Below, in pieces: positions 1 to 64,000 of a stretch of 64,000 nt of DNA. Position 1 is the first letter of the stretch. The number at the start of each line of letters is the position of its first letter. Origin of the DNA: Bradyrhizobium manausense (GTDB taxonomy: Bacteria; Pseudomonadota; Alphaproteobacteria; Rhizobiales; Xanthobacteraceae); NCBI RefSeq assembly GCF_001440035.1, contig NZ_LJYG01000112.1:615756-679755 (forward strand), written 5' to 3'. Below the pieces are notes generated by a model. It did no database searches, was not told where the DNA came from, and saw only the letters and a list, made by a program, of their open reading frames with translations. The translations under genes were made by a program, and so were the position numbers.

Positions 1-64
1 GTCCGCGGAGCGCTCGCGGCTGCTGACAAAGTGGGACAAGGAGGTCAAGGCGCTGCCGAAATAG
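1..64 (+). CDS. Iron(III)-type ABC transporter substrate-binding protein, C-terminal end
   Basis: Only the last 20 codons are in the window; they end ...LLTKWDKEVKALPK followed by TAG at 62-64. This basic, lysine-rich ending is common in periplasmic Fe(III)-binding proteins of the FbpA/AfuA type. The two genes that follow (double-length permease and ATPase) are the usual FbpB and FbpC partners, and the permease starts 22 bases after this stop. Assignment rests mostly on context because no domain is visible. Confidence 0.6.
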   Translation, partial: SAERSRLLTKWDKEVKALPK

Positions 65-86
65 CCGTCAGCTGCGGAGATCCCGG

Positions 87-2267
87 ATGCGCCTTTCGAC
101 ACGGCTTGCTGTCCTGCTCGGTTGGTTGGGCTATATGCTCGTGCCCTGGTACCTGCCGGAAGGCTCCGACCTTGCGGGCTATCCGTTCGGGCGGGCCGGC
201 ACCGCACTCCTGCTTGCGACATCAGGCGCAGCGCCATGGCTGTGGCCGATCGGCATCGCGCTCCTTGCGGCGACGCTCCTCGCCGTCCGTGCCGAGACCA
301 CCCTTAGTGGGCCCGCGTTGATCGTCACCGGGCTGCTCGGCCTGGTCGCGTTCTTCGCACAAGGCTTTGCGATCACGCTGCCCGGGCAAGGCATTCCCTG
401 GCTCGCCGCGCTGCTGGGCGGCGCAGGCGCCGCGCAGCCGGGCATGGGTTTCGGCGCGCTGCTGACGCTGTTCTCGCTCCTCTTGCTGCACTGCCACGGC
501 CTCGCCTATCGCGGGTTCTGTCGGGGCGATCTCTTCACCACGTCCACCATCGGTGTCGTGGTGCTGCTGATCGGCCTCTTCATCTTCCTGCCGGTGGCGA
601 CGATCCTGCGCAGTGCGCTGGTCGACGCCAACGGCAGCTGGGCGCTGGGGGAATTCGCAGGCCACCTGCTCTCCTCGACGATCTGGGGACTGGGATGCGT
701 CGGCGGCGGTATCGCCTGCGGCGTTGCCTGGAATACGCTGATCCTCGGCGTGCTGACCGGCCTCATCACCACGCTGCTGGGCCTCGCCTGCGCCCTGCTG
801 GTGTTGCGCACTGCGATGCCAGGCAAGCGGCTGATGCGCGCGATGACGGTGCTGCCGATCATCACACCGCCCTTCGTCATCGGCCTTGCGCTCATCCTGT
901 TGTTCGGCCGTTCCGGTGTCGTCACCGGCCTGATGTCCGAATGGTTCGGCATCCCCCGCTCGCGCTGGATCTACGGCCTGCCGGGCGTGCTGCTGGCGCA
1001 GGTGCTGGCCTTCGCACCGATCGCCTTCCTCGTGCTGATGGGCGTGGTCCAGGGCATCGCACCGAGCCTCGAAGAGGCCTCCCAGACGCTTGGTGCCAGG
1101 CATTGGCAGACGTTCCGCTCCGTGACCTGGCCGCTGCTGCGGCCGGGGCTCGCCAACGCCTTTCTGCTCGGCTTCGTCGAGAGCCTGGCCGATTTCGGCA
1201 ACCCGCTCGTGCTCGGCGGCAATTTCGAAGTGCTTTCGACCAAGATCTTCTTTGCCGTGGTCGGCGCCGCCCATAACCAGGGTCTGGCCGCAGTGCTCGC
1301 GATGGTGCTGCTCGTCTTCACGCTCGGTGCGTTCGGGCTGCAGCAGAGCTGGCTCGGCGGCAAGAGCTACACCACGGTCTCCGGCAAGGGCGATGCCGGC
1401 ATTCCGGCGAAGCTGCCGACCTCCGTCACCGTGCTCTCCGCCGTGGTGATCGTACCCTGGGTCGTGCTGACGGCGGTGATCTACGCGGTGATCCTGATCG
1501 GCGGCTTCGTCAAGACGATGGGCCGCGACCATACGCCGACGCTGGAGCATTACCGCACCGGCTTCGCCGTCGATTTCAGCCACGGCCTGTTCTTCGAGGG
1601 CGCAGCCTGGCCCTCTTTGTTCACGACGCTGAAAGTGGCTGCGATCTCGGCACCACTGACGGCGCTGATCGGCCTGCTCACCGCCTATCTGCTCACGCGG
1701 CAACGCTTCGTCGGCCGCCAGCTGCTCGAATTCACGACCATGCTGAGCTTCGCCATTCCCGGCACCGTGCTCGGGGTCGCCTATATCCTCGCCTTCAACG
1801 TGCCGCCGATCGAGATCACCGGGACCGGCCTCATCCTCGTGCTCGCCTTCGTCTTCCGCAACATGCCCGTCGGCATACGCTCGGGCATTGCGGGACTGGC
1901 CCAGATCGACAAGAGCCTCGACGAGGCCTCGACGACTTTGCGGGCGCGCAGCTTCACGACATTGCGCCGCGTGGTGCTGCCGTTGCTCAAGCCGGCGCTC
2001 GCCGCGGCGCTGATCTACAGCTTCGTGCGCAGCATCACCTCGGTCAGTGCCGTGATCTTTCTGGTGTCGGCCGAATACAATCTCGCGACCGCCTACATCG
2101 TCGGGCGAGTCGAGGCCGGCGAGTTCGGCCTCGCCATCGCCTATTCCTCGGTGCTGATCGTCGTCATGGCGGCGGGCATCGCGCTCATTCAGTTCGGCGT
2201 GGGCGAGCGAAAGCTTGGCCGCAGGCCCGTCACGCTCGCGACCTCGGCCGCCGAGCCGGCCAGATAG
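87..2267 (+). CDS. Iron(III)-type ABC transporter permease, two fused permease units
   Basis: A 726-residue inner-membrane protein that should form the whole translocation channel of a Fe(III) importer, pairing with the ATPase downstream. It holds two copies of the BPD permease unit, each with an EAA loop that docks the ATPase: EEASQTLGARHWQTF in the first half and DEASTTLRARSFTTL in the second. The first ~170 residues form extra hydrophobic segments ahead of the first unit, making the protein longer than classical FbpB (about 500-550 residues). It lies 22 bases after the binding-protein stop, and its own stop falls inside a short tandem repeat leading to the ATPase gene. Iron as the substrate is inferred from family; phosphonate or thiamine-type relatives cannot be excluded. 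Confidence 0.85.
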   Translation: MRLSTRLAVLLGWLGYMLVPWYLPEGSDLAGYPFGRAGTALLLATSGAAPWLWPIGIALLAATLLAVRAETTLSGPALIVTGLLGLVAFFAQGFAITLPGQGIPWLAALLGGAGAAQPGMGFGALLTLFSLLLLHCHGLAYRGFCRGDLFTTSTIGVVVLLIGLFIFLPVATILRSALVDANGSWALGEFAGHLLSSTIWGLGCVGGGIACGVAWNTLILGVLTGLITTLLGLACALLVLRTAMPGKRLMRAMTVLPIITPPFVIGLALILLFGRSGVVTGLMSEWFGIPRSRWIYGLPGVLLAQVLAFAPIAFLVLMGVVQGIAPSLEEASQTLGARHWQTFRSVTWPLLRPGLANAFLLGFVESLADFGNPLVLGGNFEVLSTKIFFAVVGAAHNQGLAAVLAMVLLVFTLGAFGLQQSWLGGKSYTTVSGKGDAGIPAKLPTSVTVLSAVVIVPWVVLTAVIYAVILIGGFVKTMGRDHTPTLEHYRTGFAVDFSHGLFFEGAAWPSLFTTLKVAAISAPLTALIGLLTAYLLTRQRFVGRQLLEFTTMLSFAIPGTVLGVAYILAFNVPPIEITGTGLILVLAFVFRNMPVGIRSGIAGLAQIDKSLDEASTTLRARSFTTLRRVVLPLLKPALAAALIYSFVRSITSVSAVIFLVSAEYNLATAYIVGRVEAGEFGLAIAYSSVLIVVMAAGIALIQFGVGERKLGRRPVTLATSAAEPAR

Positions 2268-2299
2268 GACTTGCAGATAGGACTTGCAGATAGGACTTG
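2261..2299 (+). repeat. Three exact tandem copies of a 13-bp unit at a gene junction
   Basis: The unit CAGATAGGACTTG occurs at 2261-2273, 2274-2286 and 2287-2299. The first copy contains the TAG stop of the permease (2265-2267). The last copy supplies the AGGA (2292-2295) that serves as ribosome-binding site for the ATPase start at 2302. Because 13 is not a multiple of 3, copy-number change would not keep the permease and ATPase in phase, but it would change the spacing between stop and start. The TTG inside the second copy is in frame with the ATPase. Confidence 0.9.
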
Positions 2300-2301
2300 C
2301 C

Positions 2302-3348
2302 ATGCCCAAATCAGGCCCCGCCTCCGTCGAGTTCAGACATGTCAGCATGCGCTACGGCAATGTGACGGCCGTGGACGATGTCAGCTTCAGGATCCACGCG
2401 GGCGAACTCGTGACGCTGCTTGGCCCCTCCGGCTGCGGCAAGACCACGACCTTGCGCATGATCGCCGGCCTCGAAATCGCGAGCGACGGGCAGATCCTGA
2501 TTGGCGGCAAGGATGTGACACGGCTCTCGGCCACGGACCGCGACGTCAGCATGGTGTTCCAGTCCTACGCGCTGTTTCCGCATATGAACGTGCTGGAGAA
2601 CGCGGCGTATGGACCGACGGTGAAGGGGCTGGGAAAGGCGCGGGCCGAGGCGATGGCGCTGGAGAAGCTCGCTTTGGTCGGTCTCAAGGGCTTCGAGAAG
2701 CGCTATCCGGCCGAGCTGTCCGGCGGTCAGCAGCAGCGCGTCGCCGTGGCGCGCGCCCTCGTGCTGGAGCCGCAGGTGCTGCTGTTCGACGAGCCGCTCT
2801 CCAATCTCGATGCCAAGCTCAGGCGCCGGGTGCGGCAGGAGATCCGCGAGCTCCAGCAGTCGCTGAAGCTCACCGTCGCCTATGTCACGCATGACCAGGA
2901 GGAGGCCCTCGCCGTCTCCGACCGCATCATCGTGATGTCGAATGCGAAGATCGCGCAGCAGGGCTCGCCGCGCGAGCTTTATGAAGCCCCGGCGAACAGC
3001 TTCGTCGCCGATTTCATCGGCGATGCCAATCTCGTGGAGGTGTCGATCGAAGCCGTGCATGACGGGCAAGCGCAGGTCATGCTGGGACCTCTCCGCCTGA
3101 CGCTTGCCGCGCGCGGCCTCACGCCCGGGCCGGCCAAAGCGGCCATCCGGCCCCACGGCATCATGTTCGGCGATGGCCTCGCAGGAACCGTCAGGAAATC
3201 CTCTTACCTCGGCGATCACGTCGAGATGATGGTCTCGACGCCGATCGGCGAGCTTTTCGTCGTCAGCCGCCAAACCGATGAGATCCCGGCTGAAGGCGCG
3301 GCGATCAAGCTGTCATTCGTCCAGCAAAATATCGCTCTCGTGCGGTGA
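2302..3348 (+). CDS. Iron(III)-type ABC transporter ATP-binding protein
   Basis: A 348-residue ATPase that powers the importer encoded just upstream. It has Walker A GPSGCGKT, the ABC signature LSGGQQQR, Walker B VLLFDEP and the H-loop THD, followed by a C-terminal TOBE-type region of about 100 residues, the FbpC/PotA/MalK layout. ATG at 2302 was chosen because AGGA lies 6 bases before it; an in-frame TTG at 2284 inside the tandem repeat would add six residues unlike family starts. The three iron-transport genes form one operon. Confidence 0.9.
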   Translation: MPKSGPASVEFRHVSMRYGNVTAVDDVSFRIHAGELVTLLGPSGCGKTTTLRMIAGLEIASDGQILIGGKDVTRLSATDRDVSMVFQSYALFPHMNVLENAAYGPTVKGLGKARAEAMALEKLALVGLKGFEKRYPAELSGGQQQRVAVARALVLEPQVLLFDEPLSNLDAKLRRRVRQEIRELQQSLKLTVAYVTHDQEEALAVSDRIIVMSNAKIAQQGSPRELYEAPANSFVADFIGDANLVEVSIEAVHDGQAQVMLGPLRLTLAARGLTPGPAKAAIRPHGIMFGDGLAGTVRKSSYLGDHVEMMVSTPIGELFVVSRQTDEIPAEGAAIKLSFVQQNIALVR

Positions 3349-3406
3349 CGGGCTCGAATCCGCATACTCGCTCGCGATTCCCGCGGCCCGATTGTATCAT
3401 CCCGGC

Positions 3407-4507
3407 ATGAGCTATTCCGACGCCGCGGCCGACGACCCGACACGCGTTCGCAAGATCCTCCATATCGACATGGATGCCTTCTACGCATCCGTGGAACAGC
3501 GCGACAATCCCGAGCTGCGCGGCAAGCCCGTCGCGGTCGGTGGTTCGGCCGAGCGCGGCGTGGTCGCTGCCGCGAGCTATGAAGCGCGCAAATTCGGCGT
3601 TCGTTCCGCGATGCCGTCGGTCACCGCGAAGCGGCAATGTCCCGACCTGATTTTCGTAAAGCCCCGCTTTGAGGTCTACAAGGCGATCAGCCGGCAGATC
3701 CGTGAGATCTTTGCCGAGCACACCGACATCATCGAGCCGCTGTCGCTCGACGAGGCCTATCTCGACGTGACGGAAAACCTGCAAGGCATCCCGCTTGCCC
3801 GTGACGTGGCGCTGCGGATCCGCGAGAAGATCAAGGCCGAGACCGGCCTCAACGCCTCGGCGGGCATCTCCTACAACAAGTTCCTGGCAAAGCTCGCCTC
3901 CGACCATCGCAAGCCCAATGGGCAGTTCGTGATCTCGCCCGAAATGGGGCCCGCTTTCGTGGAGACGCTGCCGGTGGGCAAGTTCCACGGGATCGGACCG
4001 GCAACGAGCGCAAAGATGAACGCGCTCGGCCTGTTCACCGGCCTCGACATCCGCAACCAGACGCTTGAATTCATGAACGCGAATTTCGGCAAGTCAGGCG
4101 CCTATTATTACTGGATCTCGCGCGGCGTCGACGAACGGCCGGTGCGGGCCAACCGGATCCGCAAGTCGATCGGCGCGGAGACCACGTTCTCGACCGACCT
4201 CGCCGAATTCGACGCACTCGTCGTCGAGCTGCGCCCGCTCGTCGACAAGGTCTGGCGCCATTGCGAGGCATCAGGCAGCCGGGGCCGGACCGTGACCTTG
4301 AAGATCAAGTTCGCCGACTTCGAGATCATCACGCGCAGCAGGTCCGTGGCTGCGCCGGTCCCTGGCCGGGACGAGCTGGAGCGCCTCGCCTGCGGCCTGC
4401 TCGAGGCGGAGATGCCCCTGCCCAAGCGCGTCAGGCTCCTGGGAGTCTCGCTGTCATCGCTCCAGGTCGGCGACGATGCGGCGCCGCAACTGACGTTCGA
4501 AATTTGA
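3407..4507 (+). CDS. dinB: DNA polymerase IV (Y-family translesion polymerase)
   Basis: A 366-residue error-prone polymerase that copies past damaged bases. The N-terminal metal motif HIDMDAFYASVEQ and the second acidic motif SLDEAYLDVT are intact, and the fingers/palm signature GISYNKFLAKLASDHRKPNG is present, followed by thumb and little-finger regions. ATG at 3407 gives the family start (MSYSDAAADDPTRVRKILHIDMD); an upstream in-frame start would overlap the transporter gene and add 43 unlikely residues. No clear ribosome-binding site or GTTC-N7-GTTC LexA box is seen in the 58 bases before it, so it may be read from the iron-transport operon. It converges with the FAN1-like repair gene, 24 bases apart. 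Confidence 0.92.
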   Translation: MSYSDAAADDPTRVRKILHIDMDAFYASVEQRDNPELRGKPVAVGGSAERGVVAAASYEARKFGVRSAMPSVTAKRQCPDLIFVKPRFEVYKAISRQIREIFAEHTDIIEPLSLDEAYLDVTENLQGIPLARDVALRIREKIKAETGLNASAGISYNKFLAKLASDHRKPNGQFVISPEMGPAFVETLPVGKFHGIGPATSAKMNALGLFTGLDIRNQTLEFMNANFGKSGAYYYWISRGVDERPVRANRIRKSIGAETTFSTDLAEFDALVVELRPLVDKVWRHCEASGSRGRTVTLKIKFADFEIITRSRSVAAPVPGRDELERLACGLLEAEMPLPKRVRLLGVSLSSLQVGDDAAPQLTFEI

Positions 4508-4531
4508 TCCGGACGCCGGGGATTCGAATGA

Positions 4532-6691
4532 TCAGGCCGCGATCTCTTCCGCCCTGCTCCCGACCTCGTCGCGCTTCGCATTGATCAAATTGAGCAGATG
4601 CGCGGCCGCGCGGGCATCGCACAACGCGCGGTGGTGGTCCTTCAGCTCGATATTGTAGGCCCTTGTGAGCTTGCCGAGCCCGTAGGATTTGTGGCCGGGG
4701 TAGTGCCGGCGCATGCTCGCGCAGGTGCAGAGCTTTGGAAAGCGGAAACGGCGTTCGAGGCGTTCGTATTCCGCGGCGATGAAGCCGTAATCGAAATTGA
4801 CATTGTGAGCGACGAAGACGCCGTCACGCATGAACTGCATGAAGCTATCGGCGACTTCCGCGAACAATGGCGCACCCCGTACCATCTCATTGCTGATGCC
4901 GGTCAACGCGACGATCTTGGCCGGGATCGACCGCTGCGGGTTGATCAGCGAATGCCACTCCGCCACGACCTCGTGATTGCGGATCTTGACGGCGCCGATT
5001 TCAGTGATGCGATCCCCGCCGGTCCAGCCGCCGGTGGTCTCGATGTCCACGACGACATAGTCCTGGTCCGGATCGAAACGGAAATCGGCGCGGCCGATCT
5101 CCGAAGGGATTCCAGCGTTGCCGAGCTGGCGAAGCCGCGTCAGCTGGTTGCGCCTGATGACGTCGCCCTCGGCCTTCACTTCCATGAACGAGACGGCGCC
5201 ATCAGCCACAAGCATGAGATCGGGGAAGCCATCGCGCATCGCGCGATAGTCCTCGCACATCAGGCGAAGGATCGCGGCGAGGCCGTCAGCACTGGCCCCC
5301 GCAAGCAACGCGCGGAGCGCGTCCATATCAACATGGTCCCAGGCGAACACGCCGTTCGGCTTGCCCCATTTCGCAGCAACGATCCGCAGGATCTGGGGCA
5401 GCGCGGAGCGCGAGGCGATCGTCCCCAGCTTCGCCTCGATCTGAGACGAGAACATCCGGGCAAAGGTTCTGTCCTTCAGGCAGTGCGGCATCCAATCGAA
5501 GCCGCTGTGCAGCTGTCCGGATTCGAACAGCTCATCCCAGAACAGCAAGCCGAACAGGCAGTGCCAGAGTGTGTTTTCGGCGTGGAAGACCTCAAGGCCC
5601 TGCCGGCGCAGAACGCCTGCGATCCCGGCCTCCGGGCTGCCGCGCCAGGTGTCGTCGACCCGGAGCGTTCGTCCTGCCCGCAACAGCTCGGTGCAGAGTC
5701 CCGTCCGGCGCCCATCGAACTTCCGGGCATAGAAGTCGCGCGCAAAGACGCATTCGTCATCGCTGGCGGGATCATCGATCATGCGCCGCAGCAGGTCCTC
5801 CGCGGCGTCCTTGTCGCCCTCCGCATAAAGCAGCCGGGCGAGGCGCTCATTGCATTCGGCCGAAGCGCCGGCACGATAGAGCTGCGCCGCGAGCGCGGCC
5901 TCACCCTTCTTCTCGAAGTGCAGACCCGCTTTGTGGGCCGCACGGCTGCGCAGATCGAGGGCGTAATCCGTCGGGCAGGCAGGACCACCGAGAATGTCGG
6001 CAACGGACCTGCGATACACCTCGTCGGATTTGGCCTCGAGCTGGCGCAGCAGGCGCGCATAGTGGAAGCAGGCCCTCGCCTCGTCCGCATCGGCAAACCG
6101 CGCGCTGAAATCCGCTTGGCCGTTGGTGCGCAGGATGCCGAGATCGCGCAGCGCGAAATTCTTCAGGTTGTTCTCTGTCTTGCCGAAATAGAGATAGAGC
6201 AGGAACTCGAGCGGTTCGGTCTCAGCGAGCGCGATGAAGGCCTCTCCACCGCAGTGCCGGAATGCCGTGCCGAACGACAGATTGGCGAGGCAATACTCCG
6301 ACAGCTTGGCCTTGGGCCACGAGGCCCTGACGTCGCTCATGCCGGCCGCCTTTGCGCCGTCGAACAGATCAGGCTTTGCAAGGCACGCCAGGAACGCTGC
6401 GTAGTCCTGTTCGGTCAGGCCTCGAACATAACCGGCAACGCCGAGCTCCCCCAGCGCACCGACGGGGTCGGCGATCTCGGCGTATTTGAAGGTGGAGGGA
6501 TTGAAGACCGTGCCGTTGCGGTTGACCATCCGGACGAACAGGCACTGGGCGTCCTTCGACAGCTGTGAGAAGCGAGCGACAAAAGCATGATGCCTCTCGG
6601 CCAGCACCGGACCGTAGGTCTCGCAAACGAAGCTCAGCATCTCCGTGAAGTGGTCGTGATAATAGTAGACCGGCAGGACAGGCAGCGTCAT
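4532..6691 (-). CDS. FAN1-like VRR-NUC nuclease fused to a DnaQ-type 3'-5' exonuclease
   Basis: A 719-residue fusion. Residues 1 to about 470 resemble the SAP-like and helical-repeat part of bacterial FAN1. Residues about 480-540 are a VRR-NUC domain with the FAN1 catalytic pattern GFPDLML...SFMEVK (Asp491, Glu504, Lys506), then a basic Gln-containing helix. Residues 544-719 are a complete DEDDh exonuclease: DIETTGG (Asp549, Glu551), HNVNFDYGF (Asp634) and HRALCDA (His687, Asp692). FAN1 proteins cut branched DNA at crosslinks and flaps; DnaQ domains trim 3' ends. Coupling them suggests incision followed by trimming, which is inference. A LexA box lies 75 bases upstream, so SOS control is likely. 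It might be annotated elsewhere simply as DNA polymerase III epsilon, which would miss the N-terminal half. Confidence 0.85.
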   Translation of the reverse strand: MTLPVLPVYYYHDHFTEMLSFVCETYGPVLAERHHAFVARFSQLSKDAQCLFVRMVNRNGTVFNPSTFKYAEIADPVGALGELGVAGYVRGLTEQDYAAFLACLAKPDLFDGAKAAGMSDVRASWPKAKLSEYCLANLSFGTAFRHCGGEAFIALAETEPLEFLLYLYFGKTENNLKNFALRDLGILRTNGQADFSARFADADEARACFHYARLLRQLEAKSDEVYRRSVADILGGPACPTDYALDLRSRAAHKAGLHFEKKGEAALAAQLYRAGASAECNERLARLLYAEGDKDAAEDLLRRMIDDPASDDECVFARDFYARKFDGRRTGLCTELLRAGRTLRVDDTWRGSPEAGIAGVLRRQGLEVFHAENTLWHCLFGLLFWDELFESGQLHSGFDWMPHCLKDRTFARMFSSQIEAKLGTIASRSALPQILRIVAAKWGKPNGVFAWDHVDMDALRALLAGASADGLAAILRLMCEDYRAMRDGFPDLMLVADGAVSFMEVKAEGDVIRRNQLTRLRQLGNAGIPSEIGRADFRFDPDQDYVVVDIETTGGWTGGDRITEIGAVKIRNHEVVAEWHSLINPQRSIPAKIVALTGISNEMVRGAPLFAEVADSFMQFMRDGVFVAHNVNFDYGFIAAEYERLERRFRFPKLCTCASMRRHYPGHKSYGLGKLTRAYNIELKDHHRALCDARAAAHLLNLINAKRDEVGSRAEEIAA

Positions 6692-7086
6692 CCGCGCGCA
6701 GCCCTCGGCGCAGCGCAGCGCGACCCCGCTCCGGTCGAAGTTCCCCGTGATTCCTTCGCGTTCATGTTCGACTTCTGTTCTTTTCGCCGGGCACTGTCAA
6801 GCTCGGAACTTCGCGACCCGGCGCCGTCCCGACGCCGGGTTTCGGCGACAACCAGGGCGCGTGGACGCGCCTATTGCACCGCGGAACGATTTGCGACGCA
6901 CCATTCAAAATGAGACTGCCCGTTAAGCCGCGCGTGGCGCCGACCGGTGCGCCGTATCCGAGTTCGGTTAGCCTTCATCCCAAGAAATCGTCGAAGACCC
7001 GATGGCCTTGCAAGAACGTCGCACCGCGCGGCGGAAGCGTGAGGTGCGGTGAAAAACAGCGACAAGAACGACCAGGGAGGAGAGCA
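6692..7086. other. Divergent intergenic region between the repair gene and the catabolic cluster
   Basis: This 395-base gap serves as promoter region for the minus-strand FAN1-like gene and the plus-strand binding-protein gene. It contains a LexA box (6766-6780) and a TTGACA element (minus strand, 6795-6800). The plus-strand side ends in a strong ribosome-binding site (GGGAGGAGAG) before 7087. I see no coding sequence or stable RNA structure in it. Confidence 0.7.
6766..6780 (-). promoter_or_regulatory. LexA (SOS) box, GTTC-N7-GTTC type
   Basis: The plus strand reads GTTCGACTTCTGTTC, an exact match to the direct-repeat operator GTTC-N7-GTTC known for LexA in alphaproteobacteria. It sits 75 bases upstream of the minus-strand FAN1/DnaQ fusion. 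Read on the minus strand it follows a TTGACA element (6800-6795) by 14 bases, so it would cover the -10 region, a typical repressor position. Confidence 0.75.
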
Positions 7087-8337
7087 ATGTTGAAAGGCAG
7101 TCTAGGACTGATTGCGTTGAGCGGCCTGCTGATGTCGGGTACCGCCTTCGCGCAGGAGAAGATCAAGGTCGGCGTCACCGCGACCCTCGAAGGCACCTAC
7201 ACCGTGCTCGGCGAGGACGGCATCCGTGGCTTCCAGACCGCACTGAACGTGCTCGGCAAAAAGGTCGGCGACAAGGAACTCGAATTCGTCATCGCTTCGA
7301 CGGACGCGACACCGGACTCGGCTGTGCGCGCCGTGCGCAAGCTGATCGAGCAGGACAAGGTGCAGATCCTGCTGTCGCCGCTCTCCGGCGACGAGGGCAT
7401 CGCGGTCAAGAACTTCGCGAAGACCCATCCGGAGCTGACCTTCATCAACGCAGCCTCCGGCGCGCAGGAAACGACCTATGTCGATCCGGCCCCGAATTTC
7501 TTCCGCTACAACATGGACGGCGCGCAATGGCAGGTCGGCCTCGGCAAATACGCCTATGACACCAAGGGTTATCGCAAGATCGCAACGGTCGGCGAGGACT
7601 ACTCCTTCATCTACACCCAGGTGTTCGGCCTCGTGCTCGAATTCTGCGGCGCGGGTGGACAGGTCACCAACCGGCAATGGGTGCCGCTCGGCACCAAGGA
7701 TTTTGCGTCGGTCATCGCGGCGCTGCCTGACGACGTCGATGCCATCTATCTCGGCCTCGGCGGCGGCGACGCCGTCAACTTCCTCAACCAGTACCAGCAG
7801 GCCGGCGGCAAGGCGCATCTGATGGGCGGCTCGATCATGATCGACCAGACCATCCTGTCGTCCAAGGGCAATGCCAAGAACGCGCTGATCGGCACGCTGG
7901 CCGCCAGCGGCCAGGCCGACACGTGGGAGGATCCGGGTTGGCAGAAGTTCGTGAAGGACTATCAGGACGCCTTCCCGCCGAACAAGCGCTTCCCGAGCCC
8001 GTCGCTGCTCGCCACCAACTATTACGGCTCGACCATGGCGCTGATCCTGGCATTGCGTCAGGTCAATGGCGATCTCAGCGACAACCAGTCGAAGTACAAG
8101 GCTGCGCTCGCCAAGATCGAGCTCGATGCGCCCAACGGCAAGATCAAGCTCGACTCCAACCGCCAGGCGATCGGCACCAACTTCGTCACCGAAGTGGTCG
8201 ATGACGGCAAGGGTGCGCTGTTCTCGAAGGTGGTGAAGGTGATCCCGAACGTAAACCAGACGCTGGGCTATGACCCTGCCGTGTTCGCCAAGATCGGTTT
8301 GCCCAGTCGTACAGTACCGGAATGTAAGAAGTACTGA
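7087..8337 (+). CDS. Branched-chain amino acid-type (HAAT) ABC transporter substrate-binding protein
   Basis: A 416-residue periplasmic receptor that should deliver the substrate to the permeases at 9492-11592. A signal peptide is clear (LIALSGLLMSGTAFAQ, cleavage near residue 23), and the mature part opens with KIKVGVTATLEGTYTVLGED, the start of the LivJ/AmiC-like periplasmic fold. ATG at 7087 was chosen for the AGGAGAG ribosome-binding site and signal peptide; upstream in-frame codons are unlikely. The family binds amino acids, amides, urea or aromatic acids, so the name does not fix the ligand. It heads the 22-kb cluster and is separated from the next gene by a long hairpin. Confidence 0.9.
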   Translation: MLKGSLGLIALSGLLMSGTAFAQEKIKVGVTATLEGTYTVLGEDGIRGFQTALNVLGKKVGDKELEFVIASTDATPDSAVRAVRKLIEQDKVQILLSPLSGDEGIAVKNFAKTHPELTFINAASGAQETTYVDPAPNFFRYNMDGAQWQVGLGKYAYDTKGYRKIATVGEDYSFIYTQVFGLVLEFCGAGGQVTNRQWVPLGTKDFASVIAALPDDVDAIYLGLGGGDAVNFLNQYQQAGGKAHLMGGSIMIDQTILSSKGNAKNALIGTLAASGQADTWEDPGWQKFVKDYQDAFPPNKRFPSPSLLATNYYGSTMALILALRQVNGDLSDNQSKYKAALAKIELDAPNGKIKLDSNRQAIGTNFVTEVVDDGKGALFSKVVKVIPNVNQTLGYDPAVFAKIGLPSRTVPECKKY

Positions 8338-8367
8338 CGTAGTCGCATCAGCGACGCAATGACTGAT

Positions 8368-8419
8368 CGGGGAGAGATTTGCAGAGGCGCGACACGCGCG
8401 CTCTTGCATTCTCTCCCCG
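8368..8419 (+). other. Long imperfect hairpin between binding protein and regulator genes
   Basis: The outer arms CGGGGAGAGA (8368-8377) and TCTCTCCCCG (8410-8419) pair perfectly. Inner arms TGCAGAG/CTCTTGCA and CGCG/CGCG extend the stem with small bulges to a loop near 8392-8396. No T-run follows, so it is not a classical intrinsic terminator. Such hairpins after the first, binding-protein gene of ABC operons often protect the upstream mRNA or reduce read-through, and that is the likely role here. Confidence 0.6.
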
Positions 8420-8466
8420 GTTGTTGAACCCTACAAAAAAAGACAAAAGCTTTTGGGAGGGAAGGC

Positions 8467-9294
8467 ATGAGCCGGGCGCTCGCCGTCTTCCACGGCCGCT
8501 TCGGCCGGGCGACGGTCTATCAGTTGAACCGCCCTTTCAATATCCACGCGCATCGCGAAGGTCATTTGATCTTCCATGTCGGCGGGCGTTCCGCATGCAT
8601 CGATGTCAACGACGGACGCTACGACCTCACCGAAGGCTCAGTCGTCGCGGTCAATCCATGGGAACCGCATAATTTTCTTCCCACCGACCTCGACGGCGGC
8701 GCCGTCTTCTTCGTGCTCTATGTCAATCCGGAATGGTTCGCGCCGGATGCGCCCGGCGCCGACCGCCTGCGCTTCGGCCGCACCCAGTTCGCGCGATCGC
8801 CTGCGCTGGACAAGCAGATCAGGCACGCCGCAGCCCTCGTGTGCGGCGCCCCCTCGCTGAACAGCCTCGATGGCGAGCTGCGACGGCTGATCGATAGCTG
8901 CTACGACGAAAGCTGGCACCAGGCCGAGACCGCGCCCGATCTGCGCGCGAACGGTTCCATCACCGATTTTCGCGTCCGCAAGTGCATCAAGATGATGTCG
9001 GAGAGCCCCGGCGCGGAGATCGAGCTCGACACCATCGCACGCGAATCCGGCCTGTCGCGGCCGCATTTCTACCGGCTGTTCCGCACCCAGACCGGCGTCA
9101 CGCCGCACCTTTATCTCAACACGTTGATGATGGAGCAGGCGCTGGAGGCGCTGGTGGAAAGCGAGGTCCCGATCGCCGATATCGGCTTCGATCTCGGCTT
9201 CTCCTCGCAGAGCGGCTTCACCCGCTTCTTCGCCGCCAATGTCGGGATGGCACCGACCGATTATCGCCGCGCGGCCAAGGTTTTGCGCGGCTGA
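8467..9294 (+). CDS. AraC-family transcriptional regulator
   Basis: A 275-residue regulator with an N-terminal cupin-like sensor part (NRPFNIHAHREGHLIFHVGG, then VNPWEPHNF) and a C-terminal double helix-turn-helix domain (residues ~175-272: LDTIARESGLSRPHFYRLFR, then IADIGFDLGFSSQSGFTRFF). Start at 8467 has a strong ribosome-binding site (GGGAGGGA). It lies between the binding protein and the permeases of one importer, so it most likely senses the imported compound or a product and activates the cluster. Ligand unknown. Confidence 0.9.
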   Translation: MSRALAVFHGRFGRATVYQLNRPFNIHAHREGHLIFHVGGRSACIDVNDGRYDLTEGSVVAVNPWEPHNFLPTDLDGGAVFFVLYVNPEWFAPDAPGADRLRFGRTQFARSPALDKQIRHAAALVCGAPSLNSLDGELRRLIDSCYDESWHQAETAPDLRANGSITDFRVRKCIKMMSESPGAEIELDTIARESGLSRPHFYRLFRTQTGVTPHLYLNTLMMEQALEALVESEVPIADIGFDLGFSSQSGFTRFFAANVGMAPTDYRRAAKVLRG

Positions 9295-9491
9295 CGAACG
9301 CGCGAAAAGATACTCACGATCAAATGCCTCTCTCTCCGCCCCACTAGGATGGACGGAACGCGATCCCGGCAAAGAGGGTCGCATGTCCGGGGAGGACGCA
9401 AATCCATGGCGCGGTACGCAGCCTGCACAGGGCTGTCCGACCTGCATAAGAAGTGTCGTGGCGCCCGTCGCAAGCGGAGCGAGGAGACGCC

Positions 9492-10502
9492 ATGACCCGC
9501 TTTGTCGAGCGTCATCCGGCCTGGGCGCTGATCGTCATCATCGCGGTCGCAGTCGTGCTGTGGCTGATCTTTGCGGTATGGCCGCCGGGGCTTGAAGATG
9601 CGATCGGCCGCAAGCGCGTGTTCCTCAACGCGGTCTTCAACGGCATCACGCTCGGCGGTCTCTATTTCCTTGTCGCCAGCGGCTTCACGCTGATCTTCGG
9701 CCTGATGCGCAATGTCAACCTTGCGCACGGCTCGCTCTATCTGTTCGGCGGCTATGTCGGCTACGCCATCAGCGCCTCGACCGGGTCGTGGATCCTCGCC
9801 TTCATTGTCGCCTTCATCCTGACGGCGCTGGTTGGCATCCTGCTCCAGGTGCTCGTGTTCCGCCGCATGGAGGGCCAGGATCTGCGCCAGACCATGGTGA
9901 CGATCGGACTCTCGATCGTGTTCGCCGACCTGATGCTGTGGGCCTGCGGCGGCGACTTCTACCAGATCCAGACCCCGAGCTGGCTGATCGGTCCGGTCGA
10001 GCTGCCGCTGATCACCGCACTGAAATCCTCCGGCGAACCGGTTTACTTGCGCTATCCGCTGGTGCGACTCGTGATCTTCCTGGCCTCTGTCATCATCGGC
10101 ATCGCGATGTGGCTCGCGCTCAACCGCACCCGGATCGGCATGATCATCCGCGCCGGCGTCGACGATCGCGACATCCTTGCAGCGACCGGCGTGCGCATCC
10201 AGATCGTCTTCGTGCTGGTGTTCGCGCTCGGCGCGGGGCTTGCCGGTATCGCGGGCGTCGTCGGCGGCACCTTCCAATCGCTCTCGCCCGGCGAGGACAT
10301 CCGCTTCCTGCTCGCCTCCCTCGTCGTTGTGATCGTCGGCGGCATGGGCTCGATCCCCGGCGCCGCGCTCGGTGCGCTCATCATCGGCCTCGCCGAGCAG
10401 CTCGGCTCGGTCTACATCCCGACCTACGCCATCGTCGTGACCTTCCTCATCATGGTGCTGGTGCTGGCGCTTCGGCCGCAGGGCCTGCTGGCGAGGCGCT
10501 GA
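9492..10502 (+). CDS. HAAT-family ABC transporter permease, LivH type
   Basis: A 336-residue inner-membrane permease with about eight hydrophobic segments. After an N-terminal anchor it shows the LivH hallmark NGITLGGLYFLVASGFTLIF and the motif MRNVNLAHGSLYLFGGY, and later GGMGSIPGAALGALIIG. It pairs with the LivM-type permease that starts 1 base after its stop. ATG at 9492 follows GAGGAGACGCC. The gap before it (9295-9491, 197 bases) shows no gene and no recognisable operator. Confidence 0.9.
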   Translation: MTRFVERHPAWALIVIIAVAVVLWLIFAVWPPGLEDAIGRKRVFLNAVFNGITLGGLYFLVASGFTLIFGLMRNVNLAHGSLYLFGGYVGYAISASTGSWILAFIVAFILTALVGILLQVLVFRRMEGQDLRQTMVTIGLSIVFADLMLWACGGDFYQIQTPSWLIGPVELPLITALKSSGEPVYLRYPLVRLVIFLASVIIGIAMWLALNRTRIGMIIRAGVDDRDILAATGVRIQIVFVLVFALGAGLAGIAGVVGGTFQSLSPGEDIRFLLASLVVVIVGGMGSIPGAALGALIIGLAEQLGSVYIPTYAIVVTFLIMVLVLALRPQGLLARR

Positions 10503-10503
10503 C

Positions 10504-11592
10504 ATGTCCGTCACCCACGATACGCGCATTCAGATCCGCAGCCCCGCCTCCTCGGCGCAGCGGCAGGCCGCACGCGGCTGGCCCGATCTCAACAATCCCG
10601 CAGCCTGGATCGTGGCGGTGATCCTGCTGATCATGCCGCTGATCGCCAACGGCTTCTTCCTGATCGAGATCTTTGCGACCACGCTGATGCTCGGCACCAT
10701 CGCGCTCAGCCTGATGTTCCTCGCCGGCTACGGCGGCATGGTCAGCCTGATGCAGCTCACCATCGCGGGCTTTGCCGCCTACATGGTCGCGGTGTTCGGC
10801 ACCAGCGACAACGCCAATATCAGCCTGGGCTGGCCGTGGTGGCTGGCGGTGCCGACGGCGCTGACGCTCGCGACCATCTTCGGCACGTTCGGCGGCGCGC
10901 TCGCGGTGCGGACCGAGGGCATCTACACAATCATGATCACGCTGGCGATCGGTGCCGCGTTCTACTACTTCACCAACCAGAACTGGGCGATCTTCAACGG
11001 TCATACCGGCATCAACAACGTCGCGACGCCGCATTTCTGGGGCGTCAACTGGCGGTCGGACATTCCGTTCTACTACGTCGTGCTCGCGATCGCCGCACTC
11101 TGCTATTTCGGGGTCGACTACATCTCCCGCGCGCCGTTCGGCCTGGCGCTCCAGGGCGTGCGCGACAATCCGCGCCGCATGGCCGCGCTCGGCTTCAACG
11201 TCAATGCGCACCGCGTCGCCGCCTACGCGGTCGCTTCGTTCATTGCGGGCCTCGCCGGCGTGCTCCAGGTCTGGAACTACCGCCAGATCTCGCCGGGCTC
11301 GGTCAGCGTCGGCGCCTGCATCGATATTCTGATCATCGCCATTGTCGGCGGCATCACCCGCCCGATCGGTCCTTATATCGGCGCCCTGGTGTTCGTGCTG
11401 CTACGCACCTTTGCGCTCGACTTCCTGGTCAAGATCGGGCTCGACGGCAACCGCTTCCGGCTGCTGATCGGGCTCGGCTTCCTTGCCATCGTGTTCTGGT
11501 CGTCGGATGGCGTGATCGGCCTGTGGCAGCGCTGGCGGAGGAGCCAGCGTCCGCAGTCGGATCGCCCGAACGGAGGGCGCGGCCATGGATAG
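10504..11592 (+). CDS. HAAT-family ABC transporter permease, LivM type
   Basis: A 362-residue permease with about ten hydrophobic segments and the LivM features LMFLAGYGGMVSLMQLTIAG and the EAA-like loop RAPFGLALQGVRDNPRRMAALG. It forms the second half of the channel with the preceding gene. Its end overlaps the next gene by 8 bases, indicating translational coupling in one operon. Confidence 0.9.
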   Translation: MSVTHDTRIQIRSPASSAQRQAARGWPDLNNPAAWIVAVILLIMPLIANGFFLIEIFATTLMLGTIALSLMFLAGYGGMVSLMQLTIAGFAAYMVAVFGTSDNANISLGWPWWLAVPTALTLATIFGTFGGALAVRTEGIYTIMITLAIGAAFYYFTNQNWAIFNGHTGINNVATPHFWGVNWRSDIPFYYVVLAIAALCYFGVDYISRAPFGLALQGVRDNPRRMAALGFNVNAHRVAAYAVASFIAGLAGVLQVWNYRQISPGSVSVGACIDILIIAIVGGITRPIGPYIGALVFVLLRTFALDFLVKIGLDGNRFRLLIGLGFLAIVFWSSDGVIGLWQRWRRSQRPQSDRPNGGRGHG

Positions 11593-12367
11593 CGTCGCCC
11601 GGCGCCTCTCCGCGGTCGGAGCCGGTGCAGCGCTGGAGCTGCGCGGCGTGACGCGGCTGTTCGGCGCACTGGCGGCGCTGACCGACGTCACCATCACCGT
11701 GCGCCCCGGCGAGCGGCGCGCCGTGCTCGGCTCCAACGGCGCCGGCAAGACCACGCTGTTCAACTGCATCACCGGCGACTTCCCGCCGACCTCAGGCACG
11801 ATCCGCTTCTTCGGCGAGGACGTCACGCACTTCCCGCCCTATGAGCGCATCCGCCGCGGGCTCAGGCGCACCTACCAGATCTCCGCGCTATTCCCCGGCC
11901 TCACCGTGCAGGACAATGTCTACCTCGCCTGTCGCGGCGTCTCGCGGGGACGCTTCTCGTTCCTGAGGCCCGGCCAGAACGATGCGCTGATGCATGCGGC
12001 CGACAATCTGGTGCAGGCAGTGCATTTGAGCGCGGTTAGGGATCAGCGCGTCGCCGAGCTCGCGCACGGCCAGCAGCGCCAGCTCGAGATCGCCCTGGCG
12101 CTCGCAGGCGCCCCCCGCTTCGTGCTGTTCGACGAGCCCGCCGCCGGCCTGTCGCCGACCGAGCGGGCCGAGCTGGTGGAGATCCTGACCTCACTGCCCG
12201 CGCATATCGGCTACATCATCATCGAGCACGACATGGACGTTGCGCTGCGCGTCGTCGAGAGCGTGACGATGATGCACAATGGCCGCATCTTCAAGGAAGG
12301 CGTGCCGGAGGAGATCCAGTCCGATCCCGAGGTGCAGGAGCTTTATCTCGGAGGCGGCCATGAGTGA
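11585..12367 (+). CDS. HAAT-family ABC transporter ATP-binding protein, LivG type
   Basis: A 260-residue ATPase with Walker A GSNGAGKT, the LivG-type signature LAHGQQRQLEIALAL in place of LSGGQ, Walker B FVLFDEP and H-loop EHD. It forms a heterodimer with the LivF domain of the next gene. It overlaps the LivM gene by 8 bases at the start and the LivF fusion gene by 8 bases at the end. Confidence 0.9.
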   Translation: MDSVARRLSAVGAGAALELRGVTRLFGALAALTDVTITVRPGERRAVLGSNGAGKTTLFNCITGDFPPTSGTIRFFGEDVTHFPPYERIRRGLRRTYQISALFPGLTVQDNVYLACRGVSRGRFSFLRPGQNDALMHAADNLVQAVHLSAVRDQRVAELAHGQQRQLEIALALAGAPRFVLFDEPAAGLSPTERAELVEILTSLPAHIGYIIIEHDMDVALRVVESVTMMHNGRIFKEGVPEEIQSDPEVQELYLGGGHE

Positions 12368-14576
12368 GGCCCGCCGCAGTGCCGCCGCTCTCGAGGTCCG
12401 TGGCCTCGATGTCTACTACGGTCATTCGCACGCGCTACAGGGTGTCGACCTCACGCTCGACGCCGGCGTGTTTTCCGTGGTCGGCCGCAACGGCATGGGC
12501 AAGACCACGCTGTGCAAGGCGATCATGGGGCTTGTGCCGGTCAGCGGCGGCTCGATCCGGGTTCGCGGCGAAGATATCACGCGGCGGCCGCCGGCGAACA
12601 TCGCGCGGCTCGGGGTCGGCTACGTGCCGCAGGGCCGCCGGCTGTGGCGCTCGCTCAGCGTCGACGAGCATCTGCGGCTCGCCGGCGGCATCCGCTCCGG
12701 CGCCTGGACGGTCGAGCGCATCTACGACACCTTTCCGCGGCTTGCCGAACGCCGGGATCACGGCGGCGGCCAGCTCTCAGGCGGCGAGCAGCAGATGCTG
12801 GCGATCTCGCGCGCGCTGCTGACCAATCCGCAATTGCTGATCATGGACGAGCCGACCGAAGGGCTTGCGCCCGTCATCGTCGCCCAGGTCGAGGAGATGC
12901 TGCTGCAGCTCGGCGAGGACGGCGACATGTCCGTGCTCGTGATCGAGCAGAACATCGGCGTCGCCACCGCGATCTCGCGCAACGTCGCGATCATGGTCAA
13001 CGGCCGCATCAACCGCATCATCGACTCTGCGCGGCTGTCCGCCGACCGCGCGTTGCAGCAGCGCCTGCTCGGTGTCGGACTGCATGCCGAGCTGGAGCCC
13101 GACATCGACGTGCCTTCTGCGGGCGACGAAGCAAAGCCTGTCGCTCAGCCCGCACGCACCAGCGGCCCGATGCGCATCTACATTTCCAATCCGACGCCGC
13201 CGACGCGCTGGTCACAGCCGGTCCCGATCGCTCGCATCGAAGCCGCCGCGCGCACGCTGTCGACGCAAGTCGCGCGTCTTGATGAGACCGCGAGGCGCAA
13301 GCGTGAGCCGATAACGGCGCAGACCTCGGGTCCGCCGGTCGTTCTGGTCGTCGGCACGCTCGACACCAAGGGCACCGAGCTACGTTTCATCCGCGACGTC
13401 ATTGGCGAGAGCGGGCTGCGCACGCGGCTCGTCGACGTCTCCACCACCGGCAAGCACGCGACCTGCGACGTCTCCGCGCAGGAGATCGCGCTGAACCATG
13501 GCCGCGGCGGCTCGGCCGTGTTCGGCCCGGACCGCGGCGCCGCTGTCACCGCGATGGCGGACGCGTTCGCCAAGTGGATCAAGCGCCAGGGCAATATCGC
13601 CGGCGTGATCTCGGCCGGCGGTTCGGGCGCCGCATCGCTGGTCGCCCCCGCCATGCGTACCCTCCCCGTCGGCGTGCCAAAACTGATCATCTCCTCGGTC
13701 GCCTCGGGCGATGTCGCGCCTTACGTGGGTCCCGCCGACATCACCATGATGTATTCGGTCACCGACGTGCAGGGCCTCAATTCGATCTCGCGCGCGGTGC
13801 TTTCGAACGGCGCCAATGCCATCGTCGGCATGGTCAAGGCCCGCCTCGACCAGCGCGAAGCCAAGGAGCGCGCCGCGAGTGCCGGCTTGCCCTCGATCGG
13901 CATCACCATGTTCGGCGTCACGACACCAGCGGTGCAGAAGATCGCGGCCGATCTCTCTGGCGATTTCGAATGCCTCGTCTTCCACGCCACCGGCGTCGGC
14001 GGTCTATCGATGGAGAAGCTGGTCGATTCCGGCCAGCTCGCCGGCGTGATCGATCTCACCACCACCGAGATCTGCGACCTCTTGATGGGCGGCGTGTTTC
14101 CGGCGACGGAAGATCGTTTCGGCGCCATCGTCCGCACCCGCCTGCCCTATGTCGGCTCGGTCGGCGCGCTCGACATGGTCAATTTCGGCGCACCCGACAC
14201 CATCCCCGAGCGCTATCGCGGCCGCAAATTCCACGTCCACAATCCGCAGGTGACCTTGATGCGCACGACAGCGGACGAGAACGAGCGCATGGGCCGCTGG
14301 ATCGGCGAACGGCTGAACCAGATGGACGGGCCGGTGCGCTTCTTCCTGCCCGAGGGCGGCGTCTCCGCGCTGGATGCGCGTGGCCAGCCGTTCTGGGACC
14401 CCGCGGCCGACGCTGCCTTGTTCCGCACGCTGGAACGCACGGTGCGTGCGACCGGCAACCGGCAACTCATCCGCGTCAAGCAGAACATCAACGATCCCGA
14501 GTTCGCCTCGACCATCGTGAGCGCGTTCCGAACCCTGTTCGGACGCGCCGGGGCGCGCCGGAGAGCAGCGAGGTGA
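12360..14576 (+). CDS. LivF-type ABC ATPase fused to a Tm-1-like (UPF0261) ATP-binding domain
   Basis: A 738-residue fusion. Residues 1-245 are a normal LivF ATPase: Walker A GRNGMGKT (42-49), signature LSGGEQQ (139-145), Walker B LLIMDEP (159-165). Residues ~246-325 are a low-complexity, proline-rich linker. Residues ~327-738 are a full UPF0261 domain, opening with VLVVGTLDTKGTE and including ISAGGSGAASLVAPAMRTLP and FHATGVGGLSMEKLVDSG. In plants UPF0261 is the N-terminal, ATP-binding, antiviral half of tomato Tm-1; in bacteria its reaction is unknown. The start is fixed by the 8-base overlap with LivG. The fusion ties UPF0261 physically to the transporter and so to the imported substrate. 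Confidence 0.88.
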   Translation: MSEARRSAAALEVRGLDVYYGHSHALQGVDLTLDAGVFSVVGRNGMGKTTLCKAIMGLVPVSGGSIRVRGEDITRRPPANIARLGVGYVPQGRRLWRSLSVDEHLRLAGGIRSGAWTVERIYDTFPRLAERRDHGGGQLSGGEQQMLAISRALLTNPQLLIMDEPTEGLAPVIVAQVEEMLLQLGEDGDMSVLVIEQNIGVATAISRNVAIMVNGRINRIIDSARLSADRALQQRLLGVGLHAELEPDIDVPSAGDEAKPVAQPARTSGPMRIYISNPTPPTRWSQPVPIARIEAAARTLSTQVARLDETARRKREPITAQTSGPPVVLVVGTLDTKGTELRFIRDVIGESGLRTRLVDVSTTGKHATCDVSAQEIALNHGRGGSAVFGPDRGAAVTAMADAFAKWIKRQGNIAGVISAGGSGAASLVAPAMRTLPVGVPKLIISSVASGDVAPYVGPADITMMYSVTDVQGLNSISRAVLSNGANAIVGMVKARLDQREAKERAASAGLPSIGITMFGVTTPAVQKIAADLSGDFECLVFHATGVGGLSMEKLVDSGQLAGVIDLTTTEICDLLMGGVFPATEDRFGAIVRTRLPYVGSVGALDMVNFGAPDTIPERYRGRKFHVHNPQVTLMRTTADENERMGRWIGERLNQMDGPVRFFLPEGGVSALDARGQPFWDPAADAALFRTLERTVRATGNRQLIRVKQNINDPEFASTIVSAFRTLFGRAGARRRAAR

Positions 14577-14579
14577 CCG

Positions 14580-15413
14580 ATGGCCCGGTTTGAACGCGCA
14601 GCACTCCTGAAGCGATTTCGCGACATGGCGAAGCGCGGCGAGCCGATCGTCGGCGGCGGCGCCGGCACCGGCCTTTCGGCCAAATGCGAGGAAGCCGGCG
14701 GCGTCGATCTCATCGTGATCTACAATTCCGGCCGCTATCGCATGGCCGGCCGCGGCTCGCTTGCCGGGCTGATGCCCTATGGCGACGCCAACGCGATCGT
14801 GGTCGAAATGGCCGGCGAAGTGCTGCCGATCGTCAGCAAGACGCCGGTGCTCGCGGGCGTGAACGGCACCGATCCATTCCGCGACATGGATGTGTTCCTC
14901 GACCAGCTCAAGGCACTCGGCTTTGCCGGCGTGCAGAATTTTCCAACCGTCGGACTGATCGACGGCCTCTTCCGCGCCAACCTCGAAGAGACCGGCATGT
15001 CCTACGCGCTGGAGATCGACATGATTGCGAAGGCGCGCGAGAAGGATTTGCTGACGACGCCCTACGTCTTCAGCGAGAAGGAAGCCGCCGCGATGGCGAT
15101 CGCCGGCGCCGATATCATCGTCTGCCACATGGGCCTCACGACCGGCGGCACGATCGGCGCGCAGACCGCGCCCAAGCTGAACGACTGCCCGGCACGCATC
15201 GACACCTGGGCATCGGCGGCGCTCAGCGTCAACCCGGACATTCTGGTGCTCGCCCATGGCGGCCCGATCGCGGATCCCGCGGATGCCGATTTCATCATGA
15301 AGAACACCCGCTACTGCCACGGCTTCTACGGCGCCTCCTCGATGGAGCGGCTGCCGGTGGAGCGGGCATTGACGGAACAGGTCCGCAAATTCAAGGCGAT
15401 CGGCGCGCCGTAA
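14580..15413 (+). CDS. TIM-barrel protein of the Tm-1 C-terminal / PEP hydrolase-like family
   Basis: A 277-residue protein matching the TIM-barrel family found as the C-terminal half of plant Tm-1 proteins (often named phosphoenolpyruvate hydrolase-like). Visible features are the opening [33 protein letters not shown] split over the first strands, then [24 protein letters not shown] and the late strand [19 protein letters not shown]. It begins 3 bases after the UPF0261 fusion gene with the ribosome-binding site GAGGTGA. The two genes thus carry, in order, the two halves of Tm-1. Reaction unknown; an acyl or enolate chemistry is a guess from the fold. Confidence 0.8.
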
Positions 15414-15440
15414 CGCCTTACAAGATCGAGGGAGGGAAAC

Positions 15441-18338
15441 ATGTCAGGGATCCTGGTCGGCGAGCTCATCCTCTGGCTGATCGTCGCCATCATCGTGATC
15501 GTGGTTGGCGTCTACATCGTCAATTGGCTCTACCACCGCTCTTCCAAGGAGGTGTCGTTCGTCCGCACCGGCTTCCTCGGCGAGCGCGTGGTGATCAACG
15601 GCGGTGCCTTCGTGCTGCCGTTCATTCACGACTACACGCCCGTCAACATGAACGTGCTGCCGATGGGCATCGTGCGCTCGCGCCAGGACGCCGTGATCAC
15701 CCGTGATCGCATGCGCGTCGACATCGAGGCAGATTTCTATGTGCGGGTGCAGCCGACCCGCGAGGCCGTCTCGATTGCCGCCGCCACGCTCGGCCGCCGC
15801 ACCATGGAGCCGGGGCAGCTCCATACATTGCTGGCCGGCAAGTTCATCTCGGCCATCCGCTCGGTTGCCTCGGAAATGACCATGGAGGAGATGCACGAGC
15901 GCCGCGGCGACTATGTCGCGCGGGTCAAGACCAACGCGGCCGAGGCCCTTGCCCTCAACGGCCTCGAGATCGAGTCCGTCGCCATCACCGATCTCGACCA
16001 GACCGATCTCGAATTCTTCAACCCGTCGAACCGCTTCGACGCCGAAGGTCTGACCCGCCTGATGGAGGACATCGAGGCAAGGCGCAAGCTGCGCAACGAC
16101 ATCGAGCAGGACTCGATGATCAAGATCCGCGCCCGCAATCTGGAGGCCGAGCGGCAGGCGCTGGAAATCGAACGCGAGAGCGAGACCGCGCGGCTCGAGC
16201 AGGAGCGCGACATCGAGATGCGCCGGGCGCTCCAGCGCACCGAAGTCGCCCGCGAACGCGCACTGCGCGAGACCGAGGCCGAGCAGGCCCAGATCTCGGC
16301 GCGCGAGGCCATCGAGCGCTCGCGCATCGCCAACGAGCAGGCGATCGCGGAGGCCCGCATCGCCTCCGAGCGCGAGACCCGCCAGAAGGAGATCGAGCGC
16401 ACCCGGACCATCGAGGAGAAGGAGCTGCTGGCGCGCGAGGAGATCGAGAAGACCCGCATCGCCAACCAACGCTCGATCGATACGACGCGGATTGCCAGCG
16501 AACGCGAGGTCCGCCAGCGCGAGATCGAGCGGATGCGCACGGTCGAGGAGGCCGAGATCGCAGCCCGCGAGGCGATCGAGAAGGCCCGCATCCAGCAGGA
16601 CCGCGTCGTCACCGACGCCCGCATCGCCAATGAGGAGGAGACAAGGCGCCGCGAGATCGAGCGCACCCGCGCCGTCGACGAGGCCGAGATTGCCGCCCGC
16701 GAGGCCACTGAGAAGGCGCGCATCGCGCAGACGCTGATCGTCAATGTCGAACGCATCTCCTCCGACGAACGCACCCGCGCGCTGGAGATCCAGCAGGTCC
16801 GCACCATCCAGGAGGCCGAGATCGAGGCGCAGCGTGCGGTGGAAGCCGCCCGCATCGCCCGCGAACGGACGCTCGCCGCGGAACGGATCGCCGCCGAGCA
16901 GAACACGCGACAGCTCGAAATCGAGCGCAACCAGACCCTCGAAGTCGCCGGCATCGCGGCACGCGAGGCCACCGAGGCCTCGCGCATCGCCCAGGAAGAG
17001 CGCGTCCGTTCGCTGGAGATCGCGCGCAACCGCGCCGTCGAAGAAGCCGATATCGCCTCCCGCGAGGCGATCGAGGCGGCGCGCATCGCCCAGGAGAAGG
17101 CGGTGGCGGCCGAACGCATCCAGGCCGAGCGCGACACGCGTTCGCTGGAGATCGAACGAACCGGCATTCTGGAGGCCGCCGAGCTGAAGCGGCGCGATGC
17201 CATCGAACGCCAGCGCATCACGGTCGACCTCGCGCTCGAGGCCGAGCGGATCAACTCGTCCAAGAAGCGCGAGGTGCTCAACATCGAGCAGAAGAAGGCG
17301 ATCGAGATCGCCGACGAGGACCGCGTCATCGCCCTCTCCGCCAAGAAATCGGAACGGATCGATGCGGATCGCCAGGTCCGCCAGGCCGAGATCGTCGCTC
17401 GCAGGGACGTCGAGACTACAGACGTCTCGCGCGAGCAGGCGTTGGAAGCCGCCCGCCTCGAACGTCGCCGCGCCATCGAGCAGCTCGAGGTCGCCCGCGT
17501 CCAGTCACTGCAGGAGGCCGAAATCTCATCCCGCGAGGAAGTGGAGCGCGCGCGCATCGCCTCCGATCGCGGCCTCGACGAGGCCCGCATCGGCCGCGAG
17601 CGCGAACTGCGCAAGCTCGAAGTCAATCGCGAGAAGGAGGTCGAGACCGTCTTGATGGAGAAGGCGATCGCCATTCATCAGAAATCGCTCGAAGAATCCG
17701 CCGCCCGCGCCGCGGCCGAAGAGGCCCGCATGCGGGCTACCGAGGCCGCCGAGCGCGTGGTTACGGCGCGCGAGAGCGAGATCGCAAAACGCCGCAAGAC
17801 GGTCGAGGTGCTGCTCGCGGAGAAGCAGGCCGAGGAAACCCGCATAGCCGCGGATGCCGAACGTGTCCGCGCCGCCGTCGAGGCTGAGGCGCAGCGGATG
17901 CTCAACGAAGCCGAGAACGTGCTGACGGACCAGGCGCGCTACTCGCTGTTCCGCCGCAAGCTGCTCGACAAGATCGAGGGCATCGTGCGCGAGAGCGTCA
18001 AGCCGATGGAGAAGATCGAGGGCATCCGCATCCTCCAGGTCGACGGCCTCAACGGCAACGGCCACGGCGGCAATGGCGGCCGCAGCGCCACCGACGAGGT
18101 GATCGACTCGGCACTGCGCTACCGCGTGCAGGCGCCGCTGATCGACTCCATCCTGTCCGACATCGGCGTCGAGGGCGGCAGCCTCGCCAAGATGCCGGGC
18201 CTGATCCGCGAGGCCCGCGACATGCAGGGCATCAAGGATTCCGCGCGCAAGGGCGGTGGCGACAAGCAGGCCAGCGCCCCGCCCGCGGCCGAGGGCGGCG
18301 AGCCGCCCGCCGAGCGCGGTCCGCGGAAGAAGAGCTGA
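15441..18338 (+). CDS. Giant flotillin-like SPFH protein with hendecad coiled coil
   Basis: A 965-residue protein. Residues 5-31 are a single membrane helix (ELILWLIVAIIVIVVGVYIV). Residues ~35-200 are an SPFH/band-7 domain with flotillin features (VINGGAFVLPF, ITRDRMRVDIEADFYVRV). Residues ~205-830 are an almost unbroken charged helix rich in Arg, Glu, Ile and Ala, with 11-residue periodicity. Residues ~830-925 resemble the flotillin C-terminus, and the tail is Gly/Pro-rich. Flotillins are usually 450-700 residues, so this coiled coil is unusually long. Flotillins oligomerise into membrane cages that organise lipid and protein patches. Its place between transport and enzyme genes suggests a scaffold for the pathway; that is inference. 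Ribosome-binding site GAGGGAGGG precedes it. Confidence 0.85.
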   Translation: MSGILVGELILWLIVAIIVIVVGVYIVNWLYHRSSKEVSFVRTGFLGERVVINGGAFVLPFIHDYTPVNMNVLPMGIVRSRQDAVITRDRMRVDIEADFYVRVQPTREAVSIAAATLGRRTMEPGQLHTLLAGKFISAIRSVASEMTMEEMHERRGDYVARVKTNAAEALALNGLEIESVAITDLDQTDLEFFNPSNRFDAEGLTRLMEDIEARRKLRNDIEQDSMIKIRARNLEAERQALEIERESETARLEQERDIEMRRALQRTEVARERALRETEAEQAQISAREAIERSRIANEQAIAEARIASERETRQKEIERTRTIEEKELLAREEIEKTRIANQRSIDTTRIASEREVRQREIERMRTVEEAEIAAREAIEKARIQQDRVVTDARIANEEETRRREIERTRAVDEAEIAAREATEKARIAQTLIVNVERISSDERTRALEIQQVRTIQEAEIEAQRAVEAARIARERTLAAERIAAEQNTRQLEIERNQTLEVAGIAAREATEASRIAQEERVRSLEIARNRAVEEADIASREAIEAARIAQEKAVAAERIQAERDTRSLEIERTGILEAAELKRRDAIERQRITVDLALEAERINSSKKREVLNIEQKKAIEIADEDRVIALSAKKSERIDADRQVRQAEIVARRDVETTDVSREQALEAARLERRRAIEQLEVARVQSLQEAEISSREEVERARIASDRGLDEARIGRERELRKLEVNREKEVETVLMEKAIAIHQKSLEESAARAAAEEARMRATEAAERVVTARESEIAKRRKTVEVLLAEKQAEETRIAADAERVRAAVEAEAQRMLNEAENVLTDQARYSLFRRKLLDKIEGIVRESVKPMEKIEGIRILQVDGLNGNGHGGNGGRSATDEVIDSALRYRVQAPLIDSILSDIGVEGGSLAKMPGLIREARDMQGIKDSARKGGGDKQASAPPAAEGGEPPAERGPRKKS
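16380..17402 (+). repeat. Degenerate 132-bp (44-residue) coding repeats in hendecad phase
   Basis: Within the flotillin-like gene the motif R-x-x-E-I-E-R begins at residues 314, 358, 402, 446, 490, 523, 567 and (weaker) 611. Spacings are 44, 44, 44, 44, 33, 44 and 44 residues, all multiples of 11. A typical unit reads RQREIERMRTVEEAEIAARE then AIEKARI. The copies differ at many bases, so this is old duplication under protein-level constraint rather than a fresh DNA repeat. Confidence 0.85.
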
Positions 18339-18348
18339 GGTCCCACCC

Positions 18349-18786
18349 ATGCCCCGCGTCTACGTCTCCACCGTCGTCAATGCGCGCAACGACCGCGTCT
18401 GGGCGCGCGTGCGCGATTTCAACGGCCTGCCGAACTGGCATCCCGCGATCGCCGAAAGCCGGATCGAGGGCGGCGAGCCCGCCGACAAGATCGGATGTGT
18501 GCGCGACTTTCGCCTGCGCAACGGCGACCGCATCCGCGAGAAGCTGCTCGGCCTCTCCGACTACGACATGTTCTGCACCTATTCGATCCTGGAATCGCCG
18601 ATGGGCGTCGAGAACTATGTCGCGACCTTGCGGCTGACGCCCGTCACCGATGGCGACCAGACTTTTGTGGAATGGACCGCCGAGTTCGACTGCGCCCCGG
18701 AGCGCGAGACCGAGCTTGTCGGCGACATCGGCGGCGGTGTGTTCCAGGGCGGGTTCGATGCGCTGAAGCGTGTGTTCGGAGGCTGA
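18349..18786 (+). CDS. SRPBCC (START-like) family protein, first copy
   Basis: A 145-residue single-domain protein of the polyketide-cyclase-like SRPBCC fold, a helix-grip hydrophobic pocket. Key segments are VRDFNGLPNWHPAIAESRIE, DKIGCVRDF and VTDGDQTFVEW. It is closely related to its neighbour at 18792 and probably arose by tandem duplication. CoxG of carbon monoxide dehydrogenase clusters, a membrane- and quinone-linked partner of a molybdenum hydroxylase, belongs to the same superfamily, which fits the hydroxylase genes just downstream. ATG at 18349 is 10 bases after the flotillin stop. Confidence 0.8.
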   Translation: MPRVYVSTVVNARNDRVWARVRDFNGLPNWHPAIAESRIEGGEPADKIGCVRDFRLRNGDRIREKLLGLSDYDMFCTYSILESPMGVENYVATLRLTPVTDGDQTFVEWTAEFDCAPERETELVGDIGGGVFQGGFDALKRVFGG

Positions 18787-18791
18787 TATCA

Positions 18792-19235
18792 GTGCCGCAT
18801 ATCGTCAAAAGCACCATCCTGGACGCGCCCACCGATGCAGCGTGGGCACTGCTGCGCGATTTCAACGGGCACGATCGCTGGCATCCGGCGGTCGCGACGT
18901 CTTCGATCGAACGCGCGAATTCGTCCGACAAGATCGGCTGCATCAGACGGTTCAAGCTGCAGGACGGCGCCGAGCTGCGCGAGCAATTGCTGGCGCTGTC
19001 CGACCTCGAACAAAGCTTCAGCTACTGCCTGCTCGATACCCCGATCCCGATGTTCAACTACGTCGCCCATGTCCGCCTGCTGCCTGTCACTGACGGCGAC
19101 CGCACCTTCTGGCACTGGGAGTCGCGCTTCACGACCAGGCCGGAAGACCGCGACCGCATCACCCACATGGTCGCCGAAGACATTTACCAGGCCGGGTTCG
19201 ATGCAATCCGCCGGCACCTGAAGGAGGCCGCCTAG
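18792..19235 (+). CDS. SRPBCC (START-like) family protein, second copy
   Basis: A 147-residue paralogue of the preceding protein, sharing LRDFNGHDRWHPAVATSSIE, DKIGCIRRF and VTDGDRTFWHW at equivalent positions. GTG at 18792 was chosen as start: GGAGG lies 9 bases before it and the product then begins VPHIVKSTILDAP, aligned with the first copy. The next gene starts directly after its stop. Two copies in tandem could make a heterodimer or handle two ligands. Confidence 0.78.
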   Translation: MPHIVKSTILDAPTDAAWALLRDFNGHDRWHPAVATSSIERANSSDKIGCIRRFKLQDGAELREQLLALSDLEQSFSYCLLDTPIPMFNYVAHVRLLPVTDGDRTFWHWESRFTTRPEDRDRITHMVAEDIYQAGFDAIRRHLKEAA

Positions 19236-20054
19236 ATGGCCGTGACAGTGAAGACTTTTGCCAGCGCCAGCGAGGCGGCCGGGGCGCTGTCCTCGGACCG
19301 CAGCGCCCGCTATCTCGGCGGCGGCACGCTGGTGATGCGGGCGCTGAACGAGGGCGATGTCTCGATCTCGACGGTGGTCCGCGCCCAGGATCAGGCACTG
19401 ACGCGGATCGACGCGTCCGGCCCGCGCATCACGTTGGGCGCCGGCGTCACCTTCGCTCGTGTCCTCGCCGAGCGCGACCTCGGCTTCCTGCACGCCCCGG
19501 CCAGATCGATCGGTGGCCCAGCGGTGCGCAACATGGGAACGGTCGGCGGCAATCTTTTTGCGCCGAACCCCTATGGCGATTTCACCGTCGCGCTGCTGGC
19601 GCTCGATGCGACCGTAGCCGTCGCGGGCGGCTTTGGCTCGCGCGACATTCCGATCGAGGAATTTTTGCAGGCGCGCGACCGACAGGCGGGGGCATTGGTC
19701 CTCTCGATCTCCTGCACCCGGCCAGCAAGCACCGAGGCGTTCCGCTATCGCAAGATTGCGCGCATCAAGCCGAAGGGTGGCTCGGTCATCACGCTGGCCG
19801 CGCATCTGCCGATCTCGGGCGGCCGTATCGCAGGCGCCCGGATCGCACTCGGCTCGATGGCGCCGACGCAGATCCGCGCCCGCGCCGCCGAGCGTGCGCT
19901 GGACGGACGTTCGCTGGATGCCGCGACCATCGCCGCTGCCGCATCGGCCGTCACCGAGGGAACATCACCATCCGACAATGCGCTCGGCAGCGCCTGGTAT
20001 CGCCGCGAGATCGTCGGCGTGCATCTGCGCCGCCTGCTGTCGGGACAGGAATAG
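19236..20054 (+). CDS. Molybdenum hydroxylase FAD-binding (medium) subunit
   Basis: A 272-residue subunit of the xanthine dehydrogenase/CoxM family that passes electrons from the iron-sulfur subunit to FAD. The FAD-binding motifs are RYLGGGT and RNMGTVGGNL, followed by the C-terminal CO_deh_flav_C part (FRYRKIARIKPKGGSVITLA). It is about the usual length for this subunit (270-300). It directly abuts the SRPBCC gene and is followed after 6 bases by the [2Fe-2S] subunit. Confidence 0.92.
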   Translation: MAVTVKTFASASEAAGALSSDRSARYLGGGTLVMRALNEGDVSISTVVRAQDQALTRIDASGPRITLGAGVTFARVLAERDLGFLHAPARSIGGPAVRNMGTVGGNLFAPNPYGDFTVALLALDATVAVAGGFGSRDIPIEEFLQARDRQAGALVLSISCTRPASTEAFRYRKIARIKPKGGSVITLAAHLPISGGRIAGARIALGSMAPTQIRARAAERALDGRSLDAATIAAAASAVTEGTSPSDNALGSAWYRREIVGVHLRRLLSGQE

Positions 20055-20060
20055 AGCCCC

Positions 20061-20537
20061 ATGTCCAAGATCCCGCTTCAATTTCGTCACAACGGCCGCG
20101 ACGTCGCCATCTTCGTCGACGGCGGAACCAATCTGCTGGTGGCACTGCGCGAGCTGATCGGCGACATGACGCCGAAATTCGGCTGCGGCCAGGGCGGCTG
20201 CGGCACTTGCAGCGTGCTGATCGACGGCGAACTCCACCTCTCCTGCCTGACGCTGGCGGAAACGGTCGCTGGCCGCGCCGTCGAAACGCTCGACGGCATG
20301 AAGCAGGGTCCGAACCTGCATCCGCTGCAGCGCGCCTTTGCCGACAATTTCGCCGCGCAGTGCGGTTATTGCACGCCGGGCATGCTGATGGCCGCCAAGG
20401 CCTTGCTCGACCGCAATCCCTCACCGAGCCGCGACGAGGTCATCGAGGCCATCTCCGGCAACATCTGCCGCTGCACCGGCTATGAGCCGATCATCAATGC
20501 CATCCTCGCCGCCGCCGGCGGCCGGGTCAGCGCGTAA
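20061..20537 (+). CDS. Molybdenum hydroxylase [2Fe-2S] (small) subunit
   Basis: A 158-residue electron-transfer subunit with all eight cluster cysteines: CGQGGCGTC plus a further Cys (LSCLTL) in the plant-ferredoxin-like half, and CGYCTPG with CRCTGY in the four-helix half. It should carry electrons from the molybdenum centre to FAD. No signal peptide, so the enzyme is cytoplasmic. Confidence 0.95.
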   Translation: MSKIPLQFRHNGRDVAIFVDGGTNLLVALRELIGDMTPKFGCGQGGCGTCSVLIDGELHLSCLTLAETVAGRAVETLDGMKQGPNLHPLQRAFADNFAAQCGYCTPGMLMAAKALLDRNPSPSRDEVIEAISGNICRCTGYEPIINAILAAAGGRVSA

Positions 20538-20549
20538 GGGAACGCGACC

Positions 20550-22142
20550 ATGCTGGAACTGCGCAAGGACATCTTCGCCGACGAGCGCGACGATAATTTA
20601 AAGGAAATCGGCAAGGGCACGCAGCGGCAGGACATGCTCGGACATGTCACGGGCACGTCGAGCTATTTCAACGATCACAAGCTTCAGGGCATGTTGCATC
20701 TGAAGGTCGTGCGGTCGACGCAGGCGCATGCACGCATTCGCCGCATCGACACGACGGAGGCTGAGCGCTCGGCCGGCGTGCGCCGGATCATCAGGGGCGC
20801 CGATGTGCCGGTCAATCTGAACACGCTGCTCAGCCTGATCAATTTCGGCAAGGACGACGAGCCCTCGCTGGCGGTCGATAAGGTCCGCTACAAGGGCGAG
20901 CCTGTTATCGCCATCGTCGCCGACAGCGAGCGCGAGGCCTTTGAGGCGATCGCGAAAGTCAGGATCGACTACGAGCCGCTGCCGGCGGTGTTCGACGTCG
21001 AGGACGCGCTGAAGCCCGGCGCACCTGTCGTCAACGAAACCTATCCCAAAAACACCTTCACCTATCACGAGACCTACGATCACCAGCGGCTGCGCTTCGG
21101 CGATGCCGATGCGGCGCTGGGGACCGCCGATCATGTGCTGGAACAACGTTACCAGATGTCGCCGATCGAGCACGCGCCGACCGAGACCAACGGCGCGATC
21201 GCTGCGCCCGACACCAACGGTCGCTATATCGTCTATACCTCGACCCAGGCGCTGTTCTTTTCGGTCGATACCTGCGCCAAGATTCTGAACGTGCCGTCCA
21301 ACACCTTCCATTTCATCGGCGGCACCGTCGGCGGCGGCTTTGGCGGCAAGGTCGACACGCTGACCGAGCCGCTTGCCATCCTCGGCGCCATGCTGACCGG
21401 AAAGCCCGTGCGCTACGTGTTCGGGCGCGAGGAGGAGATGCAATATGGCCCGCCGCGCGGCGCCGAGCGCATCTACATCAAGGACGGCGTGATGCGCGAC
21501 GGCCGCATCGTCGCGCGCAAGATCCGCGCCTATTTCGACAGCGGCGCCTATACCCGCCTCTCCAGCTACGCCGCGGTGAAATGCGCCGCGCATCTGCCGG
21601 GCCCCTACACCATCCCGAATGTCTATGGTGACGTCTATTGCGTCTTCACCAACCGCACGCCGGCGACCGCCATGCGCGGCTTCGGCGTCACCGCAATGGA
21701 TTTTGCCATCGAGTGCCAGATGGACAAGCTGGCGCACCTCATCAACATGGATCCGATGGAGTTCCGGATCCTCAACGCCTATCGCGACGGCGACATGAAG
21801 GCGCACCGGCGCGAGGCCAAGAACACGGCGCTGATCGAATGCGTGCAGGTCGCGGCTGAAAAGGCCAAATGGCCGCTGCGCGAGGAGTTCAGGCGGGCAT
21901 CCTCGCGCAAGGACGGCGGCGGCAGCCGCGCCATGATCCCGCCGACACCGGCAGACTCACGCGTACGGCCAGCGGCTCCGGTGCAGCAGCGCACCAGCTA
22001 CGACCGGCTGCCACCGACCGTCACCCGCGAACCGCCGCGCGATCCGCCTCCGCCGGCTCCGACGCCGCCTTCGCCGCCGCCCGCCGCGCCCTCGCATGGC
22101 GCGACCCGCTTCTCCTCAGTCTTCGGCACCAGGAGGCGCTAG
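20550..22142 (+). CDS. Molybdenum hydroxylase large subunit, N-terminal half
   Basis: A 530-residue protein equal to the first part of a xanthine dehydrogenase/aldehyde oxidase large subunit (usually ~760-800 residues in one chain). It has the opening IGKGTQRQDMLGHVTGTSSYFND, the molybdopterin-contact region GGTVGGGFGGKVD, and AMRGFG. The CODH loop AYXCSFR is absent, so this is not a form I CO dehydrogenase. Residues ~465-515 form a proline-rich tail (PPPPAPTPPSPPP). The stop TAG (22140-22142) is followed at once, in the same frame, by the ATG of the second half. Nicotinate dehydrogenase of Eubacterium barkeri has a similarly split large subunit. Confidence 0.9.
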   Translation: MLELRKDIFADERDDNLKEIGKGTQRQDMLGHVTGTSSYFNDHKLQGMLHLKVVRSTQAHARIRRIDTTEAERSAGVRRIIRGADVPVNLNTLLSLINFGKDDEPSLAVDKVRYKGEPVIAIVADSEREAFEAIAKVRIDYEPLPAVFDVEDALKPGAPVVNETYPKNTFTYHETYDHQRLRFGDADAALGTADHVLEQRYQMSPIEHAPTETNGAIAAPDTNGRYIVYTSTQALFFSVDTCAKILNVPSNTFHFIGGTVGGGFGGKVDTLTEPLAILGAMLTGKPVRYVFGREEEMQYGPPRGAERIYIKDGVMRDGRIVARKIRAYFDSGAYTRLSSYAAVKCAAHLPGPYTIPNVYGDVYCVFTNRTPATAMRGFGVTAMDFAIECQMDKLAHLINMDPMEFRILNAYRDGDMKAHRREAKNTALIECVQVAAEKAKWPLREEFRRASSRKDGGGSRAMIPPTPADSRVRPAAPVQQRTSYDRLPPTVTREPPRDPPPPAPTPPSPPPAAPSHGATRFSSVFGTRRR

Positions 22143-23165
22143 ATGACCCGGCATCGCGGACGGGGCATGGCCTCGATCAACTATCCCATCGGCATGAATC
22201 TCGGCGGCGATCCCAGCCAGGCGCTGGTGCATTCCAATCCGAGCGGCAAGTTCACGGTCGCGCTGTCCTCGATCGACCTCGGACAGGGCATGAAATCGGT
22301 GACGCGGCAAATCTGTGCGGAGACGCTGGGCGTACCGGTGGAGGACGTCTATGTCGACACGGCCGACTCGGACACCGGCCCGCATTGCATGGGCTCCTTC
22401 GCCTCGCGCGGAACGCATCGCGTCGGCAATGCGGTGATGGCAGCCGCCCGCGAAGCCCGTGGCGTGATGATGGAAGCCGCCGCCGAGGAGCTGGAGGTCA
22501 ACGCCGCCGACCTCGATACCGACGGGCGCGGCAACATCCACGTCAAGGGCGCGCCGCACCGTTCGATCTCGACCAAGGACGTCGCAATCGCGGCCCAGTT
22601 CAAGCAGGGCAAGACCATTTCCGGCCGCGGAATTTTTCTCGTGCCGCTCTCCGAAGTGAATCCGGAGACCGGCGAGATGTCGCCCGCGACCTGCTACGCG
22701 CATGCCTGTCTTGTCGCCGAGGTGGAGGTCGACGACGAGACCGGCGAGGTCGCCATGGTGCGAATGGACTCGGCCTATGAGCTCGGCCGCGCGCTCAATC
22801 CGCGGCTGGTCGAGCAGCAGCTCGTCGGCGGCGCCTGGATGGGCGTCAGCCACGCGCTGTATGAGACGCCCGAGCCGTATTATCCCGAGCCGGTGCATGG
22901 CCCGCGCGACTTCGTCGAATATCTGATGCCCGGGCCCGGCGACATCTGCCCGCACGATATCGCCGTGCTGGAGCGCCCCGCCCCGGACGGTCCGTACGGC
23001 GCCAAGGGGCCCGGCGAGATGTGCGCGAACCCGGTGCTGCCGGCAGTCGCCAACGCAATCTTCAACGCGGTCGGCGTGCGCATCGACGACCTGCCGATCA
23101 CGCCGGAAAAGGTGCTGCGCGCGATCAAAGCCCAGGGCGGCGCGCGGCCGCAGGCGCGGCGCTAG
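22143..23165 (+). CDS. Molybdenum hydroxylase large subunit, C-terminal half with catalytic Glu
   Basis: A 340-residue protein equal to the second half of the large subunit. It carries the cofactor-binding glycine/glutamine segment SSIDLGQGMKSV and the catalytic-glutamate motif GAKGPGE near the C-terminus. AGGAGG at 22131-22136 precedes ATG 22143 by 6 bases, so it is translated as its own chain rather than by read-through. Together the two halves would rebuild one molybdenum subunit that hydroxylates an aldehyde or an N-heterocycle using water. Confidence 0.9.
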   Translation: MTRHRGRGMASINYPIGMNLGGDPSQALVHSNPSGKFTVALSSIDLGQGMKSVTRQICAETLGVPVEDVYVDTADSDTGPHCMGSFASRGTHRVGNAVMAAAREARGVMMEAAAEELEVNAADLDTDGRGNIHVKGAPHRSISTKDVAIAAQFKQGKTISGRGIFLVPLSEVNPETGEMSPATCYAHACLVAEVEVDDETGEVAMVRMDSAYELGRALNPRLVEQQLVGGAWMGVSHALYETPEPYYPEPVHGPRDFVEYLMPGPGDICPHDIAVLERPAPDGPYGAKGPGEMCANPVLPAVANAIFNAVGVRIDDLPITPEKVLRAIKAQGGARPQARR

Positions 23166-23177
23166 AGGTTTTGGCTC

Positions 23178-24059
23178 ATGCCGGTCCGCAGCAACATCGT
23201 CGGCATCGACAGCCCGGAGGCGCTGGAGAAAGCGCTGCGCGCTGCCTATTACCTCGCCGACGAAGGCCTTGCGACCGCGGCCTATCTGGGCCTTGCGCTC
23301 GGCAAGCCGTTGCTGCTCGAGGGCGCGCCGGGTGTCGGCAAAACGGAGGCCGCAAAGGCCATCGCAGCCGTGCTCGGCCGCCGTCTGATCCGCCTGCAAT
23401 GCTACGAGGGCATCGACGCCTCCGCTGCACTCTACGAGTGGAACTATCCGCGCCAGATGCTTGCGATCCGCCAGGCCGGCGACGAGAGCATCGACATCTA
23501 CGGCGAGACATTCCTGATCGAGCGGCCGATGCTGGCGGCTTTGCGAGCCCCGGACTCGACTGTGCTGCTGATCGACGAAGTCGACCGCGCCGACCAGGAG
23601 TTCGAGGCTTTCCTGCTGGAATTCCTCTCCGACTTCCAGATCTCGATCCCCGAGCGCGGCACCGTGCGTGCTGCCGAACGCCCCGTCGTCGTCCTGACAT
23701 CGAACCGGACGCGCGACCTGCACGAAGCGTTGCGCCGCCGCTGCGTCTATCACTGGATCGACTATCCCAACGAAGCGCGCGAGGCCCGCATCGTGATGCT
23801 GCGCGCCTCCAGCGTCGCCGAAGCGACCGCGCGGGCCGTCGTCGCGGCGGTCGGCAAGCTCCGGCGCGAGCCGCTGAGCAAGGCGCCTGGCATCGCCGAG
23901 GCCGTGGATTGGGCCGAGGCCGCAACGCTGCTGCACAAGGGCGGTGCGCGCTGGCCCGATGCGTTCAAGCGATCGATTGGCGTCGCGCTGAAGGACGAGG
24001 AGGATCTGCACTTCATCTCGCCCCGGCTCGACGCCATGCTCGCGGAGGCGACCGCATGA
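23178..24059 (+). CDS. MoxR-type AAA+ ATPase, CoxD-like
   Basis: A 293-residue AAA+ ATPase with Walker A GAPGVGKT (49-56), Walker B VLLIDEVDRAD and the sensor segment VLTSNRTRDL. MoxR ATPases act with VWA proteins to remodel or mature other proteins; CoxD in CO dehydrogenase operons helps build the molybdenum active site. The VWA partner gene overlaps its stop by 4 bases (ATGA). No XdhC-type sulfuration factor is in the cluster, so this pair may fill that role. Confidence 0.9.
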   Translation: MPVRSNIVGIDSPEALEKALRAAYYLADEGLATAAYLGLALGKPLLLEGAPGVGKTEAAKAIAAVLGRRLIRLQCYEGIDASAALYEWNYPRQMLAIRQAGDESIDIYGETFLIERPMLAALRAPDSTVLLIDEVDRADQEFEAFLLEFLSDFQISIPERGTVRAAERPVVVLTSNRTRDLHEALRRRCVYHWIDYPNEAREARIVMLRASSVAEATARAVVAAVGKLRREPLSKAPGIAEAVDWAEAATLLHKGGARWPDAFKRSIGVALKDEEDLHFISPRLDAMLAEATA

Positions 24060-25177
24060 GCACCGAGCCCCGACTGCCGCGCGCCGCCCGCATCTTCGTC
24101 TCCTTCGTCGCATTGCTGCGTGCCAACGCCTTTGCCGTCGCGCCGGAACAAACCACCGCGTTCCTCACCGCGATCGAGCTGCTCGGCCCGCGCGACCTCG
24201 GCGATATCAGGCAGGCAGCACTCGCCACCCTCGCCCCGCCGCCCGAACGCCGCACGACGTTCGACCGCCTGTTCGACCTTCACTTCCGCGGCGGTGAGGC
24301 GATCGAGCATGCCGATGACGGCGAGGACGACGAGACCGTGCGGCTCCAGGAGGAAGGACGCGGCGACGAGGAGCCGCTGCGCTCCGACGACGCCAACGAA
24401 TCCGGCCTGACTGCAACGCGCACCGAGGCGCTGGTCCAGCGACGCTTCGCGCAGCTCTCCACTACGGATGCGCTCCGCCGGCTGTCCCGCGAAGCGCCAA
24501 GGCGCCTGCCCAGGCGGCGTGGCCACCGCCGCATGCGCGCGCGCCGCGGGCCGTTTGCCGATCTTCGCCGTACCTTGCGCGACTCCGTCCGCAGCGACGG
24601 CGAGATCCTGCGGCTCGGGCATATGAAGCGGCGCCAGCGGCCGCGAAAATTCCTGCTGCTGATTGACGTCTCCGGTTCGATGAAGAGCCGCACCGAAGAG
24701 AACATGAAGCTGGCGCATGCGCTGGTGCAGGCCGCGCCCAATGTCGAGGTCTTCACCTTCGGCACCCGGCTGACCCGCGTCACCCGCGCGCTGCGGCTGA
24801 AGCGCCGCGAGCAGGCGCTGAGCGCGGCCGCGCATCTCGTCAGCGATTGGGATGGCGGCACCCGCATTGGCGATGCGCTCCAAGCCTTCCTAGCGGTGCC
24901 CCGCTTCGGCAGCTATGCGCGCGGGGCGGCCGTGGTCGTCATATCGGACGGGCTGGAGCGCGGCGAGCCCGATGCGTTGCGTGATGCGGTGGCAAAGCTG
25001 TCGCGGCGGGCCTGGCGCGTGAGCTGGCTGACGCCACTGGCGACCGGACCCGGCTTTCGGCCGCAGACCGAGGCGCTCGTTGCCATCGAGCGCTTTGTCG
25101 ATGATCTCGTCGACGGTGGATCGAGCGCGTCGATCGTCGCGCATGTCCTGGCCTTGGGACGAAGGAGAGTGGCGTGA
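24056..25177 (+). CDS. VWA domain protein, CoxE-like
   Basis: A 373-residue protein. Residues 1-195 are an acidic, then strongly arginine-rich helical part. The VWA domain follows, with the MIDAS metal site DVSGS (Asp204, Ser206, Ser208) and the later TRIGDALQAF and VVISDGLERG segments. CoxE and similar proteins work with a MoxR ATPase to mature molybdenum hydroxylases. Its start overlaps the ATPase stop, and its end overlaps the next gene (GTGA), so the three are translationally coupled. Confidence 0.88.
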   Translation: MSTEPRLPRAARIFVSFVALLRANAFAVAPEQTTAFLTAIELLGPRDLGDIRQAALATLAPPPERRTTFDRLFDLHFRGGEAIEHADDGEDDETVRLQEEGRGDEEPLRSDDANESGLTATRTEALVQRRFAQLSTTDALRRLSREAPRRLPRRRGHRRMRARRGPFADLRRTLRDSVRSDGEILRLGHMKRRQRPRKFLLLIDVSGSMKSRTEENMKLAHALVQAAPNVEVFTFGTRLTRVTRALRLKRREQALSAAAHLVSDWDGGTRIGDALQAFLAVPRFGSYARGAAVVVISDGLERGEPDALRDAVAKLSRRAWRVSWLTPLATGPGFRPQTEALVAIERFVDDLVDGGSSASIVAHVLALGRRRVA

Positions 25178-26058
25178 GCGAGATTGTCGACGGCCATCAT
25201 CATATCTGGCGGCAGGCCGATCTGCCCTGGCTGGTCGGCCCGATGCAGCCGCGCATCTTCGGACCTTACGAGGCGATCCGGCGCGATTATCCGATCGAGG
25301 AATATCTCGACGACCTCAAGGACACCGGCGTGACCCGCTCGGTCTATGTCCAGACCAATTGGGCCAATGACCGTTTCGAAGACGAGGCGGCCTGGGTGCA
25401 GCGGACCGCCGATGAGCACGGCTGGCCGCACGCCATCGTCGCTTATGCGAATTTCGCCGTGGACGATGTCCGTCCGCAGCTTGACCGCCTCAAGCGCTAT
25501 TCCCTGGTGCGCGGCGTGCGCATGCAGCTGCATTGGCACGAAAATCCGCTCTATCGCTTCGCGGCCAAGCCCGATCTCTGCATCGATCCCGTGGTCCGCC
25601 GCAACGTCGCGCGTCTCGCCGGTTATGGCTGGAGCTTCGATCTGCAGGTTTTCACGCCGCAGATGCCGGATGCCGCGCATCTCGCCGACTCCTGCCCCAA
25701 GGTGACCTTCATCCTCCAGCATGCCGGCATGCTCGAAGACCTTTCGCCAGCGGGCCGCGCCGCCTGGCGCGCCGGCATGGCCCGGCTCGCCGCATGTCCG
25801 AATGTCGTCTCGAAGCTCTCCGGCCTCGGCACCTTCATCCATCGCAACGACCCCGCGCATATCGCCGCCGTCGTCGCCGACACCGTCGCGATCTTCGGCG
25901 CCGAGCGCTGCCTGTTCGGCTCGAATTTCCCGATCGAGAAATTGTGGACCAGCTATCGCGAGCTCGTTGAGACCTTTCGCGCGGCGGCCGCGCCGCTGAG
26001 CGCCGAGCAACGGGATGCAATCTTCCGAGCTACGGCGACACGCGTCTATCGACTTTGA
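25174..26058 (+). CDS. Amidohydrolase-family TIM-barrel hydrolase (COG3618 lactonase type)
   Basis: A 294-residue metal-dependent hydrolase. The first strand ends in the metal ligands DGHHHIW, a mid-chain FILQHAGML supplies another His, and the C-terminal LFGSNFPIEKL the last acidic region, as in the family containing L-rhamnonolactonase, L-fuconolactonase and 2-pyrone-4,6-dicarboxylate lactonase. GTG start at 25174 overlaps the VWA stop by 4 bases. It is one of three hydrolases of lactonase-type families in this operon; the true substrate is unknown. Confidence 0.85.
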   Translation: MSEIVDGHHHIWRQADLPWLVGPMQPRIFGPYEAIRRDYPIEEYLDDLKDTGVTRSVYVQTNWANDRFEDEAAWVQRTADEHGWPHAIVAYANFAVDDVRPQLDRLKRYSLVRGVRMQLHWHENPLYRFAAKPDLCIDPVVRRNVARLAGYGWSFDLQVFTPQMPDAAHLADSCPKVTFILQHAGMLEDLSPAGRAAWRAGMARLAACPNVVSKLSGLGTFIHRNDPAHIAAVVADTVAIFGAERCLFGSNFPIEKLWTSYRELVETFRAAAAPLSAEQRDAIFRATATRVYRL

Positions 26059-26089
26059 ACGACAAGAAAGAACACAAGGAGGGCAACGA

Positions 26090-26938
26090 ATGGCGCTGGA
26101 GATCAAGATCCTGGACTACGGCGATATCGAGCTGGAATCGAGCTTCCTGGTGCTCGGTCGCGATTGCGGCCGCACCCGCCGCGTCCTCACGCTGGGCTTT
26201 CTGATCCTCGGCGGCAAATATCCTGTCGTGGTCGACACCGGCTATCGCTCCAACCAGATCATGGAGACACTGGGCATGCGCGGCTTGCAGTACCACGAAC
26301 ACATGATCGAGAACCAGCTCGCCCGCCACGGCGTGCGCATGGGCGACGTCCGTTTCGTCTGCCACACCCATCTGCACATCGATCATGCCGGCAAGGACGA
26401 TCTGTTCCCGATGAACACGACCGTCGTGCTCAACCGCAAGGAGCTGGAATATTCCGTCTCCGGCCTGATGCACCCGCAATATCCGGCGCCCGACATCAAG
26501 CACCTGATCGACCGTCTGCACACCAAGAGCGCGCTGCGCTTCCTCGACTTGGAGATCACCGGCCCGATCGAGCTGATGCCCGGCGTCTATTGCGACGCCG
26601 CCAATGCCCATACCGAGGGCTCGATGAACATCATCGTCGAGACCGCCGACGGCATTGCCACCATCTGCGGCGACGTGATCTACGATTTCAACGACCAGAT
26701 CGTCACGCCCTTCCACGAGATCCACGACTGGGAGCCGCGCACCACCGGCAACCACGGCACCAGCAAACGTGCGGAGAAGGCCGCGATCAAGAAGCTGCTC
26801 AGCAATTCGCGCTACCTGCTGCCGGTGCACGACCGCCCCGCCAAGATCGAAGGCGGCAATGTCGTGGGCCGGCTGCACGACCAGGTCCCCGGACCGATCG
26901 TGCAGTCCCTGCCCGCGCGCAACTGGTTTCCCGCCTAG
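26090..26938 (+). CDS. Metallo-beta-lactamase-fold hydrolase, AHL/butyrolactone lactonase type
   Basis: A 282-residue enzyme with the dinuclear metal motif THLHIDHAG (His94, His96, Asp98, His99) and the second-sphere ligands in DAANAHTEGSMN and CGDVIYDF. This pattern is that of AiiA/AttM lactonases, which open acyl-homoserine lactones or gamma-butyrolactone. ATG at 26090 follows AAGGAGGGC. In this operon a catabolic lactonase or lactamase role is more likely than quorum quenching, but that is inference. Confidence 0.85.
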   Translation: MALEIKILDYGDIELESSFLVLGRDCGRTRRVLTLGFLILGGKYPVVVDTGYRSNQIMETLGMRGLQYHEHMIENQLARHGVRMGDVRFVCHTHLHIDHAGKDDLFPMNTTVVLNRKELEYSVSGLMHPQYPAPDIKHLIDRLHTKSALRFLDLEITGPIELMPGVYCDAANAHTEGSMNIIVETADGIATICGDVIYDFNDQIVTPFHEIHDWEPRTTGNHGTSKRAEKAAIKKLLSNSRYLLPVHDRPAKIEGGNVVGRLHDQVPGPIVQSLPARNWFPA

Positions 26939-26958
26939 CATGATGTGAGGGCCGACCG

Positions 26959-28533
26959 ATGACACATGTCACCCTGCGCTCCGAATTCGAGACGCTGATC
27001 GATCCCTACGCGCCCGTTGCGCAAGTCGGCACAGGCTTTGAGTTCACGGAAGGACCGATCTGGCATCCGGTCGATCATTACCTGTTGTTCTCGGACATGC
27101 CGGGCGACGTGCGCCGGCGCTGGGATGCGCGGCGCGGCGTCGTCGAGGTCAAGCGTCCGTCGAACAAGTGCAACGGCATGACCTACGATGCCGAGCTCAA
27201 TTTGATCGTCTGCGAGCACGCGACCTCCTCGCTGATCCGCGAACGGCCGGACGGGCGGCGCGAGGTGCTGGCCTCGCACTTTGGCGGGCAGGAGCTCAAC
27301 AGCCCGAACGATGTCTGCGTCCACTCCTCAGGCGCAATCTATTTCTCGGACCCCTGGTATGGCCGCATGCCGGTCTATGGGGTCGAGCGGCCGCGCCAGC
27401 TCGGCTTCCAGGGCGTCTATCGCGTGGTGCCCGGCGGCGAGCCGAAGCTGGTGGTCGACAGAACCTTGTTCGACCAGCCGAACGGCTTGTGCTTCTCGCC
27501 CGATGAAAGACTGCTCTATGTCAACGACACGGTGCAGGCGCTGATCCGAGTGTTCGACGTCAACGCCGACGGCACGCTGGCGAATGCGCGCGTGTTCGCC
27601 AGCGGCATCCGCTCCGAGCTCGAGGCTGGTGTGCCCGATGGCATGAAATGCGATCAGCACGGCAATGTCTGGGTCACCGCGCCCGGCGGCGTCTGGGTCT
27701 ACTCGCCGCGCGGCGAGTTGCTCGGAAAAGTCCGCGTGCCGGAGCTGGTCGCCAACCTCGCATGGGGTGGGTCGGATTTCCGCACGCTGTACCTGACCGC
27801 GACGCATTCGGTCTATGCCATCCCGACCAGGACCGGACCGCGCCACGAGCCCTATATGAGCGGACGGCGCAGCAGCGGTGGTACGAGCACGGGGCCCGCG
27901 GCAGCGGCGCCGATCCTCGCCGATGGCGAGTTGCGGCTCGATCCGAACCGCTGCGCCATGATCATCCAGGATCTGCAGAACGACGTGATCATGGATGGCG
28001 GCGCCTTCGCCGACTCCGGTGCGCCAGGCCATGCCAAGCAACAGCACGTGGTGGAGAACGTCCGGCGCCTGGCAGAGACCGCGCGGGCGCGCGGCGTCGC
28101 CATCATTCATGTCTGGTTCGTGGTCGAAGCAGGCGCGCCCGGCGTGACGCTGAACGCGCCGCTGTTCGAGGGCCTGGTCGACAGCAAGGCCATGGTGCGC
28201 GGCAGCTGGGGCGCCGCGCCGGTGTCAGGCCTCGAGCCGCGGCCCGGCGATTTCGTGGTCGAGAAGATGCGCATGAGCGCCTGGGAAGGCACCAAGCTGG
28301 AGACGATCCTGAAAGCCACCGGCCGCGACATGATCATCAATACCGGGGCCTGGACCAACATGTCGGTCGAGCACACCGCGCGCACCGGCGCCGACAAGGG
28401 CTACTTCATGATCGTGCCGGAGGACTGCTGCTCGACCATGAATGCCGACTGGCACTCGGCGTCGATCAATTTTGCCATGCAGAACGTCGCCGTGGTCACG
28501 CGCGCGGATGCCGTCATCAGAGCGCTGGGATGA
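26959..28533 (+). CDS. SMP-30/gluconolactonase domain fused to an isochorismatase-like domain
   Basis: A 524-residue fusion. Residues ~20-295 are an SMP-30 six-bladed propeller with the metal ligands TEGPIW (Glu31), SPNDV (Asn117) and VPDGMK (Asp227). After a Gly/Ser/Ala linker (~296-325), residues 328-524 are an isochorismatase-like hydrolase with IIQDLQND (Asp338) and EKMRMSAW (Lys436). The usual nucleophile motif TNxCVxxTAR reads TNMSVEHTAR, so the catalytic Cys is Ser469. True isochorismatases lack the Cys; amidases such as N-carbamoylsarcosine amidase need it. The fusion suggests two successive hydrolyses by one chain. Confidence 0.85.
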   Translation: MTHVTLRSEFETLIDPYAPVAQVGTGFEFTEGPIWHPVDHYLLFSDMPGDVRRRWDARRGVVEVKRPSNKCNGMTYDAELNLIVCEHATSSLIRERPDGRREVLASHFGGQELNSPNDVCVHSSGAIYFSDPWYGRMPVYGVERPRQLGFQGVYRVVPGGEPKLVVDRTLFDQPNGLCFSPDERLLYVNDTVQALIRVFDVNADGTLANARVFASGIRSELEAGVPDGMKCDQHGNVWVTAPGGVWVYSPRGELLGKVRVPELVANLAWGGSDFRTLYLTATHSVYAIPTRTGPRHEPYMSGRRSSGGTSTGPAAAAPILADGELRLDPNRCAMIIQDLQNDVIMDGGAFADSGAPGHAKQQHVVENVRRLAETARARGVAIIHVWFVVEAGAPGVTLNAPLFEGLVDSKAMVRGSWGAAPVSGLEPRPGDFVVEKMRMSAWEGTKLETILKATGRDMIINTGAWTNMSVEHTARTGADKGYFMIVPEDCCSTMNADWHSASINFAMQNVAVVTRADAVIRALG

Positions 28534-28536
28534 GCG

Positions 28537-29163
28537 GTGGCGAAGCTTCTGCATCTCTCCTGCTCGCCGCGCCCCGACTCCGAGTCCAGTGCCGGTGCAG
28601 GCGTGTTCCTTGACGGCTTTCGCCAGGCGCGCCCCGATTGGGACATCGACGTCGCCGACCTCTGGCGCGAGCGGATGCCGGAATTTGCAGGTCCCATCGT
28701 CGAGGCCAAATATGCGCGCATGAACGCGCAGGCCTTCAACGATGCTCAGCGCAACAGCTTTGCCGAAGCCGAGCGGATGGCCCTGCGCTTCGCGCTGGCC
28801 GATCGCGTGCTGATCTCGACGCCGATGTGGAACTTCGGCATCCCCTACAAGCTGAAGCAGTGGTTCGACATCATCATCCAGCCCGGCCTGACGTTCCGCT
28901 TCGATCCCGCGCAAGGATACCTTCCGCTGCTGAAGGACCGGCCGACCATTGTCATCCTCGCCTCGGGCAGCGATTTCGCGACCGGCATGAACCGCGGTCG
29001 CATCGACATGGCGACACCCTATTTGCGCGAAGCGCTCCGCTTCATCGGTGTCAGCGACGTGCGCTTCGTGCCGATCGGCCCAACCGCAGGTCCGACTGAA
29101 CCGATCCGCGCCGCCCGCGAGTCTGCGCATCGCCGCCTCGCCGAGATGGCGAAGCGGTTCTGA
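28537..29163 (+). CDS. FMN-dependent NADH-azoreductase-like flavodoxin-fold oxidoreductase
   Basis: A 208-residue flavoprotein with an N-terminal phosphate-binding loop (HLSCSPRPDSESSAG) and the flavin-contact segment TPMWNFGIPYKLKQWFD, which are AzoR/NQO-type features. Such enzymes reduce quinones, azo or nitro groups with two electrons from NAD(P)H. GTG at 28537 is 3 bases after the previous stop. It is the last gene of the 22-kb plus-strand run. Confidence 0.85.
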   Translation: MAKLLHLSCSPRPDSESSAGAGVFLDGFRQARPDWDIDVADLWRERMPEFAGPIVEAKYARMNAQAFNDAQRNSFAEAERMALRFALADRVLISTPMWNFGIPYKLKQWFDIIIQPGLTFRFDPAQGYLPLLKDRPTIVILASGSDFATGMNRGRIDMATPYLREALRFIGVSDVRFVPIGPTAGPTEPIRAARESAHRRLAEMAKRF

Positions 29164-29190
29164 GCCGCATTGTCAGCTGCATCGCCCGGT

Positions 29191-29205
29191 GCCATGACTC
29201 ATGGC
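29191..29205. repeat. Perfect 15-bp palindrome between convergent genes
   Basis: GCCATGA-C-TCATGGC lies between the convergent azoreductase-like gene and fucU. The stem is 7 bp with one spacer base and no T-run, so it may be an operator-like site or a weak bidirectional stop; function is not known. Confidence 0.5.
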
Positions 29206-29207
29206 CA

Positions 29208-29663
29208 TCACTCTCCGTCCGGCGCGATCACGCCTTTGGAGAAGATGAAGCAGCCGTAGAAGCGCCGCTCGCCGGTGGCGATGACGCAATAGGCCGTCTT
29301 GGCCTTCTCATAGAAGGCGTGACGCTCGACCCCGACCAGCGGCCAGGAACGTCCCTCGGCGCGGTCGATCACGGCCTGCACTTCGCGCTGCACCGGCGGC
29401 ACCTCCTGCGGCTGGCCGACGATCTCCATCCGCATGGCCGCGTCGTCCACGAACGTATCGAGCGGCAGCACCGAGAGAATGGCTTCGACCGCCTTTGCGG
29501 TGCTGACATTGTCGATGCGAAGCAGTTCGCCGAATGCGGTCTGGCGCGCGATCGAGTCGGCCGGGAAATTGGTATCGCACACGACCAGACGATCCCCGTG
29601 CCCCATGGCACGCAAGGCATAGAGCACGTCGGCATTGAGCAGCGGGTTGATGCCCTTGAGCAT
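29208..29663 (-). CDS. fucU: RbsD/FucU-family sugar mutarotase
   Basis: A 151-residue protein of the RbsD/FucU fold, which speeds interconversion of sugar anomers. Family signatures are MLKGINPLLNADVLYALRAMGHGD at the start (with the catalytic His in GHGD) and FYEKAKTAYCVIATGERRFYG near the end, which marks FucU rather than RbsD. It lies downstream of dhaK on the same strand but after a 180-base gap containing its own ribosome-binding site (GAGAGAGGGAA) and a 6-bp hairpin (CCGGAC/GTCCGG, 29692-29710). It may help use the sugar or polyol imported by this operon. Confidence 0.85.
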   Translation of the reverse strand: MLKGINPLLNADVLYALRAMGHGDRLVVCDTNFPADSIARQTAFGELLRIDNVSTAKAVEAILSVLPLDTFVDDAAMRMEIVGQPQEVPPVQREVQAVIDRAEGRSWPLVGVERHAFYEKAKTAYCVIATGERRFYGCFIFSKGVIAPDGE

Positions 29664-29843
29664 GTTGTATCGTTCCCTCTCTCGGAATTGCCCGGACTCT
29701 GTTGGTCCGGCTGTCCATCTATATCACCCCCAATCGACTTCTCCAGTCGCTATAAGCAGGCGTCCCGCGGATCGACCTTCGCCCCACTCCGCAATCCAGC
29801 GACTTGAGCCATGCCCTCGGTGATCGGGCCTGAGTTCTGGCCG

Positions 29844-30833
29844 TCACATCCCCCAGCGAAGGGCCGCGGTATGCACCGGCGCGTCCCACAATTCCTTTGA
29901 CTGGTCATCGAGCACCGAGACCGTGATCGATGCGCCAGCCATGTCGAGGGACGTCACGTAGGAGCCGGTCAGGAAACGCGTCGCCGTGATGCCGGCGCCA
30001 TCCAGGATGCGCTTGGCACTGTTGACCATCAGATAGAGCTCGATCAGCGGCGTTGCGCCGAACCCGTTGACCAGAAGCAGGACTTCGCTGCCCTTGCTCG
30101 GCGCGAGATCATCCAGGATCGCGCCAACCATGTCGGCTGCAATCGCATCGGCGGAGGTCAGCGGCACCCTGCGGCGGCCCGGTTCGCCATGGATGCCAAC
30201 CCCCATCTCCATTTCGTTGTCAGCCAGGGTGAAATTCGGCCGCCCCGCCGCAGGAACGGTGCACGGCAACAGCGCCACGCCCATCGAGCGGGTGCGCCTG
30301 TTGACATCATCGCCGAGCGCCTTGAGCGCGGCGAGCGGCATGCCCTTTTCGGCCGCAGCGCCGACCATCTTTTCCACGATCAGCGTGCCTGCAACGCCGC
30401 GACGCCCGGTGGTGTAGGTCGATTTTTCGACCGCGACATCGTCATTGGTCACGATGCTCGCGACCTCGCGGCCCGCCATCTCGGCGGCCATGGTGAAATT
30501 CATCACATCGCCTTCGTAATTCTTGACGATGAAGAGCACGCCTGCCCCGGTATCGACGGCCTCGGCCGCCTCGATCATCTGATCCGGCGTCGGCGAGGTG
30601 AAGACCTGGCCCGGACAGGCGGCATCGAGCATGCCATGACCGACAAAGCCGGCATGAAGCGGTTCATGGCCGGAGCCGCCGCCCGAGATCAGCGCGACCT
30701 TGCCCGGCTTCGGATTGCGGCGGCGCACGAACTTCCTGTCAGCACCGAGCTGCAGGATATCGGCATGCGCGGCCGCGAGCCCATCGAGACTCTCTTCGAG
30801 CACCGTGTCGGCGCTGTTGATCAACTTTTTCAT
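29844..30833 (-). CDS. dhaK: Dihydroxyacetone kinase subunit DhaK
   Basis: A 329-residue substrate-binding subunit of the PTS-type dihydroxyacetone kinase. GGGSGHEPLHAGFVG forms the substrate pocket, and GVGIHGEPG contains His215, equivalent to the His that binds the ketose covalently in E. coli DhaK. ATG at 30833 was chosen because GGAGGACGCC precedes it and family proteins start MKKLIN. Phosphate comes from DhaL-ADP, recharged by DhaM, both encoded in the same operon. Related kinases act on erythrulose, so the substrate may not be dihydroxyacetone. Confidence 0.92.
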   Translation of the reverse strand: MKKLINSADTVLEESLDGLAAAHADILQLGADRKFVRRRNPKPGKVALISGGGSGHEPLHAGFVGHGMLDAACPGQVFTSPTPDQMIEAAEAVDTGAGVLFIVKNYEGDVMNFTMAAEMAGREVASIVTNDDVAVEKSTYTTGRRGVAGTLIVEKMVGAAAEKGMPLAALKALGDDVNRRTRSMGVALLPCTVPAAGRPNFTLADNEMEMGVGIHGEPGRRRVPLTSADAIAADMVGAILDDLAPSKGSEVLLLVNGFGATPLIELYLMVNSAKRILDGAGITATRFLTGSYVTSLDMAGASITVSVLDDQSKELWDAPVHTAALRWGM

Positions 30834-30869
30834 GGCGTCCTCCCGGTTATCTCTTGCGTTTCGCATGCG

Positions 30870-31301
30870 TCAGCCGATGCTCTCCGCGTAACGGGCGAGC
30901 TGGGCGGCAAAGTCGACGATGAGCTGCTCCAGCGCACGATTTTTCTTGTCGTCGCCGAGATCGGGCACCGTCACGGTCACATCGCGGGTGCGCGTCTCGC
31001 GATGCGCGCCGCGCAGCCGCCCCGGATGCGCGCGCCCATAGGCTTCCAGAAAGGCCGCGCGCTCGGTACCGGAGAGATGGCAGACCTCGAAGATGATCGC
31101 GACATGCTTTGCCGGAATCGGCACCAGATAGGCCGGATTCGTAATCTGGCTGACGAAGGAGCGGTTCTTGCCAAGCGCCGCCGCGAGCTTCAACCGCGTT
31201 CCGGATGGCCGGTTGTCGAGCGCCCGCCGCAGGATGAGCTTGTAATCCGCGACGTTGCTGTCGCCCGGCCGGCTTATGTCCTCGCCTGCATCCTCGCTCA
31301 T
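30870..31301 (-). CDS. Small HTH-type protein in the Dha/PTS operon
   Basis: A 143-residue protein I do not recognise by name. Residues ~30-75 (LKLAAALGKNRSFVSQITNP) look like a helix-turn-helix of the XRE type, so a DNA-binding role is likely. The C-terminal part is charged, with a short helix (ALEQLIVDFAAQLARYAE). Its start overlaps the Enzyme I stop by 4 bases (ATGA) and dhaK follows 36 bases later, so it may sense the phosphorylation state or substrate of this operon. Function is inferred from position only. Confidence 0.6.
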   Translation of the reverse strand: MSEDAGEDISRPGDSNVADYKLILRRALDNRPSGTRLKLAAALGKNRSFVSQITNPAYLVPIPAKHVAIIFEVCHLSGTERAAFLEAYGRAHPGRLRGAHRETRTRDVTVTVPDLGDDKKNRALEQLIVDFAAQLARYAESIG

Positions 31302-32896
31302 GCGCTCACCCCGGCGATGGCGGCTTTGAGCCGGGCCACAGCGATCGGCGAGACCGAGAGGGTTGTCAGGCCGGTCGCCAGCAGCACCTTCGTCAAGCGC
31401 GTATCGGCGGCGGCATCGCCGCAGAGCGAGACCTCGACGCCGCGCTTGCGCCCGGCCTCGACCGTCCGTGCGATCAGCGCCAGCACGGCGGGATGGCCGG
31501 CATCGTTGAGGTCGGCGACGGCGCCGATGTCGCGCGCCGCGGCCATTGTGTATTGGGTCAGGTCATTTGAGCCGATGGAATAGAACGCCGCGCCGAAATC
31601 TTCGGCGCAGAGCGCGGCCGAGGGGACCTCGACCATGATGCCGAGAGGCGGCCTGGCGCAGTCTGTGCCTGCTGCCTTCAGTGCGGCGAATTCCTCGTCC
31701 AGCATGACGTTCGCACGATCGAGCTCCGAGGGAATCGCGATCATCGGCAGCATCACCTTCAGCGTCCCATGCACGGCTGCACGGCACAGCGCCCGCAACT
31801 GCACGCGAAACACCTCCGGCCGCGACAGCGAGAGCCTGATACCGCGCCGGCCCAGGAACGGATTGCGCTCGCCATCATCAGTCACGCCGGGGATCGGCTT
31901 GTCGCCGCCGGCATCGAGGGTGCGGATCGTCACCGGTCGCCCCGCGGCCCATTCGAGAATGCGGCGGTAGACCGCGCATTGTGCATCCTCGCCCGGAAGC
32001 CCTCTCGATCCCTCGAACAGGAACTCCGTCCGTACGAGTCCAATGCCGTCGCAGATGGCGGGATCGAGGCCTGCGAGATCTTCCGGCGCAGCGACATTGA
32101 GGAGAACGGCGATACGGCGCCCATCTGCTGTCACCGCGGGCTTGAGGCGACCAGCATCGGCGGCAATCTGCGCGGCATTCGCAGCCGCCATGCGTTGCTC
32201 GAACAGGCGGCGCGTTTCGGGCATGGGATTGAAGATCACGGTGCCGGCGTCACCGTCGACCAGCGCCAGTGACGGCGGCTGTCCGTTCCATGGCAACGGC
32301 CCCAACCCAACGACCATAGGAGCGCCACGCGATCGCGCGAGCATCGCGACATGCGACGATGGCGATCCGCTGGCGAGCGCAATCGCGCCGCCGCGGGTCC
32401 AGTCAACGGCGAGGAATGTCGATGGGGAAATATCATCACCCGTCACGACGGAATCGCCGGAGATGTTTGCGATCGTGTTTGAACCGTTCAGGCCCGCGAG
32501 GACGCGATCGCGAATGTCGACAAGATCGGCAGCACGCGCCCGAAAATATTCCTCATCCGCCGCGCGGTAGCCGGCGATCTCGACGTCGAGTGCCACCCGC
32601 CAGGCTTCATCGGCGGCCGTACCGCCCGCAATGGCTTCGTAAGCGCCCTCCGCAAGCGCTTCGTCGCCGAGCATTGCAACCTGGAACTCCAGGATCTCCG
32701 CGGCCTCGCCGTGGACCGTCGCGATCAAATCGGCGAGCTCGCTTGCAGCGCCCTCGATCGCCGCCTTCAGCGCTGCGGCCTCCTGTGCCGGATCGCCCTG
32801 CTCAGCCCTGCTCGCCACTTCGCTCGTCAGCACCGCGACCGGGCCGATGGCAAGGCCTGGCGAAGCGGGATGGCCGGTCAGGTGAATCTCGCCCAC
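31298..32896 (-). CDS. ptsI: Phosphoenolpyruvate-protein phosphotransferase (PTS Enzyme I) dedicated to the Dha kinase
   Basis: A 532-residue Enzyme I that takes phosphate from PEP and passes it to HPr. It has the N-terminal HPASPGLAIGPV, the phosphohistidine segment GSPSSHVAMLARSRG (His182), the PEP-binding LVRTEFLFEG, SNDLTQY, and the catalytic-Cys region LCGDAAAD. There is no GAF domain, so it is not the nitrogen-PTS PtsP. GTG start at 32896, 3 bases after the HPr stop. In E. coli DhaM an HPr and an EI-like part are fused to EIIA; here they are separate genes. Confidence 0.88.
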   Translation of the reverse strand: MGEIHLTGHPASPGLAIGPVAVLTSEVASRAEQGDPAQEAAALKAAIEGAASELADLIATVHGEAAEILEFQVAMLGDEALAEGAYEAIAGGTAADEAWRVALDVEIAGYRAADEEYFRARAADLVDIRDRVLAGLNGSNTIANISGDSVVTGDDISPSTFLAVDWTRGGAIALASGSPSSHVAMLARSRGAPMVVGLGPLPWNGQPPSLALVDGDAGTVIFNPMPETRRLFEQRMAAANAAQIAADAGRLKPAVTADGRRIAVLLNVAAPEDLAGLDPAICDGIGLVRTEFLFEGSRGLPGEDAQCAVYRRILEWAAGRPVTIRTLDAGGDKPIPGVTDDGERNPFLGRRGIRLSLSRPEVFRVQLRALCRAAVHGTLKVMLPMIAIPSELDRANVMLDEEFAALKAAGTDCARPPLGIMVEVPSAALCAEDFGAAFYSIGSNDLTQYTMAAARDIGAVADLNDAGHPAVLALIARTVEAGRKRGVEVSLCGDAAADTRLTKVLLATGLTTLSVSPIAVARLKAAIAGVSA

Positions 32897-32899
32897 GAC

Positions 32900-33214
32900 T
32901 TATGCCTCGCCGAACCCGTCATGCACCAGCGCCAGCATGGCCGCGAGCGCCGCCTCGCCATCAGGACCGTTGACGCGGAAATGCAGCGTTGCGCCCTGCG
33001 GCGCTTTCACACGCATCACCTTCACCGGGCTCTTGGCGTCCGTCCACGGTCCCTCGGCCGCAAGCGCAATCTCGATCTTTGCGGTAAAGCCCTTTGCCAG
33101 TTGCGTGAGCTTCACCGATGGCCGCGCGTGCAGGCCGACCGGATTGACGAGGACCGCCGAGGCGGTCAGCGGCGCAAACGTCTGGGCCGCCCGGTTGGCG
33201 TTAACATCATGCAT
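32900..33214 (-). CDS. ptsH: HPr-type phosphocarrier protein
   Basis: A 104-residue phosphocarrier with the active-site motif NPVGLHARPSVKL (His29) and the second-half motif DAKSPVKVM. It relays phosphate from Enzyme I to DhaM. Start at 33214 overlaps the dhaM stop by 8 bases, with GAGGAATTCT as ribosome-binding site; the ~16-residue lead before the HPr fold is longer than usual. Confidence 0.88.
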   Translation of the reverse strand: MHDVNANRAAQTFAPLTASAVLVNPVGLHARPSVKLTQLAKGFTAKIEIALAAEGPWTDAKSPVKVMRVKAPQGATLHFRVNGPDGEAALAAMLALVHDGFGEA

Positions 33215-33593
33215 AGAATTCCTCCGCACTGCGCTTGACGGCGGCAAGCGATGAGCCGCCCGACGATTCGGTCGCGGCGATCACCGCCCCCTCGACCACT
33301 GGGGCATTGCAAACCAGAACGCGCGCGCGACGATCTTCGGGGAGCATCTCCACTGCCATCTCGGAATTGGTCTCGGCACCCCCGAGGTCGACCAGGATCG
33401 CCACGCCTGCCGGCGACCAGGCCGTCTCGATCGCCTCGAGGATTCCGGAAACGTTCGTACCAAGGCCGCCATCGACATCGCCGCCGGTCCAGGCCAGCGG
33501 CACTGCGTCACCGACCATCTGGCGCACCATGTCGGCCGCGCCTTCCGCGATCTTCGGTGAATGCGACACGATGACAATTCCGACATTGCTCAT
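33207..33593 (-). CDS. dhaM: PTS-dependent dihydroxyacetone kinase phosphotransferase subunit DhaM (EIIA only)
   Basis: A 128-residue EIIA-mannose-like subunit. GIVIVSHSPKIAEG carries the phosphorylated His11 and VDLGGAETNSEMA is the conserved second motif. It passes phosphate to the ADP held by DhaL. It is only the first domain of E. coli-type DhaM, the other two being the following genes. Overlaps dhaL by 4 bases. Confidence 0.9.
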   Translation of the reverse strand: MSNVGIVIVSHSPKIAEGAADMVRQMVGDAVPLAWTGGDVDGGLGTNVSGILEAIETAWSPAGVAILVDLGGAETNSEMAVEMLPEDRRARVLVCNAPVVEGAVIAATESSGGSSLAAVKRSAEEFYA

Positions 33594-34204
33594 GGATTGA
33601 CCTCGAACTCCAGTGTCTCAACGGCTGCGCCGATCAGAAGGGACGCCGAGCGCGAGCCGGGATCCATGTGACCGATGGAACGTTCACCAAGGAACGATGC
33701 GCGGCCGCGAATCGCCTGCATCGGCGTGGTGCGATCGGCGGCCTGCGCAGCCTCGGCCGCGATCGCCTTGGCATCGCCGCCTCCCGCCAGGACGGCGTGA
33801 ACCGGCACCAGGACATCCAGCAGGGTTTTCTGCCCCGCCTCCGAACGGCCGCGCGCCTTGACGGCTTCGATCGCCTTCTCCGTCGCGGCGACCAGATCAG
33901 ACCGGCTCGGTTGCTCCGGAAGGGCCTTACCCAGTTCCATGAAGAAAGTTCCGACCAGCGGCCCCGACGCGCCGCCGACCTTCATCACCAACGTCATTCC
34001 TATCGCCTTCAGCATTTCGGGAAGCGACTTGTCGGCAAGGCCCGGCAGTGCCGCGAGCACCGCCTCGAAACCGCGCTTCATGTTCAGCCCGTGATCCCCA
34101 TCGCCAATCGCCTGGTCGAGGCTCGTCAATTCGTCCGCGTGCTCGATCACTGAACCCGCCAGCGCTCGCACCAATCTTTCCCTGGCTACCCGATCAAGGC
34201 TCAT
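33590..34204 (-). CDS. dhaL: Dihydroxyacetone kinase ADP-binding subunit DhaL
   Basis: A 204-residue helical-barrel subunit holding ADP/ATP and magnesium. The metal ligands are in SLDQAIGDGDHG (Asp30, Asp35, Asp37), and GGASGPLVGTFF, GRASFLGERSIGHMDPG line the nucleotide site. Start overlaps the upstream ATPase stop (ATGA), so transporter and kinase are translationally coupled. Confidence 0.92.
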   Translation of the reverse strand: MSLDRVARERLVRALAGSVIEHADELTSLDQAIGDGDHGLNMKRGFEAVLAALPGLADKSLPEMLKAIGMTLVMKVGGASGPLVGTFFMELGKALPEQPSRSDLVAATEKAIEAVKARGRSEAGQKTLLDVLVPVHAVLAGGGDAKAIAAEAAQAADRTTPMQAIRGRASFLGERSIGHMDPGSRSASLLIGAAVETLEFEVNP

Positions 34205-35208
34205 GCCGCGACCCTCCAGCCATTCGCATCGAAAAACAGCGGTTTGTTGAGACAGAGTGACACGACATCTCCGGCGCCAAAGCCCGCCTCGGGATCCGCC
34301 AGCGTCACAACTGGCCGGCCGGCGAGGTCGAGATGGAGATGGCTCTGGTCGCCGAGATGCTCGACCCGCTTGACAATTGCCGAGACTTCGCCGCCGCCGC
34401 GCGCGATTGTCAGATGCTCGGTCCGCGCGCCGACCGTCGCGGCGCCGGCAGGCGCACGGCCGAACAGAGCTGCCGGAAGCAGGTTGATCGTCGGCTGGCC
34501 CAGCCTTGCTGCGACATGCGCGTTGATCGGGTTCTCGTAGATCTCGCGCGGCGAGCCGATCTGCAACAGCCGTCCGCCCTCGATCACGCCGATGCGCGAG
34601 GCCATGGTCATCGCTTCGGTTTGGTCGTGGGTGACATAAAGAATCGTCGCGCCGAGATCGACCTGGATGCGCTTGAGCTCGAGGCGCAACTCGCCGCGCA
34701 GCTTGGCATCCAGCGAGGACAGCGGCTCGTCCATCAGATAGATCGAGGGCGAACGCACCAGCGCCCGGCCGATCGCGACGCGCTGCATCTGCCCGCCCGA
34801 GAGCTGCGTCGCCTTGTTGTCCAGCTTGTTCTCGATGTGAAGCAGACGCGCGACCTCCCGCACTTTCATGCGAATATCGGCCTCGCCCACGCGGCGGGTC
34901 GGGGCCCGCAGCGCGAAGGCCATGTTCTCGAACACGGTGAGGTGCGGATACAGCGAATATTGCTGGAAGACGAAGGCCACATCGCGGTCCGCCGGCGCAT
35001 TGCCGGTGACGTCACGCCCGTCGATCCGGATCGAGCCGCTATCCGGCTGCTCCAATCCGGCGATCAATCGCAATGCCGTGGTCTTGCCGGCACCGGTGGG
35101 CCCGAGCAGCGCGACGAACTCGCCGTCGCCGATGGTCAGCGACAGATCACCCAAGGCTTGCGTCTTGCCGAAGGCTTTGGAAACGGAGACGATCTCGACC
35201 TCAGCCAT
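34201..35208 (-). CDS. Sugar/polyol ABC transporter ATP-binding protein (second ATPase)
   Basis: A 335-residue MalK/UgpC-type ATPase: Walker A GPTGAGKT, signature LSGGQMQR, Walker B IYLMDEP, and a C-terminal regulatory OB-like part. Unusually, the operon has two different ATPases, presumably forming a heterodimer as in the rhizobial glycerol importer GlpST. Start at 35208 overlaps the first ATPase by 8 bases; longer in-frame starts run through that gene and are rejected. Confidence 0.88.
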   Translation of the reverse strand: MAEVEIVSVSKAFGKTQALGDLSLTIGDGEFVALLGPTGAGKTTALRLIAGLEQPDSGSIRIDGRDVTGNAPADRDVAFVFQQYSLYPHLTVFENMAFALRAPTRRVGEADIRMKVREVARLLHIENKLDNKATQLSGGQMQRVAIGRALVRSPSIYLMDEPLSSLDAKLRGELRLELKRIQVDLGATILYVTHDQTEAMTMASRIGVIEGGRLLQIGSPREIYENPINAHVAARLGQPTINLLPAALFGRAPAGAATVGARTEHLTIARGGGEVSAIVKRVEHLGDQSHLHLDLAGRPVVTLADPEAGFGAGDVVSLCLNKPLFFDANGWRVAA

Positions 35209-36298
35209 GCGCAACTCCTTCATGCAGCGCGGTGCGAATGGCCCGGCCCGACGCCTTGTCGAAGATCGACAGCGTGTCGGGCCGGAAGTCGAGCCCAACG
35301 GTCTCGCCCGTCCGAAACGATCTGCTGCTGGGCGAGCGGGCCTTGAGCGCGCCATAGCTGGTCGTCACCGTCACGATCTGCGTCGTGCCCAGATATTCGG
35401 TGCCATAGACCTCGCCGCGCACCATGCCGCGATCGGTGAAGCGCACGTGCTCGGGTCGCACGCCAAGCACGAGCTCGCTCTCCGCCATCGCCTCGCGTGC
35501 AGCCGGAATGGCCACATCGCGCTCGCCGAGCCGGATAGCCTCGGCGCCGGTCTGCAGGCCGCCACGGAACGGCAGGAAGTTCATCGGCGGCGAGCCGATG
35601 AAATCCGCAACGAACAGCGAAGCCGGCCGGTCATAGATGTCCCGCGGGCTTGCGACCTGCTCGACAACGCCGTTGTTCATCACCGCGATCCTGTCGGCCA
35701 TCGCCATGGCTTCGAGCTGGTCATGGGTGACATAGACGGTCGTCGCGCCGAGCCGGTCATGCAGGGCACGCAGCTCATGAATCATGGCCTCGCGCATCTC
35801 GGTATCGAGCGCGCCCAGCGGCTCGTCCATCAGGAAGCATTTTGGCTTGCGCACGATCGCCCGCCCGAGCGCGACGCGCTGCCGGTCGCCGCCGGCAAGG
35901 CCCGAGACGGAACGGTCGAGGAGATGGGAGATCCGCAGGATGCGCGCGGCCTCGACGACGCGACGGTCACGCTCGGCCGCACCGATGCCCTCGCATTTCA
36001 GGGGAAAGCCGATGTTGCGCCGGACATTCATGTGCGGATAGAGCGCAAACAGCTGGAACACGAAGGCGATGTCGCGCGCCGAGGCGCGGTTCATCGTCAC
36101 GTCCTCGCCGTCGAGCCTGATCGTGCCTGCCGTCGGCAGCTCCAGGCCGGCGATCATGCGGAGCGTTGTGGTCTTGCCGCAGCCGGAAGGTCCGAGCAGA
36201 CAAAGGAACTGGCCGTCCTCCACGGTGAAGCTTGCGGACTTGACGGCATGGAAGTCACCAAAGGATTTGTCGAGCGCCTCGACCTTGATCTGTGCCAT
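35201..36298 (-). CDS. Sugar/polyol ABC transporter ATP-binding protein (first ATPase)
   Basis: A 365-residue MalK/UgpC-type ATPase beginning MAQIKVEALDKSFGDFHAV, with Walker A GPSGCGKT, a signature that reads VSGLAGGDRQRVALG rather than canonical LSGGQ, Walker B CFLMDEP and a C-terminal TOBE region. The altered signature implies that one of the two ATP sites of the heterodimer is degenerate. The small membrane protein gene lies 4 bases upstream. Confidence 0.88.
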   Translation of the reverse strand: MAQIKVEALDKSFGDFHAVKSASFTVEDGQFLCLLGPSGCGKTTTLRMIAGLELPTAGTIRLDGEDVTMNRASARDIAFVFQLFALYPHMNVRRNIGFPLKCEGIGAAERDRRVVEAARILRISHLLDRSVSGLAGGDRQRVALGRAIVRKPKCFLMDEPLGALDTEMREAMIHELRALHDRLGATTVYVTHDQLEAMAMADRIAVMNNGVVEQVASPRDIYDRPASLFVADFIGSPPMNFLPFRGGLQTGAEAIRLGERDVAIPAAREAMAESELVLGVRPEHVRFTDRGMVRGEVYGTEYLGTTQIVTVTTSYGALKARSPSSRSFRTGETVGLDFRPDTLSIFDKASGRAIRTALHEGVAHG

Positions 36299-36302
36299 CG
36301 CG

Positions 36303-36515
36303 CTACTCCCGGACCTTCGACACGATGGTGAACATCACCGTGCCGAACAGGGTTGTTGCGAACGACCAGGAATACAGGGTCAGTGAGAATGGCTGCATCA
36401 GCATCACCACACCGGCAGCGATGATCGCGGTCGCCACGGCTTCAAGCGGGCCGCGGCGCAGAATGCGGTCTGCAAGCCCGCGAGGCGCGATGGATGGGGT
36501 GACATCGAGGCTCAT
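36303..36515 (-). CDS. Small two-helix membrane protein of the polyol ABC operon
   Basis: A 70-residue protein with two hydrophobic segments (AVATAIIAAGVVMLMQPF and SWSFATTLFGTVMFTIV). Start overlaps the permease stop (ATGA) and the first ATPase follows 4 bases later, so it is a genuine operon member. Rhizobial glycerol transporter operons carry a comparable small membrane protein (GlpU), and a transporter accessory role is likely by analogy. Confidence 0.75.
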   Translation of the reverse strand: MSLDVTPSIAPRGLADRILRRGPLEAVATAIIAAGVVMLMQPFSLTLYSWSFATTLFGTVMFTIVSKVRE

Positions 36516-37465
36516 TTGCGGACAGCTCCAAAGGTGATGCCGCGCAACAGATGCTTGCGCAGAAGCACCGTGAACACCACGATCGGCACCAGGAACAGCG
36601 TGGTGCCGGCGGCCACCGCGGGCCAGTCCTGCCCGCCCTCGCCGATGATGATCGGAATGAACGGCGGTGCCGTCTGCGCGTTGCCCGAGGTGAGAAGCAC
36701 GGCGAAAGCGTATTCGTTCCAGGCGAAGATCAGGCAGAAGATCGCGGTTGCCGCAATTCCCGTGGTGGCCTGCGGCAGCACCACCTTCACGAAGGCCTGG
36801 AAGCGGGTGTAGCCGTCGATCATCGCCGCTTCCTCGTACTCGCGCGGGATTTCGTCGATGAAGCCCTTGAGCAGCCAGACGGCGAGCGAGACATTGACCG
36901 AGGTGTAGAGCAGGATCATCCCGAGCCTGGTGTCCGACAATCCGATGGTGCGGTACATCAGATAGATCGGGATCGCGACCGCGATCGGGGGCATCATCCT
37001 GGTCGACAGGATGAAGAACAGCAGATCATCCTTCAGCGGCACGCGGAAGCGCGAGAAGCCGTAGGCCGACAAAGTGCCGAGCGCGACGGCGAGCACGGTC
37101 GAACCGAACGCGATGATCAGTGAGTTGACGAAGCGCGGCACATAGTTCGAGGGACCGGCAACCACCATGTTGCGGCTGCGCGCGATGTCGTCGCACATCC
37201 CCTGCGGCGGCCCCAGCGAACGGATGAATTCCGGCGTCTGGCGCGACCGCGTCGTGAACAGGTTGCAGAAGCCTTCGAGCGACGGCTTGAACAGCACCTT
37301 GGGCGGATAGGAGATCGCATCGTCAGGCGACTTGAACGCGGTGAGCATGATCCAGACCAGCGGGATCATGGTGATGACGGCGTAGAGCACGACCAGCGAA
37401 CCGGCAAAGCGCCGCGTCGTGGCCGAGGGCTCGACGACCGAATGGGCTGTGGTGGCTGAGGTCAT
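36512..37465 (-). CDS. Sugar/polyol ABC transporter permease (MalG type)
   Basis: A 317-residue permease with six hydrophobic segments and the EAA loop EYEEAAMIDGYTRFQAFVKV, plus FIDEIPRE just before it. A periplasmic insert after the first helix (residues ~50-110) contains Cys and Arg. Its ATG at 37465 overlaps the MalF-type permease stop. A longer in-frame reading to 38320 is antisense-frame noise over that gene. Confidence 0.88.
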   Translation of the reverse strand: MTSATTAHSVVEPSATTRRFAGSLVVLYAVITMIPLVWIMLTAFKSPDDAISYPPKVLFKPSLEGFCNLFTTRSRQTPEFIRSLGPPQGMCDDIARSRNMVVAGPSNYVPRFVNSLIIAFGSTVLAVALGTLSAYGFSRFRVPLKDDLLFFILSTRMMPPIAVAIPIYLMYRTIGLSDTRLGMILLYTSVNVSLAVWLLKGFIDEIPREYEEAAMIDGYTRFQAFVKVVLPQATTGIAATAIFCLIFAWNEYAFAVLLTSGNAQTAPPFIPIIIGEGGQDWPAVAAGTTLFLVPIVVFTVLLRKHLLRGITFGAVRK

Positions 37466-38421
37466 CGGCTTTTCACCTTGTTCAGCGCCTTGACGTAGAT
37501 ATTGGCGAGACCGAAGACCGTCACGAACAGGATGATCGCGAAGGCCGAGGAATAGCCGGTGCGCCAGCTCTCGAACGCGGCACGCTTGAGCGTGATCGAG
37601 GCAACTTCGGTGGTCGATCCCGGCCCCCCGCCGGTCAGCAGATTGACCATGTCGAACATCTTGAAATTCTCGATGCCGCGGAACAGCACCGCCAGCATGA
37701 TGAACGGCAGTGCCATCGGCAGCGTGATCGACCAGAACTGCCGCCATTTCGACGCGCGATCGACCTCCGCCGCTTCGTAGATGTAATCGGGAATCGAACG
37801 CAGGCCTGCGAGGCAGATCAGCATCACATAGGGCGTCCACATCCAGGCATCGACGATGACGATGGCCCAGGGGCTCAGCGTGACGTCGCCCAGCATCTGG
37901 AAGGACGAGGCCGCGCGTCCGGTGAAGAAGGCGACGACGTAATTGAACAGTCCGATCTGGGGCTGGTACAGGAACGTCCAGAAATTGCCGACGACGGCCG
38001 GCGACAACATCATCGGCAGCAGGATGATGGTGGTCCAAATCCCGTGGCCCCTGAACTTCTTGTCGATGAGATAGGCGAGGCCAAACCCGAGAACGGTCTC
38101 GATCACGACAGTCCAGATCACGAAATGCGCCGTCACCTGCATCGCCGCCCAGATGTCCGGATCGGTCAGGATCGACTGGTACCAGTCGGCGCCCAGCCAG
38201 ATCGTCGGCACATTGGCTCTGTTGGCGCGATAGTTCGTGAACGACAGATAGATGGTCCAGAGCAGCGGAAAGATGTTGATAGCCAGCAGCAACACGATCG
38301 TCGGCGTGATGAAGAGCCACGCGAGCGTCCTGTCCGACAGGCCGCGGATACGATGCGCCACACTGGGCCGGACCATGACGGCCCGATAGGTGATCCGCGA
38401 AGAGGCACTCAATTCATTCAT
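37462..38421 (-). CDS. Sugar/polyol ABC transporter permease (MalF type)
   Basis: A 319-residue permease with about six hydrophobic segments and the EAA-type loop IYEAAEVDRASKWRQFWSI. The start at 38421 (MNELSASSRIT) was chosen over longer in-frame options that run back toward the binding-protein gene. It follows the binding-protein gene after 100 bases. Confidence 0.87.
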   Translation of the reverse strand: MNELSASSRITYRAVMVRPSVAHRIRGLSDRTLAWLFITPTIVLLLAINIFPLLWTIYLSFTNYRANRANVPTIWLGADWYQSILTDPDIWAAMQVTAHFVIWTVVIETVLGFGLAYLIDKKFRGHGIWTTIILLPMMLSPAVVGNFWTFLYQPQIGLFNYVVAFFTGRAASSFQMLGDVTLSPWAIVIVDAWMWTPYVMLICLAGLRSIPDYIYEAAEVDRASKWRQFWSITLPMALPFIMLAVLFRGIENFKMFDMVNLLTGGGPGSTTEVASITLKRAAFESWRTGYSSAFAIILFVTVFGLANIYVKALNKVKSR

Positions 38422-38521
38422 TGCAGCGACCGATCCTGGCACCCGGGATGTCGACGATGCGACAGTTCCGGTCATCGAAGGAAAGCCCGGAGCGCGAGCG
38501 CACGCGCTCCGGGAATCAACC

Positions 38522-39868
38522 TCAGAACTTCTTGCCTTCTTCCTTGAAGATCGCCTTCCAGTCCTTGACCAGACCGTCGAGCGCTTCCTGTGCGGTGCCC
38601 TTGTCGGCCACCACGTAATCATGCACGCGCTTCTGCTCGGCTTGCAGCAGCTGGGCGTAGGACGGCTCGGCCCAGAAGTCGACCACCATGCCCATCGATT
38701 GCAGGAACTCCTTGGCGAACGGCGCACTGCTCGGGAAGCTCGGATCGTTCAGCACCGACTTGGCGCAGGAGTAGCCGCCGAGCGCCCACCACTTCTTCTG
38801 GACGTCGCCGCCGGAGAACCACTTGATGTATTGCAGCGCCTCGGGCTGGTTCTTCGAGTAGGAGACCACCGAGATGCCCTGTCCGCCGAGCTGCGTCGCC
38901 TGCGCGGCAGGACCTGCCGGATTGACGAAGAAGCCGATCTTGTCGCCGCCGACATTCGGGTCCTTGTAGAGGCCCGGGAAGAACGCGAAGAAGTTCATCT
39001 GCAGCGCGACCTGTCCGGACTTGAAGGCATCAAGCCCTTCCGACATGTAGGAGTTGGAGGCGCCGGGCGGCGTGCAGCACTTGTAGAGCTCCTTGTAGGC
39101 TTCGAGTCCCTTCACCGCATTGGCCGAGTTCACGAACCCGTCCATCGCATAGGGCTTCTTCGGATCGTCGTATTTGAAGCCGTAATCGTAGAGGTAGTTC
39201 GAGACGCCCATGGTGATGCCTTCCGAGCCACGCTCGGTATAGATCGAGGCGCCATAGACCTTCTTGCCGTCGATCTCGCGGCCCTGGAAGAATTGCGCAA
39301 TGTCCTTGAGCTCATCGAGCGTCTTCGGCACACCGATTTCGCGGCCGTACTTGGCCTTGAAGTCCTTCTGCACGTCCGGCCGTGCGAACCAGTCCTTGCG
39401 ATAGGTCCAGCCCACCGCATCGCCCATCGCCGGCAGCGCCCAATAGTTCGGCGTGTTCTTCGGCCATTCGGAATAGCCGACCACCGTCGCCGGCATGTAG
39501 TCGTCCATGCTGATTCCTTCCTTCTTGAAGAAATCGTTGAGCTTGACGTACTGGCCGTTCTCCGCGGCACCGCCGATCCATTGGGAATCGCCGATGATGA
39601 GGTCGCACAGCGAGCCGTGCGAATTGAGTTCGTTCAGGAAGCGATCGGCGTAATTGGTCCACGGCACGAATTCGAACTTCATACCGATACCCGATTTGGC
39701 GGTGAAGTCCTTCGACAATTCGACCAATGCGTTGGCCGGGTCCCATGCGGCCCAGCACAGCGTGATGGTCTTGCCCTGCGCCTGCGCGGGCGTGGTGCCC
39801 GCTCCGACGCCAAATGCGGCGGCGACTGCCCCGCATGCCACTACAAGCGTCTTCGTCGTCCGTTTCAT
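38522..39868 (-). CDS. Sugar/polyol ABC transporter substrate-binding protein
   Basis: A 448-residue extracellular binding protein of the MalE/UgpB type, with a signal peptide (VVACGAVAAAFGVGAGTTPAQAQ). Aromatic residues typical of sugar binding occur (CWAAWDP, PNYWALPAMGDAVGWTYRKD, WWALGGYSC). ATG at 39868 follows CCAGGAGGGAACG. It is the first gene of an operon that continues through two permeases, a small membrane protein, two ATPases and the Dha kinase genes, so its ligand is probably the precursor of the kinase substrate. No polyol dehydrogenase is present in the operon. Confidence 0.87.
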   Translation of the reverse strand: MKRTTKTLVVACGAVAAAFGVGAGTTPAQAQGKTITLCWAAWDPANALVELSKDFTAKSGIGMKFEFVPWTNYADRFLNELNSHGSLCDLIIGDSQWIGGAAENGQYVKLNDFFKKEGISMDDYMPATVVGYSEWPKNTPNYWALPAMGDAVGWTYRKDWFARPDVQKDFKAKYGREIGVPKTLDELKDIAQFFQGREIDGKKVYGASIYTERGSEGITMGVSNYLYDYGFKYDDPKKPYAMDGFVNSANAVKGLEAYKELYKCCTPPGASNSYMSEGLDAFKSGQVALQMNFFAFFPGLYKDPNVGGDKIGFFVNPAGPAAQATQLGGQGISVVSYSKNQPEALQYIKWFSGGDVQKKWWALGGYSCAKSVLNDPSFPSSAPFAKEFLQSMGMVVDFWAEPSYAQLLQAEQKRVHDYVVADKGTAQEALDGLVKDWKAIFKEEGKKF

Positions 39869-39968
39869 TACACGTTCCCTCCTGGTGGACCGGCCATCGA
39901 CATGGCGCGGCTTTCCTACCCGCTCGAATGCTTCGAGCAGAGCAACACAGTCCATGACGAGCTGAGTA

Positions 39969-40051
39969 ACTAAACTGGAGTTTCCTCGCGCCACCCGGAT
40001 TCTATAGGCCCGGCAGGCTCGATTTGTTTAGTGAACCACCAATTACTAAAC
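39969..40051 (-). promoter_or_regulatory. ACTAAAC/GTTTAGT operator-like repeats upstream of the polyol importer operon
   Basis: The heptamer ACTAAAC occurs at 39969-39975 and 40045-40051 and inverted (GTTTAGT) at 40026-40032. The last two form a 7-bp inverted repeat spaced by 12 bases. On the minus strand they lie 101 to 183 bases upstream of the binding-protein start. A TATAGA element lies between them and the start (around 40008). The arrangement suggests a repressor or activator site. The bound protein is unknown. The rest of the gap 39869-40134 shows no gene. Confidence 0.5.
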
Positions 40052-40134
40052 ATTGCAAGCGCAGTTTCTCAGGCCTCCGGCATCGGGCCCCCGGAGATTG
40101 CACTCCGCCTCCAGCACACGAAACGTCGGCGCGC

Positions 40135-41124
40135 CTACAGCACTTGTAGCCCGATTGATTTGATCACCGGCGCAAGGCTTGCCGAGGTGGCATCGACAAC
40201 CCGCTGGAATTTTTCCGGACTTGAATCGCTGTCGGGCTCCATGCCCTGCGCGCGATATCTAGCCTGCAGTGCTGGATCGGCCATCGCCGCCCGCGTTGCC
40301 TGCGCGATGCGGTCGATGATCGCATCGTCGGTTTTTGTCGGAGCGAAAAGGCCGAACCATCCCTCGTAGCTGAGATCAGGCATGCCGGATTCAATCGCGG
40401 TCGGGATGTCAGGCGCGCCGCTCAAGCGCCTGTCGGTGGTGACCGCAAGCAGCCTTATTTTGCCGGCCCGTCTCAGTTGCTGCAATTGGTCCGACATCAC
40501 GGCAATGACGAGCGATATCTGACCGCTGACGAGATCGTTGGTAGCCTGCGAGATTCCCCGATAGGGAACGTGGACGATATCCAGGCTGCCTGCCTGCTGC
40601 TTGAACAGTTCCCCCACGAGGTGATTGCCGGTGCCGATGCCCGGGGTCCCATAGGACAGCGCGCCCGGTTTGCTCCTGGCATAGGCGATCAGGCCTTGCA
40701 GATCCGTAGCAGGCAGCGACGGATGGACGGCGAAAACCAGTGCGCTGCTGATCAGGCGATAGATCGCCCGGAAATCCCCGACCGAATAGGAAGGATTTGG
40801 CGTCGTCAGCGGGATGATGACCTGCGTGCTGCCGTTTCCCAGAAGCAGCGAATAGCCATCGGGCTTCTCGCGCGCCACCGCGGTGGTCCCGATCGCGCCG
40901 CCTGCACCGCCAACATTTTCCACAAATGTCGGACCGAGTTGAGACGACATCTTCTCGACCCAGGGGCGACCGATCTGATCACCCGAGCCGCCGGCCGCAT
41001 AGGGAATCACAAGGCGAATGGGCCGCGATGGATAGTCAGCGGCTTTCCCGCTGCGCGAGAGTCCGGGGAGCGCAACGGCAAACGTGGCCGCGTTGACGAA
41101 ATCTCGTCGCGAAAGGGAAGGCAT
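40135..41124 (-). CDS. Tripartite tricarboxylate transporter (TctC/Bug) family binding protein, orphan
   Basis: A 329-residue periplasmic binding protein of the Bug family, with a twin-arginine-like start (SLSRRDFVNAATFAVALPG), then PSRPIRLVIPYAAGGSGDQIGR, the Bug ligand-site signature, and later SYGTPGIGTGNHLVGELFK. These proteins bind carboxylates or other small organic acids. No TctA/TctB membrane partners are in the window, so it is an orphan that may serve a distant transporter or a sensor. It is oriented away from the STAND regulator at 41499. Confidence 0.88.
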   Translation of the reverse strand: MPSLSRRDFVNAATFAVALPGLSRSGKAADYPSRPIRLVIPYAAGGSGDQIGRPWVEKMSSQLGPTFVENVGGAGGAIGTTAVAREKPDGYSLLLGNGSTQVIIPLTTPNPSYSVGDFRAIYRLISSALVFAVHPSLPATDLQGLIAYARSKPGALSYGTPGIGTGNHLVGELFKQQAGSLDIVHVPYRGISQATNDLVSGQISLVIAVMSDQLQQLRRAGKIRLLAVTTDRRLSGAPDIPTAIESGMPDLSYEGWFGLFAPTKTDDAIIDRIAQATRAAMADPALQARYRAQGMEPDSDSSPEKFQRVVDATSASLAPVIKSIGLQVL

Positions 41125-41127
41125 GTC

Positions 41128-41541
41128 CTACTTCCGAACGTCGTAAGCTTTGATCAGCGGCGGGACCGGCTCCCAAAGCTCCAAACGCAGCAGGAGACAG
41201 CCATCGTCAATGGCACATGCGATCGGCGTGCCATCATGGAATGCGCGCAGAACGAGAGTGTCCATCCGTTTTCGACTAAGGTCCCTGCGCAAGCCAGACA
41301 GCTCGGTGGATGAGCAAGCCTCATCCAACAGTCTAAAGCCTTCATCTAACAACAATATTTTAAAATGCGCCGGGCTGGCTGAAGCTACGGCGCGTAGACC
41401 TGCAGCGCTCCCGCTGCTTTCGTCGGGTTTACTGTACGCTTCGTTCTGATAGGACAAGGACAGACAACTTTGACTCCCCGCTGCGGGGACGATGGCGCGT
41501 GTCAGACAACAACCAAGACTCGGCCATTTCTTTTGGGCCAT
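41128..41541 (-). CDS. Doubtful small open frame between the Bug gene and the STAND regulator
   Basis: A possible 137-residue product with no recognised family. Its C-terminal third (LVLRAFHDGTPIACAIDDGCLLLRLELWEP, given here as one hydrophobic stretch split by charged residues) looks protein-like, whereas the N-terminal part is Ser/Cys-rich and overlaps the first 43 bases of the regulator on the other strand. The segment around 41340-41370 is notably AT-rich (AACAATATTTTAAAA). A shorter start near 41268 is possible. It fills an otherwise gene-free 374-base gap; a gene remnant or promoter region are equally likely. Confidence 0.25.
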   Translation of the reverse strand: MAQKKWPSLGCCLTRAIVPAAGSQSCLSLSYQNEAYSKPDESSGSAAGLRAVASASPAHFKILLLDEGFRLLDEACSSTELSGLRRDLSRKRMDTLVLRAFHDGTPIACAIDDGCLLLRLELWEPVPPLIKAYDVRK

Positions 41542-44336
41542 TTCGACTGTTTCCGAAGTCCCGCCTCCTGGAGAAGGACGGCGCGCATCTTCATGTCGGC
41601 GGCCGTGCGCTCGACATCCTGATCTTCCTGGCCGAGCGGCCCGGCGAAGTCGTCGACAAGCGGGAGCTCGTCAAGCGTGTCTGGGCCAACGTGAATGTCG
41701 ACGATGGCAGTCTCCGTTTCCACATCGCGGCCCTGCGCAAGACACTCGGCGACACCGGCAAGTCGGCCCGCTACGTCGTCAACGTCCCCGGGCGCGGTTA
41801 TAGCTTCGTCGCGTCTCTCACCCAGGTTGCTCCAGCACCTTCTGCTCCCCCGACGGCTATCCCTCCGCCCCGCTCCCTTCCCGCTCCGCTCGCGCGGGTG
41901 ATCGGGCGAGACGAGGTCATCGAGAAGATTTCGGCCGGGCTCGCGATGCATCGTTTCGTGACGGTGGTCGGCCCAGGCGGCATCGGCAAGACCGCGGTGG
42001 CCGTGACCGTCGGCCATCGCCGGCTTGCCCATTTCGACGGGCATGTGTTCTTCGTCGACTTCGGACCGGTGCGGAAGCCTGAACTCGCAGCAATCACCAT
42101 CGCATCAGCGCTCGGGCTATCCGTCAATGCGGAGGATCCGGTCCCGGCCCTGTTGACGCACCTGCAGACGAAACCGACGCTGCTGATCTTCGACAGTTGC
42201 GAGCACGTGCTGGAGACGCTTGCACCGCTAGTCGAGCGCCTCGTTCGCGAGGTGCCGCGATTGCATGTGTTGGCGACCAGCAGGGAATCCTTCCGCAGCG
42301 ACGGCGAACGGATCTTTCGGCTGTTTCCACTGGATTGTCCGCCTCGGAGCGACGACCTCACCGTAACCGACGTCCTTGCCTATCCGGCCGCCCAGCTCTT
42401 CGTCGAGCGTATCGCGCAGAGCTCCGGACCGTTTCAGCTGAGCGCAGAAGACGCGCCGCTGGTGGCCGACATCTGCCGCCGCCTCGACGGCATCGCGCTT
42501 GCGATCGAGCTCGCTGCGGGGCGCGTCAACGCCTATGGCATCGCCGGCACGGCATCCCTGCTCGACAGCCGCTTTTCGCTGCAATGGCGCGGACGGCGCA
42601 CGGCCATCCCGCGACATCAGACGCTCGGCGCCGCGCTCGACTGGAGCTACGACCTGCTTCCCGCATCCGAGAGCGCGATCTTGCGGAGATTGTCCGTGTT
42701 CGCCGGACCGTTCACGCCGGAGGCGGCTGCCGCCGTCGCCTCGGGCGACGGGCTCAGTGCCGCCGCGACCATGGAGGCGATCGACAATCTCGTCACGAAG
42801 TCGCTGATCGCACCGTCAGCTGCGCGAACACTGCGCTATCGCCTGCTGGATACCACCCGCTCCTACGCGCTTGGCAAGCTGAACGAGGCCGGTGAAGCGC
42901 AGCGGATTGCGCAGCGGCACGCCAAATATTTTCGCGACCTTTTCGAGCGCGCCGAGGCCGAAACGTCCGCTCCACTGGCGGACTGGCTCGGCACCTACGG
43001 CGCCGAGTTGGACAATCTGCGCGCTGCGCTGGATTGGGCTTTTTCGCCTGAAGGCGATGGCCGGCTCGGCATCGCGCTGACGGCGGTGGCGGTCACGCTC
43101 TGGATCAGGCTTTCGTTGTTCGCCGAGTGTCGCGAGCGCGCCAGGACGGCGCTTGCCGCGCTGGGAGACCATGACGACGAGCGCGTGCGCATGCAGCTCC
43201 TGGCAGCGCTCGGCTGGTCGTTGATGTACGGCGAAGGACGGGCGCGCGAGGCCCGCCCGATCCTCGAGGCCACGCTTGAACTTGCCGAGAAGCTCGACGA
43301 CAAGGATTTCCGGTTGCGCGCCCTCTGGGGCCTCTCAATCGACCAGTTCAACAACGGAGCGTTCGGCAGGGCACGCGCGCTTGCCGACCGTTTCGCCGAA
43401 GCCGCGGCGCATTCACCCGACAAGACGGATCTCATGCTGGCGGACCGGCTGACGGCCGTCGTGCTGCATTATCTCGGAGACCAACGCGAGGCCCGCCTTC
43501 GTATCGACCGGGTGAATTCGTCCCTGCACGTGCTGGCCGAGAAGCCGAAGATCTTCCCGCTCGATCTGCGGATTTCGACGCAATACTTCCGCGCCCGCAT
43601 CCTGTGGCTCCAGGGTCATGCCGATCAGGCTTTGGCGTTGGCCGAACAGAATATCCACGAAGGTCGGGCCAACGGCCACGCGCTGACATTCTGTAGCGTG
43701 CTCGGACAAGCCGCCTGCCCGATTGCCTTCCTCGCCGGCGACTACGAGGCCGCCGAGCGCTACGGCACCGAGCTGCTCGAGCACGCCGATCGCCACGCCA
43801 TCCGGCTCTGGGGGCTGTGGGCCCGTGCGTTCAACGCGCTGGTCGCTGCAAAGCGCACAGACGTCGACGCAGGCCTGCCGCTGTTGCGAGACGAGCTCAA
43901 TCGCGCCGGCGATGCGCGCTTCCTGCCGCGCTTCCTTCCCCTGCTTGGCGAGCTCGCCGCGTGCTTCGGACAAGCCAATCAGGTTCACCATGGCTTCGAC
44001 ACGATCGAGAGCGCGCTGGCGCGCTGCAACGACAGGCAGGAGCGCTGGTATCTGCCGGAGCTGCTCCGCATCAAGGGTGAGCTGATGCGGAAGGAGTCAC
44101 CGCAATCGGATGCCGCAGATGCCTGCTTTCACGAAGCCATGGAGCTGACGGCACAGCAAGGCGCGCACTTCTGGCAGCTGCGCTGCGCGATCAGCATTGC
44201 GCAACTCAGGATTGGACGAGACCAGCGCGCCGAGGCGCGCGCGGTGCTCGAGAAGGCATGCAACGCGATGGCCGAAGGATCAGCGATCGCCGATATGCAG
44301 ATGGCGCGCGACCTGATCGCGCAGTTGCGGGCGTAA
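41499..44336 (+). CDS. STAND-type regulator: OmpR-like winged helix, NTPase, TPR repeats
   Basis: A 945-residue regulator. Residues ~8-106 are an OmpR/PhoB-type winged-helix DNA-binding domain (LHVGGRALDILIFLAERPGE, VPGRGYSF). A proline-rich linker leads to an NTPase with Walker A GPGGIGKT (158-165), Walker B LLIFDSCEH and a winged helix after it. From ~residue 480 to the end is a helical TPR-like array. Such proteins are ATP-driven switches in which the repeats sense a ligand. GTG at 41499 is the only sensible start. No clear target operon adjoins it, although the Bug gene is divergent. Confidence 0.85.
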   Translation: MSDNNQDSAISFGPFRLFPKSRLLEKDGAHLHVGGRALDILIFLAERPGEVVDKRELVKRVWANVNVDDGSLRFHIAALRKTLGDTGKSARYVVNVPGRGYSFVASLTQVAPAPSAPPTAIPPPRSLPAPLARVIGRDEVIEKISAGLAMHRFVTVVGPGGIGKTAVAVTVGHRRLAHFDGHVFFVDFGPVRKPELAAITIASALGLSVNAEDPVPALLTHLQTKPTLLIFDSCEHVLETLAPLVERLVREVPRLHVLATSRESFRSDGERIFRLFPLDCPPRSDDLTVTDVLAYPAAQLFVERIAQSSGPFQLSAEDAPLVADICRRLDGIALAIELAAGRVNAYGIAGTASLLDSRFSLQWRGRRTAIPRHQTLGAALDWSYDLLPASESAILRRLSVFAGPFTPEAAAAVASGDGLSAAATMEAIDNLVTKSLIAPSAARTLRYRLLDTTRSYALGKLNEAGEAQRIAQRHAKYFRDLFERAEAETSAPLADWLGTYGAELDNLRAALDWAFSPEGDGRLGIALTAVAVTLWIRLSLFAECRERARTALAALGDHDDERVRMQLLAALGWSLMYGEGRAREARPILEATLELAEKLDDKDFRLRALWGLSIDQFNNGAFGRARALADRFAEAAAHSPDKTDLMLADRLTAVVLHYLGDQREARLRIDRVNSSLHVLAEKPKIFPLDLRISTQYFRARILWLQGHADQALALAEQNIHEGRANGHALTFCSVLGQAACPIAFLAGDYEAAERYGTELLEHADRHAIRLWGLWARAFNALVAAKRTDVDAGLPLLRDELNRAGDARFLPRFLPLLGELAACFGQANQVHHGFDTIESALARCNDRQERWYLPELLRIKGELMRKESPQSDAADACFHEAMELTAQQGAHFWQLRCAISIAQLRIGRDQRAEARAVLEKACNAMAEGSAIADMQMARDLIAQLRA

Positions 44337-44357
44337 GCGGAGGTTTGCTGGCGAGCT

Positions 44358-44870
44358 CTATCCGCCTACGGCGGCGCGTCGGGGCAGCTTCCAGTCGGGC
44401 CGGATGAAGTGACAGGTGTAGCCGTCAGGGTAGCGTTCGAGATAGTCCTGATGCTCGGGCTCGGCCTCCCAGAATTCACCAACGGGAGCGACTTCGGTCA
44501 CGACCTTGCCGGGCCACAAGCCCGATGCTTCGACATCGGCAATGGTGTCGTTGGCAATGCGCTTCTGCTCATCCGACGTGTAGAAAATCGCAGAGCGGTA
44601 GCTCGTCCCCAGATCATTGCCCTGGCGATTGAGCGTCGTCGGATCGTGAATCTGGAAGAAGAACTCCAGCATGGTCCGGAAGCTGGTCTTCGCGGGGTCG
44701 AAGATGATCTCGATCGCTTCGGCGTGACCGTCGTGATTGCGATAGGTGGCGTTCTTCACCCGTCCGCCGGTGTAGCCGACGCGCGTTGCGATCACACCTG
44801 GCTGCTTGCGGATGAGATCCTGCATGCCCCAGAAGCAGCCTCCCGCCAAAACCGCGCGCTCTGTCGTCAT
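44358..44870 (-). CDS. msrA: Peptide-methionine (S)-S-oxide reductase
   Basis: A 170-residue repair enzyme that reduces methionine-S-sulfoxide in proteins. The catalytic motif [10 protein letters not shown] (Cys12) and the family segments [18 protein letters not shown] and [12 protein letters not shown] are all present. It is followed on the same strand by nothing until the window moves to the plus-strand regulator, and is 88 bases from the OsmC gene, giving a small oxidative-stress group. Confidence 0.95.
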
Positions 44871-44958
44871 GTGTCAGCTCCCGTCGTGCCAGGGATGTCC
44901 ATCCGGTTCCAGCCCTTCGGCGAGGAACCGGATGGCCAATCTATTCGAAGCGGGCCGG

Positions 44959-45381
44959 CTAGACCAGCTTGGCGTCGAGGCTGATGTCGGCGTTGAGGAC
45001 CTTGGATACCGGGCAGTTCTTCTCGGCCTCGCCGGCAATGCGGGCAAAGCCGGCATCGTCGAGATTAGGCACCTTGGCGCGCAACGTCAGCGCCGACCTG
45101 CTGATCTTGAATCCCTTCCCTTCGGGCTCGAGGGTGACGGCGGCCTCAGTGGAGAGTTCGGTCGGGGTAAAGCCCGCGAGTTGAAGACCGAACGCCAGCG
45201 CCATCGTGAAGCAGCCGGCATGCGCGGCCGCGATCAATTCCTCGGGATTGGTGCCCTTCTCGTTCTCGAAGCGGGTCTTGAACGAATAGGGCGTCTCGGC
45301 CAGCACGCCGGATTCGCTGGAGAGATGGCCTGTGCCGTCGCGACCAGTGCCCTGCCATACAGCTCTTGCCTTGCGGATCAT
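44959..45381 (-). CDS. OsmC-family peroxiredoxin
   Basis: A 140-residue OsmC/Ohr-fold thiol peroxidase. Both reactive cysteines are seen: HAGCFTM (Cys57) and KNCPVSKVL (Cys123), with the helix [17 protein letters not shown] in the OsmC rather than Ohr pattern. It detoxifies organic hydroperoxides. It is upstream of msrA on the same strand, in keeping with shared oxidative-stress roles. Confidence 0.92.
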
Positions 45382-45552
45382 CTCTCGTTTCTCCTTGCTT
45401 GATTTGGGCTCGTCCAGCGGCGCTCCCCACCGATGAAAGGGCCATTGGCGCGCCGCCCCCGTATCGCCTACAACCGGTCGAGCGCCGCAGCGGTTCCATC
45501 AACTGCCAACCTGTCGGAGGTGGAAGCCCGGCGGGTTCTAGCGTGGGCCGCA

Positions 45553-46242
45553 TCAGGTCGGCAGCGGCTGGCCGGCCTGCTCGCGTACGATGTAATCGGC
45601 GTACCAGTCCGGCCAGTTCTCGTCGTGTCCGCCGGTTCGCTTCTCGTGCTCGCCATGCGCCGCGGCGGCGCGCCGCAGCGCGCCCGCAAGCTCGCTTGAC
45701 GAGGTGAACGTGGCGTCCTCCGCTTCGATGCGACCCGGCAACCGGGTCGTGACCTCCTGAAGCAGCCAGCCGTTGCCGTCTGGATCTCTGAATGAAGCAA
45801 ACGAGCTGTAGCTGCCGCGTTTCGGATCAGCGCCGTTGAGCCTGATGCGGCCAAACAGATAAGGCTCGTCCGTCCCGGCGTGAACATCGCCGCCGCCATG
45901 GAAGGGTTCACTGACCCCAACGCCACGGGCGAGCAGATCCTGAGTTGCGGCCTTGAGGTCGGAGACGACAAGATACAGGCCCTGGGCCGAGCCAGGGACC
46001 GCCGATGTGACGTTCTTGCCGAAAATCACCGAGCAGGCCGAGCCCGGCGGCGTGAACTGAACGACGCGCCAGCCATCGGCAGAGGCGAAATCGGCATCCA
46101 GTCTCCAGCCGAGGCTCGCATAAAATATTTTGGCGCGGTCCACATCCGATACCGGAATGACAATGACTTCGAGCTTGAGATCGGCTCGCTGCGATCTCGA
46201 CGCTTTTGTTTCGACGCCGTGCGCCGTCTCGATGATGGTCAT
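45553..46242 (-). CDS. VOC (glyoxalase/dioxygenase fold) protein with conserved C-terminal extension
   Basis: A 229-residue protein. Residues ~25-165 are a vicinal-oxygen-chelate fold (LEVIVIPVSDVDRAKIFYAS, then SFRDPDGNGWLLQEV). Residues ~170-229 form an extra tail ending HEKRTGGHDENWPDWYADYI then VREQAG, a Trp-rich segment that I recall as a recurring tail in rhizobial proteins but cannot name. The 171-base gap to the OsmC gene and the 489-base gap upstream show no other gene. Substrate unknown. Confidence 0.8.
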   Translation of the reverse strand: MTIIETAHGVETKASRSQRADLKLEVIVIPVSDVDRAKIFYASLGWRLDADFASADGWRVVQFTPPGSACSVIFGKNVTSAVPGSAQGLYLVVSDLKAATQDLLARGVGVSEPFHGGGDVHAGTDEPYLFGRIRLNGADPKRGSYSSFASFRDPDGNGWLLQEVTTRLPGRIEAEDATFTSSSELAGALRRAAAAHGEHEKRTGGHDENWPDWYADYIVREQAGQPLPT

Positions 46243-46731
46243 GTCGAACTCCCTGAGTTGAAGTGCAGGTTCGAGCGTTGAAGCCGCTGTTCAGGCCGGC
46301 GAGATGTGTTCGAACGCCCCCGTCATTCGGCCGAGATTTGATATCGGGCATCGTAGTCTTCCCCCGTTGGGAATAGGCCTGATCGCAGGTTATACTGATA
46401 TAGACTTGCACCTCATGCTCGTTAGACGTTGCAAGATTTTGTTATGATCGGACGGCACGTGATCCTTGCGTGATACGACCGGTGCACCCGTTCTGAATGC
46501 GCGCGCCGCTGGAAGCTTCGGGGCGCGATGAGCCTTGCTCGCGTCTGGCGGCGGGATGGCCGGAAGGTCGGCGCGCAGGCTCTGCTTGCGCCGCTTGTTG
46601 CGCCCTGAATTAGGAGCGTCTTCAACGGGATACCGCAAGATCTGGCTCTTGCAACTCCTAACAACTTCTAACACGCCAGGCCGCGCCCGCTCCGCCATGG
46701 TGATCCCAATTCATGGTGGATGCAGTGAGAC
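46243..46731. other. Divergent intergenic region, regulatory
   Basis: A 489-base gap between the minus-strand VOC gene and a plus-strand uncharacterised gene. It is locally AT-richer (GGTTATACTGATATAGAC near 46388, GATTTTGTTATGATCGG near 46435), suggesting promoters on both strands. It contains the inverted plus direct repeat block at 46635-46672 described separately. No coding sequence is convincing. Confidence 0.6.
46635..46672 (+). promoter_or_regulatory. Operator-like block: inverted repeat plus CTAAC-N5-CTAAC
   Basis: GCAAGA (46635-46640) and TCTTGC (46647-46652) form an inverted repeat, and five bases later come two direct CTAAC repeats ten bases apart (46658-46662 and 46668-46672). 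The block ends 59 bases before the uncharacterised gene at 46732. The same layout recurs before the AraC-type gene at 47566. Direct repeats one helical turn apart are typical of AraC-family binding. Confidence 0.55.
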
Positions 46732-47439
46732 ATGGCACTTCTCGACGATGCGATCGACGCCTGCGGGGGACTGGCCCGCTGGAACAGCTTGAGCCGGTTC
46801 ACCCTGCATTTGTCCGTCGGCGGAACGCTGTTCGCGGACGCCGGGCATGCCCGCGAATTCAAGGATGTCACCGCGGAAGGATCGATGCGCACACAATCGG
46901 TGCGCTTCACGGGGATCACCGGCGGCGAACAGTCAGGCGCGTTCGCGCCTGATGCGATCACGATCGAAACCCTCGACGGTCAGTTGCTGCGGACCTTGAG
47001 CAACCCCAGTCTCGCCGTCCCCACCAACGGCACGCATGCGCTGGCGGACGAGCTGCATCTGGTTTTCTTCTGCGGAGTCCAGATCTGGAACTATCTCACC
47101 ACCCCATTCCTTCTCGCCCGTCCTGACGTTGCGATCGAGGAGCTGCCGCCGTGGCGGGAGAACAATGAGACGTGGCGGCGCCTTCGCGCGCAATTGCCGC
47201 CGAGCCTGATCAATCTTGCGTCCGAACAGGTGTTCTACTTCGATGAAAATGCCTTGCAGCGGCGAACCGATCACGATCTGCTCGGCGCGCGTGTCGCGCA
47301 CTATTCATGGGCTCACGACAATTTCGGCGGCATCGTCGTTCCGACCCTGCGGCGCACGCTGATGCAACAGCCCGACGGCAGCGCTATCGCCAGGCCGGTG
47401 CTGATCGACGTCGAGATCTTCGACGCTGTCTTCGAGTAG
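46732..47439 (+). CDS. Uncharacterised protein next to an AraC regulator
   Basis: A 235-residue cytoplasmic protein of a family I have no function for. Visible features are a beta-rich middle (RFTLHLSVGGTLFADAG), the segments WRRLRAQLPPSLINLASEQV and FYFDENALQRRTDHDL, and a C-terminal GGIVVPTLRRT. The pattern of strands ending in a charged, aromatic pocket could indicate a lipocalin-like fold, but this is a guess. It shares an operator-like block with the AraC gene downstream, so the two probably form one small regulon. Confidence 0.7.
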   Translation: MALLDDAIDACGGLARWNSLSRFTLHLSVGGTLFADAGHAREFKDVTAEGSMRTQSVRFTGITGGEQSGAFAPDAITIETLDGQLLRTLSNPSLAVPTNGTHALADELHLVFFCGVQIWNYLTTPFLLARPDVAIEELPPWRENNETWRRLRAQLPPSLINLASEQVFYFDENALQRRTDHDLLGARVAHYSWAHDNFGGIVVPTLRRTLMQQPDGSAIARPVLIDVEIFDAVFE

Positions 47440-47490
47440 CGGGGCAAGTCTCTGGGACCTGGTTCAAGGGAACTTTCTGCGATCGATGAC

Positions 47491-47530
47491 TGCAGATTGT
47501 CTGCATCTACAGAATCTAACAGTTCCTAAC
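47491..47530 (+). promoter_or_regulatory. Second operator-like block: inverted repeat plus CTAAC-N5-CTAAC
   Basis: TGCAGA (47491-47496) and TCTGCA (47500-47505) form an inverted repeat, followed after ten bases by CTAAC repeats at 47516-47520 and 47526-47530. The block lies 35 bases before ATG 47566 of the AraC-type gene (92 before the alternative ATG 47623) and matches the layout at 46635-46672, suggesting autoregulation plus control of the neighbour. Confidence 0.55.
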
Positions 47531-47565
47531 GGGCTTCGAGGCCGGCTCGCGCATATGCTGTCACC

Positions 47566-48126
47566 ATGCCGAGGGGTTCGGAGTCCCGTGGTCACAGCGA
47601 ACGAGCTTTGAGAGAACAGGCGATGCTGACGGAATTGCAGACGGTTTACACCCGGATCGACCTTGCGGCGGGGCCCCGGGATCACGAGGTCCGCCCCGAA
47701 TTGCCACGCGCCAAGGTCAATGCTCTGCCGAAATGGCGGCTCCGACGCGTCGAACAACACATCGCCGCTCATTTCGAACGCGGCATCAGCCTGTCCGAGC
47801 TCGCCGGCGTCGCAGGCCTCTCCAGGATGCATTTCGCCGCGCAGTTCCGTGCAGCGACCGGATATCGTCCGCGCGAATATCTGCTCAACCATCGCATCGA
47901 GCAGGCGAAGTCGCTGTTGACGACATCAGAGAGACCGTTGGCCGAGATCGCTCTTGCAGTCGGCTTTAGCACTCAGGCGCACTTTTCGACCGTCTTCAAG
48001 CGCATCAGCGGCGAGACCCCGGCGCGCTGGCGTGCGGCCAGCAAGAGCCACCGGCCTGACGTTGAAACGCTGCCACGACGGCGTCCATCATGGGATCAGG
48101 GCCACATCGTGAGCACGGCGGCATGA
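47566..48126 (+). CDS. Short AraC-family regulator, DNA-binding part only
   Basis: A protein of up to 186 residues consisting almost only of an AraC-type double helix-turn-helix (residues ~60-165: ISLSELAGVAGLSRMHFAAQ, then LAEIALAVGFSTQAHFSTVF). There is no cupin sensor domain; the N-terminal ~55 residues are short and unstructured-looking. The start could instead be ATG 47623, since neither site has a strong ribosome-binding sequence. It probably binds the CTAAC repeats in its own promoter and before 46732. Without a sensor domain it may be controlled by amount rather than ligand. Confidence 0.85.
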   Translation: MPRGSESRGHSERALREQAMLTELQTVYTRIDLAAGPRDHEVRPELPRAKVNALPKWRLRRVEQHIAAHFERGISLSELAGVAGLSRMHFAAQFRAATGYRPREYLLNHRIEQAKSLLTTSERPLAEIALAVGFSTQAHFSTVFKRISGETPARWRAASKSHRPDVETLPRRRPSWDQGHIVSTAA

Positions 48127-48173
48127 CAACGCTCTCGACAACCCGCTTGGCGTAAGTGCGCTGCCACTGCGCC

Positions 48174-48249
48174 GGCTCGCGCCCTCCTCCTCCCGGGCCT
48201 ACGAGCCTCTTGGGGCCGCCCTGCACCCTCACAGGACGGCCCCTTTTTT
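48174..48249 (+). ncRNA. Candidate cuckoo-type (anti-Shine-Dalgarno CCUCCUCCC) small RNA
   Basis: The stem GGCTCG (48174-48179) / CGAGCC (48202-48207) presents a loop containing CCTCCTCCTCCC (48183-48194), directly followed by a strong intrinsic terminator hairpin ending in six T. A hairpin loop with the anti-Shine-Dalgarno motif CCUCCUCCC plus a terminator hairpin is the layout of the alphaproteobacterial cuckoo/CcsR-type RNAs. The 5' end is not determined; it may be processed from the 3' end of the AraC-type mRNA (stop at 48126). No clear promoter is seen. Confidence 0.5.
48212..48249 (+). terminator. Intrinsic terminator after the AraC-type gene
   Basis: GGGGCCGCCCTG (48212-48223) pairs with CAGGACGGCCCC (48232-48243) around an eight-base loop with one mismatch, then TTTTTT (48244-48249). 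The T-run is on the plus strand only, so it stops transcription from the AraC-type gene and small RNA, not the converging peptide-transporter operon. Confidence 0.9.
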
Positions 48250-48283
48250 CATGGCGCCGCGGTTTTCGGCATCACGAATGCGC

Positions 48284-49263
48284 CTATCCCGTCGGCAGCG
48301 CATCCAGATGACAGGCGACCCATTGCTCGCCTTCCGCCGAACGAAGCTGCGGCTCTTCGGTCCGGCAGCGATCGAAGACGTACGGGCAGCGGGTATGGAA
48401 GCGGCAGCCTTTCGGAGGGTTGATCGGGCTCGGCACGTCGCCGCCGAGGATGATGGGACTGCGCTTGGCCCCCGGGTCCGGCAGCGGGACCGCCGAGAGC
48501 AGCGCCTTGGTATAGGGATGTCGCGGCGCTGCAAAGATCTGCCGCCGGGGCGCCACCTCGACGATCTTGCCGAGATACATTACCGCGACGCGATGGGTCA
48601 TATGCTCGACGATGGCGAGATCATGGCTGATGAAGAGCAGCGCCAGGCCAAACTCGCGCTGCAGATCCTGCAGCAGGTTGACGATCTGCGCCTTGACCGA
48701 GACGTCGAGCGCCGAGACCGCCTCGTCACAGACGATCAGCTCGGGCTCGGCCGCCAGCGCCCTGGCGATGCCGATGCGCTGACGCTGACCGCCGGAGAAC
48801 TCGTGTGGCCGGCGGTTCAGCGCCTCGCGCGGCAGGCGCACCGTGTCCATCAGCGCGGTCACGCGCGTTTCGAGATCGGTTGCCGATTTGGCGAGGCCGA
48901 AATTGCGGATTGGCTCGGCCAGAATGTCGCGCACCCGCATGCGCGGATTGAGGCTCGAGAACGGATCCTGGAACACGACCTGCACGCGCCGGCGCATCTG
49001 GCGCATCGTGCTCGGCAGCGCATCGTCGATGCGCTGGCCGTCGAGGATCACCTGGCCCGACGTCACATCGAACAACCGCAGGATCGCGCGGCCGACCGTC
49101 GACTTGCCGCAGCCGGATTCGCCGACCAGCGACAGAGTCTCGCCGCGCGCGATCTCGAACGAGACGCCGTCGACGGCATAAACGAATTCGGAGTTGCGCC
49201 CAAACAGGCCCTTGTTGACAGGAAAATGCTTCTTGAGGTCGTTGACCTGGAGCAGCGGGACAC

Positions 49264-49267
<4 letters not shown>
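48284..49267 (-). CDS. Peptide-type ABC transporter ATP-binding protein (DppF/OppF type)
   Basis: A 327-residue ATPase with Walker A GESGCGKS, signature FSGGQRQR, Walker B LIVCDEA, and the C-terminal oligopeptide-transporter extension including CRFHTRCPYVFDRCR, whose cysteines are typical of a DppD/DppF iron-sulfur or zinc site. It is the last gene of the hydantoinase operon and overlaps the DppD-type gene by 4 bases. Confidence 0.92.
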
Positions 49268-50253
<986 letters not shown>

Positions 50254-50267
50254 CGCGATCAGCCCGT

Positions 50268-51191
50268 TCAGAGACGCTTGGCCATGCGCGGATCGAGCGC
50301 ATCGCGAAGGCCGTCGCCGAGCAGGTTCACGGCGAGCACGGTGACGGACAGGAAGGCCGCCGGGAAGAACACGATGTAGGGCTTGACCTGCCACAGCGCG
50401 CGGCCCTCGGCCATGACGTTGCCCCAGGACGGAATGGTGGGTGGCGTGCCGGCACCGATGAAGGACAGGATCGCCTCGGTGATCATGGCGCTGGCGCAGA
50501 TATAGGTCGCCTGCACCAGCATCGGCGCAACCGTGTTGGGCAGGATGTGGCGCAGGATGATCATCGGCGTGCGTGTGCCGCACGCGACCGCCGCATCCAC
50601 ATAAGGCTGCTCGCGCAGCGACAGCACCACGCTGCGGACCAGGCGCGAGACGCGCGGGATCTCGGCGATGGTGATGGCCAGGATGACGTTGCCGACGCTG
50701 CCGCGCGTCAGCGCCATCAGCGCGATCGCGAGCAGGATCGGCGGGATCGACATCAAGCCGTCCATGAAGCGCATCAAGATGCCGTCGGCCCAGCGGACGA
50801 AGCCCGAGACCATGCCGATGGCAAGGCCGGCCGCGGAGGCGAAGATCGCAACCGACAGCCCGACCGTGAGCGAGACCCGCGCGCCGAACAGCACGCGCGA
50901 ATAGATATCGCGGCCGAGCACGTCGGTGCCGAACCAGAACGCTGCCGACGGCGCCCTCGTGCGCTTGGCAGGCGCGAGCGCAGTCGGCTCGACGGTCCAG
51001 AGATACGGCGCAAAAACCGCGATCAGCACGAGCACCAGCAGCAACAGGCCGCCGATCGCGACGGTCGGATGGCCGCGCAAGAACCCGATGAAGCCCCGGC
51101 GGATCGTGACCGGCCGCAGGATGTCAGGCAGTTGCGGCGCGAGGACGAGCCCGGCCGGAAGCGACTGCGGGTTGACAGTGGTATCGGTCAA
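50268..51191 (-). CDS. Peptide-type ABC transporter permease (DppC type)
   Basis: A 307-residue permease with an N-terminal membrane anchor, the DppC segment [19 protein letters not shown] and the EAA-type loop [20 protein letters not shown]. The start is a TTG at 51191, overlapping the DppB-type stop as TTGA; no ATG or GTG fits in frame without extending into the DppB gene. It forms the channel with the DppB-type protein. Confidence 0.88.
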
Positions 51192-52129
51192 TAGCGGATC
51201 CTCGGGTCGACGAGCGTGTAGGTGACGTCGATCATCAGGTTGACGAGGACGTAGACGAAGCTGAACAGCAGCACGATGCCCTGAATGACGGGATAGTCGC
51301 GCCGCAGGATCGCATCGATGGTGAGACGGCCAAGACCGGGAATCGCGAACACGCTTTCCGTCACGACCGCGCCGCCGATCAGGAGCGCGATGCCGATGCC
51401 GATCACGGTGACGATCGGCACCGCCGCGTTCTTCAGCGCATGAATGAACAGGATGCCGCCCTGCCCGAGGCCCTTGGCCTTGGCGGTGCGGACATAGTCC
51501 TGCTGCAGCACTTCGAGCATGGCGGCACGGGTGATGCGCGCCACCAGCGCGATATAGACGCAGCCGAGCGCAATCGCCGGCAGGATCAAATTCTGCAGCC
51601 ACGGCCAGAAGCCCTGGTTGAGCGGCGTATAGCCCTGCACCGGAAGCCATTCGAGCTCGAGTGCGAAGATGTAAGCCAGCATGTAGCCGACCACGAAGAC
51701 CGGCAGCGAGAAGCCGAACACGGCGAAGCCCATGATGGCCCGATCGATGAAACTGCCGGCCTTCCACGCCGCAACGACACCGAGCGGCACCGCGACGAGG
51801 ATCGTGAGCAGCAGCGTGATCACCATCAGCGATAGCGTCGGTCCGAGACGCTGCCCGATCATGGTCGACACCGGCAGGTTGGTGAAGATCGAGGTGCCGA
51901 GATCGCCGTGCATGAGACGCCAGACCCAGCTTCCGAACTGGATCAGGAACGGCCGGTCGAGGCCGAGGCTCTGGCGGATGCGCTCCACATCCTCCGGGCT
52001 CGCCTGGTCGCCCGCGATCACCACGGCCGGATCACCCGGCGCGATATAGAGCAGGCTGAACACGAACAGCGCGACAATCGCCATCACCGGCAAGGTGGCG
52101 ACGATGCGCCGGAGGATGTAGGAAAGCAT
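51188..52129 (-). CDS. Peptide-type ABC transporter permease (DppB type)
   Basis: A 313-residue permease beginning MLSYILRRIVATLPVMAIVA, with the DppB hallmarks VERIRQSLGLDRPFLIQFG and the EAA-type loop QQDYVRTAKAKGLGQGGILF. It follows the binding-protein gene by 17 bases. Confidence 0.93.
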   Translation of the reverse strand: MLSYILRRIVATLPVMAIVALFVFSLLYIAPGDPAVVIAGDQASPEDVERIRQSLGLDRPFLIQFGSWVWRLMHGDLGTSIFTNLPVSTMIGQRLGPTLSLMVITLLLTILVAVPLGVVAAWKAGSFIDRAIMGFAVFGFSLPVFVVGYMLAYIFALELEWLPVQGYTPLNQGFWPWLQNLILPAIALGCVYIALVARITRAAMLEVLQQDYVRTAKAKGLGQGGILFIHALKNAAVPIVTVIGIGIALLIGGAVVTESVFAIPGLGRLTIDAILRRDYPVIQGIVLLFSFVYVLVNLMIDVTYTLVDPRIRY

Positions 52130-52146
52130 CTGGCCTCAGCGCAGGA

Positions 52147-53751
52147 TCATGCGGTCTTCGTCACGCCCCAGAAGAACGGCAGCGGTCCCTTGGTCACACC
52201 GGAGACATTCTTGCGCCACGCGGTGTAGGTCAGGAAGAAGCCGGTCGGCGCGTAGACGACGTCATCCATCGCCGCCTTGTTGAGACGGCCGATCGCGGCC
52301 TTCTCTTCGTCGAGGTTCTTGGCTTCGAACCAGGACGTGACCTCCTTTTCCGTGCCGGCGCTGGTCGGCCAGCCGAACCAGGCCTTGTCGCCATTGGCAC
52401 GAATGGCGGTGTAGGGCGCGGGATTGATGCAGTCCGCGCCGGCATGCCAGGTGTGGAACATGTTCCAGCCGCCCTGGCCCGGCGGCGTCTTCTGGGCGCG
52501 GCGCGAGCCGACCGTGCCCCAATCCGTCGCCACGAAGTCGACATTCATGCCGAGCTTCTTCAACAGATCGGCCGTCACGTCGCCCATCGCCTTGGTGATC
52601 GGCTGGTCTTGCGCGACGAGACACGTCACCGGCTGGCCGGAATAGCCGCTCTCGGCGAGCAGCTTCTTGGCGGCATCAAGATCCCGCTTGCCCTTCAGGA
52701 CCTCGCCACCCATCTCGGTGTAAAGAGGCGTGTCGGGCGTGAAGAAGCCGGGCAGCGGCTTCCACAGCGAATCGTCGTCGCCAACGAGCGCGCGCATATA
52801 GTCTTCCTGGCTCATCGCCATCAGCACGGCGCGCCGCGCGCGCACGTCGTTGAAGGGCGGATACAGGAAGTTCATGCGGAACGAGCCGATATTGCCGAGC
52901 GGATCGCCGATATCGACATTGATGTTCTTGTTCTTCTTCAGCACCGGAACGAGATCGGCGATCGGGTTCTCCCACCAGTCGATCTCGCCATTCTGCAACG
53001 CCGCCGCCGCGGTCGCCGGATCCGGCATGATCACCCACTCGATGCGATCGAGCAGGATCTGCTTGCCGCCTGCGAGCCAGGACGCTTTCTCCTGCCGCGG
53101 CGCATAGTCGGCGAATTTTTCGAACACCGCTTTCGCGCCCGGCACCCATTCGCCCGCGACGAACTTCATCGGGCCGGAGCCGATATAATCCGAAATCTGC
53201 TTGAACGGATCGGTCTGCGCGATGCGTTCCGGCATGATGAAGGCGCAGGGCGAATTGTTCTTGGCGAGCGCGTAGAGCAGCTTCGGAAAGGGTTGCTTCA
53301 GCACCCATTTGAAGGTGCGATCGTCGACGGCCGTGAGTTCCTGCTGGATCGCCTTGAGCATCAGGCCCATGGGGTCGCGCGCAGCCCAGCGGCTGAGGCT
53401 CGCGACGACGTCCTTGCTCCGCACCGGCTCGCCGTCGTGGAATTTCAGGCCCGAGCGCAGCTTGAACGTCCAGGTCGTGCCGTCGTCCGTCACTTCCTCG
53501 GATTCGACCATCTGCCGTTGCGGCTGGAACGAGGAATCGATGCCGTAGAGCGTGTCCCAGACCATCGCGGCCGCATTGCGCACGACATATTGGGTGCCCC
53601 AGATCGGGTCAAAATTGGCGAGATTGGCCTGCGGCACGAAACGCAGGGTCCGGGCTGCCGCGCCTTGCGCGATCGCCGGGGCCGAGAGGCCACCGGTCAA
53701 TGCCAGACCGCTCGCGCCGGCCAGTCCCTTCAATACCGTCCTGCGATCCAT
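52147..53751 (-). CDS. Peptide-type ABC transporter substrate-binding protein (DppA/SBP_bac_5 type)
   Basis: A 534-residue periplasmic receptor with a twin-arginine-like signal (MDRRTVLKGLAGASGLALTG, then APAIAQ). The cluster-C binding-protein fold is shown by GTTWTFKLRSGLKFHDGEPV and YIGSGPMKF. ATG at 53751 follows GAGGACTTT. It sits between the hydantoinase gene and the permeases, so its ligand is more likely a hydantoin, carbamoyl-amino acid or short peptide than a free peptide mix; this is inference from context. A 179-base gap before it has no gene. Confidence 0.9.
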   Translation of the reverse strand: MDRRTVLKGLAGASGLALTGGLSAPAIAQGAAARTLRFVPQANLANFDPIWGTQYVVRNAAAMVWDTLYGIDSSFQPQRQMVESEEVTDDGTTWTFKLRSGLKFHDGEPVRSKDVVASLSRWAARDPMGLMLKAIQQELTAVDDRTFKWVLKQPFPKLLYALAKNNSPCAFIMPERIAQTDPFKQISDYIGSGPMKFVAGEWVPGAKAVFEKFADYAPRQEKASWLAGGKQILLDRIEWVIMPDPATAAAALQNGEIDWWENPIADLVPVLKKNKNINVDIGDPLGNIGSFRMNFLYPPFNDVRARRAVLMAMSQEDYMRALVGDDDSLWKPLPGFFTPDTPLYTEMGGEVLKGKRDLDAAKKLLAESGYSGQPVTCLVAQDQPITKAMGDVTADLLKKLGMNVDFVATDWGTVGSRRAQKTPPGQGGWNMFHTWHAGADCINPAPYTAIRANGDKAWFGWPTSAGTEKEVTSWFEAKNLDEEKAAIGRLNKAAMDDVVYAPTGFFLTYTAWRKNVSGVTKGPLPFFWGVTKTA

Positions 53752-53930
53752 AAAGTCCTCCAGTAAAGCCGTGGTGCCAGCCAATCATTGGCCAAAGGCA
53801 GGTGAAACAGAGCCCATCGGCCTGCAAATGGTATGCCAGCAACCGTTCCTTCGGCAGCGGGCTATTGGCGACTTGCGCCTGTCGCCGCGCAGCAGCGCGG
53901 ACGACGATCGTCGTCGCGCCGGGTGCGCGA

Positions 53931-55400
53931 TCACAGCAGTTTTGCTCCGAAATTCCGCTCCGGATCCATGTCCGCCACGAGCCGACCGGTCGGCTTCGCC
54001 GCCTCGCCGCCGCTGCGCGCCAGGAATTGGCCACTGCCGGCGCTGGCGAGACATTTGCCGCCGTCGACGATCAGCCGGCCACGCGACAGCACGGAAACCG
54101 GCCAGCCCCTGAGCTTGCGGCCGGCGAACGGCGTGTAGCCGGCGAGATCGTGCATCATCTCGTCGGCGATCACGGTCTCGCGGTTGGGATCCCAGATCGC
54201 GATATCGGCATCGGCGCCAACGGCGATCGAGCCCTTGCGCGGACGCAGATTGTAGATCTTTGCCGGCGCCGTCGCGGTCAGCTCGACGAATTTTTCGAGA
54301 CCGAGCCTGCCCTTCGAGACCATCGCGTCGAACAGCAGCGGCAGCCGTAGCTCCAATCCCGGAAGGCCGTTGGCGACCTGCTTGAAGTTCGGATTGGGGC
54401 CGGCACGCAGCTTGCCGGTCTCATCAAAGCGATAGGGCGCGTGATCCGACGAGATGGTCTGGAGATCGCCGAGCGACAATGCCTGCCACAGTGCTTCCTG
54501 GTCGGAATGCGTGCGCGGCGGCGGACTGCACATCCACTTCGCGCCTTCCGCGCCGGGCTTGTCGAGATCGCTAGCGGTGAGGAACAGATATTGCGGGCAA
54601 GTCTCGGCAAACACCTTCAGCCCCTGCCCCCGCGAGTCGCGGATCACCTTGGCGCCTTCGGCGGTCGAGACATGGAAGATCATGATCGGCTGGTCGATCA
54701 GCGCCGCCATGCCGATCAGCCGGGTGAAGGCTTCCGCCTCAGACACGCGGGCGTGGCTGACGGCGTGGTATTTCGGCATGGTGTAGCCGCGCGCGAGCAG
54801 CCGCTTCACCATCCACGCGATGATGCCGTGGTTCTCCGCGTGCGCACACAGCATTGCGCCGGACTGGCGCGCGGCGAGGAGGATGTCGAGCAGCGGCTCG
54901 TCGTCCACCTTGAGCCGGTCATAGGTCATGAAGATCTTGATCGAGGCATGGCCCTGCTTCACCAATGCGGGAATGTGCTCTTCGACCGTCTCCCTGGTCG
55001 CATCCGCAATGATCATGTGAAAGGCGTAGTCGATCACGGCGCCCTTCCTGGCGAGTGCGTGATAATCCTCCACCACCTGCGGCAGCTTCATGCCGACATG
55101 CTGCGCTGCGAACGGAATCACCGTGGTGGTGCCGCCAAACGCCGCCGATACGGTCGCGCTCTCGAACGTATCGGCATTCATGATGCCGGCCGCGGAGAGC
55201 TGCTCGATATGGGCGTGGCTGTCGACGCCACCAGGCAGCACCAGCTTGCCGCGCGCATCGATCTCGCGCTTGGCCGGAGGCAGACCACGACCGATGGCCG
55301 CAATGGTCTCGCCGGAGATGGCAACGTCCGCCTCGAACACGTCTGTTGTTGTGGCGACGCGCCCGCCGCGGATGATGAGGTCGTAGGTGGGTTCGGTCAT
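53931..55400 (-). CDS. hydA: Dihydropyrimidinase / D-hydantoinase
   Basis: A 489-residue cytoplasmic hydrolase that opens hydantoin or dihydropyrimidine rings. Metal ligands are GGVDSHAHIEQ (His62, His64), the carboxylated lysine in HASIKIFMTYD (Lys155), and SSDHAPYRFDETGK. The family starts with TYDLIIRGGRVAT, so ATG at 55400 was chosen over an upstream in-frame start. The carbamoylase gene lies 46 bases upstream, giving the standard two-step route: hydantoin to N-carbamoyl acid to amino acid. Confidence 0.92.
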   Translation of the reverse strand: MTEPTYDLIIRGGRVATTTDVFEADVAISGETIAAIGRGLPPAKREIDARGKLVLPGGVDSHAHIEQLSAAGIMNADTFESATVSAAFGGTTTVIPFAAQHVGMKLPQVVEDYHALARKGAVIDYAFHMIIADATRETVEEHIPALVKQGHASIKIFMTYDRLKVDDEPLLDILLAARQSGAMLCAHAENHGIIAWMVKRLLARGYTMPKYHAVSHARVSEAEAFTRLIGMAALIDQPIMIFHVSTAEGAKVIRDSRGQGLKVFAETCPQYLFLTASDLDKPGAEGAKWMCSPPPRTHSDQEALWQALSLGDLQTISSDHAPYRFDETGKLRAGPNPNFKQVANGLPGLELRLPLLFDAMVSKGRLGLEKFVELTATAPAKIYNLRPRKGSIAVGADADIAIWDPNRETVIADEMMHDLAGYTPFAGRKLRGWPVSVLSRGRLIVDGGKCLASAGSGQFLARSGGEAAKPTGRLVADMDPERNFGAKLL

Positions 55401-55446
55401 GAGGCACTCCATGGTTGATCGCCAGCTTGCGAGAAGGCCGTCCGCA

Positions 55447-56379
55447 TCACTTCTCAGGCGGCGGCACCGCACCGGTGCGGCTGGTGATCAGGCCGTAATG
55501 CTCGATGCGGCGATGCCTGGCGAAGTCGAAGATCGTGGTCTTGCCGAAGGTGGTGGCGTCGAGGTCGCAGGCGTGGACCAGAACCTCGTCATCGTCGGTC
55601 TTTGCTTCGGCAACGATCTCGCCATTGGGATCGACGATCAGGCTGCCGCCGAACAGCGCATGCCCATCCTCGACGCCGGCCTTGGCGACCGCAACCACCC
55701 AGGTCGCATTCTGATAGGCGCCGGCCTGCACGGAGAGGCGGTTGTGGAACAGGCGCTTCTCGACGCCCTCTTCGCTCTTCTCCGCATTCACCGACGGCGT
55801 GTTGTAGCCGATCAGCACCATCTCGACGCCCTGCAAGCCCATGACGCGATAGGTCTCGGGCCAACGGCGATCGTTGCAGATGGCCATGCCGATGATGCCA
55901 CCGAGCTCGCGCCAGACGTTGAAGCCGAGATCGCCCGGCTCGAAATAGCGCTTCTCCAGGTGCTGATGCGAGCGGTGGGATTCGTATTCGACATGGCCGG
56001 GCAGATGGACCTTGCGATATTTGCCGACGATCCTGCCGGATTTGTCGGTGAGGATCGCGGTGTTGAAGTGGTGACCGTCGGGCGTCAGCTCGGCATAGCC
56101 GAAATTCATCGCGATTCTGTGCTGCGCCGCGCGCTCGAACAGCGGCATGGTCGCCGCATTCGGCATCTCGCGCTCGAACCAGCTGTCGAACTCGGCTCGG
56201 TCCTCCACATACCAGCGCGGGAAGAACGTCGTCAGTGCCAGCTCGGGATAGACGATGAGATCGGCGCCTCTTCTCTTGGCTTCGTCCATCAGCGCGATCA
56301 TGCGCTTGACCACGGCCTCGCGGCTGTCGGCCCTCTGAATCGGGCCCATCTGAGCGGCTGCAACTGTGACGATACGCAT
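55447..56379 (-). CDS. N-carbamoyl-D-amino acid amidohydrolase (nitrilase superfamily)
   Basis: A 310-residue enzyme that releases a D-amino acid, ammonia and CO2 from its N-carbamoyl form. The nitrilase triad is present: YPELALTTFFPRW (Glu46), YRKVHLPGH (Lys123), AICNDRRWPETYRVMGLQG (Cys168). The last segment is nearly that of the Agrobacterium D-carbamoylase, which separates it from beta-ureidopropionase. ATG at 56379 follows CAGGA after nine bases; a longer reading to 56667 is not credible. It is the first gene of the operon. Confidence 0.9.
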   Translation of the reverse strand: MRIVTVAAAQMGPIQRADSREAVVKRMIALMDEAKRRGADLIVYPELALTTFFPRWYVEDRAEFDSWFEREMPNAATMPLFERAAQHRIAMNFGYAELTPDGHHFNTAILTDKSGRIVGKYRKVHLPGHVEYESHRSHQHLEKRYFEPGDLGFNVWRELGGIIGMAICNDRRWPETYRVMGLQGVEMVLIGYNTPSVNAEKSEEGVEKRLFHNRLSVQAGAYQNATWVVAVAKAGVEDGHALFGGSLIVDPNGEIVAEAKTDDDEVLVHACDLDATTFGKTTIFDFARHRRIEHYGLITSRTGAVPPPEK

Positions 56380-56856
56380 CAGCGATGTCCTGACTTCTTG
56401 ACGACTTTTTTTGGCGAGGCTGGCGATCGCAGCTTCAAGGGCGGGTCTGCGCGCGCAGCATAACGTGGCCGAGCGGCGTTTTGCCAGCCAAGCAGCTTTC
56501 ATGCCGTCCGTTCTCCCCGTTCGGCACCTTGCAGCCGCGCCCCAGTAAACCCTCGGGCGCGGCGATGATACTCCACGTCCAGAGGATGCGCGCTCACCTC
56601 CATCTCGGTGGACCGCACTGCCCGCGGAATGAGCACGTGAGCATAGGGATAACGTGCAGCGCACCACGGATTTTCCGCGATGAATTAGCGACTTTCGCCC
56701 GCTGCAATCGAAGGAATTGAGCTGTCTGGCTAATTTACAGGCGTCAACTCACGGGGCTGCCGGAACTCTGGCCTTCGCTTCCCGTTGATGATTTAAGCAC
56801 ATCCCAGCACATCCCTCGCCCGCGATCGCGTGCGCTTCCCTCCCGGAGTTTCACCG
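56380..56856. other. Divergent intergenic region before the carbamoylase and MFS genes
   Basis: This 477-base gap must hold the promoter of the minus-strand hydantoinase operon and of the plus-strand MFS gene. It includes a run of seven T (56406-56412), a tandem AGCACATCCC pair at 56796-56815 and the palindrome CGCGATCGCG at 56821-56830. I recognise no regulator site or gene. Confidence 0.5.
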
Positions 56857-57993
56857 ATGGCCTCAGCCGACCGGCCGGCGACGCGGCTCGCCACGCGCCT
56901 CTCGTTCCTGGTCGCCGGATTCGGCCTTGCGTGCTGGGCGCCGCTGGTTCCGTTCGCGAAGGCACGGCTCGCGGTCGACGACGCCGTCCTCGGCCTGCTG
57001 CTGCTCAGCCTCGGCATCGGCTCGGTCGTTGCGATGCTCGCAACCGGCATTTTGAGCGCGCGTTACGGCACCAAGCCGATCATCATCGCCGGCGGGATCG
57101 GCCTTGCCCTGATGTTGCCGCTGCTGGTCGTCGCCGGCACGCCTGTAGCGTTGGCGCTGTCGCTGCTCGCATTCGGAGCCGCGCTCGGCTCCATCGATGT
57201 CGCCATGAACATCCACGCCGTCGAGGTCGAGCGCGCGGCAGGACAGCCGCTGATGTCGGGCTTTCATGCGCTGTTCAGCATTGGCGGGTTTGCCGGATCG
57301 GCGGTGATGACGGCGCTGCTGTCGCTGCATCTTGGACCGCTCGGAAGCGCATTGATCTGTTCCGTACTGATGCTGATCGCGATGGCGATGACTTGGCCAC
57401 GCCTGCTGCGCAGGACACAGGCGCAGGAGGGACCGCTGTTCGTGCTGCCGCACGGCATCGTGCTGTTGCTGGCGCTGCTGGCCGCCGTCACGTTCCTGAT
57501 CGAAGGCGCGATGCTGGACTGGGGTGCCCTGCTCGTCATCGGCGCGGGCCTCGTCAGCGAGGCTCGCGGTGGGATCGGCTACATCGTGTTCTCGATTGCG
57601 ATGACCGTGGGCCGGCTTGGCGGCGACGCTGTCGTTGCGCGGATCGGCAATCGCGCGACATTGATCGGGGGAAGCCTGCTTGCGGTCGCGGGCCTTGCGG
57701 TGCTGCTGCTCGCACCGAGCGCGGCCATTGCCATCGCCGGTTTCCTGCTGATCGGCCTTGGCGCCTCGAACCTCGTGCCGGTGCTGTTCCGTGGTGCGGC
57801 CAGGCAGACCGCCATGCCCACCGGGCTTGCGGTGGCGTCGATCACCACCGCCGGCTATGCCGGTGTGCTGGTTGGCCCTGCCGGCATCGGCTTTGTCGCC
57901 CATGCCATCGGATTGCCGGCGGCATTCTGGATGCTCGCCGCGCTGATGTGCATCGTCACGCTGTCGGCGCGCGCCGTGACCAGAAAAATTTAG
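56857..57993 (+). CDS. MFS transporter (YbjJ/fucose-permease-like)
   Basis: A 378-residue transporter with 12 hydrophobic segments, e.g. FLVAGFGLACWAPLVPFAKA and the inter-helix motif SARYGTKPIIIAGGI. The conserved GSIDVAMNIHAVEVER is typical of the YbjJ-like branch, which exports or imports sugars and drugs. ATG at 56857 was chosen over an in-frame GTG at 56830 because GGAG lies nine bases before it. It converges with the PepSY gene, only 4 bases apart. Substrate unknown. Confidence 0.85.
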   Translation: MASADRPATRLATRLSFLVAGFGLACWAPLVPFAKARLAVDDAVLGLLLLSLGIGSVVAMLATGILSARYGTKPIIIAGGIGLALMLPLLVVAGTPVALALSLLAFGAALGSIDVAMNIHAVEVERAAGQPLMSGFHALFSIGGFAGSAVMTALLSLHLGPLGSALICSVLMLIAMAMTWPRLLRRTQAQEGPLFVLPHGIVLLLALLAAVTFLIEGAMLDWGALLVIGAGLVSEARGGIGYIVFSIAMTVGRLGGDAVVARIGNRATLIGGSLLAVAGLAVLLLAPSAAIAIAGFLLIGLGASNLVPVLFRGAARQTAMPTGLAVASITTAGYAGVLVGPAGIGFVAHAIGLPAAFWMLAALMCIVTLSARAVTRKI

Positions 57994-57997
57994 CGCG

Positions 57998-59434
57998 TCA
58001 TGCGCCTTTGCTTGCAAAGGTTGCCCGCAAGCGCCGCCAGCCGATCACGATTCCGGTGACGGAGAACGCCAGGCCAAGCGCGCAAAGCCCGACGATCAGG
58101 CCATCGCGCAGGCGCGAATGCGCCATGAGGACGGGGACGTCCAGCGTATGCAGCGCGCTGTAGGCCCAGCGATAGACGCGCCGCGAAGCATCGAGCCTTT
58201 GCAGAATGCTGCCGTCAGCGCCGTCGATATCGAACCAGAGATCGCCGCAGCGTGAGCGATAGACTGGAGCGCCGGGAACGCTGGACCGAGCCGGATAGGC
58301 GTCGTCATCCGCAACAACCGACACCGCGCCGCAGCCTCCCGAAAGGCGCGTCGTGAGGCGGAGGACCTCCTGCGCATCCAGGAACGTCTTCTGCCGATCG
58401 CGGGCCGCCTCGCCCGCTTTGGTCAAGGTCTGGCGGCCAAGATCGGTCCGGTCGCGCCGAAAGACATTCGCATTGAAAGCAAACCATTCGACTTCGCGGG
58501 CAGAAATCGACAGCGCCCGCTGATCGAGCGATGGAGCCGTGCGCCAGTCCGGTACAGCATTCGTTATGCCCGCCTCAGCCGCGGTCAATTGCCCGCGCGA
58601 AAACAGCCGGCCGTGATCCATGGAGAGCCAGCCGCTGAAAATCCAGGTCAGCACGAAGACGGTCGAAACGAGACCGATGACGTGGTGCAGAGCGTGCCAG
58701 CCGCGATAGGGTGACGAGACCCGCCCCCGGACCTTGATCCTGATGACACCGAGCAGCGCCCCAAGCGCCGCCGCGATCAGGGCCACCAGCGCCAGCATCG
58801 AGACGACCCGGTCCCACAGCACCCAGTTGCTCCTGAGAACCGTCGGATAGATCCAGTGCACGACGCTGCCGACCCAATTCCAGCCGCGCTCGCTGCGGGT
58901 CGTGTCCAGCACCACCTCGCCGGTCCGCGACGACACGTAGATTTCCGTCCCGGCCGCATCGCCGAGAGCGATGCGAAATAGCGGCCGGTGGCGATCAAAC
59001 CCGTTCGGCACGCTCCATTGATCGTAATCGGCGCGCGCAATGATCGCAGCGCGTGCGGCATCGAGCCCGCGTCGGCGGGCATGGTCCTGTGCAATGGCGA
59101 GCGCGACATCGGGAAATTCCACCGAGGCGTCGGCTCCGTCTGACGCATGGACCGCCCGAACCCGCGACGGTCCCGACACGACATAGACCGGCCCGTCGCT
59201 GCGCTGGATCAGGCGAATGCGCGTGGCGTCCGTGATCCCGCTTGCGGCGACCGCGTCGGCAACCGGAATGATCGATGCCCCCTCCACCGGCGCCAGACCG
59301 GTGAGGCCTTCCGCCTCCGTCAGTGCGGGAAACGGAACGAAGTGCATCACGATCCCGCTTGCGAACCACATCGCGAACATCAGGCAGAACGCGATGCCGA
59401 GCCAGCGGTGCAGAAGGACGATCACGCCGGTCAT
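57998..59434 (-). CDS. PepSY-associated inner-membrane protein
   Basis: A 478-residue protein with four or five hydrophobic segments, beginning VLLHRWLGIAFCLMFAMWFASG, then two PepSY-like periplasmic parts and conserved HHVIGLVSTVFVLTWIFSGW. The His residues in the helices could bind haem, as proposed for PepSY membrane reductases acting with siderophore receptors. It follows the TonB-dependent receptor gene by nine bases and is in the same riboswitch-controlled transcript, so it probably handles the ligand brought in by that receptor. Confidence 0.85.
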   Translation of the reverse strand: MTGVIVLLHRWLGIAFCLMFAMWFASGIVMHFVPFPALTEAEGLTGLAPVEGASIIPVADAVAASGITDATRIRLIQRSDGPVYVVSGPSRVRAVHASDGADASVEFPDVALAIAQDHARRRGLDAARAAIIARADYDQWSVPNGFDRHRPLFRIALGDAAGTEIYVSSRTGEVVLDTTRSERGWNWVGSVVHWIYPTVLRSNWVLWDRVVSMLALVALIAAALGALLGVIRIKVRGRVSSPYRGWHALHHVIGLVSTVFVLTWIFSGWLSMDHGRLFSRGQLTAAEAGITNAVPDWRTAPSLDQRALSISAREVEWFAFNANVFRRDRTDLGRQTLTKAGEAARDRQKTFLDAQEVLRLTTRLSGGCGAVSVVADDDAYPARSSVPGAPVYRSRCGDLWFDIDGADGSILQRLDASRRVYRWAYSALHTLDVPVLMAHSRLRDGLIVGLCALGLAFSVTGIVIGWRRLRATFASKGA

Positions 59435-59443
59435 GTGATCCCC

Positions 59444-61801
59444 CTACCATTTGAACGCGGCGGCGATCTCGTAGGTCCGGGGCGCACCGAGCAGGATCTG
59501 GTCGGGATAGAACGGGTCGCCCCAGATCGCGTAGCGCTTGTCGGTGACGTTGCGCACCCGAAAGGTCAGGCGGGCCTGGTCGACGGCATTGAAAACCGTC
59601 TTGGGAATATCGACGAAGGCGTAAACGTCGCCGACGGTATAGGCATTCATGGTCACCGTGTTGGCGTCGCTGTTGGTGCGATCGCCGACATGACGGCCGG
59701 TGATGCCGACCTCCACCGGCCAGGGTGTGGAGAAGCGCCAGGACGCGCCGGCATTGGCGACGATGCGCGGCACGTTCGGCGGCCTGTTGCCCGAGAACGA
59801 GCCGCCGGTGAAATCATAGTCGGCATAACGCGCATCGACATAGGCGATGTTGCCCCAGAGACGCAAAGGCGCGATGGGGCGAATCGATCCGGCAAGCTCG
59901 ACGCCCTTGGACTCCTGCCGCCCCGCAATGTTGAGCGTCTGGCCGCCGGCCGCGGCATAGACGTTCTTGCGCACGATATCGTAGGCCGAGAACGACCACT
60001 CCGCCCTGTTGTCCCAGAGTACGTGCTTGACGCCGGTCTCGTAGGTGCGTGCGGTGGTCAGATCGAGCGGCTGGGTCGGCCCGAGCAGGAAGATGTTGTT
60101 GGCCGAGACATCTGCGCCGGTGGCGTACTGGCTGAAGAAGGTCAGGCCGGGAATGGCCTCCCAGGTGTAGCCGAGGCGCCCCGTGACGGGCGCCCAGGAT
60201 TTCGTAAACGGGAATCCCGCGTTCTCCAGCCCGTTGACGTCGGTCGAGTTGCGGTCGAGCCCGATATGTTCGACGCGCAGGCCGCCGATCAGAGCGAATG
60301 TCCGCGTCAGCTTCAGCCGATCCTCGAACGACAGCGCCTCGTTGTCGATCCGCGCGGTCTGCTGCCTGGTCGTGAGCAGGCCATAGAAGCCACGGTCGGG
60401 ATCGACGAGATCAACGGAATCGCCGGGGAAATTCGCCGCGCCCGGCCGGACGAAATCGAGATAGCTCGACGAAAAGGTCGTGACGAGACGATTTTCGAGG
60501 CCCGCGATATCAGCATCCCACGTCAGGTCGGTGATATTGCCGACCAGACGCTGGCTGTGCGCGACATAGAAGCGGCTGCGATCGACCGTATTCGTCGTTG
60601 TGTTGAACGCCTCAACCTCGTTGTTGAGCCAGGAGCGCTCCGCGCCGTAGGCATAGGCCTGACTCTTCAAGGTGAGGTCGGGCGCGAGCCCCAGCTCGAA
60701 GCCGCCGCGGAGCCACACCTCCTGAGCCACGTTGCGGTTGTCGAGAACGTTGTAGTTGGTGTTGAAGGTGCGATCGTCGATGGTAACAGGGCCGAGATTG
60801 GTCCCGTTGAAGTTCGAGATATAAGCGCCCGAGACGATGCCTGCCGTCGCGTGCGAGCCGCTGAAGGCCACGGGCACCAGGGGCGCGCCCCAATAGGCCC
60901 GTCCGCGATCCTCGCGATATTCGATCGCGCCCCAAACCTTGAGGCTGTCCGAGATGCGGTAATTGAGCTGGCCAGACACATCGAGCGTCCTGGTGCTGGT
61001 ATCGTCGGCAAAGCCGTTAAGCGTGGAGCGGCTCAAGTCGAAACGGTAGTCCAGCCCCTGCACATTGGTGCTGCCGCCCGAGCCGTAATGCGCGCGGAAA
61101 GAGTTCAACGAGTCCCAGGAGAAGTCCGCTTCGTTCCGGATCGGCCCCGTGTGCGGCTGCTTGGTAACGAAATTGATCGCGCCGCCGGCGGCGCCCTCGC
61201 CCGAGATCAGCGAGGCCGGGCCTTTGAGGATTTCCACGGCTTCGAGATTGGCGGTGTCCATGATCCGCGAGGTCATGTTCTGCGGGCCGATCTTGATGCC
61301 GTTGTAGAGCGTGTTGATCTGGCTGTTGGTGAAGCCGCGCATCGAGAAGGCTGAAGGCTCGGCGGGATTGTCGCCGGCGGTGACGCCAACCGCGCCTTGC
61401 GCGACATCGGAGACGGTGCGGTAGCCCTGCTCGCGCATGGTCCCGGCGGAGATGACTTCGACCGTTGCGGGTGTCTGTCGCACCGTCAAGCCGAGGCGCG
61501 AGGCGCTTTCGGCAACCGCATTGCTGTTGAGCGGCGTCGGCGCCGCATTGTTCGTCACGACCGGTCTTGGCGCGACCTCCGCCGCGGTCGGCTTGCGCGC
61601 TGTCGCGCGGCGGGTGCCTGCCGCGTCCCGGGCGGCCGGCTTGGCCCGCTTGCGGGATTGCGGGGGCGACACCTCCACAGCCGGCAGCGTCTCGCGGGCC
61701 TGCTGCGCCAAAGCGGCGGACATATCGACAACTACAAGAGATGTCAGAGCGGCAGACGCCAGCAAAATGCGGCGTGGTCGTACAATACGGCTGGTAAACA
61801 C
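59444..61801 (-). CDS. TonB-dependent outer-membrane receptor, siderophore type
   Basis: A 785-residue outer-membrane receptor. After a signal peptide (LLASAALTSLVVVDMSAALA) comes a TonB-box-like ETLPAVEV, an Ala/Lys/Arg-rich stretch of ~60 residues, the plug domain (TPATVEVISAGTMREQGYRT, FSMRGFTNSQINTLYNGI) and a 22-strand barrel ending in aromatic AFKW. Sequence is of the FhuA/FpvA siderophore class, not BtuB, yet it lies behind a cobalamin riboswitch. GTG start at 61801 with GAGGTCCAGGA before it. Likely ligands are a cobalamin, a corrinoid or a B12-linked chelate, which is inferred from the riboswitch. Confidence 0.88.
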   Translation of the reverse strand: MFTSRIVRPRRILLASAALTSLVVVDMSAALAQQARETLPAVEVSPPQSRKRAKPAARDAAGTRRATARKPTAAEVAPRPVVTNNAAPTPLNSNAVAESASRLGLTVRQTPATVEVISAGTMREQGYRTVSDVAQGAVGVTAGDNPAEPSAFSMRGFTNSQINTLYNGIKIGPQNMTSRIMDTANLEAVEILKGPASLISGEGAAGGAINFVTKQPHTGPIRNEADFSWDSLNSFRAHYGSGGSTNVQGLDYRFDLSRSTLNGFADDTSTRTLDVSGQLNYRISDSLKVWGAIEYREDRGRAYWGAPLVPVAFSGSHATAGIVSGAYISNFNGTNLGPVTIDDRTFNTNYNVLDNRNVAQEVWLRGGFELGLAPDLTLKSQAYAYGAERSWLNNEVEAFNTTTNTVDRSRFYVAHSQRLVGNITDLTWDADIAGLENRLVTTFSSSYLDFVRPGAANFPGDSVDLVDPDRGFYGLLTTRQQTARIDNEALSFEDRLKLTRTFALIGGLRVEHIGLDRNSTDVNGLENAGFPFTKSWAPVTGRLGYTWEAIPGLTFFSQYATGADVSANNIFLLGPTQPLDLTTARTYETGVKHVLWDNRAEWSFSAYDIVRKNVYAAAGGQTLNIAGRQESKGVELAGSIRPIAPLRLWGNIAYVDARYADYDFTGGSFSGNRPPNVPRIVANAGASWRFSTPWPVEVGITGRHVGDRTNSDANTVTMNAYTVGDVYAFVDIPKTVFNAVDQARLTFRVRNVTDKRYAIWGDPFYPDQILLGAPRTYEIAAAFKW

Positions 61802-61924
61802 GGTCCTGGACCTCGGAGTGACGTCAGTGGCACGTCACCGCGAACCAAGGTCCCATCATCAGGCACTAAGCCTTCCGATGAAGCCTGATGTCTGTACTCC
61901 CCGACCGACATCTTCGCGTGTGAC

Positions 61925-62128
61925 CACGGCTGACGGCAGGTCTCCTGGCTCGCGGGTCGTGACCGCTTCGTCGCCTTCCCGGGACCGAGGACCCCAGTGG
62001 CTTTAAAGACGAAGGATTCACCGCTTACAGTTGCGGGGGCAGCTACGGCATTGGGGACGATGTCCTTACGACACTGTCCCCGCACCGCATTCCCTTTTCA
62101 TCCCCTCTCGGGGAAACCGTCGCCAGCA
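61925..62128 (-). promoter_or_regulatory. Cobalamin (B12) riboswitch
   Basis: Read on the minus strand the segment contains, in order, the 5' stem CGACGGTTTCCCCGAGAGGGG, AAAAGGGAA, the core GCCCCCGCAACTGTAAGCGG, the conserved GCCACTG, and the B12 box GCCAGGAGACCTGCC. These are all the family landmarks in the right order and spacing. It lies 124 bases upstream of the TonB-dependent receptor start and should lower expression of receptor and PepSY genes when cobalamin is plentiful. Confidence 0.93.
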
Positions 62129-62207
62129 TCTAGGATTACGACCAAGACGGAGTCAATGTGCAAGACGCGGCGATATTGCCACAGCCACCAACTTCCCGGA
62201 GATTGAC

Positions 62208-62780
62208 ATGGAAGGCGCGACCTTCCTCTGGCTGATCCGACATGCGCCCGTCGACGGCGTCAAAGGGACGATCCACGCGGCCGATGCAGCGGCGGACCTG
62301 ACCGATCGCGCGCAACTGGAGGTGCTGCGGTCGCGCTTGCCACACGATGCTGCGAGCTATGCGAGCCCTGCGCGGCGCACGATCGAGACGGCGCGCGCGC
62401 TGGGGCTCGAACCAGAACTGGTGCACGAGTTTGGCGAGCAGGATTTCGGCGACTGGACCGGCCGGCGGCACGACGAGCTCGCCAGCAGCGGTGGCGAGGC
62501 CTATGCGCAGTTCTGGAACGACCCTGCGCATCAGAGACCACCGGGCGGTGAAAGCTTTGAAGATCAGGTCGCCCGCGTCCGGCTGGGCCTCGCGCGGGTC
62601 GGCGCGGGTCCGGCGGCGCTGATTGTGCATTCCGGCACGATCCGCGCCGCGCTGTGCATCGCGCTCGACCTGACGCCGGATGCCGCCTTGCGCTTCGTGA
62701 TCGATCCGCTGTCGCTGACCCGGATCGACCGGCTCGCGACCGGCTGGCGGGTCGTGTCGGTCAACCAGCGGGTCAGCTAA
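62208..62780 (+). CDS. cobC: Histidine phosphatase, CobC (alpha-ribazole phosphatase)-like
   Basis: A 190-residue phosphatase of the phosphoglycerate-mutase superfamily with the catalytic RHA motif LWLIRHAPV (Arg11, His12) and a second catalytic His in VHSGTIRA; the family signature is usually RHG. In cobalamin synthesis CobC removes phosphate from alpha-ribazole phosphate or the nucleotide loop. Its convergent neighbour is cobT, which makes that very intermediate. Start at 62208 follows CCGGAGATTGAC. Confidence 0.8.
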   Translation: MEGATFLWLIRHAPVDGVKGTIHAADAAADLTDRAQLEVLRSRLPHDAASYASPARRTIETARALGLEPELVHEFGEQDFGDWTGRRHDELASSGGEAYAQFWNDPAHQRPPGGESFEDQVARVRLGLARVGAGPAALIVHSGTIRAALCIALDLTPDAALRFVIDPLSLTRIDRLATGWRVVSVNQRVS

Positions 62781-62878
62781 AGCATGATCCGGAAAAGTGC
62801 AAAGCGGTTTTCCGAAGAGATCATGCTCAAACAACAACCCGAAGCGCGATGACGATTCATTCTAATCTCATCGCGCTT
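62781..62878. repeat. Bradyrhizobium-type palindromic intergenic element between cobC and cobT
   Basis: Two stem-loops: AGCATGATC (62781-62789) with GATCATGCT (62819-62827), with an inner CGGAAAA/TTTTCCG pair, then AAGCGCGATGA (62842-62852) with TCATCGCGCTT (62868-62878). I recall this AGCATGATCCGGAAAA element as highly repeated in Bradyrhizobium genomes. It begins right after the cobC stop and its right arm encodes the last three residues and stop of cobT (KAR then TGA). It may act as a bidirectional terminator. Confidence 0.75.
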
Positions 62879-63926
62879 TAGGCCTGTCGGGCACGTTGGC
62901 CTGCGCGAAGGTCGCCATGTCATTGTGGAGCGCGCAGGCCGATCGCACCAGCGGCAGCGCGATCGCGGCGCCAGAACCTTCGCCGAGCCTGAGATCGAGG
63001 CTGATCAAGGGCTGCACGTTCAGCGCACGCAACACCAGCCGGTGCCCCTGCTCCGCCGATTGATGCGACGGCAGCAGGAATGGCTGGCACGACGGATTGA
63101 GCCGCACCGCCGCCAGTGCCGCCACCGAAACGATGAAACCGTCGATCAGCACGGGAATGCGCGCCTGCGCGGCCGCGATGATCGCGCCTGATATCGCAGC
63201 GATCTCGAGGCCGCCGACGGTGCACAGGATGTTTTCGGGCGAAGCGCTCGCCACACCGTGGCGCGCGATTGCCGCCTCGATCACGCGCACCTTGTGCGCA
63301 CGGCCGGCCGCATCGACGCCGGTACCACTGCCCGCGATCTCCTCGGCGCCGATGCCGAGCAGGCTCGCGGCAATCGCCGCAGAAGCCGTGGTATTACCGA
63401 TGCCCATTTCGCCGAAGATCAGCAGGTCAGGCTGATGGGCCTTCGCCCGCGCTACGGCGCGCTGGCCGGCCTCGAACGCAAAGGCCAGCTCAGCCGGCGT
63501 GAGCGCAGGCTCAACGCTGAAATCGCGCGTGCCGTGGCGCGGCTTATCCGTGATGATATCAGGCATCGCTTCCTCGGCCAGCGTGCCGGCATCGACAACT
63601 TCGAGCGTCGAACCGAGCTCGCGCGCCAGCACCGAGATCGCGGCACCTCCGGACGCAAAATTCGCCATCATCGCGATCGTCACAGCCTGAGGATAGGCCG
63701 ACACGCCCTGCGCGACGACGCCGTGATCGCCGGCGAAGATGATGATCGGCACGCGCGCGGCGCGCGGGCGTTCGGTCGCCTGCAGGCCGGCGAGCTCGAT
63801 CGCGAGCTGCTCGAGGCGGCCGAGCGCACCGGTCGGCTTTGTCAGTTGTGCCTGCCGCGCAATCGCCGCTTCGCGGTGGTCGGCGGAGATTTCGGGGCAT
63901 TTCTGGGTAACCCATTCAGGGAGCAT
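62868..63926 (-). CDS. cobT: Nicotinate-nucleotide-dimethylbenzimidazole phosphoribosyltransferase
   Basis: A 352-residue enzyme that makes alpha-ribazole phosphate for the lower ligand of cobalamin. Family signatures are TKPTGALGRLE, FAGDHGVVAQGVSAYP, FGEMGIGNTT and RLGEGSGAA (with the catalytic Glu). It is 10 bases downstream of a probable cobF gene on the same strand, so the two are in one operon. The C-terminal residues fall within the palindromic element. Confidence 0.95.
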   Translation of the reverse strand: MLPEWVTQKCPEISADHREAAIARQAQLTKPTGALGRLEQLAIELAGLQATERPRAARVPIIIFAGDHGVVAQGVSAYPQAVTIAMMANFASGGAAISVLARELGSTLEVVDAGTLAEEAMPDIITDKPRHGTRDFSVEPALTPAELAFAFEAGQRAVARAKAHQPDLLIFGEMGIGNTTASAAIAASLLGIGAEEIAGSGTGVDAAGRAHKVRVIEAAIARHGVASASPENILCTVGGLEIAAISGAIIAAAQARIPVLIDGFIVSVAALAAVRLNPSCQPFLLPSHQSAEQGHRLVLRALNVQPLISLDLRLGEGSGAAIALPLVRSACALHNDMATFAQANVPDRPKAR

Positions 63927-63936
63927 GCTGCCTCGC

Positions 63937-64000
63937 TTATGGCCTGCGCTTGAGAATGTAACTGTCCATGATCCAGCCGTTCCGCTCGCGCGCGCCCTGC
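63937..64000 (-). CDS. cobF: Probable precorrin-6A synthase (CobF), C-terminal end
   Basis: The last 20 codons, reading ...GARERNGWIMDSYILKRRP and then TAA, run off the window edge. The ending GWIMDxYxL is, as I recall it, that of the deacetylating precorrin-6A synthase. Its position directly ahead of cobT agrees with a cobalamin role. Twenty residues are too few to be sure. Confidence 0.5.
   Translation of the reverse strand, partial: QGARERNGWIMDSYILKRRP

Follow-up and report, generated by a model that had tools for sequence, protein, structure and literature searches.

The window analysed in this study is a 64,000-nucleotide stretch of Bradyrhizobium manausense DNA (contig NZ_LJYG01000112.1, positions 615,756 to 679,755), in which a run of plus-strand genes encodes an ABC importer and a series of enzymes. 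The run begins with a LivK-type periplasmic binding protein (7087..8337; Peripla_BP_6 profile match), whose start is uncertain, the longest ORF running from 6874 and the profile scan having covered 6874-8334, and an AraC-type regulator (8467..9294; profile match). A LivH-type permease (9492..10502) and a LivM-type permease (10504..11592) follow, both ORFs being named by gene order and sequence; LivH and LivM were each matched within 9 kb in 77 of the 79 fused related loci described below. The LivG-type ATPase gene (11585..12367; ABC_tran and BCA_ABC_TP_C profiles) overlaps by 8 bases an ORF of 738 residues (12360-14576), in which an intact LivF-type ATPase is connected through a linker to a complete UPF0261 protein of two domains. 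Three bases separate this fusion from the gene of a PF09370 PEP-hydrolase-like TIM barrel (14580..15413; 277 aa), beyond which lies a flotillin gene (15441..18338; 965 aa, with Band_7/SPFH at 47-187 and Flot at 793-910). The preliminary description of this DNA covered 12360-15413, and the flotillin gene, the tightest partner of the fusion, lies outside that interval.

Downstream of flotillin are SRPBCC protein 1 (18349..18786; Polyketide_cyc2 profile, scanned as 18340-18783) and SRPBCC-like protein 2 (18792..19235), an ORF named by its resemblance to SRPBCC matches of other loci. Profile matches then identified the FAD subunit (CoxM-like; 19236..20054) and the 2Fe-2S subunit (CoxS-like; 20061..20537) of a molybdenum hydroxylase, the large subunit of which is encoded in two halves; the first (20550..22142) has a Pro-rich tail ending in RFSSVFGTRRR, and the second (22143..23165) carries MoCoBD_2. 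An AAA ATPase and a CoxE-like VWA protein (23178..25177), the ATPase being MadB-like but under the MadB model cut-off, are probably a hydroxylase maturation pair. The genes at 25174..29163, for an Amidohydro_2 protein, a metallo-beta-lactamase-fold protein, an SGL-isochorismatase fusion and a Flavodoxin_2 protein, probably form the end of the operon.

The domain composition of the fusion was examined by profile searches. The ATPase domain (12360..13088; residues about 1-243) showed Walker A, signature and Walker B motifs in the translation, and residues 26-166 matched ABC_tran of Pfam (E 7e-27, 95.1 bits). This domain scored below the equivalog cut-offs of both LivF (150.3 bits against 441) and UrtE (220.1 bits against 285.8). 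When 106 fused ORFs were scanned for the same patterns, Walker A was present in 105, and the signature and Walker B in all 106. After a poorly conserved linker (13089..13337; residues about 244-326), residues 327-726 (13338..14537) comprised the UPF0261 N- and C-terminal domains, as delimited by profiles and by alignment with Tm-1 and 9mpy. Specifically, residues 327-495 matched UPF0261 N (PF06792; E 1.5e-60, 204.7 bits) and residues 511-726 matched UPF0261_C (PF23189; E 8.9e-91, 303.4 bits), the cut-off being 27 in both cases; the UPF0261 half also passed NCBIfam NF002673 (595.5 bits, cut-off 520) and aligned with tomato Tm-1 (3wry) at an E-value of 8.5e-96. Pfam found no permease domain in the fusion of the window; 'ABC transporter permease' was the annotated name of both fusions that were inspected in annotation. 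An anti-phage role by analogy with Tm-1 was also considered and set aside, as PADLOC matches fell only on the ABC ATPase portion of the fusion (mad3 at 129-212, mad8 at 23-199); among the four proteins scanned, the TIM barrel, flotillin and SRPBCC protein 1 gave no match at E-values up to 1e-5.

Residues 9-274 of the 277-residue protein matched PF09370 over positions 2-267 of 267 (E 3.8e-130, 433.3 bits; cut-off 33.8), and the protein aligned with Mll9387 (2p10) at an E-value of 2.8e-120; a putative activity, suggested by the family name, is the hydrolysis of phosphoenolpyruvate or of a similar compound. Thus, the preliminary description, which from the letters of the DNA had read a UPF0261 protein after residue 327 covalently attached to a LivF ATPase in a single ORF, followed by a PEP hydrolase-like protein in an adjacent gene in the order of plant Tm-1, was correct as to domains and gene order. 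Its account of Tm-1 as split over two genes needs correction in that such a split is not unusual. Separate UPF0261 and TIM-barrel genes have already been published, together with a co-evolution analysis, as the rule in prokaryotes (PMC5028733), and a 'split Tm-1' is therefore not new. The words 'ABC' and 'transporter' are absent from the text of that paper.

To count the fusion in public genomes, 80 related named loci and further regions were compared. In-frame fusion was found in 79 of the 80 and in 27 further loci, which rules out an artefact or a fusion confined to one genome, a possibility raised in the preliminary description. In the 80th locus, L090, the ATPase and UPF0261 parts were read in two frames that overlap; this may represent a genuine split or an error in the sequence. 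The fusion is thus found in Bradyrhizobium and many related bacteria. Sixty regions were retrieved from the genome searches, leaving out weak and fragmentary matches and most further Bradyrhizobium matches. A UPF0261 tree, restricted to matches that exceeded 100 bits and spanned 300 residues or more, held 78 rows, namely 34 fused sequences (the window, 6 of the 80 related loci and 27 others) and 44 unfused ones. The fused proteins formed one group with a single unfused member, L196, inside it. D335, K337, H542, D565, R586 and G667 were present in all 78 UPF0261 sequences (fused, 34/34) and also in the printed alignment of 9mpy, and each of the near-invariant positions of the family was kept in 32-34 of the 34 fused sequences.

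Neighbouring genes were counted on the same strand within 9 kb, and genes with <2.5 kb downstream and no match were dropped from the PF09370, flotillin and SRPBCC counts. Of the fused loci that could be tested, all 104 had flotillin downstream (fused L093 and L174 were dropped), whereas it was found with none of the 38 unfused genes lying elsewhere than in fused loci (5 of 44 were dropped). The raw unfused count was 1 of 39, the match being L157, but that flotillin belongs to the fused copy of the same locus and the gene was set aside. L090, which also has flotillin, was counted in neither group. These 104 cases are not 104 independent events, because the fused genes fall in one tree group and 78 of the 104 are close relatives. 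The TIM-barrel gene immediately followed the fusion in 102 of the 106 fused loci; it was absent from the neighbourhood examined in L201 and L204, where one copy lay elsewhere in each genome, and in L156 the TIM barrel counted was 4.7 kb upstream. Flotillin is thus more tightly associated with the fusion than the TIM barrel is. Clean co-inheritance of both Tm-1 halves in fused loci was also rejected. In a quick TIM-barrel tree of 62 rows (31 fused; unfused row L157 on an extreme branch), the fused label changed 8 times, at least 4 of them forced, against a mean of 21.0 after shuffling, so that fused and unfused loci are not cleanly separated in this tree.

The linker contains one constant element. 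The motif [TNP]RW[STNG], represented in the window by TRWS (13203..13214; residues 282-285), was found in 106 of 106 fused linkers. Among 29 less related linkers (27 other loci, L109, and L110, the last actually a close Bradyrhizobium), RW was present in all 29, whereas shuffling within linkers gave a mean of 3.0 and a maximum of 9. One short motif kept in a poorly conserved linker, together with a constant flotillin neighbour, suggests a positional role. No support was found for an R-aromatic-S motif shared by the whole operon; besides the fusion linker and the tail of the first hydroxylase large-subunit half (CoxL1), the pattern is frequent in LivG, AraC and SRP2, and to link the two tails in this way is speculation. 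The single fused group, the flotillin association and the constant linker motif are new here.

The best functional clue came from the structure 9mpy (Saro_1862 of Novosphingobium aromaticivorans), a UPF0261 protein with acetovanillone bound according to its title. The UPF0261 half aligned with it end-to-end (E 1.2e-55, residues 5-407 of 418). Acetovanillone breakdown in N. aromaticivorans begins with a single-component kinase, MarK (PMC13101465), and, judging from the titles, Saro_1862 is probably this aromatic kinase. The preliminary description had put forward that ATP-dependent activation might precede a lyase or hydrolase step, which fits the acetovanillone-bound structure and the start by MarK. 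A close relative of Saro_1862 on a Sphingobium plasmid (L217; 578 bits) had as neighbours biotin-dependent carboxylase subunits, a HAD-type hydrolase and BKACE, and no PPDK/PEP-utiliser-type kinase was found among the seven proteins scanned at that locus. This layout is that of the hpe/acv kinase-carboxylase-phosphatase pathway as given in PMC9618137, which speaks for the kinase reading. Neither a biotin-dependent carboxylase nor a HAD phosphatase was among the window operon proteins profiled, and the fusion was therefore filed as a member of the UPF0261 family rather than as a MarK orthologue.

The structure models were poor and carry no information on docking. For a model of the UPF0261 half (mean pLDDT 65.2, pTM 0.51), the top matches by Foldseek and VIA-align were Tm-1 and 9mpy; PurE and other folds came after (Z about 10-12, mostly over the N-terminal domain) and would reflect a common fold only. 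A model of the whole fusion was too poor for a fold search (mean pLDDT 50.2, pTM 0.34). The alignments behind both models contained close relatives only (24 and 21 rows).

Given these observations, we tentatively favour an importer ATPase with a tethered UPF0261 small-molecule kinase, scaffolded by flotillin and handling an aromatic or enolic substrate, with the TIM barrel coming into play at a later step. The analysis establishes the domain and operon content, the ATPase motifs, the conserved family residues, the conservation of the fusion, the flotillin association and the linker motif, and from these the kinase activity, step order, substrate class and docking are inferred. The LivKHMGF-type importer would take up an aromatic, heteroaromatic or cyclic enolic compound, and its second ATPase would carry at its C-terminus a UPF0261-family (Tm-1 / Saro_1862) kinase acting on small molecules. 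At the cytoplasmic mouth, the tethered domain would move a phosphate from ATP onto a hydroxyl or enol oxygen of the substrate, by which the compound would be trapped and primed for later steps; the PF09370 TIM barrel, the SRPBCC proteins and variable oxidoreductases and hydrolases would process the product. The operon flotillin would keep the assembly at the membrane, possibly via the RW motif of the linker. Joining ATPase and putative kinase in one protein, beside a flotillin gene, implies that the compound may be phosphorylated during import. The downstream enzymes (Mo hydroxylase, FAA hydrolase, enol-lactonase-like hydrolase and SRPBCC-quinone reductase fusion) are of types frequent in ring catabolism, and unfused LivF, UPF0261 and TIM-barrel genes adjoin in Thermomicrobium, L155 and L182. 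Against this reading, identity to 9mpy is about 30% (28-32%), and the Thermomicrobium cluster also has PPDK_N and PEP-utiliser proteins, a second possible kinase. Moreover, the UPF0261 and TIM-barrel pair was also found beside sugar-type ABC systems, which implies a broad substrate range, and the uptake considered in PMC9618137 is by passive diffusion rather than through an ABC importer.

A simpler account, which we regard as rather doubtful, is that the fusion is a convenience of stoichiometry or expression, the UPF0261 enzyme working as it does when free, and location and linker being irrelevant. Similar operons do hold unfused and fused versions, L196 of the fused group is itself unfused, and in L090 the parts lie in different frames. 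The conserved motif in a poorly conserved linker and the constant flotillin neighbour argue against it, as does L196, where 19.5 kb gave no match to flotillin, to a Liv permease or to a binding protein, the sole importer match being a LivG-like ATPase on the opposite strand. Doubtful, too, is the boldest form of the kinase reading, an ABC-type group translocation in which the importer ATPase with its kinase would sit on a flotillin platform, dock via [TNP]RW[STNG], and have the Mo hydroxylase recruited to the same platform by its conserved C-terminal RFSS..RRR tail.

It is unlikely that the UPF0261 domain is instead a regulator, sensing a metabolite (perhaps phosphorylated) or ATP and gating the ATPase, with catalysis left to the TIM barrel and later genes. 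Importer ATPases with a regulatory C-terminal domain are known, MalK being an example, and PF09370-like domains also occur, next to clusters of this kind, in 610-residue proteins annotated as sigma-54 activators (L149 and L150; 140 and 131 bits), which implies that members of this system can be ligand sensors. On the other side, standalone UPF0261 is common without LivF nearby (33 of 44 unfused genes had no LivF match), and the retention of family residues in fused sequences noted above is as expected of retained chemistry. Activation of another kind, with UPF0261 forming an acyl-phosphate or adenylate on a carboxylate for the TIM barrel, is very unlikely: acids are often imported by LivKHMGF systems, what the relatives suggest goes no further than ATP dependence and the binding of a ligand, and Foldseek matched a predicted acyl-CoA synthetase (3dmy; E 5.6e-5), but that match had a TM of 0.27 on a poor model and the closest ligand-bound relative holds a neutral phenolic ketone. 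The clue from the literature (PMC13101465) is a kinase.

The UPF0261 domain is called uncharacterised in PMC5028733. With a phenolic ketone bound to one member of the family and another joined covalently to an importer ATPase, the native role of the Tm-1 family becomes directly testable. If the tethered-kinase reading is true, importer motor and substrate kinase are one protein and bacterial flotillin gains a clear cargo; if group translocation is true, plant Tm-1 would derive from the kinase and lyase of such pathways.

Several known systems can be compared with this locus. Plant Tm-1 and Tm-1L have UPF0261 followed by the TIM barrel, the order seen in the window, but both halves are in one polypeptide rather than in two genes; no ABC ATPase is described for plant Tm-1, and inhibition of ToMV replication is a plant trait (PMC5028733). 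Saro_1862 shares DTK, PKLI.S..ASG, FH..G.GG and HNPQ.T..RT with the fusion in the printed alignment, but is a 406-residue chain without an ATPase domain; its relative L217 lies with biotin-carboxylase and HAD genes, whereas the window has PF09370, flotillin and Mo hydroxylase. Thermomicrobium roseum has adjacent LivF, UPF0261 and PF09370 genes in the order of the window, but as three separate genes, and no flotillin was annotated or matched within 30 kb. The likeness to phosphotransferase-type group translocation, in which import is tied to phosphorylation, is an analogy only; no PTS component was found among the window operon proteins profiled, and transport in the window is ABC-driven, so the phosphate donor would be ATP. 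All five components of the branched-chain amino acid / urea-type importers (LivKHMGF, UrtABCDE) are present in the window, but the ATPases of those importers are without the 400-residue UPF0261 extension carried by the fusion.

Profile searches of the 738-residue protein encoded at 12360-14576 (+) placed an ABC ATPase domain at residues 26-166 and the UPF0261 N and C domains at residues 327-495 and 511-726, confirming that UPF0261 lies behind a LivF-type ATPase in one protein. The TIM-barrel gene that the preliminary description had placed next to the fusion, in the Tm-1 order, was likewise found: the ORF at 14580-15413 (+), separated by 3 bases, encodes 277 residues matching PF09370 (profile positions 2-267 of 267). 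The best solved relatives were Tm-1 for the UPF0261 half (E 8.5e-96) and Mll9387 for the TIM-barrel protein (E 2.8e-120). Although the two halves of Tm-1 are indeed split over adjacent genes here, this is not unusual. According to PMC5028733, bacteria, archaea and fungi generally encode the two domains in separate genes, whose evolution is correlated, and UPF0261 also occurs in 491 of 504 bacterial genomes having the TIM-barrel gene; a split arrangement is thus the usual one and already published. That paper uses neither the word ABC nor the word transporter. The ATPase fusion, together with the linker motif and the flotillin, is what is unusual.

To gauge the spread of the fusion, the UPF0261 half was used as query in a contig scan, from which the best 80 of 190 relatives were taken (77 labelled Bradyrhizobium; the rest 'Frankia sp. 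RB7', an alphaproteobacterial MAG and Chelatococcus). ATPase and UPF0261 shared a single frame in 79 of these best 80, so the fusion is not an artefact of this genome; in the remaining locus both were present, in overlapping frames. UPF0261 was found in 50 of 385 genomes spread across the Alphaproteobacteria. Thirty loci from this spread comprised 19 fused (the window's own counted; 14 family labels) and 11 unfused, and none of the UPF0261 places without a locus had an open frame longer than 496 residues, which is not enough for the fusion. Further confirmed fused loci added six family labels (f174, f24, f249, f255, f257 and f258), giving 20, every one within the class. A phylum search returned five genomes from other classes, with frames of 362-468 residues only, although a fusion does occur on a Variovorax plasmid. 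Among 204 matching plasmid records (E <=1e-60), four covered at least 80% of the query: the fusion was present on the Shinella, Yoonia and Variovorax plasmids, and Thermomicrobium carried two adjacent genes.

In a tree of the UPF0261 part (78 rows, 34 fused), all 34 fused rows and one unfused locus, L196, formed one group (support 100/97), and the fused/unfused label required 2 changes, compared with a shuffled mean of 25.8. These results fit a single origin followed by one loss. L196 had UPF0261 and PF09370 matches; flotillin, Liv permease and binding-protein matches were all absent from the 19.5 kb scanned.

The fusion gene overlaps the LivG gene by 8 bases. From LivH (9492) to 29163, all predicted genes run in the same direction with overlaps of at most 8 and gaps of at most 31 bases, and we read 9492-29163 as a predicted single operon; the genes for LivK and AraC lie immediately before it. 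The TIM-barrel gene is followed by a flotillin gene (15441-18338, +; two domains with a long charged coil between), two SRPBCC-type genes, a molybdenum hydroxylase with AAA and CoxE-like helpers, and then Amidohydro_2, metallo-beta-lactamase-fold, SGL-isochorismatase fusion and Flavodoxin_2 genes. At 26959-28533, SGL (gluconolactonase-like) and isochorismatase domains are joined in one protein; a Yoonia protein matching it, annotated as isochorismatase family, lies at the equivalent place. On the other strand, RbsD/FucU-like, Dak1 and PEP-utilisers N and C domain proteins (29208-32896) suggest a PTS-dependent dihydroxyacetone-kinase-type system. Upstream of the importer lie a Y-family polymerase (IMS) gene and an opposite-strand FAN1_HTH, VRR_NUC and RNase_T exonuclease protein (3407-4507 and 4532-6691).

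The hydroxylase large subunit is encoded by two genes, 20550-22142 and 22143-23165 (both +). This split was found in 84 of 85 loci having the first half, the exception being Thermomicrobium (L147). The first half has a Pro-rich tail, which ended in RFS(S/T)(V/I/L)(F/S)G, 0-1 residue and RRR in 83 of 84, and in RFISGSRRR in Yoonia; this tail is possibly a docking peptide. Two operon kinds were distinguished. In the window's kind, the hydroxylase lies behind and AraC mostly in front; among the 27 fused loci outside the contig-scan set, 10 had the hydroxylase, with an AraC match in 9 of these. The second kind, profiled in locus L166 and partly in L156, contains an SRPBCC-quinone reductase fusion, an FAA hydrolase, an enol-lactonase-like hydrolase and an amidohydrolase. 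In L166 (10582-12060), the SRPBCC domain is joined to a zinc-type NADPH:quinone reductase-like part.

Flotillin lay downstream of the fusion in 78/78 testable fused loci of the contig-scan set and in 26/26 others (stop-to-stop ORF lengths 580-1541 residues in the latter). It lay by 1 of 39 unfused UPF0261 genes, and this sole case belongs to a fused copy in the same locus. The window's genome has one further Flot-domain protein. PF09370 was found within 9 kb of the fusion in 79/79 contig-scan-set loci and 24/26 others, and directly downstream in 102/106; in L201 and L204 it was absent near the fusion, the single genome copy lying elsewhere. Within the linker, R283 and W284 were the only residues common to all 33 aligned fused proteins, and [TNP]RW[STNG] occurred in 106/106 fused linkers (92-225 residues long). 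RW was present in 29/29 less related linkers, compared with a mean of 3.0 and a maximum of 9 after within-linker shuffling. Because these linkers have a median identity of 45% (permissive global alignment), and the stretches as taken include domain edges at their ends, shared ancestry accounts for part of this conservation. At eight separate-gene loci, RW was absent from the UPF0261 ORFs shown, and one LivF-like ORF had it near an untrimmed N-terminus, several such ORFs being cut by the locus end. The motif may bind flotillin.

'PEP hydrolase-like' is a family label for PF09370. In its place, distant UPF0261 genes have different neighbours: in Thermus these are creatininase and class II aldolase, in Sphingobium BKACE, and in Agrobacterium HAD hydrolase and an aminotransferase. 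Consistent with these differing neighbours, we propose that UPF0261 would make an activated intermediate, which different partner enzymes would cleave or change. PF09370-like matches (131-140 bits) also occur in larger proteins beside UPF0261 clusters (L149, 15841-17679; L150, 8490-10334; L151, 8099-11248, - strand); in L149 and L150 these proteins carry a sigma-54-dependent regulator annotation, and the TIM barrel may thus also serve as a sensor domain.

Both Foldseek and sequence searches with the UPF0261 half returned 9mpy, titled as the Novosphingobium aromaticivorans UPF0261 domain protein Saro_1862 with bound acetovanillone. We infer that Saro_1862 is MarK, the single-component kinase opening acetovanillone breakdown in that species (PMC13101465). 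Residues D335, K337, H542, D565, R586 and G667 were kept in 78/78 aligned UPF0261 sequences, 34 fused ones included. The fusion is real, recurrent and consistent with a single origin, and it joins an importer ATPase to what is probably a small-molecule kinase. The mechanism as a whole, with kinase activity, substrate and docking all putative, is offered tentatively, and we give it slightly less than even weight. PMC9618137 suggests that, where a hydrophobic substrate enters passively, phosphorylation may sustain the gradient for its uptake and keep it from being lost; by analogy, phosphorylation could trap substrate behind the ABC importer.

A few genes from UPF0261 in Thermomicrobium, separate PPDK_N and PEP-utiliser proteins (L147, 18365-19333 and 22202-23893) resemble a two-component phenylphosphate-synthase-type kinase. 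On a Sphingobium yanoikuyae plasmid, a gene scoring 578 bits to Saro_1862 neighbours biotin-carrier, biotin-carboxylase, carboxyltransferase-like, HAD-type hydrolase and BKACE genes. This is the layout of the kinase-carboxylase-phosphatase pathway described in PMC9618137, except that UPF0261 replaces the two-component kinase, which independently supports the identification of MarK with Saro_1862.
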